A program made the translations under genes and the position numbers. Source: an uncultured Asticcacaulis sp. (GTDB lineage: Bacteria > Pseudomonadota > Alphaproteobacteria > Caulobacterales > Caulobacteraceae). From it: a stretch of DNA of 38,383 nucleotides. Under the pieces are notes generated by a model, which saw nothing but the letters and a program-made list of their open reading frames with translations, was not told where the DNA came from and searched no databases. The stretch spans positions 1-38,383 of the forward strand of contig CAMLIY010000006.1 of assembly GCA_946480125.1 (NCBI GenBank). Direction: 5' to 3'. Below, piece by piece: positions 1-38,383 of the stretch (the first letter of the stretch is position 1; each line of letters opens with the position of its first letter).

Positions 1-406
1 ATGACAGAACATCCATGACCTGGGCGCGGGTGATGCGTGGCACGAATTCCATGGCATAGGCCGAAACACCCCTCGCGGCCAGGGCGTTCAGGGCGTCCTT
101 CTCGCGGTAGGCATCGAGCATGGCAATGACGATAGCGCCGTCTTTCAGCGCCGCGATTTCGTCCTTCGCCGGGCCGCGCACCTTGAGCACGATGTCCGCG
201 GCCTTGAGCGCCTCATTCGCCGTCCTGACGATAGTGGCGCCGGCGGCGGCAAAACCGTCATCGGTGATCGAGGCGCCCACACCCGCGCCCGACTGGATAT
301 TGACGGCCAGGCCGGCGCCGGTCCATTTCCTGACCGTGTCTGGCGTGGCGGCGACGCGGGTCTCACCCCGATAAACTTCCGCCAAAATGGCGATCGTGAT
401 CGACAA
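1..406 (-). CDS. pntA: NAD(P) transhydrogenase subunit alpha, N-terminal part (cut by window edge)
   Basis: The minus strand reads STITIAILAEVYRGETRV, then AATPDTV, an SGAG segment, VLKVRGP and EFVPRITRAQVMDVLS. These match the N-terminal NAD(H)-binding domain I of the proton-translocating transhydrogenase alpha subunit (E. coli PntA has ETRVAATP, SGAG and VPRISRAQ at the same places). The enzyme couples hydride transfer between NADH and NADP+ to proton re-entry at the inner membrane. The start is a TTG at 404-406, set by a strong GGAGGAG ribosome binding site (plus-strand 414-420) seven bases upstream. About 135 codons are visible; the rest lies outside the window. It is in the same direction as the carbohydrate genes upstream but is a housekeeping gene, so the island border is probably here. 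The 72 bp between it and the next gene must hold its promoter unless it is read through. Confidence 0.9.
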   Translation of the reverse strand, partial: MSITIAILAEVYRGETRVAATPDTVRKWTGAGLAVNIQSGAGVGASITDDGFAAAGATIVRTANEALKAADIVLKVRGPAKDEIAALKDGAIVIAMLDAYREKDALNALAARGVSAYAMEFVPRITRAQVMDVLS

Positions 407-478
407 GGATCAACTCCTCCTAAATAGTCAATGAGGCAAACCAATGCCCTCTCTCGACCACCGGCCGAGAAGGAAACT

Positions 479-1369
479 TCAAACGCGAGATATTTTGAAC
501 CAGGGAGTAGGCGAACCTGAAGCCTCAGTTTCGTAGACAAACACGCTGCCCGCCCGGTCTTCATCGAGCTTCCCCTCCAGGCCGACTCGCGCGCTGCTGA
601 TGAACAGATGGGATAAATCAGGCCCCCCGAAAGTGGGGCACGTTGGCTGGGAGGTTGGTGCACCAAAGCTGTAATCTATCTCTCCCGTGGGTGCGTAGCG
701 TATTACCTTCGAACGCCCCCACTGTGCGCTCCAGACGCATCCGTCACTGTCAACTATGGCGCCGTCAGGTGCCGAGTTTTCGGCCGTCGTCGCAAATAAG
801 GCTTTATCGCTAATGCACCCGGAAGGCGCGTCAAACCTGTAGCTAAAAATCGTCCCGCAACTTGAGTCAGCAAAATACATGCGGTCGCTCGAAGGGCTCC
901 AGCAAAGCCCATTGGAAATGCCAACTCCGTTTTCATGAATCGAGACCTGCCCGGAAGAGGATAGCGAATAAAGGCTGCCCTTTGCATCAGGCCCTTGTTC
1001 TGGCGCCAAGACCATGGAGCCACACCAAAACCGCCCCTGACTGTCAACCCGGCCATCATTCAGACGCAGTCGACCGTCCTGGACCTCATCCGGACGAGCA
1101 ATCCATTCAACCTTGCCGGTTTCGGGTTGGAAAAGAGCAAAGCCGGTGGAGAAAGCACTTACAAATACGTCCGGTCGGTCCGTCAGGCCAAAAGCACACA
1201 GAGGCTCCGGTGTCGGATAATCTCTAAGTCGTTTCCTGACGCTATCGTAGCTGATCATTCGACCACCCAGGATATCCGTAAGCCAGATCAGGCTTGTGCG
1301 CGCGTCCCACAGGATCGATTCTCCCAGCGCGCACGCCGTATCAATCACATCAATAAGTTTCGTTCTCAA
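479..1369 (-). CDS. SMP-30/gluconolactonase-family sugar lactonase, cytosolic
   Basis: A 296-residue protein of the SMP-30/Gnl/LRE six-bladed propeller family, which hydrolyses sugar-acid lactones with a single divalent metal. The usual metal ligands can be placed: Glu in ALGESILWD near the N-terminus, Asn in RLRLNDGRVD, and Asp in SAPDGAIVDSDG. No signal peptide is visible. The TTG start at 1369 is preferred because the lactonase fold begins about seven residues before ALGE, the length then fits the family, and an AGGA box lies about ten bases upstream. An in-frame extension to 1501 would run back through the end of the preceding gene and matches nothing. It is the last gene of the run GH50-sulfatase-FGE-lactonase. 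A role as galactonolactonase or anhydrogalactonolactonase is inferred from the neighbours. Confidence 0.8.
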   Translation of the reverse strand: MRTKLIDVIDTACALGESILWDARTSLIWLTDILGGRMISYDSVRKRLRDYPTPEPLCAFGLTDRPDVFVSAFSTGFALFQPETGKVEWIARPDEVQDGRLRLNDGRVDSQGRFWCGSMVLAPEQGPDAKGSLYSLSSSGQVSIHENGVGISNGLCWSPSSDRMYFADSSCGTIFSYRFDAPSGCISDKALFATTAENSAPDGAIVDSDGCVWSAQWGRSKVIRYAPTGEIDYSFGAPTSQPTCPTFGGPDLSHLFISSARVGLEGKLDEDRAGSVFVYETEASGSPTPWFKISRV

Positions 1370-1437
1370 AGCAACATAGTCCTGAGGTCGTGAGGAGAAA
1401 ACCCGACTATTGACGGGCGGGTTCAAAGTAAAAAATG

Positions 1438-2406
1438 CTACCTGCGAATTACACAGCGGAAACCCACGTGCGAGGTTGAGGTGTCGATAAATTGCGCCCA
1501 ACGCGCAGCCGGTCGATAACGCTGGCAGTGGTTAGGGGCGCAAAGATGCGAGCCGCCCTTTAACACCATCCGGGGAATGGACGTGCCGCTGGTCCGATCA
1601 AGGCTATCTTCACGACCGACTGTCTTGTGTTTCGGAACACCACAACAGCTAACGGCGTTAGCCCCCGGATTGCCGGTGTACCAGTCTGCTGTCCATTCCC
1701 AAACATTGCCGATCATGTCAAATAGCCCATATTCATTGGCTGGATAGGAGCCGACGGGCGCTGTGAATTTCTCGCCGTCGGGAGCGTCGTTTTGATATGG
1801 AAATACACCCTGAAAGGTCTTTGCCATTGCTCTACCCTCCAGCTCAAGCTCCTCCCCCCAAGCATAGGACGTAATTGTGCCACCGCGTGCCGCATATTCC
1901 CATTCCGCCTCGCTCGGCAGCGATTTGCCGGCCCACCTGGCATAGGCTGCGGCATCAGCATGGACAACGTGAACGACCGGATGATCCCGGACATCCAGAT
2001 AGGAACTGCCTGGCCCGCGTGGATGACGCCAGTTTGCGCCGAACACATAATCCCACCAAACGGGGCCGTCCGTCAGATCAACGGGGCCCGACGTGCCAAC
2101 AAAAACAGCCGAACCGGGCCACACCATCTCAGGCGGCATACCAGGGTAGTCCATCGGATTTGGCGGCACTTCCGCAAAGGTGACATAGCCCGTCTCCCTG
2201 ACAAACTGAGCAAATTGCGCGTTTGTTACAGGCGTCTCGTCTATCCAGAAATCACCAACTGTCGCGCGACGGAGCGGCCTTTCATCAGGATAAAAATCCT
2301 CGCTGCCCATTATGTAGGTACCGCCGAGGACCAACTTCATAGCGGCAATACTCCTGTCCGGAGTTTCGTTTCCGCCGCCCTTGCCATACATTCCCTCACT
2401 CGACAT
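1438..2406 (-). CDS. Formylglycine-generating enzyme (sulfatase-activating)
   Basis: About 322 residues, FGE-sulfatase/SUMF1-type fold. It begins MKLVLGGTYIMGSEDFYPDERP and contains the family segments PVTNAQFAQFV, LPSEAEWEYAARGG, YGLFDMIGNVWEW and GGSHLC..HCQRYRPAAR. The two active-site cysteines sit in that last segment at about residues 289 and 294, with the five-residue spacing of aerobic FGE (Cys336/Cys341 in the human enzyme). The enzyme oxidises the cysteine of C-x-P-S-R sulfatases to formylglycine. The neighbouring sulfatase has exactly that motif, so this is almost certainly its maturase. The start at 2406 is 13 bases after the sulfatase stop. A second ATG at 2391 with a better GAGG box is an alternative that would remove five residues. 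The sequence upstream of 2406 in this frame is the sulfatase 3' end and is not part of this gene. Confidence 0.93.
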   Translation of the reverse strand: MSSEGMYGKGGGNETPDRSIAAMKLVLGGTYIMGSEDFYPDERPLRRATVGDFWIDETPVTNAQFAQFVRETGYVTFAEVPPNPMDYPGMPPEMVWPGSAVFVGTSGPVDLTDGPVWWDYVFGANWRHPRGPGSSYLDVRDHPVVHVVHADAAAYARWAGKSLPSEAEWEYAARGGTITSYAWGEELELEGRAMAKTFQGVFPYQNDAPDGEKFTAPVGSYPANEYGLFDMIGNVWEWTADWYTGNPGANAVSCCGVPKHKTVGREDSLDRTSGTSIPRMVLKGGSHLCAPNHCQRYRPAARWAQFIDTSTSHVGFRCVIRR

Positions 2407-2419
2407 TGATATGTCACGC

Positions 2420-3826
2420 TTAGCGTATGTCTTGGATCGGCTTACGATACTTGTCCATAAGTTCAAGATCGTAGTTGTCATACTTGGTCTGCAACATCCA
2501 CAGAGGCCGTTCGAGCGTGAGTTCCCACTTGAACAGTTCTTTGAATAACGCCTTGACTCTGTCGGGATATTTTCCGGCAAGGTTTTGCTGCTCAGAAATA
2601 TCAGTCCTCACATTGTAAAGTTCCGCCGGACGATCAGGAAAACGGACAAGCTTCCAGTCGCCATCACGAACGGCGGCGTGGGTATTTATTTTCCAGAATA
2701 GTGACTGATGTGGGCGAGTGCTTCTCTTGCCTTCAACATATGGCCGGAGATTGACGCCATCAATATTCTTTAATGAATCTGGATCGCCACCCGCTGCCGA
2801 ATAAAACGTCGGCAGTAAATCCATTGAACTCACTGGCTGGGAAAAGACGGTCCCCGCAGCTGCAATCCCCGGCCAACGCATCAAAAAAGGTACGCGAATG
2901 CCCCCTTCCAACAGCGTGGCCTTCGCGCCCGCCAACGGATAGTTGCTCGTTGCGTTCTGATCAATGGGTCCGCCATTATCGTTTGTGAAGACAACAAGAG
3001 TGTTGTCATCCAGACCTAAAGCATGAAGTTTTTTTAGCACTTTTCCGACATTGCGATCCATGGCGAAAGTCATGGCTGCCGCAATTTTTCGTTGTCCGGT
3101 CAACTCAGGAAACAGAGCCAGATCTGCCGCTGTGGCCTGCATTGGCGCATGTACTGCGTTAAAAGCTAACATTACAAAAAAGGGGTGGTCTTTGTTATCC
3201 TCAATATATTGGGCGGCGGCATCACCCAACGCATCAGTGAAATAACCATCGGCTTCATGATAATTGCCATAACCATGCTCCAGCCTGTTTTCCCCCTGGT
3301 CCTCAGCGCTTTCGTAGGGCAAATAATCCCTTGCCCCGCCGCGAAAGCCCAAAAACTCATCAAAACCACGTTTTGTCGGATGATATCTGTCTGCCGATCC
3401 CTCATGCCACTTACCGAATAAGGCTGTTGTGTACCCTTGTGATTTCAACGTATCGGCAACCGTCACCTGATCCAAGGGCAGCCCCATATCCTCACCCAAT
3501 AGCTTAGATGAGGCGCTCATATAGCCGGGCACGGGATTATGTTCGAAACCAAACCTTTCAGGATAGCGACCTGTTAAAAGCCCCGCCCTGGAGGGACCAC
3601 ATGTGGGTGCCGCGACATAGGCTTGCGAAAACTTGACGCTCTGTTTGGCCAAGGAATCAAGGTTCGGCGTTTTCATCACATGGCTGCCCTGAAAACCAAA
3701 ATCCGCGTAGCCGGCATCGTCCGACAAGATAAACACAATATTGGGTTTTGTTCTGTTCGATGCCGCATTGGCAACCATCGGCATGGTGAGCAGACATACC
3801 GCGGTCAAGGCAACTAGAGACTTCAT
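2420..3826 (-). CDS. Secreted type I arylsulfatase (S1 family)
   Basis: 468 residues with an N-terminal signal peptide ending near VANA-AS at about residue 21. The alkaline-phosphatase-superfamily sulfatase core follows: [17 protein letters not shown] (metal-binding Asp pair at about 36-37), then [12 protein letters not shown], in which Cys76 is the residue converted to formylglycine, then GKWHEG and DNGG. The C-x-P-S-R motif means it depends on an FGE maturase, which is encoded directly downstream. It would remove sulfate esters from oligosaccharides in the periplasm or outside the cell. With a GH50 agarase-like gene 74 bp upstream, a sulfated red-algal galactan (agar/porphyran or carrageenan type) is the likely substrate. 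The subfamily number and ester position cannot be told by eye. The ribosome binding site is weak, which suggests co-translation or coupling with the upstream gene. Confidence 0.92.
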
Positions 3827-3900
3827 GACATTTCAACTTTTACTTTTTAGCAGGTCTGGCAGTTATGTGGAAAGGTTGAACCGCCCAAGTAACTAGTTAA

Positions 3901-6213
3901 TTATTTAGTAATTTTGGCAGAGAACCGACGTGAATACAGATCAGCATTGACCTCCTTAGCCGCCTTAACCATCGGTGCATAAGGCACATCCGCCACACTT
4001 ACAAAACCTACATTGTAGTTTTCACCGTCATAAGCACGGCCCGACACGGGTTCATCCAGATATTCGAACCAATGGGCGCCCACGAAATAGGGATTATCGA
4101 TGACCGTATGCATGTAATTCTTAAACATCTGAGCCCGATCTGTCTGATCGGCAGCAATCACCAGACCGGAATTATAAAGGCCTGAGTCCATAGCACCCAT
4201 ATGATATTCGCCAATAATACTGGGCCTATCTATGTCTTTCAGAAACGACCACACATTCGGGCTCACACCTTCAGTATAATTATTGTAGCTGACCACGTCA
4301 GTATATTTGGCTGCGGCACGGACCGTTTCAGGCGGCATACCCCAACTGGCCATACGCGCTCCCATATAGAGATAATTCGGCATAACGCGCTTTAAAGCCC
4401 GCTGTACGACCTCGAAATACTGCTCCGAATACCGCTGCAACCACATGGATAAATCTGCGCGAAGACCCTCATTGATCTCGCCCACTACAAAACCGTCACT
4501 CAGGCTATCCCAACTCGCAATCTCTGTGTTCCAGCGGGCATTAAGCGCTTCTATCGTGCCATATTTCGAGTGCAACGCTTCGGCAAAATCCGCCTTGGCC
4601 GGACTTTCAGATGCCTTCAAACTTAAAACATTGATGGCAATGCCAAAATGGGTACGATCCGATGTCAGACGGCCCCAGCTCTTCTCGTTGTCAATAAAAA
4701 CACCGATACACCAGGGTGAATTTTTGACCTCCTCGGCGATGGAATTCACCGTAACTTGAGCGCGCCGGGCAAATTCCGGATCGAATGGATCCGGCATTCT
4801 GCCCCAGAGGTCGGAACCCGAACTCACGGTCTTAAAGTCACCGATAATCCAGCCATTTGCATAATACGGGACCTTCTGATTGTCATAAAACATCGGATCG
4901 ATCCAATTGCCAAACGAGGTAAAACCCCAGTCCTTCATCCGGTCGAGCGTAACGTCTTTCCAGGTTTCAAGGGCCGGTTTGGCGCTCGTATCCCCATACT
5001 TGCGCTGCAGATTGGCGAGATAAAAGCTGTACGATTCGCCATGCTTCAGCGGCCCACTAAAGAACGAACGGCTATAGCCGTAGTAGGCTCCCATTGGTTC
5101 CGAATAGTCCGGAAGCCATTCAAACATATCGCGTCGCAAGGGCGAACTGAGGAATCGTGTGCCTAGCGCGCTAGTCGTCACCGGAAGGACATCTTTTGAA
5201 TCTTCCGGCGTTACCGCTTCAGGGTCGATTTTATGCACGTCGGGCGAATGGAAGTCGAAGCCCGTCACCGTTGTCGTATTGGCCATACGAACATTTGCGA
5301 CACCATCTGAAAAGAACAAATAGCCTTCGGGATCGACGAGCCACCACTTCCCATCAACTTTTTCCGTCCTGAAGTTGCCCGTGGCGCGCTGCCGCGGGCC
5401 GGTCGCCCAACCGCCATATTTCGACCGGTCCTGCATCCCCGGCGAGACAGAAAGCGCAGACAATTCGGCCTTGGCATATGCCCTTAGCTCTGCATCATTG
5501 TGGACCTTGCCGACGAACTCAACCTTGGCTGTTTGGCCATATTTGTCGATAATGTTTTTCAGATAGCTTGGGTCAACCGGCGGGTTGCTCCGCACGCGAA
5601 TATTATCAAGGACGATATCGCGCTCAGTCATGGCGGACTTGATCCAGATCTTAACGCTACTGACCTCATTTACCGCCAGCTTGCTGCGTCCCCAAGTGTT
5701 TACGAGCTTTATATCCCTCGTCTTCCAGGCCGGCGGAGTGTCGCGCATACCCGTATCCTGATCCGCCACATCGCCATTGAGAACAAAATACATTGTGCCG
5801 GATTTACCGGCGCCCAAGGCTGCGCTCCGAGTATTCGAGACGCCCTTCGTGTCCGTGACGGTGACATAGATTTGCACCGTGTCAGTACCTGTATTGGCCG
5901 CATCGAAGGCCAAATTTATATCCCCCATTCCACTCCAATCCCACGGCGAATCCGGCTGGAAGGTCAAGGCCGCAGAGTCGTCGGTCCCGGTTGGCGTAAA
6001 AGCGACCTGCAACGCCCTGCGACCGTCTGTTGCGTTTTTTTCAATAATGCTCCCCTTGGCACTGCTGAAACTCACCCACGTAGGAATGACTGCATCTTCA
6101 AAACTCGCAAGCTTTACCTCTGTGGCGGATTTCGCCAAAACAGGCCCGCACGAACTCGCCAGCACAAAACCTGATAGTAGTGTTGCTGTGAGCAATCCCG
6201 CCTTGTTGATCAT
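3901..6213 (-). CDS. GH50 beta-agarase-like glycoside hydrolase
   Basis: 770 residues from an ATG at 6213 that has an AGGAAGAG box ten bases upstream; a further 18 in-frame codons upstream look untranslated. A signal peptide (MINKAGLLTATLLSGFVLAS..AKS) is followed by a beta-sandwich, CBM-like domain (about 35-210) and a TIM-barrel domain beginning GNFRTEKVDGKWWLVDPEGYLFFSDG. The proposed acid/base is Glu510 in FIDNEKSWG and the proposed nucleophile is Glu669 in SIIGEYHMGA. Their 159-residue spacing is close to that of the catalytic pair of the GH50 exo-agarase Aga50D (161 from memory). GH50 enzymes release neoagarobiose from agarose. A canonical lipobox is absent, so a soluble periplasmic or secreted enzyme is likelier than a lipoprotein. 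It leads the run that continues into sulfatase, FGE and lactonase, behind an operator at 6339-6350. GH42-like galactosidases are the main alternative. Confidence 0.75.
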   Translation of the reverse strand: MINKAGLLTATLLSGFVLASSCGPVLAKSATEVKLASFEDAVIPTWVSFSSAKGSIIEKNATDGRRALQVAFTPTGTDDSAALTFQPDSPWDWSGMGDINLAFDAANTGTDTVQIYVTVTDTKGVSNTRSAALGAGKSGTMYFVLNGDVADQDTGMRDTPPAWKTRDIKLVNTWGRSKLAVNEVSSVKIWIKSAMTERDIVLDNIRVRSNPPVDPSYLKNIIDKYGQTAKVEFVGKVHNDAELRAYAKAELSALSVSPGMQDRSKYGGWATGPRQRATGNFRTEKVDGKWWLVDPEGYLFFSDGVANVRMANTTTVTGFDFHSPDVHKIDPEAVTPEDSKDVLPVTTSALGTRFLSSPLRRDMFEWLPDYSEPMGAYYGYSRSFFSGPLKHGESYSFYLANLQRKYGDTSAKPALETWKDVTLDRMKDWGFTSFGNWIDPMFYDNQKVPYYANGWIIGDFKTVSSGSDLWGRMPDPFDPEFARRAQVTVNSIAEEVKNSPWCIGVFIDNEKSWGRLTSDRTHFGIAINVLSLKASESPAKADFAEALHSKYGTIEALNARWNTEIASWDSLSDGFVVGEINEGLRADLSMWLQRYSEQYFEVVQRALKRVMPNYLYMGARMASWGMPPETVRAAAKYTDVVSYNNYTEGVSPNVWSFLKDIDRPSIIGEYHMGAMDSGLYNSGLVIAADQTDRAQMFKNYMHTVIDNPYFVGAHWFEYLDEPVSGRAYDGENYNVGFVSVADVPYAPMVKAAKEVNADLYSRRFSAKITK

Positions 6214-6318
6214 GTCGACGCGTCTCTTCCTGTCAGAATGATATTTTTGATCTTTTAGCCTGCACAATGTCAGGCAACCGAGATCGCCGCCGTAATGGCA
6301 TTAGCAATCAGCGCTTCT

Positions 6319-6350
6319 TTTCTACAAGCCCGGCTCTGATTGTCAACAAT
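6319..6350 (-). promoter_or_regulatory. Predicted promoter and ATTGTNNACAAT operator in front of the GH50 run
   Basis: The 12-bp palindrome ATTGTCAACAAT lies at 6339-6350. Read on the minus strand it contains TTGACA (6341-6346), followed after 16 bases by TAGAAA (6319-6324), a plausible -10. The site would therefore sit on the -35 element of the promoter for the gene starting at 6213, leaving a 5' leader of about 100 bases. A bound repressor here would block RNA polymerase. Confidence 0.6.
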
Positions 6351-6451
6351 TTACATTCGCAAAGAGGCAAATATGAATTTCGCGGTCGCACCGATGTGGT
6401 GGACAGTCAGGTAAAAGTACCCATTCATTATACGCATGCATCGACGGGTAC

Positions 6452-9121
6452 TCATCTTGCCAGCTTGCGGACCCCCCGCACCCTAAATTCGACCTCGGTT
6501 CCAGCCGCCCTGATGAGGTTTGGCAAGGTGATGGGCTGGCCACCACCTACCCAAATATTAACGATCCCCGGCCTGACATACCTGTCACCATTAGCATCGA
6601 CGACACTAAGGGCGCGCTCGTCAAGGGTGAAGCGCACCGTCTTCGTTTCCCCCTGCTTAAGATATACGCGCTGAAAGCCAGCCAAGGCGCGTATAGGGGC
6701 GCCGGCAATTTTTGGGTGACTGACATAGAGCTGTACGACTTCATCGCCGTCCATGACGCCGGAATTGGTTACATTGACGCTTACGGTTTGCGGGTGACCG
6801 GCTTGCAGAACCCCATGGCCGAGACTAGGTGCGCTATAATCGAAGCGTGTGTAACTAAGGCCATATCCGAAGGGATACAGAGGCTCACCCGAGAAATAGC
6901 GGTAGGTGCGCGCCTTCATGGCATAATCTTTGAAATCCGGCAGTTGATCAACCGACTTATAGAAGGTCAGCGGCAAGCGACCCGCCGGACTGTAATCACC
7001 GGCAATCAAACCTGCCACCGCAGTACCACCTTGGCCACCCGGATACCACGCTTCGATAATGGCCGGTACATGTTGATCGGCCCAGTTGACCGACAAGGCG
7101 CTGCCGTTGGTCAGAACCAGAACCACTGGTTTACCCGTGCCGACCACCTGTTTGATCAGGTTTTCCTGCACCTGAGGCAAATCAAGACTGGTGCGGTCAC
7201 CGCGATCAAAACCAGGGACGGCAATGGGCATTTCCTCATCTTCGATGCGTGCCGACAGACCCGCGACAACCACCACTAAATCAGCTTTCGAAGCGGCCGC
7301 AACGGCCATCTGCGCTTGATCACCGGGTGGCGTCCAGAAAAGGCGCAGGGTCCCCCACGCGCGGTGTGGTTTCATCTCGGCGACAAACGGATAGGTTTTG
7401 CCGGCCTCAAGCCGAACCATGCCGCCCTTATCGTCAAGCCGGTATCCATCCTTCCATGTGTCTATGGTCTGGTCGTCACCGATCTTAATGCGATAGCCAT
7501 TGGTATCGTCGATGCGCATCATGTAGTCGCCGCTTTCCGGCACCTTGATAAAGCCGGTCCAACGCAACGAAAAGCCTTCTTTTTGATACCACTCAAAGCG
7601 TCCTTCGCGGATGGTTTGTGTATCTACGGGCGTGCTTTCGGGCTCAAGGCCGCTGAACTCTTCAAGTTTAAGGCCATTTTGCGTGCAGGCCTGATCGACG
7701 CATAAAACCCCTGTGGGCGTCAACATCTCAGCGGCATTAATTAAACCGCTGCCGGTGACGTGGACGATTTGGCTGTTGGGATAACGAGCGCGTAGGCCCT
7801 CAAGGATGGTGACGGGATGTGAAGGATCACCATGATAATTGCCAACAACGGCGTCCAGTGTATCGGCATTGGGGCCAATAACGGCGATGGTGCGTGGCTC
7901 ACCCTTAATGGGCAGCAGATTGTCCTTGTTTTTAAGCAAGACCATGGATTCACGGGCCAATTGTAAGGAAACATCACGATGCTGCACAGTATCAACTTGA
8001 TCCGGTCCTATGGTGCCGAAGCCTGTCTTGATCGGTGGGCCCAATATACCCAATTCCATTCTGGCCTTAAGCAGGCGAATGAGGGCGCGGTCGATTACAT
8101 CCTCGCTCAATAGCCCGCTTTTGGCCGCGAGATAGATGGGGTTTTTGGAGCCATCAGCAGGGCCACTATCCCAACCGCAGATTAGATCCAATCCACCCTT
8201 AAAGGCGACGCTGGCCGCTTCGGTGGCGTTGGCAGTATAGTTATGATGTTTGACGTCATAAATATTATTGACCGCTCCGCAGTCAGAGACGACATAGCCG
8301 TCGAAGCCCCAGTCTTTTCTGAGATATGTCTTAAGCAGCACGCTATTAGCGCATGCCGGCACGCCATTGACAGAGGGGTAAGAACACATGACCGACTTGG
8401 CTTTCCCCTCCGTGACAGTGGCGCGAAAGGCGGGCAGGTAGGTGTCTTCGAGGTCATGCGGCGTAGGATGGAAATCATCACTATGGCGCGAATATTCCGG
8501 TCCGCTATAGACCGCAAAATGTTTAACGGTCGCGATCGTTTTGGGGTGATCGAGGTCGGGTCCTTGCAACCCCTGCACGAAAGCAATGCCCGTGCGCGCC
8601 GTCAGATACGGGTCTTCGCCGTAGGTTTCCTGGCCACGGCCCCAACGCGGATCGCGCACGATATTGATATTGGGGGACCAGACCGTTAGACCTTCATAAC
8701 GAGCACTAGACCCATCTGGCTGGACGCGCCCGTTGTATTTGCTGCGGAATTCCGTTCCGACAATGTCACCGGCGCGATGGATAAGGGGTTCATCCCATGT
8801 AGCTGCCATGCCCATGGCTTGCGGAAAAACAGTCGCGTAGCCGGATCGCGCCACACCATGAAGGCCTTCGCTCCACCAGAAATAAGCAGGAATTCCCAAA
8901 CGCGGGATGGCGGGAGCCTCGTCATCCAGTTGCGAAACTTTTTCAGCAAGTGTCATCTGGCTGACCAGTTTAGCAGCCACGTCGCCCGAAACATTGCGTT
9001 CAGCCGTTTGCGAGATATTTTTCGGCGCCGCCATTACCTGGCACAGTGGCGTCAGACCTATTGCGGACACCAACCATACCGCGGTAAAATATTGTCTTGA
9101 GGGATGGAAAGATCCGACCAT
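6452..9121 (-). CDS. GH3 family beta-glycosidase with inserted PA14 domain
   Basis: 889 residues from the ATG at 9121, which has an AAGG box eight bases upstream. A signal peptide (FTAVWLVSAIGLTPLCQVMAA) precedes the GH3 catalytic domain: YFWWSEGLHGVAR, DPRWGRGQETYGEDP, the KH pair in TVKHFAVYSGPE, and the nucleophile Asp280 in VVSDCGAV. A PA14 domain (about 472-600; GFIKVPESGDYMMRIDDTNGYRI) is inserted in the C-terminal alpha/beta domain, and a FnIII-like domain ends the protein. This architecture belongs to periplasmic beta-xylosidase/beta-glucosidase-type GH3 enzymes; the substrate cannot be deduced from sequence alone. In this context it may act on galactan- or xylan-derived side chains. 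It is divergent from the halogenase at 9349, and an ATTGTNNACAAT operator lies between them. Confidence 0.88.
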   Translation of the reverse strand: MVGSFHPSRQYFTAVWLVSAIGLTPLCQVMAAPKNISQTAERNVSGDVAAKLVSQMTLAEKVSQLDDEAPAIPRLGIPAYFWWSEGLHGVARSGYATVFPQAMGMAATWDEPLIHRAGDIVGTEFRSKYNGRVQPDGSSARYEGLTVWSPNINIVRDPRWGRGQETYGEDPYLTARTGIAFVQGLQGPDLDHPKTIATVKHFAVYSGPEYSRHSDDFHPTPHDLEDTYLPAFRATVTEGKAKSVMCSYPSVNGVPACANSVLLKTYLRKDWGFDGYVVSDCGAVNNIYDVKHHNYTANATEAASVAFKGGLDLICGWDSGPADGSKNPIYLAAKSGLLSEDVIDRALIRLLKARMELGILGPPIKTGFGTIGPDQVDTVQHRDVSLQLARESMVLLKNKDNLLPIKGEPRTIAVIGPNADTLDAVVGNYHGDPSHPVTILEGLRARYPNSQIVHVTGSGLINAAEMLTPTGVLCVDQACTQNGLKLEEFSGLEPESTPVDTQTIREGRFEWYQKEGFSLRWTGFIKVPESGDYMMRIDDTNGYRIKIGDDQTIDTWKDGYRLDDKGGMVRLEAGKTYPFVAEMKPHRAWGTLRLFWTPPGDQAQMAVAAASKADLVVVVAGLSARIEDEEMPIAVPGFDRGDRTSLDLPQVQENLIKQVVGTGKPVVLVLTNGSALSVNWADQHVPAIIEAWYPGGQGGTAVAGLIAGDYSPAGRLPLTFYKSVDQLPDFKDYAMKARTYRYFSGEPLYPFGYGLSYTRFDYSAPSLGHGVLQAGHPQTVSVNVTNSGVMDGDEVVQLYVSHPKIAGAPIRALAGFQRVYLKQGETKTVRFTLDERALSVVDANGDRYVRPGIVNIWVGGGQPITLPNLIRAAGTEVEFRVRGVRKLAR

Positions 9122-9216
9122 TTTGATGCCTTGAAGCGCTGTGACCACCTGCGTTGGCACCGAAGGTCAACGCCCGTTAGCGAACCTGATCTCTGCCAAC
9201 CGATTTGACAAAAATT

Positions 9217-9230
9217 AATTGTCAACAATT
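9217..9230. promoter_or_regulatory. ATTGTNNACAAT operator between GH3 and halogenase genes
   Basis: AATTGTCAACAATT is a 14-bp near-perfect palindrome placed 96 bp before the GH3 start and about 120 bp before the halogenase start, so one bound dimer could control both divergent genes. A plus-strand TTGACA is at 9205-9210, but no good -10 at normal spacing was found in either direction. The exact promoters are therefore undefined. The remaining 118 bp up to 9348 contain no other recognised element. Confidence 0.6.
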
Positions 9231-9348
9231 CACATTATAGGTATTCGTATGAATGCGCATGCGTTTTTAGGCCAGCGGCGCCAAAAACCTTTATGCGGCC
9301 CTTTCGAAACTGAACTGTCGGCGTTTAAACATAGTGGAGGCAAGCCAG

Positions 9349-10884
9349 GTGGCGGAGCGCGAAGGCCCGAGGTCAATTGCTATTCTGGGCGGCGGCACCG
9401 CAGGATGGGTATGCGCTGCCGTGCTCGCCAAGAAGGCCCGACAGCATGGTGTCTCAGTAACTGTGGTGGACACCACGGAAATACCGACGATTGGAGTCGG
9501 TGAGGCAAGCATTCCGACACTCTATGACATGCTGGCGCATACAGGGTTAAGCGATAAGGACCTTGTCACACACGCCGAAGCCACTTTTAAATACGGAATC
9601 CAGTTTGAAAACTGGTCCCGGCCAGGCGAAAAATACATGCACGGGTTCGGCAATGTCGGCACACCATTCAAAAAAACGGAATTCTTCTCCGCCTGGCTGG
9701 GCGGCGCTAGGTATTTTACCAATCGCGATCTTGGCACGTTTTCAGCAACCGTCAGAGCTGCGGAATTGGACCGGTTCGCACGCGTCGCCCTGAAGCCAGA
9801 AGCCAGCCCGGCCGGCATGTTCCATCCGCTCGCTGAACTCAGTTATGCACTGCACTTCGATGCGTCACTTCTGGCGCGCCTTCTGAAGCAAAACGCTCTC
9901 GAAAACGGCGCTGTTCATCTGTCTCGTCATATTGCCACTGTCGAAACCGATGAACGCGGGATTGCCGGGCTGACCACGCGCGACGGGGAGCATGTTACCG
10001 CCGACCTGTATGTGGACTGTTCGGGCTTTAATGGCCTGCTGGCGCGCCAGGCCCTGGGTGGAGATTTTGAGAACTGGCGCAGGTTCCTGCCCTGTGACAG
10101 TGCCGTTACAGTGCAAACAGCCCGTCACTCCGCACCTCGTCTTTTCACTCGTTCCGTCGCCCATCCCGCAGGCTGGCGCTGGGAAATCCAACTTCAGAGC
10201 CGAACAGGCAACGGTGTCGTCTACGCTTCAGATTTCATGAGCGACCAGACGGCCGTCGACTTACTTCTGCGCGAGGTGGAAGGCGAACCGATCACCGAAC
10301 CCCGTAAAATCGGCTTCGAAACAGGGCGACTCAATGCCCCTTGGAACCAGAATTGCGTCGCTATCGGACTTTCCGCTGGTTTCTTAGAGCCGCTCGAATC
10401 GACCAGCATTCATCTCATCTGCAAATACGCCATGCTCTTGGAAGATATCCTGTACCGCGGCCAAGTTGATGAAGCTGCACAGGGAGCATTCAATGCAGCC
10501 TGGCGCGACGAAACGGAGGAGATTCGTAACTTCCTCATGGCGCACTATGTCGTGAATCAAAGGGACAACGATCCTTTCTGGCGTAATATGCAAAACGTCC
10601 CTCGGCCCGACACCCTTGTTTTGTACCTGAATGAACTGAAAGAAACGGGTTGGATTACCCTGCCCGATCATGCCCTTTTCGGCAACGACAGCTGGTTTCA
10701 GGTATTGATTGGACAGCGCTTCCAACTGGATTACGAGCGGTTTGCTGTGCCGCCTTCGCGCGCGCCAGAACTATTACAGTTTCTCGACAATGTCGCCCGC
10801 GCAGTTGACAACGAAACCCGGAGTATTTCGCGCACACATCAACAGATGCTCGCCGAGCTAAAGGGCCTTACCTTTTCGGCCTAA
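9349..10884 (+). CDS. Tryptophan-halogenase-family FAD-dependent enzyme
   Basis: 511 residues from a GTG at 9349, chosen because GGAGG at 9336-9340 lies eight bases upstream; the GTG at 9334 has no such site. It has the family features: FAD-binding ILGGGTAGW at the N-terminus, GVGEASIPTL, a lysine in ATFKYGIQFENW (about residue 81) that aligns with the catalytic Lys79 of PrnA, and FLEPLESTSIHL. The usual W-x-W-x-I-P signature is altered here to WRWEIQLQ, with the proline replaced. Family members use reduced FAD, oxygen and halide to make hypohalous acid. The copies next to sugar TonB receptors have no established substrate. The gene converges with a second family member; the two stop codons are only eight bases apart. 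Confidence 0.85.
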   Translation: MAEREGPRSIAILGGGTAGWVCAAVLAKKARQHGVSVTVVDTTEIPTIGVGEASIPTLYDMLAHTGLSDKDLVTHAEATFKYGIQFENWSRPGEKYMHGFGNVGTPFKKTEFFSAWLGGARYFTNRDLGTFSATVRAAELDRFARVALKPEASPAGMFHPLAELSYALHFDASLLARLLKQNALENGAVHLSRHIATVETDERGIAGLTTRDGEHVTADLYVDCSGFNGLLARQALGGDFENWRRFLPCDSAVTVQTARHSAPRLFTRSVAHPAGWRWEIQLQSRTGNGVVYASDFMSDQTAVDLLLREVEGEPITEPRKIGFETGRLNAPWNQNCVAIGLSAGFLEPLESTSIHLICKYAMLLEDILYRGQVDEAAQGAFNAAWRDETEEIRNFLMAHYVVNQRDNDPFWRNMQNVPRPDTLVLYLNELKETGWITLPDHALFGNDSWFQVLIGQRFQLDYERFAVPPSRAPELLQFLDNVARAVDNETRSISRTHQQMLAELKGLTFSA

Positions 10885-10892
10885 TTCCGTGT

Positions 10893-12485
10893 CTATGCCG
10901 AAACTGCAAAGTCCATCCCTAATAACCTTTCCAGCGCATCTGCCTGGCTCTCTCGCTTCGTTTTGGGAGAATGAACGGCTCGCCCTTGTCTGAGTTGCTC
11001 GAGGGCATCCGTTTGAGACATGTGATTTAAAGTACAGCGCTCGAAGAAATCACGGATATCAGCGATTGGAACCCGGGTACGGTCGGTGTCACTGACACCT
11101 GTAAGCGCGCCAGGTGCGGGAAAAATACCCATGCCCGTTAAAATATACAGCCATGAGTTCAATTTATAATGTCGGCTCAAGCCTGTTTCATTCAGTACGG
11201 CAGCAAGATCAGACCGGCCAAACCAGGCCTCCATCACGCGTCTGAGCTCCGGTGAAATTGCGCCAGAGTTGGTCCTGCAATCCCTCCAATACGGCGTGTC
11301 ATCACGATCCGAGGTAATGAAATGGGTGTGGATGTAGGCTTTTACGCCATCAAAGGCCTCCGCAACCTCCTTATTCAGCAGGTAAGCATATGTCCCGCTA
11401 CATCCGCCTGCACGATAATATTTAACGAACCGCGAAATCGTCAGTTGCACAAGCGCCAGCGCTGTCGCTTCAAGGGGCTCGAGGAAGCCCTGCGAGAGCC
11501 CTACGGCCAGTGCATTCCGATTCCAAACTGTTTCTACGCGCCCAGTTTTAAACGCTATATGTCTGACCTCAGCATCTTTGCCCTCCACACCTAAATGACG
11601 CAAAAACTCGCCTTCGGCCGCTTCAGGGGTGCAATACCGCGAACTATAAACATACCCGTTTCCGGTTCGGCCCTGCTGGGGGATGTGCCAAATCCATCCA
11701 TTTTGCAAGGCGGTGGCTGTGGTTTGCGTCGACGGGATGGCTTCACCCTCTGTCGCCAGCGTTACAGCGCGGTCGTTGAAAAGGGTGTCTGCATAGGAAA
11801 CAAATTGGATGCCTAGCGCCTTCTCAGTGATCACCGAGCCGAATCCGCTGCAATCGACAAAGAACGACGCAGGCAACTTGTCGCCGCTCTCTGTTACGAG
11901 ATGACTTACATCGCCGGCATCGTCCAACTCGACCTTACACACCCGGCGATCCAGGCACTGTACACCTCTCAAAACCGCGACCTGCCTCAAGTGTTTGACC
12001 AGTAAGGCCGCATCAAAATGATACCCGTATTGAACCTCGAACGGGAAAGCATACGGCGGAACCGGGCAAAGCTTTCCCTGGGCCAGGTAGTTTGAATAGC
12101 AAAAGACATCCGGATGCGCGTAAGCATCCCGCCCCGCCCGGCGAAGCAAAGCATTGTACTCCAGCGCTTTGATATGATCCCGATCGAATTGCGTGAGGAA
12201 GGGATGAAAATAGCTTTCGAAGCCGGGGGCCCGCGACCAATCCGTGAAACGAATTCCCGATTTATAGGTCGCGCCACAGACTGGCATCCATTCGTGCTCT
12301 GGAATACCTACGACATCCATAAAGGATTTGAATGCCGGGGTTGTCCCCTCGCCCACGCCTATCGTCCCGACGGCTGAAGATTCCACGAGCGTAATAGAGG
12401 CGTCCTTGAAAGCTTGCTGGAGAAGCAGAGCCGTCATCCAGCCAGCGGTCCCGCCACCCAGGATCAAAAAGTCAGGCTTTTTCAC
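10893..12485 (-). CDS. Second tryptophan-halogenase-family FAD-dependent enzyme
   Basis: 530 residues from a GTG at 12485, with GGGAG eight bases upstream. A longer reading frame to 12602 would run through a transcription terminator hairpin and is rejected. Visible motifs are FLILGGGTAGW (FAD), GVGEGTTPAF, the catalytic-type lysine in GATYKSGIRF (about residue 75), the canonical WIWHIPQQGRTGNG version of W-x-W-x-I-P, and FLEPLEATALAL. The motif set is therefore complete, unlike the convergent paralogue at 9349. It follows the 1256-residue TonB-dependent receptor in the same direction but is separated from it by a strong terminator, so it is expressed either by read-through or from its own promoter in the short gap. 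The substrate is unknown. A link to polysaccharide use is only by position. Confidence 0.85.
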   Translation of the reverse strand: MKKPDFLILGGGTAGWMTALLLQQAFKDASITLVESSAVGTIGVGEGTTPAFKSFMDVVGIPEHEWMPVCGATYKSGIRFTDWSRAPGFESYFHPFLTQFDRDHIKALEYNALLRRAGRDAYAHPDVFCYSNYLAQGKLCPVPPYAFPFEVQYGYHFDAALLVKHLRQVAVLRGVQCLDRRVCKVELDDAGDVSHLVTESGDKLPASFFVDCSGFGSVITEKALGIQFVSYADTLFNDRAVTLATEGEAIPSTQTTATALQNGWIWHIPQQGRTGNGYVYSSRYCTPEAAEGEFLRHLGVEGKDAEVRHIAFKTGRVETVWNRNALAVGLSQGFLEPLEATALALVQLTISRFVKYYRAGGCSGTYAYLLNKEVAEAFDGVKAYIHTHFITSDRDDTPYWRDCRTNSGAISPELRRVMEAWFGRSDLAAVLNETGLSRHYKLNSWLYILTGMGIFPAPGALTGVSDTDRTRVPIADIRDFFERCTLNHMSQTDALEQLRQGRAVHSPKTKRESQADALERLLGMDFAVSA

Positions 12486-12554
12486 TAACAAAACTCCCGG
12501 TCTCTCGACGCCGACATTACCGGCAACCAAACTCAAAGTGCCAGGCAAATTAAT

Positions 12555-12592
12555 AAAAAAAAACGCCGCGACCCTCATAGGCGTCGCGGCGT
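12555..12592 (-). terminator. Intrinsic terminator downstream of the large TonB receptor
   Basis: A perfect 10-bp stem (plus-strand ACGCCGCGAC at 12563-12572 pairs with GTCGCGGCGT at 12583-12592) with a 10-base loop is followed on the minus strand by about nine T residues. It is 24 bp after the receptor stop codon and 70 bp before the halogenase start, so it probably limits halogenase expression relative to the receptor. Confidence 0.88.
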
Positions 12593-12615
12593 CAGTCCTC
12601 AAACGTCCGTTTTCT

Positions 12616-15600
12616 TTAGAAGTTCATCCGCAAGCCGGCGCGGAAAATCCGACCGGTGTTATACTTATCAATGGTCCGGGTTTTGGGCGCGCCGTCATAG
12701 GCAGACCCCTCATCAAAGTTCACCATGGCACCAGTTGAATCCGGCAAACGGATAATGCGGCTCGTGAAGTAAGTCCGCACCGGAGCATCAGTCAGGTTCT
12801 GGGCATCGAAGGTGAAGGTGATGTTTTTATTGACCTGATAAGCAGCCGACAAATCCAGCGTTTCACGACCAGCCTGCCAAAGCGCGCCACCCGCAAAAGA
12901 GCCCTGCAGAAGCGAATCGCTATTACCCGAATAGGCCAGGCGGATCTGGTTGCCATTTTTCTCCCAGAACGCGGTCAGGTTATAGGAATCACGCGGTGTC
13001 CCGGTGATAGGAAGGTCGGACCCTTTGATGGACGCCTGCTGATATGTATAGTTCGCGGCGACACCAAGGCCAGAAAGGAAACCTGGCAGGAAGGTGTAAT
13101 TCTGGACATACTGGAGTTCAATGCCCTGGACCGTTGCCGATCCGGTATTGATGCGCCGTGTCACATTGTACTCATCACACAGCAGCCGGGCGTCGCCACT
13201 ATACATCCAAGCACCCGCTGCAGCTATCGTTGACTCACCCTGGATGCGGCGTGGCATACAATTGGCGATATCGGGCTGAGCATTTACGTCAAGAGATGAG
13301 GTTTGCAGCAGATCTGTCGTCACACCCGCGGAATTCGTAAAGGTGAGACCATCGACGGTCGCGCCGCTTGGGTCAGAGGCGATTCGACGCAGATCCCCGA
13401 TAAACCAGCGAGAATCGCTCGTCTCGATCAGGTCCTTGATGTCCTTGTAGAACAGATTTACCGACAACATAGAATCCCGGCGGAAGTACCACTCAGCCGC
13501 AAGATCCAGGTTGCCCGCAACGAGCGGCTTCACCTGGGCCGAATACAGATTTATCGTTGAACCGGTACGGAAGATGGGATTGCCTTCGAAGACGCTGCCT
13601 TCAGTCATCCGGAAGCCGGCCCGAAGATCATCGATCGGCGGACGAGACATCGTCTTGTATGCCGAGAATCGCGTGATCAATTTGTCGGTTGCCGCATAGC
13701 TGATATTCAGGCTTGGCAGGAACACATCGTATTCGTAGGAGTCCGCCGCGGCGACTGAAGCTCGGCTATGATCAGTGAGCGCAGTGCCGCCTATGGTTCC
13801 AAACTGTTCGGTCGAAAGGTCGGAATAGCGGATGAGATTGCGCTCAAGGAAGGTATTAGGAAGCGCCCCCTGCTCTAGGAGAGGATCATAACAGACCCCT
13901 CCGGGGACGGCGGCTGCCGTCCCTTGGCCGTCAATACGCGCCTGCCGGTTACGCTCGGAAAATGCCGTCAGGTTATAATTGTTGCCCAGGTAATAATCGG
14001 TCGGATCGGCGCCGGCGCCGGTCCAGAATTGTGACGCAGGTCCAAGTCCAATCGGACTCGGTGTTTCTGATAGAACAGGACACCGGTTGCTCTGGTCGGA
14101 ATTGCGGAGCGTTTGCAGGTAGATTGGATCAAGCAGACGACCCTGCCCCTGAGCGTCAAATGCAAAATTGGCGCCGGCATAGCCCGTCGTATCGACCTTG
14201 GTGTGAACATAGCGCACACCAATGTCGCCCCTTAGCCTGTCGTCAAGATAGGAAAAGTTCGTCATGACATAGGCGGCGATATTTTTGAATTTCGCTCCGC
14301 GCGTGCGTGTATTATCCAGTGTAAAGTCGCGATCACCAGTGGAAATTGCCGAGAGTGCGGCCACGGGATCAAACGTCTGCCAACCATCCGTAATGTGATC
14401 GGTCGGGACACCCACGCCCTTTAAGAAGCCGTCTGCATTGGTCGGCCCGGAGGCGAAAAGTGCGGCAGAGATCAGATTGATCGCGCTGGGATCAATGAAG
14501 ATCGTCTCCCCCGTAAACGGACTGATCGCCTGAATGAGATCCTGGCCCGGACGGGGCGTTCCCGACTGATCGTCAACATACTTGTCACGGGATGTGTACT
14601 TGGCGCCAAACTTGACCTTCGTGATGCCAGCGAAGTGTGTATCCCAGCCAAAATCGGCGAATGCCACCTGCTGCGTGTCTGAAACTTTTGTCACGCTTGA
14701 CTGGATATAGTTGAGCGTTTGCGACGGCAAATCGTCTGGATTAAAACCGGTCCGGCCGATATTATCCCACAGGTCGTTCTGATCTGCCCGAAGATCGACT
14801 ATATTCCCGAGGAATGGCGTGGATGTGCCGCCCACCAGATGACACGCACCCGTTGTACAGTCATAGCCCGCCGGCTCGAGAAGGTCAGCGGGGACGTGGT
14901 GCAGATTCCACGGGCCGACGGTACGGCTACCACTCGTTTGCAGATAGATATTCTGCTCAGGATTCTGTTCGGATTTCGAATATGAGCCCCCAAATACACC
15001 GTAGAAGGTGTCTGAGAAGCGGTGCCTAATCTCTGCATTGAACAGTTCGTTTTGCGTTGAGTAATTATTTACACTCGAACGCGTACCCCCGACAGAAAAG
15101 CGATCGAGGTACTTAGTCCAGGTGCGGGTACCGGTATCGAGCGTCCGCCAGTTCTGCACAGGATCCGTCCACATCAAACCGTCATTCGATGTCGGGTTTA
15201 CGACCGGATCCCCGAGATTTGCAACCGTGCCGCCGTAATCGATCGTATTCGAATCGTACGCATTGGAGCGATCAAGGAAAGGGGCGCCCAGTCCCAGGTT
15301 CGGCTGATTCACACCATCGATTTCATTGCCAAAGTTGGAATTGGCCACATAAACCGCCGACATACTATTGCGGAACTTTTGTTGATTGAAGCTTCCGTAG
15401 AGCGTGATGTCGGTGTCATCTGACACCCGCCATTGCACCGTCAGATCCACGCCACGGCGCGTGTTGCTGTTATGGTTAAGCGAATATCCAGACGTCTGAG
15501 GCGCAAGGCCGGTAACAATATTCGAGTACGGACCTGACGCGGCAACGCCCGTCACACCCGCGAACGCCGGCGCGCGATTATGCGCAAGCGCCGCCGCCGC

Positions 15601-16386
15601 ATCGGCGTCGATCGCCGGCTGCGCCGCGAATGACTGGCCGTTCTGATCCGTGTAGGCATTCGAGCCGAACGTATTGTAGTTCTCGTTAAAAATATCGTCC
15701 TTACGTACGGTATTGCTTTCGTCATAGATCGTAGCAATTACCCCTAGGCGATCATCAAAAAACTTCTGCGAGAACGTGCCGGAAAACTTGTGGTCGTTTT
15801 TCCCGGAGAGATCGCTATACCGCTGCTGAACAGTCAGGGTGCGGATATTCTTTTTCAATTCAAGCGGCTTGCGTGTCTCGAGGTTAACGACTGCCGCCAG
15901 CGAGCCTTCCTCGTCGTCTGCCGACGGCGTTTTCACAACCTCGACCTTGGACAGGATATCCGCCGAATAGGCAGACAAATCAACACCCTGTGAGAAACCC
16001 GTCGATCCCAGAGACGAGCCATTCAGTGTGACGACGGTTTGATCAGCGTTCGCGCCGCGGACAGAAATGGTTGTGCCCTCACCGTCCCGGGTCGACATGC
16101 TGACGCCGCTGACCCGGTTCAGCGCCTCTGCAATATTTTGATCGGTTGACTTGCCGATATCTTCGGCATTGATCGTATCGACAATCTTACCCGATTTGCG
16201 TTTGTCGTTGACCGATTTACTGATGCTTCCCCGAATACCCGTGACGATAACCACGACCGAGTCATCGGACGACTCAGGCTTTGCCGCCGTGTCGGCGTCT
16301 TGTGCCCGCGCAACCGAGCCAGCTCCCGTTGCCACCAGCGCAATAAGCGCCGTCGAGCACAAAAGTTTCTTGTTGAATCCGCGCAT
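12616..16386 (-). CDS. Large TonB-dependent receptor, carbohydrate-uptake type
   Basis: 1256 residues. A signal peptide (MRGFNKKLLCSTALIALVATGAG..ARAQ) is followed by a TonB-box region (VVVIVTGIR), a plug domain (SKSVNDKRKSGKIVDTINAEDIG, NIAEALNRVSGVSMS, TISVRGANADQTVVTLNG) and a long beta-barrel ending RIFRAGLRMNF with the usual C-terminal Phe. The size and the plug sequence match the oligosaccharide-type receptors common in Caulobacterales and Xanthomonadales, which import sugar oligomers across the outer membrane with energy from TonB-ExbBD. Position in the island suggests galactan oligosaccharides. The start has an AAAAAGGAAAG ribosome binding site. Two ATTGTNNACAAT operators flank a predicted promoter 135-170 bp upstream, and a terminator follows at 12555-12592. 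Confidence 0.92.
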   Translation of the reverse strand: MRGFNKKLLCSTALIALVATGAGSVARAQDADTAAKPESSDDSVVVIVTGIRGSISKSVNDKRKSGKIVDTINAEDIGKSTDQNIAEALNRVSGVSMSTRDGEGTTISVRGANADQTVVTLNGSSLGSTGFSQGVDLSAYSADILSKVEVVKTPSADDEEGSLAAVVNLETRKPLELKKNIRTLTVQQRYSDLSGKNDHKFSGTFSQKFFDDRLGVIATIYDESNTVRKDDIFNENYNTFGSNAYTDQNGQSFAAQPAIDADAAAALAHNRAPAFAGVTGVAASGPYSNIVTGLAPQTSGYSLNHNSNTRRGVDLTVQWRVSDDTDITLYGSFNQQKFRNSMSAVYVANSNFGNEIDGVNQPNLGLGAPFLDRSNAYDSNTIDYGGTVANLGDPVVNPTSNDGLMWTDPVQNWRTLDTGTRTWTKYLDRFSVGGTRSSVNNYSTQNELFNAEIRHRFSDTFYGVFGGSYSKSEQNPEQNIYLQTSGSRTVGPWNLHHVPADLLEPAGYDCTTGACHLVGGTSTPFLGNIVDLRADQNDLWDNIGRTGFNPDDLPSQTLNYIQSSVTKVSDTQQVAFADFGWDTHFAGITKVKFGAKYTSRDKYVDDQSGTPRPGQDLIQAISPFTGETIFIDPSAINLISAALFASGPTNADGFLKGVGVPTDHITDGWQTFDPVAALSAISTGDRDFTLDNTRTRGAKFKNIAAYVMTNFSYLDDRLRGDIGVRYVHTKVDTTGYAGANFAFDAQGQGRLLDPIYLQTLRNSDQSNRCPVLSETPSPIGLGPASQFWTGAGADPTDYYLGNNYNLTAFSERNRQARIDGQGTAAAVPGGVCYDPLLEQGALPNTFLERNLIRYSDLSTEQFGTIGGTALTDHSRASVAAADSYEYDVFLPSLNISYAATDKLITRFSAYKTMSRPPIDDLRAGFRMTEGSVFEGNPIFRTGSTINLYSAQVKPLVAGNLDLAAEWYFRRDSMLSVNLFYKDIKDLIETSDSRWFIGDLRRIASDPSGATVDGLTFTNSAGVTTDLLQTSSLDVNAQPDIANCMPRRIQGESTIAAAGAWMYSGDARLLCDEYNVTRRINTGSATVQGIELQYVQNYTFLPGFLSGLGVAANYTYQQASIKGSDLPITGTPRDSYNLTAFWEKNGNQIRLAYSGNSDSLLQGSFAGGALWQAGRETLDLSAAYQVNKNITFTFDAQNLTDAPVRTYFTSRIIRLPDSTGAMVNFDEGSAYDGAPKTRTIDKYNTGRIFRAGLRMNF

Positions 16387-16511
16387 AAACTTTCCTTTTT
16401 CCCTGTATGTTTGCAGGTTGGCAGCTTATTTTGGCGAAGTCGCTTATCGAGGTGCGATTCCGCCTTTTACCTTGCCTGCTGCAACTATAGGTGGCGCAAC
16501 GCACCGCCCAC

Positions 16512-16559
16512 ATTGTTGACAATCGACAAATTAGCGCCGCATTGTTGATTGTCAACAAT
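16512..16559 (-). promoter_or_regulatory. Double-operator promoter of the TonB receptor
   Basis: Two 12-bp palindromes, ATTGTTGACAAT at 16512-16523 and ATTGTCAACAAT at 16548-16559, have centres 36 bp apart. On the minus strand the distal site contains TTGACA (16550-16555), followed after 16 bases by TAATTT (16528-16533). The second operator then falls on the expected transcription start at about 16521. One operator on the -35 and one at +1 is a typical strong-repression layout. The distal site also forms a larger 8-bp-arm palindrome with the adjacent ATTGTTGA. Confidence 0.65.
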
Positions 16560-16622
16560 TAAATCTGCGACACCTTGATGTCGGGTTAGTGTCAGGCACG
16601 TAATACGCGGGGAGAGACGAAA

Positions 16623-16664
16623 ATGTCACAACCCTGCCTCTCGCCGCCGTCGCAAGCCATGTGA
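16623..16664 (+). other. Thirteen-codon reading frame with a strong ribosome binding site
   Basis: An ATG at 16623 is preceded by GCGGGGAGAGACGAA, an excellent Shine-Dalgarno region, yet the frame encodes only MSQPCLSPPSQAM before a stop. Such a leader normally sits in front of a full gene. It may be a leader peptide or the remnant 5' end of a lost plus-strand gene such as a second receptor. It is unlikely to be a functional protein. Confidence 0.3.
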
Positions 16665-16709
16665 ATGTGCCTAATATAAGCAGGACCGCCTAGATTTTAA
16701 AAAACGAGA

Positions 16710-16739
16710 TTGACAATCCAATTGTTAATTGTCTACAAT
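16710..16739 (+). promoter_or_regulatory. Predicted plus-strand promoter overlapped by an operator
   Basis: TTGACA at 16710-16715 and TACAAT at 16734-16739, 18 bases apart, form a near-consensus vegetative promoter pointing right. The operator ATTGTCTACAAT (16728-16739) covers its -10. No protein gene begins downstream on this strand, so the product would be a short RNA. The opposite orientation (TAGACA, 16 bases, TCAATC, reading left towards the receptor) is possible but has a poorer -10. Confidence 0.45.
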
Positions 16740-16745
16740 TCTACC

Positions 16746-16937
16746 ACTGTGTCCCGTGTGCCTGTGCCGGCGACGTTACTTATTGCAGCTCAACTGTGGT
16801 AAGATCAGGCGACTTTCCCAATTTGCACTCGCTGCAGGGTCAGGCATACGTGACAATTTTTTGCTCCCTGTCTCTCCTCCCTACAGGACTCTGTCGCAAA
16901 AAAAGCTCTGGCGTTTCGGCGTCCAGAGCTTCTTTTT
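16746..16937 (+). ncRNA. Candidate small RNA with anti-Shine-Dalgarno stretch
   Basis: This is a stretch of about 190 bp between a good plus-strand promoter and an intrinsic terminator, with no convincing protein. It contains a pyrimidine run, GTCTCTCCTCCC (16870-16881), complementary to strong ribosome binding sites. Eight of its bases (16870-16877) pair perfectly with GGAGAGAC at 16611-16618. This is a prediction from layout only: no known RNA family was recognised. The rest of the gap up to the next gene at 17049 holds nothing else recognisable. Confidence 0.3.
16903..16931. terminator. Bidirectional intrinsic terminator
   Basis: A 9-bp stem, AAGCTCTGG (16903-16911) with CCAGAGCTT (16923-16931), has an A-rich left flank and a T-rich right flank. 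On the minus strand the stem is followed by seven T residues, making it the terminator of the transporter-SDR-dehydratase operon that ends at 17049. On the plus strand it is followed by TTCTTTTTG and would end the candidate small RNA. Confidence 0.85.
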
Positions 16938-17048
16938 GTTTGCAGAGGGTCGACCGCCGCCACTTACGCCTTGTCCGCGTCTCATTTATGGGAAACTCAG
17001 GCCTCGCCCGCGGAAACGAAGGTCAGCCTTTCATCTCGGGTCAGCAGA

Positions 17049-18203
17049 CTACCAGTTTGTATAGGACCCGTCAGGCTTGTACCGGCGCGGCGCTTCCCAG
17101 TAGCTAAATTTGCTTTCGGCGAGCGCTGCTTCATTGACGTCAATCCCAAGCCCTGGTTTTTCTGAGACCGGATAGGCGCAGTCCCTGACGGTTGGCCGGT
17201 CAATGAACAACGCGTCGTAGGCCGAGGTATCTGTTGTGTAGGGGGCCACTTCGCACCAGGCAAGGTTTGGAATTGCCGCGCACATCTGAATTGTCGCGGC
17301 CGTGCAAATAGGACCCAATGGATCATGGGGCATTACGTCTATATAATGTGCTTCGGCCATTGCGGCGATTTTCATTGCCTCACTGAGGCCGCCCACATTG
17401 CAAACATCGATCCGCGCAAAACCAGTCAGATCCTGCTCGATATATGGCAGAAAATCCCATTTGCTTGCACATTCCTCCCCGATCGCGAAGGGAATATCCG
17501 TCATTTTTCGCAAGGCCGCGTATGCCGACGGTGTTTGCTGACGGATCGGTTCTTCAATAAAGTCGAGCGTACCCCGAGGCATTTTCTGACAAAAAGATGC
17601 CGCCTCCGAGACGGATAGCCGATGGTGGAAATCGATACCCAAGACGTAACCGGTGCCCAACTCCATCCGCAAAATGGTCAACGCGTCAGCCGCCTCACCA
17701 ATCGCTTTTCGGACGTCATAGGTCGCCGCCTCCGCTCCAAGGGCTTCCTCTCCCACTGTCGCGCGGATGACCCGCCAGCCCTGACCCGCCAACTTCTTGG
17801 CATCGGTAATCAGGTCTTCGCCATGCGCTTTTGCACTCGTTGCAAAGCAGGGGATGATATTTCGCTGTTTTCCACCAAGCAGCCGGTGAACCGGCACACC
17901 CAATGTCTTGCCAGCGATGTCCCAAAGAGCGAGGTCGATCGCGGAGATAGCGGCCGTCAACGTCCGCCCACCCTCAAAATATTGTCCGCGGTACATTTCC
18001 TGCCACATGGCCCCGATATGTGACGGGTCCCTGCCAATCAGGAATTGTTTGAAATGGTCAATGGCACCGGCGACCGCCAGCTCGCGGCTTGATAGACCCG
18101 ATTCTCCCCATCCATATACCCCTTCATCGGTCTCAACCTTCACGATGCAGATATTTCGGAAGCCGGCCCAAATCGGGTACGCGGTAATATTTGTGATACG
18201 CAT
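17049..18203 (-). CDS. dgoD: Galactonate dehydratase-type enolase-superfamily enzyme
   Basis: 384 residues with an N-terminal capping domain (VKVETDEGVYGWGESG) and a TIM barrel of the mandelate racemase/muconate lactonising superfamily. The barrel carries metal ligands near Asp191, Glu217 and Glu243, with His193 in IDFHHR and His293 in MPHDPLGPICTAA. The D-x-H pattern and the PH-x-PLGPI segment are hallmarks of the GalD subgroup, which dehydrates D-galactonate to 2-keto-3-deoxy-D-galactonate with His acid/base residues. D-galactose is the other sugar of agar, so a De Ley-Doudoroff route fits well. The gene lies 13 bp behind an SDR and a sugar transporter in one operon. Related GalD-fold enzymes with other sugar-acid substrates cannot be excluded. 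A bidirectional terminator lies about 115 bp downstream. Confidence 0.8.
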   Translation of the reverse strand: MRITNITAYPIWAGFRNICIVKVETDEGVYGWGESGLSSRELAVAGAIDHFKQFLIGRDPSHIGAMWQEMYRGQYFEGGRTLTAAISAIDLALWDIAGKTLGVPVHRLLGGKQRNIIPCFATSAKAHGEDLITDAKKLAGQGWRVIRATVGEEALGAEAATYDVRKAIGEAADALTILRMELGTGYVLGIDFHHRLSVSEAASFCQKMPRGTLDFIEEPIRQQTPSAYAALRKMTDIPFAIGEECASKWDFLPYIEQDLTGFARIDVCNVGGLSEAMKIAAMAEAHYIDVMPHDPLGPICTAATIQMCAAIPNLAWCEVAPYTTDTSAYDALFIDRPTVRDCAYPVSEKPGLGIDVNEAALAESKFSYWEAPRRYKPDGSYTNW

Positions 18204-18216
18204 AAGGTTGTCTTCT

Positions 18217-19002
18217 CTATTTCAGGTCGTCAGTGCGCGCCAGCTGGGCGGACAAGCCATGATCGGCCAACAGGTCGGCACCCGTTACCGCCGCCGCCGC
18301 ATCTGACAAAAGGAACGCGGCCAGATTGCCGATCTGCTCAACACTGGCATAACTACCGGTCGCATGCATGTCGTTGAAGACCTGCTCCAGCCGTGGTGAA
18401 TTTTTGGCGACCTCGGCGACAGATTCGGTTTTCGTCAGGCCAGGGCTGAGCGTATTCACGCGGATGCCTAATCGCCCCACACTCCAGCACATCGCACGCG
18501 TCATCGCGGAGATTGCCCCCTTGGTTCCGGCGTACATTTCGTATCCGGCGACACTGGCGACGGAATGATTAGAGGACACATTGACGATTGAACCAGCGCC
18601 CGTCTTCGCCATAATTTGCGCGGCCCTCTGGCTCATCAGGAAGATCGAGCGCACATTTGTGTTCCACAACGTGTTCAAATCCTCCGCACTAAAAGATAGA
18701 AAGTCGCCCTCAATCGTAACCCCGGCATTGTTGACCAGACCGTCCAACCGGCCAAAGTCCACTTCAACCCGGTCCATGAATGAGGAGATGCTGTCCGGTG
18801 AACTTACATCAAGGGGATAGAAAACGGCCAGCTGGCCACGCTCCCTGAGCGTTTGGGCCTTCTCCTCCCCCGATAAACTGCGCTGGCCGATTATGACCTG
18901 CGCGCCGGCGGCGGCACATACCTGCGATATGCCCCAGCCGATGCCCGCACCGCCGCCCGTTACAATAATAACCTTGCCATTTAATCCTGAACCACTAATC
19001 AC
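18217..19002 (-). CDS. Short-chain dehydrogenase/reductase, possible galactose dehydrogenase
   Basis: 261 residues, classical SDR. The cofactor loop is TGGGAGIG, NNAG is present, the catalytic Ser is in NVSSNHS, and the YxxxK pair is in YEMYAGTKG. It starts with a GTG whose GTGA overlaps the stop of the upstream transporter by four bases, so translation is coupled. Between a sugar transporter and a galactonate dehydratase, the missing step is oxidation of the sugar at C1, so D-galactose 1-dehydrogenase is the best guess. Many SDRs of this size have other substrates and the assignment rests on position. The protein is cytosolic, with no signal peptide. Confidence 0.8.
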   Translation of the reverse strand: MISGSGLNGKVIIVTGGGAGIGWGISQVCAAAGAQVIIGQRSLSGEEKAQTLRERGQLAVFYPLDVSSPDSISSFMDRVEVDFGRLDGLVNNAGVTIEGDFLSFSAEDLNTLWNTNVRSIFLMSQRAAQIMAKTGAGSIVNVSSNHSVASVAGYEMYAGTKGAISAMTRAMCWSVGRLGIRVNTLSPGLTKTESVAEVAKNSPRLEQVFNDMHATGSYASVEQIGNLAAFLLSDAAAAVTGADLLADHGLSAQLARTDDLK

Positions 19003-20627
19003 TTCGTCCGGTATCCTTTACGCTGAAATGCGAGTGTAATCTCTTCGATAGTCTTATTTTTAGTCTCAGGCAGGGTGTACATCAGAATACCGAGACCTAT
19101 GGCACTGCAGACGGCGTAGAACAAAAATATACTTGACGCCCCCCAGTTGGTCAGCTGCCAGGGAAAGAACTGCTGGACAAGATAGCTCGTCACGCTGGTC
19201 GACAAGGCTGTAAGCGGAATAGCAACGCCGCGTACCTGAGACGGAAATATTTCCGACAGCAAGACCCACAGGACGGGCCCGATCGAAAAGTTAAAGGCCG
19301 CGACAAAGCCCATAATGCCGATCAGAACGACGACTGCATTCAAGTGCGTTGCGACCTGTAAAATGTCACTTTCATGCTCTCGCGCGACCTGATTGCCCAG
19401 CTTGTCGGAAACGGCCCTTTTAAAATCCACATCCGATGTAAACGTCTGTCCGACCATATTTTCGAGATGTGTCGCGTCGAATTTTTGGGACAGCGCGGCC
19501 ACTGACCTGTCGGTCAGAACATACTTGGCCTCACTGAAGCTCCAGGTGCACATGCCGAGACTTATCACCGCGCATGTCAGCCCGACCAGCAGCAAGGTGC
19601 GACGGCCAACTCGGTCAATAAGGACCAGGGCGAGCGCAGTGAATACAACACTGATCAAACCCATTACGGCGGACTGCAAAAACGCCTGGTCCGACCCAAT
19701 ACCCACCTGCTCAAACACATTGGGTGCGTAGAACAAGATGGCATTAATGCCCGTAATTGGCTGGAGGATGGCCACGGTAAACCCGACAAAAAGTGCCAGC
19801 CTCAGGCGCTTGTCGAAGAAAGCCCGTAGCTGTTCCCCGAGCGACACTGACCGGTCGTCAACGCTCGATGTTTCATGAAATTCGCGCCAAAAATCGGTCT
19901 GGTCAGCTTCTGACAGAGTTTGGCGAATAACCGTTTTAGCCTGGTCGGTCTTACCACGCAGCAACAACCAGCGCGGGCTCTCCGGCACCAGGAATAATAG
20001 CAGAAACCAAATCAGAGACGGCACGATTTGCATGCCGAGCATCCAGCGCCACAAGTGAACCCTGATCCCAAGTGCCTGCACAATAGGCACATCGAGCGCC
20101 GCCAGCTTGACAAGAAGGTAGTTCAAAAAATAGGCCGCCAGCAAACCGACGACTATATTAAGCTGATTGACCGCCACGAGCTTTCCGCGCGCATGGGGCG
20201 GCGCGACCTCACCAATATACATGGCCGCAACCGACAACGAACTAAAGGCCAGGCCGCCGATGAAGCGCGCCGCGACAAGCGCCTGGAAGCTCGGCGCGAA
20301 TGTGGCGGCGATGCAAGACCCGAGATACAGGATCGCAATGATCAGTAATGCGTTTTTGCGCCCGAATTGATCACAGACATATCCGGTCGCCAAAAGCGCG
20401 AAGATGACCCCAAATCCTGGCGCACTGACGACGGCGCCAACCTCAAGGTCGGATAATGAAAATTGCTGAATCAGCGACCTCAACGTCCCGGAAATCAGCG
20501 CCGCATCCAGGCCAAATATAAAGCCTCCAAAGGAGACGATCACGGCGACCAGAATGGAATACGAACTTTGACGAATCACAACTTGCCTTTCAGGGACCTC
20601 TGAATGCCGCATTTTCAGTGACGCCAC
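18999..20627 (-). CDS. MFS sugar porter-family transporter
   Basis: 542 residues with about twelve membrane segments and the sugar-porter signatures: GFIFGLDAALISGTL in helix 1, GRKNALL in the loop after helix 2, PESPRWLLLRGK before the central loop, DRVGRRTLLL, and PETKNK at the C-terminus. A 70-residue hydrophilic insertion (about 375-445) between late helices is longer than in E. coli GalP/XylE. It would be a proton symporter bringing galactose or a related monosaccharide through the inner membrane. The GTG start has GGGAG five bases upstream. It is the first gene of the operon transporter-SDR-dehydratase. The 348 bp upstream are shared with the divergent GntR regulator and hold an operator and a three-fold repeat. 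Confidence 0.88.
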   Translation of the reverse strand: MASLKMRHSEVPERQVVIRQSSYSILVAVIVSFGGFIFGLDAALISGTLRSLIQQFSLSDLEVGAVVSAPGFGVIFALLATGYVCDQFGRKNALLIIAILYLGSCIAATFAPSFQALVAARFIGGLAFSSLSVAAMYIGEVAPPHARGKLVAVNQLNIVVGLLAAYFLNYLLVKLAALDVPIVQALGIRVHLWRWMLGMQIVPSLIWFLLLFLVPESPRWLLLRGKTDQAKTVIRQTLSEADQTDFWREFHETSSVDDRSVSLGEQLRAFFDKRLRLALFVGFTVAILQPITGINAILFYAPNVFEQVGIGSDQAFLQSAVMGLISVVFTALALVLIDRVGRRTLLLVGLTCAVISLGMCTWSFSEAKYVLTDRSVAALSQKFDATHLENMVGQTFTSDVDFKRAVSDKLGNQVAREHESDILQVATHLNAVVVLIGIMGFVAAFNFSIGPVLWVLLSEIFPSQVRGVAIPLTALSTSVTSYLVQQFFPWQLTNWGASSIFLFYAVCSAIGLGILMYTLPETKNKTIEEITLAFQRKGYRTK

Positions 20628-20675
20628 GGAAACTCCCGTGATACATTTTTACAAACATATATGTGCGCGATGCGA

Positions 20676-20751
20676 GCTTTACGGTCCGGTTTCCTCAATT
20701 TGTTTTTCACGTAAAGCCTGCCACTTCACGTCACTTAGGCTGACGTAAAGC
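20676..20751. repeat. Three copies of CGTAAAGC at 34-bp intervals
   Basis: CGTAAAGC occurs at 20710-20717 and 20744-20751, and its reverse complement GCTTTACG at 20676-20683. Successive copies are exactly 34 bp apart. They fill the transporter side of the divergent promoter region, next to the ATTGTNNACAAT-like site. This looks like a second regulator's binding array, but no cognate regulator is identifiable. Confidence 0.4.
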
Positions 20752-20754
20752 ACA

Positions 20755-20793
20755 ATTGTAAACATTTGACAATATGCGAATTTGCGGCATAAC
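20755..20793 (+). promoter_or_regulatory. Operator-like site and predicted promoter of the GntR gene
   Basis: ATTGTAAACATT (20755-20766) matches the island's palindrome at all but one of the ten defined bases. It abuts TTGACA (20766-20771), which is followed after 16 bases by CATAAC (20788-20793). This gives a promoter for the plus-strand regulator with its operator just upstream, consistent with autoregulation and possible joint control of the divergent transporter. The remaining sequence to 20974 is an untranslated leader in which nothing else was recognised. Confidence 0.5.
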
Positions 20794-20974
20794 TCAGGCA
20801 AATAACAATCTGCCAATGGGCAAACAGGGAGACGTCGCTCCGTTACAGTGGGCACGAAATCGATGATACGACTGCACCCGGATCGTCGTCGAAGGCATTG
20901 CCCTTGCGAGCTGGATCATAGGTCTTGAGGTAATAGTCGGATCAAACTAAACTCATCTTTAAAACGAGAATCAA

Positions 20975-21598
20975 TTGAAACCGAACATGAACAATGAAAC
21001 CAACAAAGTCGTTCCGATCCGTGAGCAAATTGCCGATCAGCTGAGATCTGATATTCTCTCTGGTACGCTTGCCCCAAAATCGAAATTGACGGAGGAAAGT
21101 CTGGCCGCCCGGTTCGGAACTTCCAGAGGACCAATTCGTGATGTTTTACTTGAACTGACCAAGGAAGGTCTTCTTGTCGCCAAAGTGAACAAAGGCGTCT
21201 ACGTCAATGCTGTGCTCGACCCCAAGATTCAGGACCTGATGGTCAATGTGCGGCGCCAGATCGAAATCTTCGCCGTAAATGAACTTCAAGGAAAAATTAC
21301 GGAAAAGGACATTTCCGCCCTCAAGGCAATCATCGAGACGCTAAAAGATGCCTTTCGCAGAAAGGCGTATACAGAGGTTACAAAGGCCGACATCGAGTTT
21401 CATCGCTACCTGATTCACAAAGCGGGCGGTGATGAACTCGTCAATATCTGGCAGCCGATGGTGCTGCGCATGCGTATGAACTACAAGCGCATCACCAGCG
21501 CAAAAGTCGCCTTGGATGAGCACCTGGACATCCTGAATGCGCTCGCTGACCATGATGGCGACAAGGCCGTCGCTGCCTTGCTGAACAATATCCGCTAA
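20975..21598 (+). CDS. GntR/FCD-type transcriptional regulator, likely master regulator of the island
   Basis: 207 residues. The N-terminal winged helix-turn-helix reads VPIREQIADQLRSDILSGTL, then LTEESLAARFGTSRGPIRDVLLELTKEGLLV and NKGVYVNAV, the standard GntR pattern. The C-terminal half, with helical repeats and residues D..FHRYLI and DEHLDILNAL, is of the FadR/FCD type that binds small acids. Members such as UxuR, ExuR and DgoR respond to hexuronates or galactonate. The TTG at 20975 follows a purine-rich AAAACGAGAA; an ATG at 20987 is an alternative start. It sits in the middle of the island between two catabolic operons, and a site like those found at the other promoters lies in front of it. 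It is the obvious candidate for their regulator. The effector is probably a sugar acid such as a 2-keto-3-deoxy-hexonate. Its end is six bases from the convergent ALDH stop. Confidence 0.9.
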   Translation: MKPNMNNETNKVVPIREQIADQLRSDILSGTLAPKSKLTEESLAARFGTSRGPIRDVLLELTKEGLLVAKVNKGVYVNAVLDPKIQDLMVNVRRQIEIFAVNELQGKITEKDISALKAIIETLKDAFRRKAYTEVTKADIEFHRYLIHKAGGDELVNIWQPMVLRMRMNYKRITSAKVALDEHLDILNALADHDGDKAVAALLNNIR

Positions 21599-21604
21599 AG
21601 ATAG

Positions 21605-23062
21605 CTAGGCCTCGTTGTCGTAGACCGTTTTTTTCTCAAGATACTGCTCGAGTCCATAACGTCCGTCCTCGCCACCCAGGCCACTAAGCTTCCAGCCATT
21701 GTGGAACCCTTGATGCTGTTCCCCTATGCCCCGGTTGAGGTAGACCTCTCCCGCCTCGAGCTCGTTTACCGCCTGGCGCAAATTTCTGGCGCTCTGGGTA
21801 AAGACGTAGGCCGACAAGCCATATTCGCTGTCATTGGCGAAGGCAATTGCCTGATCAAGGCTTTCGATCTTGATTAACGGCAGGACCGGCCCAAAACTTT
21901 CCTCGTGTACCACGATATTGCTCTGGGAGACATCGCCCAGGATGGTCGGCTCGTACCAGGCGCCGCCCTCGAAACCTGCAACCTTGCCCGGTTTACCACC
22001 ACACAGAACCCTGGCGCCCTGGTCAACGGCCTGCCTTACCAAATTGTCGATACGCGCGACTTCGCGCTGATTGACAAGCGGCCCCAAATTAATGCCATCC
22101 GCAGTTGGATCGCCGATCCGAAGCGCTTTTGATTTTTCGACGAGCTTTTCAACGAAGACGTCATAGATATCCTTGTGCAGGTACACCCGCTCCGCGCATG
22201 TACACACCTGGCCGCTGTTCGCGAAGCGCGTATCCATCAAAGCCTCGACCGCCTTATCAATATCGGCGTCATCCATAACGATAAAGGGCGCCTTGCCACC
22301 CAATTCCAGCATGGCCGGGATCAGCTTGGCGGCCGCAATGGCATTAATTGCCAGCCCGGCACGTGTGCTGCCTGTCATCGTAATCATGCGCGTAATCGGA
22401 TGCGCGCATAATGTCTTACCCACGCTGAGCCCCGTCCCGTTGACAATATTCAGCACGCCTGCCGGCATTCCCGCCGCATTGGCAATGCGGCCAAGCTCAA
22501 GCGTGGCCAGCGGTGTTTCTTCGGTCGGTTTCAGCACCAGAGTATTGCCGGTTATCAGCGCGGGACCTATTTTGCGGGCAGCCAGGGCCAAAGGAAAATT
22601 CCAAGCAGTGATGGCCAAGACCACACCACGCGGCACCTTATGAATGTAAATTTTCTCGTCTGCCAGGTCAGATGGCAAAATGTCTCCCGACACAGTCAGG
22701 GCATTGTCGCAGGCGTAGTCTATAAAGCTTGCCGTCGCGTCGACCTCGACATAAGCCAGCCCCAAAGTCTTCCCCTGTTCGTGTACAAGCAACCGGGCCA
22801 GCTCTTCCTTTTCCGCACGGATAAGCGCTGCAAAGCGGCGCAAAATGTCCGCACGCCGACGGGCGGAAAGACGCGCCCAGGGCTTATGTGCGGCTTCCGC
22901 AGCCTCAAGCGCAGCTACCGCGTCCGCTTCACATCCGAGCGGGATTTGTCCGATCACAGCGCCTGAGACGGGGCTCACGACGTCAAGGGTCGCCTCTTCG
23001 ACAGACCGGACATAACGACCGTCTATAAACTGGAATCGGTGGTCCGTAAGAAATTGACTCAT
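21605..23062 (-). CDS. AldA-type NAD(P)-dependent aldehyde dehydrogenase, likely anhydrogalactose dehydrogenase
   Basis: 485 residues, full-length ALDH fold: Asn155 in ITAWNF, NAD(P) segment MTGSTRAG, general base Glu253 in LELGGKAP, and nucleophile Cys287 in [13 protein letters not shown]. The C-terminal [22 protein letters not shown] is like E. coli lactaldehyde dehydrogenase AldA, which the whole protein resembles. The start at 23062 overlaps the upstream SDR stop as ATGA. In the anhydrogalactose pathway described for agar degraders, an ALDH oxidises 3,6-anhydro-L-galactose to anhydrogalactonate. This gene shares an operon with candidates for the next three steps, so that role is preferred. 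Lactaldehyde or glycolaldehyde oxidation is the alternative if the pathway were fucose or rhamnose catabolism. Confidence 0.85.
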
Positions 23063-23835
23063 CGTCCCATCCATCCACCGTCAACCAGGAGGACGGCGCC
23101 ATTCATATAATCAGATGCCGCAGACGACAGGAACACAACAGGGCCCTTAAAGTCTTCCGGCGTTCCCCAACGGCCTTGTGGAATACGGGCCAGAATTGAG
23201 GCTGCCCGCTCCGGGTCGTTGCGCAAAGCTTCGGTATTGTCTGTCGAAATATAGCCCGGCGCAATAGCGTTCACATTCACGCCTTTGCCCGCCCACTCAT
23301 TGGCCAGAGCCTTGGCCAATTGACCAATGCCGCCCTTGCTGGCCGCATACCCAGGCACGGTTACCCCCCCCTGAAAGGTCAGAAGGGAAGCCGTGAAGAC
23401 AATCTTACCGGAGCCGCGCGACACCATTTCCTTACCAAATTCTCGGCTTAGGATGAATTGAGAGTTCAGATTTACGTTCATCACCCGATCCCAGTACTCA
23501 TCGCTATGCTCCGCGGCGGGCGCGCGAAGAATAGTGCCTGCATTGCAGATCAGAATATCCACGACCTGGTGCTTAGACTTAACCGACTCGATAAAGGCGT
23601 AAAGCGCATCGCGATCAGAAAAATCGCATTGATAGGCGTGGAACTGGCGGCCCAGGGCCTTTACAGCAGTGCCAACAGACGAATTCGCTACCTCGAGCGT
23701 CGCCGAGACGCCGATAATGTCGGCACCGGCCTCAGCCAACGCCACGGCCATTGCCTCGCCGATGCCACGGCTACAGCCAGTGACCAGCGCGATTTTACCA
23801 GTCAGGTCAAATTGTTTGATCAAATCGGCTTGCAT
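23059..23835 (-). CDS. kduD: KduD-type SDR, 2-keto-3-deoxy-gluconate 5-dehydrogenase family
   Basis: 258 residues from the ATG at 23835 (a GTG at 23847 is possible). It begins [19 protein letters not shown] and has ICNAG, the catalytic Ser150 in [10 protein letters not shown], and Tyr163/Lys167 in GYAASKGG. The family-specific segments [39 protein letters not shown] and the DGGWMGR ending match E. coli KduD almost position by position. KduD interconverts 2,5-diketo-3-deoxygluconate and 2-keto-3-deoxy-D-gluconate. In the anhydrogalactose pathway this reduction is the second half of an inversion at C5 that turns 2-keto-3-deoxy-L-galactonate into the D-gluco form. It lies four bases after the zinc dehydrogenase and overlaps the next gene by four. 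Confidence 0.88.
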
Positions 23836-23839
23836 AGGA

Positions 23840-24856
23840 TTACTCACAGCTGACCACGGCCTTCATGCCTTCCGGCATGTCGGCAAGCGTATTGAAGGCG
23901 TCCTGGATCTCATCGAGCTTGAAGACGCTGGTAATAAAGTTGTTCAGATTGACCTTACCAGTCGCGGCCAACTCTATGGCGAAGTCAAAATCAGCGGCTT
24001 CATACACGCGTGCCCCGACCATCTCCAGCTCGCGCCAGAAGAATTTGAACATATTGACGGGGTAAGGTTTGTTGTGAATGGCGACGACGCAAATACGCCC
24101 CCTGACGGAGGCCACCTCCGTCATAGCCTCAACCGAGGCCGCAACGCCGGCAACTTCGAAGACAACATCGGCGCCCTTGTTATTCGTCCAGGCCATGACT
24201 TTTTCGACCAGATTTTCAGTGGTCGGATCGCAGGTCAGAATGCCGTTAGCCTCCGCAAACGCCCGACGACTGGCATTCGGCTCGGATATCATCACCTCAG
24301 CACCCACGCCCCTGGCGACGGCACCAATGAGCTGACCGATGGGTCCGCCGCCCAGGATCACCGCCTTCTCACCCGCCACCAGACGCGCACGGGCCACGTC
24401 ATGGCAGGCGACCGACAGAGGCTCAATCAAGGCGCCTTCCTTCAGACTCAGATTGTCCGGCAACTTGTGGATCGTGCGGGCCTTGACCGTCCACGAATTT
24501 TGGAAAGCCCCTGGAGAGTCGACCCCCATGAATTTAAGATTATGGCAAACATGGCTATGGCCGGCCTCGCAGGCGGGGCAATGCCCGCAGTAGTCCAGCG
24601 GACGCACGACGACCCGGTCACCAACCGAAAGCCCCTCTACATTGGCACCTATCTCGGCGACCGTTCCAGACATCTCGTGACCGATCACGCTTGGGGGGGC
24701 AACCCTCTTGTCCATGCTGCCATGATAAATATGCATATCCGTGCCGCAGATGCCAACAAAGCCCACCGAAAGGCGCACTTCGCCCTCCTTTGGAGCCACG
24801 GCGGTAGCTTCGGCGACCTTAAAACCGTGGTCGCCAACATATTGAGCTGCTTTCAT
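23840..24856 (-). CDS. Zinc-dependent MDR dehydrogenase (polyol/sugar-acid type)
   Basis: 338 residues, medium-chain dehydrogenase. Catalytic zinc ligands are Cys37 in GICGTD, His60 and Glu61 in IGHEMSG. The structural zinc cysteines are 90, 93, 96 and 104 in CGHCPACEAGHSHVC, and the NAD-binding glycines are in VILGGGPIGQ. It belongs to the sorbitol/threonine/idonate dehydrogenase branch. Between an enolase-family cycloisomerase and a KduD-like reductase, it would oxidise C5 of 2-keto-3-deoxy-L-galactonate to the 2,5-diketo acid. The substrate is inferred from operon position. It starts 14 bp after the preceding stop. Confidence 0.85.
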   Translation of the reverse strand: MKAAQYVGDHGFKVAEATAVAPKEGEVRLSVGFVGICGTDMHIYHGSMDKRVAPPSVIGHEMSGTVAEIGANVEGLSVGDRVVVRPLDYCGHCPACEAGHSHVCHNLKFMGVDSPGAFQNSWTVKARTIHKLPDNLSLKEGALIEPLSVACHDVARARLVAGEKAVILGGGPIGQLIGAVARGVGAEVMISEPNASRRAFAEANGILTCDPTTENLVEKVMAWTNNKGADVVFEVAGVAASVEAMTEVASVRGRICVVAIHNKPYPVNMFKFFWRELEMVGARVYEAADFDFAIELAATGKVNLNNFITSVFKLDEIQDAFNTLADMPEGMKAVVSCE

Positions 24857-24870
24857 TTTTAGGTATCCGT

Positions 24871-26010
24871 TTACGAACTAAAGACAAGACTTGATTTGAG
24901 CTTTTCGGCGCTGAAGCATACGCCCGTGCCCGCGACGTTAGGCGCCACGGCCAGGCCATCAGCCAGCTGAAAAGGCGTGGTGGTGTATTGGTCAATTGGG
25001 AAGGAATGCACTTCCATCGAACCGGCGTGCGGTTGCGCCGCCATCAACGACACATGAAGCTCGTGCATGCCATGGCTGCACACAGGCAGGTTGAGGCGCT
25101 CAGCCAGGCGGGCCACCTTCAGCCACCCCGTGATGCCACCTATATTCGATGCATCGGGCTGCAGGAATTTGAGCTTTGCCAGACGCACGGCTTGCTCAAA
25201 TTCATATTGGGTATGCAGGTTCTCACCCATGGCCAAAGGCACGCTGATCGCCCTCGAAATCGTCGCATAACCCGCCAGATCATCAGGATTGGTAGGCTCT
25301 TCAAACCAATGGATATTATAGGGGGCGACAGCCCTGCCAAAACTTATGGCGCCGGCGACCGAGTACGAATAGTTGGCGTCAACCATGAACTGACTGTCGG
25401 CGCCAATCGCTTCTCGCACTGCCGCGACGCGGCGGACATCTTCGCGATAGTCCTCCTTACCGACTTTAATTTTGACGCCCTTGAACCCTTTGGCAATGTG
25501 GGCTTCAGCGTTACGCACCAGCTTGTCTTCACTAAAGCCAATATCAATAAAACCCGCGTAGCATTGGGTTCGATTCTCCTTGCCCCCCAGGGCCTTCCAC
25601 AAAGGCAGATTGGCACGTTTGCAATGAATGTCCCAAAGCGCGATATCAACTGCAGAAATAGCAAAGCTGACGAGACCGCCTCGACCCACATAGTGCAGCC
25701 GCCTGGTCAATTCGTCCCAAACCGCACTGATATCTGAGCCATCCTGCCCGATAAGCATGGGGCGAATATCGTCCAGCAAAAGCGAATATATGCCTCGGCC
25801 ACCAACACCGCCGGTGTAGGTGTATCCGACGCCTTCGATGCCGTCAGAACTGGTCAGGCGACAAATTATCAGCTCGAAGTGCGTGTGATCACCGTGTCCC
25901 GCATCCGAGAGCGTCTCGGCCAGCGGCACCCTGTAGTATTCAACCTTCACAGCCCTGATTTCCCCGGCCGTACCTTCGACCCGGTGCTTTTTTATTACAA
26001 CGTCTTGCAT
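24871..26010 (-). CDS. Mandelate-racemase-type enolase-superfamily enzyme, likely 3,6-anhydro-L-galactonate cycloisomerase
   Basis: 379 residues. The KxK pair (Lys180, Lys182 in GVKIKVG) and the Asp286/His313 dyad (LQPDASNIGG and CSHGMHE) place it in the mandelate racemase subgroup. Metal ligands are Asp211, Glu237 and Glu263. It differs from the GalD-type enzyme at 17049, so the island has two distinct acid-sugar enzymes. In agar degraders the enzyme that opens 3,6-anhydro-L-galactonate to 2-keto-3-deoxy-L-galactonate is of this type, and the operon supplies the enzymes for the steps before and after. The ATG at 26010 is chosen because the in-frame extension to 26061 would code through a perfect operator at 26035-26046, and a GGAA box precedes the ATG. 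L-rhamnonate, L-fuconate or galactarate dehydratase are alternatives. Confidence 0.75.
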   Translation of the reverse strand: MQDVVIKKHRVEGTAGEIRAVKVEYYRVPLAETLSDAGHGDHTHFELIICRLTSSDGIEGVGYTYTGGVGGRGIYSLLLDDIRPMLIGQDGSDISAVWDELTRRLHYVGRGGLVSFAISAVDIALWDIHCKRANLPLWKALGGKENRTQCYAGFIDIGFSEDKLVRNAEAHIAKGFKGVKIKVGKEDYREDVRRVAAVREAIGADSQFMVDANYSYSVAGAISFGRAVAPYNIHWFEEPTNPDDLAGYATISRAISVPLAMGENLHTQYEFEQAVRLAKLKFLQPDASNIGGITGWLKVARLAERLNLPVCSHGMHELHVSLMAAQPHAGSMEVHSFPIDQYTTTPFQLADGLAVAPNVAGTGVCFSAEKLKSSLVFSS

Positions 26011-26034
26011 GCTTATTTCCAGCGGTATCGAAAG

Positions 26035-26129
26035 ATTGTAGACAATCTCGCTTAACGTCAAACCGCTAAGGGCACACCCTTTGAGAACTGACCGCCATTG
26101 TTAATTGTCTTCTGTAGATTGTCTACAAT
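26035..26129 (-). promoter_or_regulatory. Two operators and promoter of the anhydrogalactose operon
   Basis: ATTGTCTACAAT lies at 26118-26129 and ATTGTAGACAAT at 26035-26046, centres 83 bp apart (about eight helical turns, allowing looping). On the minus strand the upstream site contains TAGACA (26120-26125), followed after 16 bases by TAACAA (26098-26103), a likely -35/-10 pair with start near 26091. The second site is then in the leader, 25 bp before the start codon. A degenerate third copy, ATTGTTAATTGT, is at 26097-26108. Confidence 0.65.
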
Positions 26130-26355
26130 GCAAACGCAGGCTGCGCAACACTAATTTTCGCTGGTATAAGTCCCAACCCCTTGTTGCGAATGTCAGCGAT
26201 CATAGTAACTAGGCAGGTCGACACGGCGCCGAATGAACCCGCCGTCAAAGCTTAGGACAAAGCGTCAGGAAGGCCCCCGCAGCGTCGAAAACCGCCTAAC
26301 GCCGTCAGAGATCTACACGCCCAGACACGTCCGATCGGATAAGCCGCCATTGAGA
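26130..26355. other. Intergenic stretch with no recognised feature
   Basis: These 226 bp separate the anhydrogalactose operon's operator region from the end of the aldose epimerase gene. No start codon with a good ribosome binding site, terminator hairpin with a T-tract, or repeat was seen, although a terminator for the upstream run would be expected. Confidence 0.4.
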
Positions 26356-27213
26356 TCAAACGACCGTTACGTCCATTGAAATCTCAAAAGTCTCGCCTGG
26401 CTGCAGGACCTGTAGGCGTTGCGGCCATTCATTAAATGGATCCGGGCGATTGGAAGCGGGCTCGATGCAGAAAAATGTGTCCCCCGGAGGAATGAAAACA
26501 TGAAGATTGCCGCAGTGTGAATCCGCCCGCACACGCACTTTCGGCTCAGCCCCACGCAGGATTACCGCGTCGCCCGCAAATCCGGTGAAAGTGTGGTCTG
26601 TGAGTACAGTCCCGGGTACGGGACAAGCCGTATGCCAATCCTTATCGAAGCCTTCACCCACCCACCGGTCCGGATAGCCGTCGACGCTTCTATGCCAGTA
26701 GCCATCGTAGCAAAATTGGAGCCTTGTCTGCGCCTCAAGTGGAAAGAATGGGTGGAAGCCGAGACCCGCAGGCATCTCACTATCGGATGTGTTTGTTATA
26801 CTCAGTCCGATGCGTAGGCCACGCGGTCCCAACTCAAATATCTGCTCCGCCCGGTACTGCCACGGCCACTCCCCGCCAGGATAGTCGAGATGCAAAACCC
26901 CCACGCCTTCCGCCCATTTGTCGATCTCCCAGGCTGATTGCCAACCCTGACCATGAACGTGATCATTCACTCCGGGCTGGTTAGGGGACAAGCGGATATA
27001 CCGGCCTTCGAATTGAAATTCCGCGTTACGGATCCGGTTGCAAATGGGCAGCATTGGAAAGTAGGCGGCGTCGACAACGTCAGTGATATTCCCGGAAGCT
27101 CGGCGGAATATGGGTTCGTCGTGACAGCTGAGATCAGCGAGACACCCACCGAGCGCAGGTATGCTTGTTAGGCTCATCGGACCGCATGTCAGGGAGAGAA
27201 TTTCCATCGGCAT
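26356..27213 (-). CDS. Aldose 1-epimerase (galactose mutarotase-like)
   Basis: 285 residues from the ATG at 27213, with AAGG six bases upstream. An in-frame extension of 47 codons upstream looks non-coding. The beta-sandwich epimerase family is shown by FPMLPICNRIRNAEFQFEGR, NDHVHGQGWQSAWEI (His as catalytic acid), LGFHPFFPL (second His), and a Glu near the C-terminus in FFCIEPASNRPDPFNEW. It interconverts alpha and beta anomers of aldoses such as galactose and glucose, feeding dehydrogenases that need one anomer. It is the last gene of the minus-strand run lactonase-transporter-epimerase. Confidence 0.87.
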   Translation of the reverse strand: MPMEILSLTCGPMSLTSIPALGGCLADLSCHDEPIFRRASGNITDVVDAAYFPMLPICNRIRNAEFQFEGRYIRLSPNQPGVNDHVHGQGWQSAWEIDKWAEGVGVLHLDYPGGEWPWQYRAEQIFELGPRGLRIGLSITNTSDSEMPAGLGFHPFFPLEAQTRLQFCYDGYWHRSVDGYPDRWVGEGFDKDWHTACPVPGTVLTDHTFTGFAGDAVILRGAEPKVRVRADSHCGNLHVFIPPGDTFFCIEPASNRPDPFNEWPQRLQVLQPGETFEISMDVTVV

Positions 27214-27350
27214 TTCACACCTTGATTCTACGGAAAAAAGGATCCAAGCGCTGTTTAATCGCGCCGTGTACTGCCTTAAATCGACTCGAGCGCCGGCAGC
27301 CATCGACGTGCGGCGGGGCGGCCATCTCGCGGTGATATGGCAGTGGCGCT

Positions 27351-27368
27351 CCATATGAGGTCATATGG
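27351..27368. repeat. Perfect palindrome over the MFS stop codon
   Basis: CCATATGA and TCATATGG are 8-bp perfect inverted arms separated by GG, overlapping the stop of the transporter gene (27361-27363). There is no T-tract, so it is not a classical terminator. It could be an mRNA-processing hairpin or an operator for the epimerase gene 138 bp downstream. Confidence 0.45.
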
Positions 27369-28617
27369 CGAGCTCTTCGACTTTCCCGACCATGAAGATG
27401 TAGGCACAGACGCCCACCAGCGCGATCACGCCCATATAAATGAGCGCGGGTGTGAAATCGCCCCCCTCGATCAAAAGCCCGATAATGATGGGTGTGAGGA
27501 TTGCCGATGTGCCACCGATCAGGTTGAAAACACCACCTATCGCACCGACCGCAGACTTGGGCGCGATCAGGGAGACAAATACCCAATTTATCGACGCCAG
27601 TCCGTTGCCGAAAAACGCGACAGACAAAAGCACGATTGCCATTACGTCATTGCGCGTAAAATTCGCGAACAAAATCACGCTCGAGAGAAGCATACCCACG
27701 ATAATTGGGCCCTTGCGGGCGATGCCGACCGCAATCCCGCGCCGGACCATAAAATCAGAGCCCAGACCGGACAACAGCACACCGAAAAAGGCCGCCAGGA
27801 AGGGAATTGCCGACAATATGCCGGAAGCGGCAACGTTCAAACCGCGGTAGTGAAGCAAATAGGTTGGGAACCAGGTCAGAAAGAAGATGGTTGTCGTGCC
27901 GAGACAGAATTGCCCCAGGTAGATACCCCAGAGCGTCTTGTGTCTGATCGCGAAATTCAGCGTTTGCAGCCAGGTCAGTCGAACCGCCACCTCACTTCGC
28001 AAGGTCGCTTCGGATGTCTTTGACACCTCCAGCGCCTCGGCCCGGCCTCGATCCCGATAAATCAACATCCATACCCCGGCCCATACAGCGCCCACGATAC
28101 CGGATCCGATAAACAGCTCCCGCCAGCCAAAAAAGGATTGAATGGCGATCAACAGCGGCGATAAAAAAGCCAGACCAATAAACTGTCCGGACGTATAAAA
28201 AGCAATCGCACCGGCCCGCTCCTCACGCGCAAACCAACTCGTTACGATCTTGTTGTTGAGCGGATAACCCGGCGCTTCAAACATGCCGATCAGCAACCTG
28301 CAGATAACTAGCCCCGCTACACCCCACACAAATCCCTGAAAGAATGTCACAACCGACCAGGCGAGGATTAACGCGCCGTAGAGAAAGCGGGGGCGGGTCC
28401 TGTCCGCGAGCAATCCGCCCGGAATTTGCAAACCGGTGTAGCTCCACGCGAAGGCAGAAAATATCAAGCCCATTTCCGTGGGCTGAAGCTTGAAATCTAG
28501 GGCAATACCCACTGCTGCAACGGACAGGTTGCTGCGATCCAGATAGTTAATCACAACAGTGATGAAGAGAGATATCAGAACGACGAAACGATATTTTGGG
28601 TTTGCCTTATCCGTCAT
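27361..28617 (-). CDS. MFS anion:cation symporter-type sugar-acid transporter
   Basis: 418 residues with about twelve membrane helices. Helix 1 (VVLISLFITVVINYLDRSNLSVA) with the NYLDR motif, SAFAWSYTGLQIPGGLLADRTRPR, and RLLIGMFEAPGYPLNNKIVTSWFAREER are diagnostic of the ACS family that includes hexuronate (ExuT), galactarate/glucarate and galactonate (DgoT) carriers. It probably brings sugar acids or uronate-like products through the inner membrane. The ATG at 28617 has only a weak ribosome binding site; upstream in-frame TTG codons are alternatives. It lies between a periplasmic lactonase and a mutarotase. That suggests that part of the sugar is oxidised in the periplasm and imported as the acid. 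Confidence 0.87.
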   Translation of the reverse strand: MTDKANPKYRFVVLISLFITVVINYLDRSNLSVAAVGIALDFKLQPTEMGLIFSAFAWSYTGLQIPGGLLADRTRPRFLYGALILAWSVVTFFQGFVWGVAGLVICRLLIGMFEAPGYPLNNKIVTSWFAREERAGAIAFYTSGQFIGLAFLSPLLIAIQSFFGWRELFIGSGIVGAVWAGVWMLIYRDRGRAEALEVSKTSEATLRSEVAVRLTWLQTLNFAIRHKTLWGIYLGQFCLGTTTIFFLTWFPTYLLHYRGLNVAASGILSAIPFLAAFFGVLLSGLGSDFMVRRGIAVGIARKGPIIVGMLLSSVILFANFTRNDVMAIVLLSVAFFGNGLASINWVFVSLIAPKSAVGAIGGVFNLIGGTSAILTPIIIGLLIEGGDFTPALIYMGVIALVGVCAYIFMVGKVEELAI

Positions 28618-28705
28618 TGGCAATAAATCCAAAACTTCTCGGAAATAATTGCCAGCCGGGTCGCACAGGTCTCTTTGCAGCCGACGCAGGAGTTAACGCT
28701 TGTTT

Positions 28706-29782
28706 TCATAGACCGTCACCCGACATCCGGGTGCGAACGCACATCAAGCTGTCGTCCGCTGTAATGAAAAGCGTTTTACCGTCCTCACCAAAGCAGCAAT
28801 TGCCCGTTGGCCTCCCGGTGTAAATTCTGCCAATCGCATTGCCTTCCGGCGAGATCGCATATACCCCGCCGGGCCCGGCGGCGAAAAGAGTTCCATCCCG
28901 GGCCACCGCCATGCCATCTGGCATTCCCGGATTATCAGCCGAAATGTAGGGGCTGAAATCAAACCAATCGACGCCCTGCGAAACATGACCATCCGCATCG
29001 ACGGCGAACTTGCGGATAATGGGTGCCTTTTGATCAGATTGCGACACGTAAAGAGAGCGCTCATCGGGTGATAGCGCAATGCCGTTTGGCAACGTCATGC
29101 TGCGATCAATCACAGACAACGCTCCGTCAGGTCGCATGCAGAACACGCCGCTAAAATCCAGCTCTCTGGCTTCGGACTTGTCGCCCGCCTTTAACCCTGC
29201 CGTGGGATCTGTAAAGTAGATGATGCCGGACTTCGACACAGCCAGGTCGTTAGGGCTGTTGAATTTCCGCCCTTTGAAAGAATTGACGAGAGTGCGTCTG
29301 ACGCCAGACGTGGTATCTATGGTTTGCAGCGACCGGCTGTCCTGATCGCATACAATCAAAAGCTTCTTTTCGGACAGATAGAACAATCCATTTGTCGCGC
29401 GTTGCACGTCAGGATCCGCCGGCGTTCCCGACCCGGCGGGATCCAAATAAACAGCTAGCCCTGCGCCTCTGGTCCACGTGTAGATCCGGTTCCGAGCCAC
29501 GTCGGAAAAATAGAGGGTGTCCTTGTCACTATCCCATGTCGGCCCCTCGGGCCAATCCAATGCCCCAGAGAGCATGTCTATGCCTTCCGACGGCAGGACG
29601 TACTTGTCGAACTCCGGCGAGAACCGCTCGACGCGTAGGCGATTTTCCGGCGTTTCCGACGCCTTGGCGAAACGGGGAATACATGCACCGAGCGATGCAG
29701 CCATGCTCATCATCGCCATATGACGTCGTGTAAGGCCAAACGGAATCGCGCGTTGGCCTGCTGGCCGATGAAAGCTGGACAT
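28706..29782 (-). CDS. SMP-30-family lactonase, exported (Tat-like, possible lipoprotein)
   Basis: 358 residues. The N-terminus has a twin-arginine segment (LTRRHMAMMSMAAS) followed by LGAC, which fits a lipoprotein cleavage box, so the enzyme is probably exported folded and anchored in the periplasm. The six-bladed propeller follows, with candidate metal ligands Glu in DWPEGPTWD, Asn in FNSPNDLAVS and Asp in GMPDGMAVARDG. It would hydrolyse a sugar lactone to the acid for the transporter encoded 88 bp downstream. The ATG has AGGGA six bases upstream. An operator-like site and a leader hairpin lie in front. It is a distant paralogue of the cytosolic lactonase at 479-1369. Confidence 0.85.
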   Translation of the reverse strand: MSSFHRPAGQRAIPFGLTRRHMAMMSMAASLGACIPRFAKASETPENRLRVERFSPEFDKYVLPSEGIDMLSGALDWPEGPTWDSDKDTLYFSDVARNRIYTWTRGAGLAVYLDPAGSGTPADPDVQRATNGLFYLSEKKLLIVCDQDSRSLQTIDTTSGVRRTLVNSFKGRKFNSPNDLAVSKSGIIYFTDPTAGLKAGDKSEARELDFSGVFCMRPDGALSVIDRSMTLPNGIALSPDERSLYVSQSDQKAPIIRKFAVDADGHVSQGVDWFDFSPYISADNPGMPDGMAVARDGTLFAAGPGGVYAISPEGNAIGRIYTGRPTGNCCFGEDGKTLFITADDSLMCVRTRMSGDGL

Positions 29783-29809
29783 GGTGTATCCCTGTAGTCT
29801 TTCGGCTCG

Positions 29810-29830
29810 CCCTGAACGGAACGTTCAGGG
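29810..29830 (-). promoter_or_regulatory. Leader hairpin of the exported lactonase gene
   Basis: CCCTGAACG and CGTTCAGGG form a perfect 9-bp stem with a 3-base loop, 28 bp before the start codon and inside the predicted 5' leader. On the minus strand it is not followed by T residues, so an mRNA stabiliser, attenuator element or protein-binding site is likelier than a terminator. Confidence 0.45.
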
Positions 29831-29885
29831 TGCAAAGACAATTTTTTTGATTGACGCCCGATCTTACTAAGACGAGACGGTGCAT

Positions 29886-29897
29886 ATTGTCAACATT
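29886..29897 (-). promoter_or_regulatory. Operator-like site before the exported lactonase run
   Basis: ATTGTCAACATT has one mismatch to ATTGTNNACAAT. On the minus strand it contains TTGACA, with TTAGTA 17 bases further on, giving a plausible promoter for the gene starting at 29782. It is the last copy of the motif seen in the window. Confidence 0.5.
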
Positions 29898-29983
29898 TAA
29901 CAATTTGACATAATGATCGGTCAAAGCCGGCCGCCTGACCTCCTCATCCAAGCGCCTGTTCCGAATTTTACCATAGCGAATAA

Positions 29984-30008
29984 GAGTCCACCGGGAACGG
30001 GTGGACTC
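29984..30008 (-). terminator. Probable intrinsic terminator
   Basis: GAGTCCACC (29984-29992) and GGTGGACTC (30000-30008) form a perfect 9-bp stem with a 7-base loop. On the minus strand it is followed by TTATT, a short T-rich tail. It lies ten bases after the stop of a coding-like remnant on the same strand and separates the sugar island from the lasso region. Confidence 0.5.
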
Positions 30009-30017
30009 GGGATCAGT

Positions 30018-30143
30018 TCAGACAGCAACGGCGACCTCCTCAAGCCATTTTCGGAGGGTATCGGCGGCTAATTGCAGTCCACGCTTATTGGTGTCATTCT
30101 GGCCGGAGTTTGCAAGCTGGCGATGGCGCTTCTCAGAGGGCGG
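30018..30143 (-). pseudogene. Possible 3' remnant of a lost minus-strand gene
   Basis: The minus strand can be read as a 41-residue open stretch ending KRGLQLAADTLRKWLEEVAVAV before a stop, directly followed by a terminator-like hairpin. There is no start codon in frame and a stop lies just upstream, so it is not an intact gene. The protein-like composition and the terminator suggest the tail of a gene whose front was removed by rearrangement. No family was recognised, and chance is possible. Confidence 0.25.
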
Positions 30144-30145
30144 TC

Positions 30146-30475
30146 ATGACACCCGACGACGATTTAAGCTCTTTAGGCAGAGACAATGAAGACATTGTCT
30201 CTGCGACTGAAGGCCTTTTCCTGGAAATTGCTTCGAACGCCGATGCACGATTGAAGGAAGCTGTCACCGTGATGAACGGCAGAAGGCGCCTCGTCCGCCT
30301 CTATGAGGCCGCCTTGATACCCGATCGGGAAGAGGAACTGGCGGCGCTCAAGGCCTGTTGGAACGCGCGCGACATACCGCGACTCCGCGACCTGATATTC
30401 GCCTACTACAAGCGCCGGCACGATTTGGCGCCGCAGATCGTTGCGCTCATGAACGCGCCGCAATCGCCGCAATGA
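30146..30475 (+). CDS. GntR-type effector-domain-only protein (no DNA-binding domain)
   Basis: 109 residues from the ATG at 30146, with AGAGGG five bases upstream. It aligns along almost its whole length with the C-terminal half of the GntR regulator at 30602-31246. Here TEGLFLEIA corresponds to TETLFKAIA there, and ELAALKACWNARDIPRLRDLIFAYYKRRHDLAPQIVAL to ELQPLKEAWKAGDLRDLRGLVADYHQRRIARLPEVIAL. The winged-helix domain is absent, and no remnant of it was found upstream in this frame. It is either a decayed duplicate or a functional effector/dimerisation subunit that could form inactive heterodimers with its neighbour. The good ribosome binding site and intact frame favour expression. Confidence 0.6.
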   Translation: MTPDDDLSSLGRDNEDIVSATEGLFLEIASNADARLKEAVTVMNGRRRLVRLYEAALIPDREEELAALKACWNARDIPRLRDLIFAYYKRRHDLAPQIVALMNAPQSPQ

Positions 30476-30497
30476 CGCGCCTTTGATCGCGAGGGCA

Positions 30498-30538
30498 TTG
30501 CACGTTTTAGGCGAATAGCATAACAATTGTCGCCTAAA
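30498..30538 (+). promoter_or_regulatory. Promoter framed by an inverted repeat before the lasso-locus GntR gene
   Basis: TTTAGGCGA (30506-30514) and TCGCCTAAA (30530-30538) are perfect 9-bp inverted arms with a 15-bp spacer. Within and beside them, TTGCAC (30498-30503) and TAACAA (30521-30526), 17 bases apart, resemble a vegetative promoter. A repressor bound to the arms would cover this promoter, suggesting autoregulation by the gene product that starts at 30602. Confidence 0.5.
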
Positions 30539-30601
30539 TCTTCGCCTGCCAAATGTCCGGGCCTCATACCAAGACGTCTGGTGTTTCAAAGTCCACCGTC
30601 G

Positions 30602-31246
30602 ATGTCAGATAGTCCCTCCCTCATTGAAGATATCTACACGGGTCTGAAAAACGACCTGTTGTCCGGATCGCACCTGCCCGGCGAGCGCGTCGATATTTCC
30701 GAAATCCTGAAACGCTTTCCGGCCAGCAAAACACCGATCCTGCTCGCCTTGAACCGCCTGGTCGGAGAAGGGCTGGTCGAGGCACGGCCGCACGATGGCT
30801 ACTACATCCCTCGGCTCACGACCGACTCGCTCCGTGAACTTTACGAATGCGATATCGAGATACTGACTCTGGTCCTGGACAGGCAGGTAACGTCAAGGAA
30901 CGAGCCCGCGCCTCTACCCGCCGTCAATTTCACGGACACTGATGGCGTCACCGATACAGAGACCTTGTTCAAGGCCATCGCCAATCTAAGCCGAAACCGC
31001 GAATACGCCCGGATTGTCTCCGGACTCAATGATCGCTTGCGGCCTCTGCGGCGGCTCAAGGCCAGCACAACCTTTAATCTGCCGGCCGAATTACAACCGC
31101 TCAAAGAGGCCTGGAAAGCGGGAGATCTCCGAGACCTGAGAGGTCTGGTCGCAGACTATCATCAGCGGCGCATTGCAAGGCTTCCCGAGGTCATTGCGCT
31201 TGCCTACACGGCGCCGGTTATGCGTCCTTCAATGGGCTCGGCTTAA
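30602..31246 (+). CDS. GntR-family regulator of the lasso-peptide locus
   Basis: 214 residues from the ATG at 30602. An in-frame stretch of 25 codons upstream overlaps the promoter and inverted repeat and is probably untranslated. The N-terminal winged helix shows SLIEDIYTGLKNDLLSGSHLPGERVDISEILKRFPASKTPILLALNRLVGEGLVEARPHDGYYI in order, a clear GntR pattern. The C-terminal half is all-helical and not typical of FadR; it is shared with the 109-residue protein upstream. Its position 177 bp before the lasso precursor and in the same direction makes it the likely controller of that operon. No ECF sigma/anti-sigma pair, common in other isopeptidase-type lasso loci, is present in the window. Confidence 0.8.
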   Translation: MSDSPSLIEDIYTGLKNDLLSGSHLPGERVDISEILKRFPASKTPILLALNRLVGEGLVEARPHDGYYIPRLTTDSLRELYECDIEILTLVLDRQVTSRNEPAPLPAVNFTDTDGVTDTETLFKAIANLSRNREYARIVSGLNDRLRPLRRLKASTTFNLPAELQPLKEAWKAGDLRDLRGLVADYHQRRIARLPEVIALAYTAPVMRPSMGSA

Positions 31247-31278
31247 GAAAGACCGCGATCGCGTTACGAAATACTCAA

Positions 31279-31331
31279 AAAATATTCCGATTATTTTCCG
31301 ATTATCCTTTTGAAAATATTCGCTTTATATT
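31279..31331 (+). promoter_or_regulatory. AT-rich promoter region of the lasso operon with direct repeats
   Basis: TTCCGATTAT is repeated at 31285-31294 and 31296-31305, 11 bp apart, so both copies face the same side of the helix. AAAATATTC is repeated at 31279-31287 and 31313-31321, 34 bp apart. A TATATT at 31326-31331 may be a -10. These repeats in an otherwise GC-richer region are likely regulator contact points before the precursor gene. The promoter itself is not sharply defined. Confidence 0.4.
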
Positions 31332-31423
31332 CAAAGTATCCCCTCTAAAATTCTCCTCTTGGTTGATATCATCCCGACGTCGCGAATTGTCGCGGCGTTT
31401 TCACCACTCCACAGGAGGATACT

Positions 31424-31564
31424 ATGGAAAAGACCGAAACCCACGAAGACCTGATCGACCTGGGCGCCGCCAGCGTCGAAACTAAGGGCCTGAATTCGTT
31501 CAATCGCGACGGCCCGCTCGGCCAGACGAAGGACATCGTTCCGGGCATGATCTTCGAAGACTGA
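31424..31564 (+). CDS. Lasso peptide precursor (A)
   Basis: 46 codons with a consensus AGGAGG box at 31413-31418, five bases before the ATG. The leader (residues 1-21) ends LIDLGAASVETK, with Thr20 at the penultimate position required by lasso proteases. The predicted core starts at Gly22. Core residues 1-8 are GLNSFNRD, so Gly1 can form an isopeptide bond with Asp8, giving an 8-residue ring. The 17-residue tail starts GPLGQT and ends GMIFED, making a 25-residue core, long for the class. It would be cut and cyclised by the products of the next two genes in the cytosol. Candidate steric plugs in the tail are Gln13, Lys15 and the C-terminal Met21-Ile22-Phe23 cluster. I do not recognise this core among lasso peptides I know, such as the astexins, caulosegnins, caulonodins and benenodins. 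Confidence 0.93.
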   Translation: MEKTETHEDLIDLGAASVETKGLNSFNRDGPLGQTKDIVPGMIFED

Positions 31565-31574
31565 CTTCGATTGT

Positions 31575-31598
31575 CCGCATGCAGCCAACTGCATGCGG
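31575..31598 (+). promoter_or_regulatory. Intergenic hairpin between lasso A and B genes
   Basis: CCGCATGCAG and CTGCATGCGG form a perfect 10-bp stem with a CCAA loop, 10 bp after the precursor stop and 22 bp before the B start. There is no T-tract. Such stems in lasso operons are thought to stabilise or partly terminate the precursor message so that far more A than B-C is made. Confidence 0.75.
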
Positions 31599-31620
31599 CT
31601 TCCGCTCGGGGTGACATCAG

Positions 31621-32292
31621 ATGCTCTACGAACTTAAGAAAAATTTGCACTTTTGCTACGCCGAAGGGCGCATTGTCTTCCTCGACCTCGAGCGGGATCG
31701 TTATTTTTCCCTGCCTTCGAGATTAGAAGCCGCGTTCAAAGGTTGGATTGGAAAGGAACCAAGCGCGCCGTGGGACGCCGAAGCGCTGGCAATCCTTTGT
31801 GATAAGGACGTACTGACCAAGACAGAGAAAGCCGAGGTGCCCAACTTTGAGGCCACCACTAACCCGGTTCGGCCGGCGTCAAGTCTGATTGAAAACGGAG
31901 AATTAAGGGCTGATTTTTTGACTGTCGCCGAGGCAATCTCGGAACGCCTGCATTGCCGAAGACTTTTGAAGACTCGGCCCCTGCTGGCCGTCCTTTCTTC
32001 GATAGCAGCAAGACCATTCCAATTTCATACTGTTGAAAGTCCCGATCCCGCTATCCTAGCCGCAGCCTCAGCATTCGAGGCCAGCAACCGGTGGTTAGCC
32101 GCCCACGATCAATGCCTGGAAAGATCTGTCGCCCTCGTCCGCTTTCTGACCAAGCGCCGACACCATTCTCAACTCATCCTTGGCGTAACAATGACACCGT
32201 TCAAGGCACATGCCTGGGTTCAAAGGGGGACTTTGGTGTTGAATGACACATTGGCAAAGGTCTCGAACTATACGCCCATATTGGTGATCTGA
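31621..32292 (+). CDS. Lasso peptide leader-binding (RRE) and protease fusion (B)
   Basis: 223 residues. The first about 75 residues resemble the PqqD-like RiPP recognition element (ENCODED order: LHFCYAEGRIVFLDLERDRYFSL, then a helical segment), which binds the leader. The C-terminal part is a transglutaminase-like cysteine protease with Cys165 in HDQCLERSVAL, His197 in FKAHAWV and Asp209 in LVLND as the catalytic triad. It removes the leader after Lys21 of the precursor. Proteobacterial lasso loci typically have this single fused B protein, rather than the split B1/B2 of Gram-positives. A GGGGTGA box precedes the ATG. One base separates its stop from the cyclase start, so the two are coupled. 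Confidence 0.9.
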   Translation: MLYELKKNLHFCYAEGRIVFLDLERDRYFSLPSRLEAAFKGWIGKEPSAPWDAEALAILCDKDVLTKTEKAEVPNFEATTNPVRPASSLIENGELRADFLTVAEAISERLHCRRLLKTRPLLAVLSSIAARPFQFHTVESPDPAILAAASAFEASNRWLAAHDQCLERSVALVRFLTKRRHHSQLILGVTMTPFKAHAWVQRGTLVLNDTLAKVSNYTPILVI

Positions 32293-32293
32293 G

Positions 32294-34111
32294 ATGGCAA
32301 TTCGCTACCTGTGCGAAGTAAGCAAAAATCCAGATCGCGCCGTTAAATTGTTCGGCCTTCATTTATGCCGTGATCTCATCGTTGTAACGGAGAGACCTCA
32401 ATTCACCCTGATGACTGACAGCGTCAGAACTGCCGCCCTCTTTCCTGGTCAAAATGGCGCAATCATCGGCCATTTGTTTAACAAGGCAGCCACACCCCTT
32501 CACCTGACGAAGGTAGACCCGCCAACTGCACGAAGGGCATTGAGCACTTCCGGACAATCACTGCTCGAAACGCATTGGGGCGGGTACGTGGCATTTCTCG
32601 AGGAACCGGACGGAGGTGGTATCAGCGTCGTACGCGACCCTTCTGGGGCAATGCCATGCTACTATATTGATCTCGCAGATCGCGTGGTGTTTGCGTCAGA
32701 CGTAACTACTCTGCATGAGGCCGGATATCTCGTACCCCAAATAGACGACACCTATCTGCTTCATCACCTGATCTCGTACGATTTGCGTACGCCCGACACT
32801 GGCCTGAAAGGCGTCAGGGAATTGGTGGCCGGCCATCGCCTCAGGACAGGCCGGTCTGGACTTTTGGTCGAGTCAGTTTGGACGCCGTGGGATCATGTCA
32901 GTTGCCAACCCACTTCCAGTGATCAACTGGCTGAGCAGCTTTTCGAAACGATCAAAACGACGCTCGGTGCCTGGAACAGTGTCTTCCTTAGGCCATTGCT
33001 GGGCGTGTCCGGCGGTCTCGATTCCTCAATCATTGCCTGTGCCCTACGTGCCAATCAATCGAACCTCATATGTTACACAATGGCTACCGACGACGCAGAG
33101 GGTGACGAGCGCGCATATGCCCGGCTTCTCACCAACGCACTCTCGGTACCTCTTGAGGAAAGGTTTTACCGCTTGGACGAAGTCGACTTTTTCAAATCGA
33201 CTGCGGCTCATCTGCCAAGGCCCCTGCTACATGCTTTTGGACAAAGCGACTTCAAAGCAAAAATGTCTATCAGCTCGGCGCATGGCGCCGACGCGTTCTT
33301 TACAGGAATCGGTGGCGACAACGTGTTTTGCAGTCTGACGTCGACCCTACCGGTACTTGACCGGTTGCGAGCTGAGGGCTTCGGGATGAGCACCTGGTCC
33401 ACACTGAACGACGTGTGCCGCATTGCCGGCTGTTCTGTCTGGCAGGCGTTCGACAATCTTCTGCATCAGTCGCGGAAAAAACCGTACCGGTATCAGTGGC
33501 GGCGCGATTTCACCTACCTGCCGAACGAATTGACAGGTTTATACTGCGCGCCTACCCATCCGTGGCTGGATGCCCCGCTTGGAGCGTTGCCGGGTAAATC
33601 CCTGCACATTGCAATGATGGCCCGCATCCAAGGCACCATTGATGGGTATGAGAGGCGAAACATGCCGCCACTCATCAACCCCCTCCTTTCCCAACCGATT
33701 GTCGAAGCGTGTCTTGCGATCCCGACTTGGCGATGGCTGGAACGGGGCCGTAACCGCTCGGTCGCCCGGCAGGCGTTTAGCAAGCACCTTCCAGCCGAGA
33801 TCATCAATCGGCGATCGAAGGGAGGGCCTTCTCGCTTTGCGAATTCTGTCATCAATCACAACAGAGCAAAGCTGGCTGACAGACTGGAGGCTGGATATCT
33901 TGCCAGATCAGGTCTGATTGATGTGCAGGCGGTGCTGCGCCAGCTTCGATCTGAACATCCACTTCGAGATATGGACTTCGATCGCTTCGCCACCATGGGT
34001 GAAATTGAGGCTTGGGTTTCACACTGGACGAACCTTGCCTCTGTTTCAGCGTCTCAGCCGCCCGAACCACATTCGCATTCATCCCGCAGTGTGCGCCACC
34101 GCATGTATTGA
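32294..34111 (+). CDS. Lasso cyclase, asparagine synthetase-like (C)
   Basis: 605 residues, homologous to class B asparagine synthetase. The N-terminal half is a glutaminase-like domain (VVRDPSGAMPCYYI, VFASDV) that lacks the catalytic Cys at position 2, as in other lasso cyclases. The C-terminal half has the ATP-binding PP-loop SGGLDSS at about 239-245 and the segments GIGGDNVFCS and RRSKGGPSRF. It adenylates the side-chain carboxylate of core Asp8 and joins it to the Gly1 amine, closing the ring round the tail. Its last 58 bases overlap tail-to-tail with the isopeptidase gene on the other strand. No ABC exporter gene follows, as is common for isopeptidase-type lasso loci. Confidence 0.92.
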   Translation: MAIRYLCEVSKNPDRAVKLFGLHLCRDLIVVTERPQFTLMTDSVRTAALFPGQNGAIIGHLFNKAATPLHLTKVDPPTARRALSTSGQSLLETHWGGYVAFLEEPDGGGISVVRDPSGAMPCYYIDLADRVVFASDVTTLHEAGYLVPQIDDTYLLHHLISYDLRTPDTGLKGVRELVAGHRLRTGRSGLLVESVWTPWDHVSCQPTSSDQLAEQLFETIKTTLGAWNSVFLRPLLGVSGGLDSSIIACALRANQSNLICYTMATDDAEGDERAYARLLTNALSVPLEERFYRLDEVDFFKSTAAHLPRPLLHAFGQSDFKAKMSISSAHGADAFFTGIGGDNVFCSLTSTLPVLDRLRAEGFGMSTWSTLNDVCRIAGCSVWQAFDNLLHQSRKKPYRYQWRRDFTYLPNELTGLYCAPTHPWLDAPLGALPGKSLHIAMMARIQGTIDGYERRNMPPLINPLLSQPIVEACLAIPTWRWLERGRNRSVARQAFSKHLPAEIINRRSKGGPSRFANSVINHNRAKLADRLEAGYLARSGLIDVQAVLRQLRSEHPLRDMDFDRFATMGEIEAWVSHWTNLASVSASQPPEPHSHSSRSVRHRMY

Positions 34112-36183
34112 TCCTTTTTCTTTGGGTCAGGGTCTTCGATTCCCATCAGCCAAAAGCTGAACCAGTCCACGGACCTGAGGTACACCGCACGACGATGGAT
34201 GGGTTGCCACTTCACATGGAACTCGTCCGGAAATACGTACATTTCCAGCGGATTTCTGCGCTCCCTTAAAGCCTGGTATCCTTCAAGCGCCCCGAGATAT
34301 TCGGTGTCGGCTGCCTGTATAAGGAGAGGCGGAAGTCCCTTGGCTGCGGTTCTGGCGAAAGAATAATTTTGCCAGAACGCGGCGTCAGGCTCAGATGCGG
34401 TTGGGTGTCCACTTTCCGCGAACGATCTCGCCAGTACCGGACCACCCAGGAATGCCATCACTGCCGGGTCGTCACAACAAGTGCTGATAGCCGCTGCAGA
34501 AAACAGAGAGCTGTTTAAAAGAGCAAACTGGACTGTTGTGGCACCGTCGCTCAGGCCGGTTATGCCGATGTGACGCTTGTCAATGGTTCCGGTCGCGATA
34601 GCCGCTTTGACCCCTTCTTCCAATGCGGATTGTATGCTTTGCCGCCCCGCCCGATCCCTGGAGCTCGACCGTGCACTCTTAGTGGCTTTCGCTGACGGAA
34701 AATTGGCAAGGGAGGCCGGATGATTGAACCTCAGGACTGCGAAGCCACGAGACGCATACAGTTGGATCGGATATTCGTCGCCGGTCCCTCCCCTGAGAAA
34801 GCCGCGAGAGCGATATTGCACGATGATCAACGGATGAGTTTGGCCAGGTTTATGATCAGGAGGCAGGACCAGGTCGCCGAACGTCTCGATGCCGCGATCA
34901 TTTTTCCATTGCAGTCTTTCGGTCTTGCCGAGCGCGATACTCCGGAATTCTGGGTTGGGGTCCCATATCGGATGTACGCTTCCGTCTCCAATCTCCACGG
35001 AAACCAGTTCTCGCGGCTGGGTCGGCGCCTCATGACCACAGACCAATCGGCTGCTGCTCATCTGGCAGCCAATAAATACGTCGGCCGAGGACAAAAACCT
35101 CTCCGGTTCTACACCGTCTGGCAACCACTTATAAAACCCCTGCCGACTTGAATCCCAGCCGTATCCCCAGCCCTCCAGGGTTGCAAAGATCAGCGTCGAA
35201 CCGTCTCCTATCCACCACATGCCTGTGACGACGGAAGACCGCGGCAGGACCGCGCGGCGCTTGGAGCCATCCGCAGCAAGTGAATAGACCGCCTTCGCTG
35301 AATGGGCATCCGAGGGATCTGTCGGCGCGATCCACGCTGCCCGGCCTGTCTGGTTCGCCTCAATGACTTTTCCGGTCAAGGCCGGACCGGGCGCACCTGA
35401 GTTGAACAGGAGGGTGCTCTCGGTAGGCGTGGCCTCGCGCTCGTCGCCATCAGCGACGCCAATTGACAGGAAGACAGGATCGACCTTTTCCCGCGGTATG
35501 GGCCGATTGCTATTCGCAGGAATAAAACGGTCATCGAACAAGAAGCCGCCTTTGCCCTCGTGTTCAATCCCATCATAGGCAGATTGCAGGCCGGGGCGCC
35601 CCGAGATGATCAAGCGCGCGCCGTCTGGCGACCAGGCGACATCTTCCACATCAAAGGCCATATGGGTAACGGCTCGCGCCGGCGCGCCATCTAGTCCAAC
35701 CAGCCATGCCTGCGTTAAGCCGCCTTCTCTACGCAGGTAGGCCAGTGATTTGCCGTCAGGTGACCATTTCGGGATGACAATGATCGGCGCGCCCGACGGT
35801 GTGAACGCAGGAAAGCCAAGAACTTGCCTAGTCATAAGCATATAATCGCCGCCGGCGTCCAGAAGAACAGGCTGTTCCGATCCGGCTACTGCCGCGACGA
35901 TGATACCAAGGCAATAGCTGTTATTCGACAGGTCCGCTTTCCGCACCTGCACCGCCACATGCTTGCCGTCCGGCGACACCGACAGGACCTCTGTGGCAAC
36001 ATTTGTCGGGTCGAGCGGACCGATGTCTCGCAGTTGAACGAGGTCGTCGGCTGTGATTGACGGGCCAAATCTTTCTGGTGAAGACGGGAGCAACAGGTCG
36101 CGACACGTCTCTGCCCGCCCGGATGCGGGCAGAGACGCCAACGCGCAAATTAGCCCTAGCGCGTACAGGCTGGGGGTGCGCAT
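34054..36183 (-). CDS. Lasso peptide isopeptidase (S9-like serine hydrolase)
   Basis: 709 residues with a signal peptide (LYALGLICALASLPASGRA). A beta-propeller (about 40-420, with repeated SPDGK motifs) is followed by an alpha/beta-hydrolase domain carrying Ser545 in GLSDGATT, Asp626 in QAADTEY and His656 in PDEFHVKW as the triad. Prolyl-oligopeptidase-like enzymes next to lasso genes (AtxE-type) specifically open the isopeptide ring and linearise the peptide. The size and layout agree with that group. The start lies four bases after the receptor stop, so the two form one operon. Its end overlaps the cyclase gene by 58 bp in the opposite direction. A general S9 dipeptidyl peptidase would be the alternative without this context. 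Confidence 0.88.
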   Translation of the reverse strand: MRTPSLYALGLICALASLPASGRAETCRDLLLPSSPERFGPSITADDLVQLRDIGPLDPTNVATEVLSVSPDGKHVAVQVRKADLSNNSYCLGIIVAAVAGSEQPVLLDAGGDYMLMTRQVLGFPAFTPSGAPIIVIPKWSPDGKSLAYLRREGGLTQAWLVGLDGAPARAVTHMAFDVEDVAWSPDGARLIISGRPGLQSAYDGIEHEGKGGFLFDDRFIPANSNRPIPREKVDPVFLSIGVADGDEREATPTESTLLFNSGAPGPALTGKVIEANQTGRAAWIAPTDPSDAHSAKAVYSLAADGSKRRAVLPRSSVVTGMWWIGDGSTLIFATLEGWGYGWDSSRQGFYKWLPDGVEPERFLSSADVFIGCQMSSSRLVCGHEAPTQPRELVSVEIGDGSVHPIWDPNPEFRSIALGKTERLQWKNDRGIETFGDLVLPPDHKPGQTHPLIIVQYRSRGFLRGGTGDEYPIQLYASRGFAVLRFNHPASLANFPSAKATKSARSSSRDRAGRQSIQSALEEGVKAAIATGTIDKRHIGITGLSDGATTVQFALLNSSLFSAAAISTCCDDPAVMAFLGGPVLARSFAESGHPTASEPDAAFWQNYSFARTAAKGLPPLLIQAADTEYLGALEGYQALRERRNPLEMYVFPDEFHVKWQPIHRRAVYLRSVDWFSFWLMGIEDPDPKKKDQYMRWRTLRDECECGSGG

Positions 36184-36187
36184 TGTC

Positions 36188-38383
36188 TTACCAGGCCTTC
36201 GACACGGTTATGCTGACGAAGCGGCCAATGATTGATGCATTTGTGCTGTCGAAGTGCGGTCCCATATTCGAGATCGGCGACGGCGTGTAGGGTGGAGCCT
36301 TGTCGAACAGGTTAGACGCGGACAACACGATCCTCAGATCTGAAAATGCGTTGGCACCCTCGCCAAACCTGTACGCAACTGTCGCGTCGACTGTCGTCCA
36401 TGGATCAACCTTAAAATTAGGTGTGACCAGGGTGTCGGCCTCGTCGGCTATATAGTTCACGACGGCTGTGGCACTGAACCCGCCTCGCCTCCAACTGGCC
36501 CCGCCGCGCGCTTTGAACTTGGGCGGAGAAAAGATAGTGCCGGACAATTCGATGCTGGGCAGGGTCGGAATGGTTTGCTGCTTCAGAGTCAGCCAGGACG
36601 CATTCGCGAAGGTGTCGATGTCGCCGAAATCGAGGCGGAAAGCCTGGCGGTAGGATAGATCTACACCCTTAATTGTCTGCGCGGTCGCGTTGGTGTTCTG
36701 GTTATAGATTGCCGCCACGACATCCGCCGGATCGTAATCGGTACTCGCGAAATTATTGAATTCCGTCGAGCGGGCAAACAGATCGGCTTTGGTCGCGTCA
36801 GATGGAGATAGCTCAACGAATGGCGAAAACCGAGGGTCGCTGAGCGCGCCGGTAAACGGGTTGACCGGCTGAACAATCCGACCCTCATAGTCGACGCTAA
36901 AATATGTCACGGACCATTTCAAATCACGGCTCGGCGTAAAGTCGGCACCGAGCGTCCACGAAGTTGCCTTCTCAGGTTTGAGGTCCGGGTTACCGCCTTC
37001 AATATCGAGGACCGTGCCGGTATCCGGACCACCAACATACGAGGCGTCGAACAGATAAAGCTGCGCCCGGTTATGGAGCTGGAGGAAGGTCGGCGCCTTG
37101 AAGGACTTGCCCCACGACCCACGAATCGCCACACCATCGATAGGAACATAGCGCAATCCAACCTTCGGGTTCGTGCTGCTGCCGAAATCGCTATATTTTT
37201 CGGCTCGCCCCGCCACGCTAAGCGTAAGCTCCTGCAATCCAGCCCGTTCAGTAGACGGCTCGACAAGCGGCACAAGCGTCTCGAAATACAAGTAATCTAC
37301 ACTTCGTGAGTATTCCGCCGAGCTCACAAATGTTTCGCTCCGACGCCCTCCCCCCAGTGCAACCCGTACCGGTCCTGTTGGCAAGCTGAACGCAGTCCCG
37401 CCAGCCGTTACCTCGACGTCTTCGAGGTGATTACGCATCAGCGCCCCCTGGGTCAGGGAGTAGGCAGGGATGGCAACAAAGGTAGAGTTTCGGCTTCCGC
37501 CAGATAGCGCGGTCAAATCGAGCTTCCAGTCTTTCATCAGGCCGACTTCCACCGAAAGCGCAAAGCTATAGGCTGGTGTCGTTACAGTGGTGAAAACCTG
37601 GGGGGCCGCAGCAGAGGTCTTCGCAATCCGTGTGGCTTCCCGGTTGCTGACGAGCGCGTCCAGAGTGATGTTCACATTCTCGAACGGCGCCCAGCCGGCG
37701 CTAACGAACGCCGACTGGCGCTTTTGGGGCTGCACCAGCATGTTTTCGGGCGATCCAATGCCGACGATGTCTCGATCCGCCCAGGTAATGGCATCCTGGT
37801 TGGTCGCTTCCGCATTGAACAGGATGTTTGCCTTGTTGGAAGCCGCACCAGTGAGAAGACTAAATGTCCGCTCCGTGCCGCCACCTTGCGTTGACGTTGC
37901 TACGCGAGCCGAGACCTCGGTGCCTGTATAGTTCTTGCGCAAGACGAAGTTGACGACGCCGCCGACCGCGTCGGCGCCATAGAGTGCCGACGCGCCGTCC
38001 GGCAGGACTTCCACGCGTTGGACGGCGCTCAAGGGTATACCTGATATATCAGAGCTCTGGAAAGCACTGTCGGACGGCAACCGGTGACCGTTGAGGAGAA
38101 CGAGTGTCGCGTCCGAACCGAGCCCGCGCAAATTGACTGTCGAAGCATTCGTGACGTTATTGTTGTTCGGATTGACGAAGGACGGCGCTCCCGAAACGAC
38201 GCCTGGGTTCTGCCCGCCGGAAAAATTCTCGGGTAAGCTACGGACCAAATCACCGGTTTGCGAATAGCCGGACTGTTCGATATCGGTCCGGCTCAGAGCA
38301 TGGATTGGAGACGTCGGGTTGCCGCCACGAATGTGCGAGCCGATGACGATGACCTCAGTTGGCTGTTCAGCCACCGCTGCGGG
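36188..38383 (-). CDS. TonB-dependent receptor of the lasso locus (5' end beyond window)
   Basis: About 731 residues are visible. The frame is open to the window edge and reads PAAVAEQPTEVIVIGSHIRGG. A GTG at 38374 is inside what looks like a signal-peptide cleavage region (AAVA-EQ), so the true start lies to the right. A TonB box (TEVIVIGS), a plug (DLVRSLPENFSGG, STVNLRGLGSDATLVLLNGHRLP, VEVLPDGASALYGADAVGGVVNFVLR) and a beta-barrel ending FVSITVSKAW with a terminal aromatic are present. Receptors paired with lasso isopeptidases are thought to import the mature lasso peptide, or its complex, into the periplasm, where the ring is opened. It is a different receptor type from the 1256-residue sugar receptor and half its size. 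Confidence 0.9.
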   Translation of the reverse strand, partial: PAAVAEQPTEVIVIGSHIRGGNPTSPIHALSRTDIEQSGYSQTGDLVRSLPENFSGGQNPGVVSGAPSFVNPNNNNVTNASTVNLRGLGSDATLVLLNGHRLPSDSAFQSSDISGIPLSAVQRVEVLPDGASALYGADAVGGVVNFVLRKNYTGTEVSARVATSTQGGGTERTFSLLTGAASNKANILFNAEATNQDAITWADRDIVGIGSPENMLVQPQKRQSAFVSAGWAPFENVNITLDALVSNREATRIAKTSAAAPQVFTTVTTPAYSFALSVEVGLMKDWKLDLTALSGGSRNSTFVAIPAYSLTQGALMRNHLEDVEVTAGGTAFSLPTGPVRVALGGGRRSETFVSSAEYSRSVDYLYFETLVPLVEPSTERAGLQELTLSVAGRAEKYSDFGSSTNPKVGLRYVPIDGVAIRGSWGKSFKAPTFLQLHNRAQLYLFDASYVGGPDTGTVLDIEGGNPDLKPEKATSWTLGADFTPSRDLKWSVTYFSVDYEGRIVQPVNPFTGALSDPRFSPFVELSPSDATKADLFARSTEFNNFASTDYDPADVVAAIYNQNTNATAQTIKGVDLSYRQAFRLDFGDIDTFANASWLTLKQQTIPTLPSIELSGTIFSPPKFKARGGASWRRGGFSATAVVNYIADEADTLVTPNFKVDPWTTVDATVAYRFGEGANAFSDLRIVLSASNLFDKAPPYTPSPISNMGPHFDSTNASIIGRFVSITVSKAW

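Follow-up and report, generated by a model that had tools for sequence, protein, structure and literature searches.

Lasso peptide gene clusters that contain an isopeptidase gene have a GntR gene ahead of the precursor gene and a TonB transporter gene beside the isopeptidase gene, according to the accessible part of PMC9266682. The same part states that each tested isopeptidase is specific for its cognate threaded peptide, that the known peptides of these clusters, with the exception of astexin-1, show no antimicrobial activity, and that the benefit of the peptides to the cell is enigmatic. The best described relative of the locus studied here is benenodin-1. It has an 8-residue ring and was isolated without five residues of its tail, with the ring held between Glu14 and Gln15; in a second conformer Lys17 is the stopper (accessible part of PMC13352647). 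For sphingocin of Sphingomonas BPH, the accessible part of PMC11006600 reports that the precursor is identical to a benenodin family lasso peptide and that a transposon in the B gene led to loss of phenanthrene use.

Here we analysed 38,383 nucleotides of DNA from an uncultured Asticcacaulis sp. (contig CAMLIY010000006.1), a stretch which we call the window. It contains a lasso peptide cluster with the order GntR, A, B and C, facing E and a TonB receptor. The features are:

30146..30475, + strand: 109-residue protein resembling the C-terminal half of GntR regulators (no Pfam/NCBIfam match)
30602..31246, + strand: GntR-type transcriptional regulator, directly 5′ of the precursor gene (PF00392 GntR, 8.5e-11)
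31324..31351, + strand: promoter-like site with 9/12 consensus matches and a 16-nt spacer (weak, consensus only)
31413..31419, + strand: ribosome-binding site AGGAGGA, 5′ of the precursor gene
31424-31564, + strand: lasso precursor A, 46 residues, translated as MEKTETHEDLIDLGAASVETK followed by GLNSFNRDGPLGQTKDIVPGMIFED and a stop
31424..31486, + strand: leader peptide MEKTETHEDLIDLGAASVETK, 21 residues, Thr at −2
31487..31561, + strand: core peptide GLNSFNRDGPLGQTKDIVPGMIFED, 25 residues (stop codon at 31562-31564)
31487..31510, + strand: predicted 8-residue macrolactam ring GLNSFNRD, Gly1 to Asp8 (Asp8 codon at 31508-31510)
31544..31561, + strand: putative C-terminal acidic tag GMIFED, the family end G-[LI]-x-[DE]-[DE] plus one residue
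31575..31598, + strand: perfect 10-bp hairpin with a 4-nt loop, between A and B
31621-32292, + strand: B protein, N-terminal RRE-like domain and papain-like leader protease
32294-34111, + strand: C protein, ATP-dependent macrolactam cyclase of the asparagine-synthetase type (PF00733, 7.3e-25)
34054..36183, − strand: E protein, AtxE2-type lasso peptide isopeptidase (NF033523, 730.7 bits, cut-off 400)
36188..38374, − strand: TonB-dependent outer-membrane receptor (PF00593, 6.7e-36; PF07715, 3.4e-17)

The precursor scores above the curated cut-offs of two models and is thereby a member of the benenodin family: NCBIfam NF033522 'benenodin family lasso peptide' (48.2 bits, cut-off 33, E = 7e-13) and Pfam PF24178 'Subterisin' (46.9 bits, cut-off 27, E = 2.7e-12). 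A search of approximately 5.8 billion proteins, in which a match requires shared 5-residue words and E ≤ 0.1, returned four homologues of the precursor (P0002-P0005). P0002 (source JGI, public assembly) has a core identical to that of the window and a leader that differs by two substitutions. P0003, labelled by its source as a benenodin family lasso peptide of Asticcacaulis sp., shares its leader with the window, as do P0004 and P0005, and the cores of these three are quite different. The leader is nearly invariant across these four closest relatives, all of which retain Thr at −2 and Gly1, carry an acid at position 8 or 9 and end in Asp. Since both family models score the precursor and four homologues exist, one with the identical core, the reading frame is not a chance one. 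The residues expected of proteobacterial precursors are found at T20 (Thr −2), G22 (G1) and D29 (D8). Asp8 is the sole acidic residue at core positions 7-9 and is followed by 17 residues that end in FED. Translation, models and homologues thus bear out the earlier note, which had proposed a lasso precursor at 31424..31564; the 25-residue core, the ring GLNSFNRD predicted to close at Asp8, the 17-residue tail and the FED end are as it had described them, and the predicted cleavage between Lys21 and Gly22 is supported by Thr at −2 and by Gly1. The monoisotopic mass predicted for the full-length lasso is 2701.317 Da (linear core minus 18.011). For a lasso of residues 1-19, which would correspond to benenodin-1 as isolated, it is 2009.033 Da; the [M+2H]2+ values are 1351.666 and 1005.524, respectively. 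The promoter-like site was observed once, with 0.3 expected from shuffles.

Comparison of the precursor with the PDB gave no significant match, and comparison with plasmids gave one record, a Sphingopyxis benenodin-family precursor (E = 0.2). Precursor matches were present in four of the 25 genomes of the A. benevestitus genus; these matches reach the first 36 residues at most, so the core of the window was not met in those 25 genomes. The string GLNSFNRD does not occur in the main texts of the papers searched, which favours the description of the peptide as new in the earlier note; the identical core of P0002 counts against it. The exact peptide looks new, within the well-known benenodin family.

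The precursor, the RRE-like domain with its protease, the cyclase, the catalytic residues of the isopeptidase, the receptor and the gene order can all be read in the sequence. B scores above its NCBIfam cut-off; it consists of an RRE-like, leader-binding domain (approximately residues 1-72) and a protease (approximately 98-223), of which the catalytic Cys165 and His197 are conserved in an alignment. Its N-terminal half matches lasso B1 RREs in complex with leader peptides. C falls below the NCBIfam cyclase cut-offs and was assigned by PF00733 and the motif SGGLDSS, which is invariant in the four sequences aligned. An RRE-like domain with a cysteine protease and an asparagine-synthetase-like cyclase are encoded side by side, and both genes are open frames of the expected families with the conserved residues retained, in agreement with the claim that the processing genes are intact. 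C carries a C-terminal extension of approximately 25 residues that is absent from three aligned relatives, and the 3′ ends of the C and E genes share 58 bases (34054-34111). The E protein has the Ser-His-Glu/Asp catalytic residues of an AtxE2-type isopeptidase (Ser545, Glu628 and His656, invariant in 18 of 18 isopeptidases); its best PDB match is AtxE2 (5TXC, 512 bits, residues 37-700), and a 100% identical entry, P0006 (ENA), is possibly the window's own source. As in the described isopeptidase clusters, a GntR gene lies ahead of A and a TonB receptor gene adjoins E. A sigma/anti-sigma pair downstream of the isopeptidase gene is a further mark of such clusters; the window ends within the receptor gene, and the N terminus of the receptor probably lies past the window edge. 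Isopeptidase and receptor had not been mentioned in the earlier note.

With open frames, catalytic residues in place and an identical core in another public assembly (P0002, two leader substitutions), it is hardly conceivable that the cluster is decaying and non-functional. The A, B and C gene types are also those of antimicrobial lasso peptides of the ABC-exporter kind, and a microcin J25-like cluster is a second reading. However, no ABC exporter was found among the 10 neighbouring proteins scanned (26359-38374), an isopeptidase and a TonB receptor being present instead, and the known peptides of isopeptidase clusters lack antimicrobial activity except for astexin-1 (PMC9266682, accessible part), which makes this reading very improbable.

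We are highly confident that the locus is a benenodin-family, isopeptidase-type lasso cluster with the following pathway, in which the cleavage site, the ring closure, the plug position, the re-uptake and the linearisation are modelled on relatives. The RRE-like domain of B would bind the leader and the protease would cut after Lys21. C would then use ATP to activate Asp8 and couple it to the Gly1 amino group, so that an 8-residue ring closes around the pre-threaded tail. The lasso peptide would probably be released and re-imported via the adjacent TonB receptor, after which the isopeptidase would open it to a linear peptide; the GntR protein would control the system.

Related loci were collected from public genomes with an alignment of 18 isopeptidases, a scan of the genomes with the single E sequence having given no relative, and the best 80 of 162 loci were searched by tblastn (E of 1e-3, adjacency of matches to the cluster not demanded). 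Of these best 80 of 162, 73 have a match for B, 77 for C and all 80 for a TonB receptor; in the 73 with matches for all three, B and C are oriented against E and the receptor, as they are here. GntR-like matches were present in 55 of the same 80, some of them not adjacent to the cluster. The 109-residue protein has a match in nine of the best 80 of 162, seven lying within the GntR match and two (L001, L004) upstream of the GntR gene. A search of 299 genomes of the A. benevestitus family with the benenodin model (E of 0.001) gave matches in 33, of which 25 were above the cut-off. Regions of up to 20 kb around the matches were analysed for 20 of these 33 genomes (E of 1e-5). B was present in all 20, C and a TonB receptor in 19 each and E in 17; the E matches are often only 26-33% identical. 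In the A. benevestitus family two or three adjacent precursors with different cores occur (L084, L085, L088, L090, L092-L094, L098 and L100-L103); the window has just one.

Positions 480-16386 of the window encode a sulfatase, a sulfatase-modifying enzyme, an agarase-CBM protein, a GH3 protein, two tryptophan-halogenase-like flavoproteins and a large TonB receptor, genes which look suited to the breakdown of a sulfated polysaccharide. Apparent sugar-acid and transport genes, read from the open frames and, from 26359 on, by Pfam matches, follow to approximately 29800. A link between the lasso cluster and the adjacent carbohydrate genes was rejected: the nearest upstream genes, SGL and MFS (27361-29782), have tblastn matches in none and one, respectively, of the best 80 of 162 loci. 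We treat the adjacency as coincidence on these counts, which cover only these nearest genes.

To see how usual the core is, leader-model matches of both sets of loci, parsed with one cut rule, were combined with P0002-P0005. The combined set comprises 113 precursor genes with 101 distinct cores, that of the window included; two of 111 leader-model matches were dropped for want of a fitting cut site, and 59 of the 80 E-anchored loci (best 80 of 162) yielded a parsed precursor. The ring has eight residues in 90 of 101 cores, nine in 9 and seven in 2, where eight was preferred if several sizes were possible (14 of 101 are ambiguous). Position 1 is Gly in 100 cores, and 95 cores end in Asp or Glu. 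Ring size and acidic end of the window peptide are therefore typical (90/101 and 95/101), and Asp8, an acidic end and at least 15 post-ring residues occur together in 22 of the 101, contrary to the claim that its features are unusual together. Post-ring length ranges from 9 to 17 residues; the maximum is reached by the window and one Brevundimonas precursor (2/101), with benenodin-1 next at 16. A basic residue immediately before the ring closer is found in four cores, including the window (Arg7) and P0004. As single oddities the tail length and the basic residue thus stand, and ring size and acidic end do not: the former two are at the edge of the family range.

The C-terminal end of the cores is conserved. 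Of the 101 cores, 92 carry Gly at −5, and in 90 of these L, I, V or M comes next; five cores, the window among them, have Gly at −6; the end of the window, GMIFED, is one residue longer than the family end. The first set, found near isopeptidase genes with a leader-only model (59 cores, the window's not counted), has Gly at −5 in 55 and an acidic end in 55, which shows that the pattern was not created by the choice of search. In the second set (38 further cores) the numbers are 35 and 36; this set is biased, as its search model includes the core. When entropy is computed over the 56 cores of the first set that have eight-residue rings, the variable positions of ring and loop show 2.3-3.9 bits, compared with 0.5 bits at −5 and 1.1 at −1; the terminal five-residue stretch, G-[LI]-x-[DE]-[DE], averages approximately 1.4 bits and is in this respect leader-like.

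This bears on where the ring is held. An A. benevestitus precursor (L003, 14701-14877) reads MEKIETHEDLIDLGAASSETK followed by GVGFGRPDSILTQEQAKPMGLDRD; we take it to be that of benenodin-1 since its Thr12, Gln13, Glu14, Gln15, Ala16 and Lys17 fit the numbering in the accessible part of PMC13352647. The piece absent from isolated benenodin-1 corresponds exactly to the conserved last five residues. The earlier note had proposed the Met-Ile-Phe cluster as a plug, which would make the peptide an exceptional lasso with a loop from residue 9 to approximately 20 and almost no free tail. Met21, Ile22 and Phe23 are indeed a bulky run, the tail is the joint longest among the 101 cores, and large loops are known (achromonodin-1, 20 residues; PMC13352647, accessible part). 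However, this run falls inside the conserved C-terminal end, and isolated benenodin-1 lacks the five terminal residues of its tail, its ring sitting between residues 14 and 15; we consider a Met-Ile-Phe plug unlikely. Position relative to benenodin-1 places the probable site of ring retention near residues 14-17 (Thr14, Lys15, Asp16, Ile17) and not at Met21-Ile22-Phe23, which would lie in a dispensable end. A gapless alignment of the two tails has three identities in 16 positions (P = 0.10) and was rejected as proof of the plug site, for which it allows inference only.

Could the conserved end have a function? We suggest tentatively, and with more doubt than conviction, that it is a detachable address tag of isopeptidase-type lasso peptides in general and not an oddity of the window peptide. 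Such a tag could serve threading by C, export or recognition by the TonB receptor, with later trimming. In two of the 20-kb regions (L127, L130) a TonB receptor is present and no E match was found, and their precursors (L096, L099) end in GISED; two cases give no more than a hint that the tag goes with the receptor and not with the isopeptidase. Several observations speak against a functional tag. Nine of the 101 cores are without Gly at −5. Of the 21 E-anchored loci without a parsed precursor, one was inspected by eye, a second A. benevestitus cluster (L004): its frame at 14399-14608 is precursor-like, with a diverged leader and the end PMLSND. This frame, kept out of the core counts, argues against a universal tag, since Asp is its last residue but position −5 is not Gly. 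In addition, the tail loss of benenodin-1 may be an artefact, since the accessible part of PMC13352647 names carboxypeptidases of the expression host as the cause of truncated tails. A full-text literature search, with most subscription papers outside its reach, met no discussion of such a tag. The tag may well be in print already. The accessible part of PMC11006600 contains the string GLSDD only in the sense that it prints its own peptide. The window peptide itself is one more sequence in a large family. The wider point is that, in isopeptidase-type lasso peptides, ring and loop are free to vary and the acidic end is retained, and a conserved end beside a conserved TonB receptor offers a direct and cheap test of the uptake idea.

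At the DNA level, 15 of 19 same-residue codons are identical between window positions 31424-31489 and the L003 leader, compared with 38% (408/1068) in five neighbouring genes (binomial P = 0.0004). Over 103 precursors, the window included, 56% of codons (497/886) are identical in the second half of the leader; much of the identity is therefore a codon bias common to precursor genes, and selection on the leader at the nucleotide level is not claimed. The hairpin between A and B lies in a 67-nt segment with a fold z of −2.23. A perfect stem of at least 8 bp within 80 bases 3′ of the stop is present in 41 of 98 precursors, the window included, compared with 1.4% of mononucleotide shuffles. The hairpin may set the level of A above that of B and C. 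In expression work on astexin-1, the hairpin that was removed reportedly lay between A and B. Removal of the hairpin is listed as an astexin-1 expression strategy in the accessible part of PMC7549694.

Compared with benenodin-1, leader plus Gly1 are identical at 20 of 22 residues, the 8-residue ring is likewise closed at Asp8, 16 post-ring residues end in a terminal Asp, and an Arg in the ring near the closer, a hairpin 3′ of A, an isopeptidase, a TonB receptor and a GntR regulator are shared. In contrast, the core is almost unrelated and that of benenodin-1 is one residue shorter, and its B, C and E proteins are only 32%, 42% and 43% identical to those of the window. Sphingocin is similar in its 22-residue core with Gly1, Asp8 and an acidic end, and in its B, C, divergent E and TonB receptor; it differs in a tail three residues shorter than that of the window and in its standard GLSDD end (PMC11006600, accessible part). 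The E protein of the window belongs to the same isopeptidase family as AtxE2 of the astexin-2/-3 cluster, whereas the ring of astexin-3 exceeds that of the benenodin-1 chimera by one residue (PMC9266682, accessible part). Pandonodin and achromonodin-1 are unusually long lasso peptides like that of the window, but with 33 and 30 residues they are longer still, and pandonodin has a disulfide within its tail (PMC13352647, accessible part).
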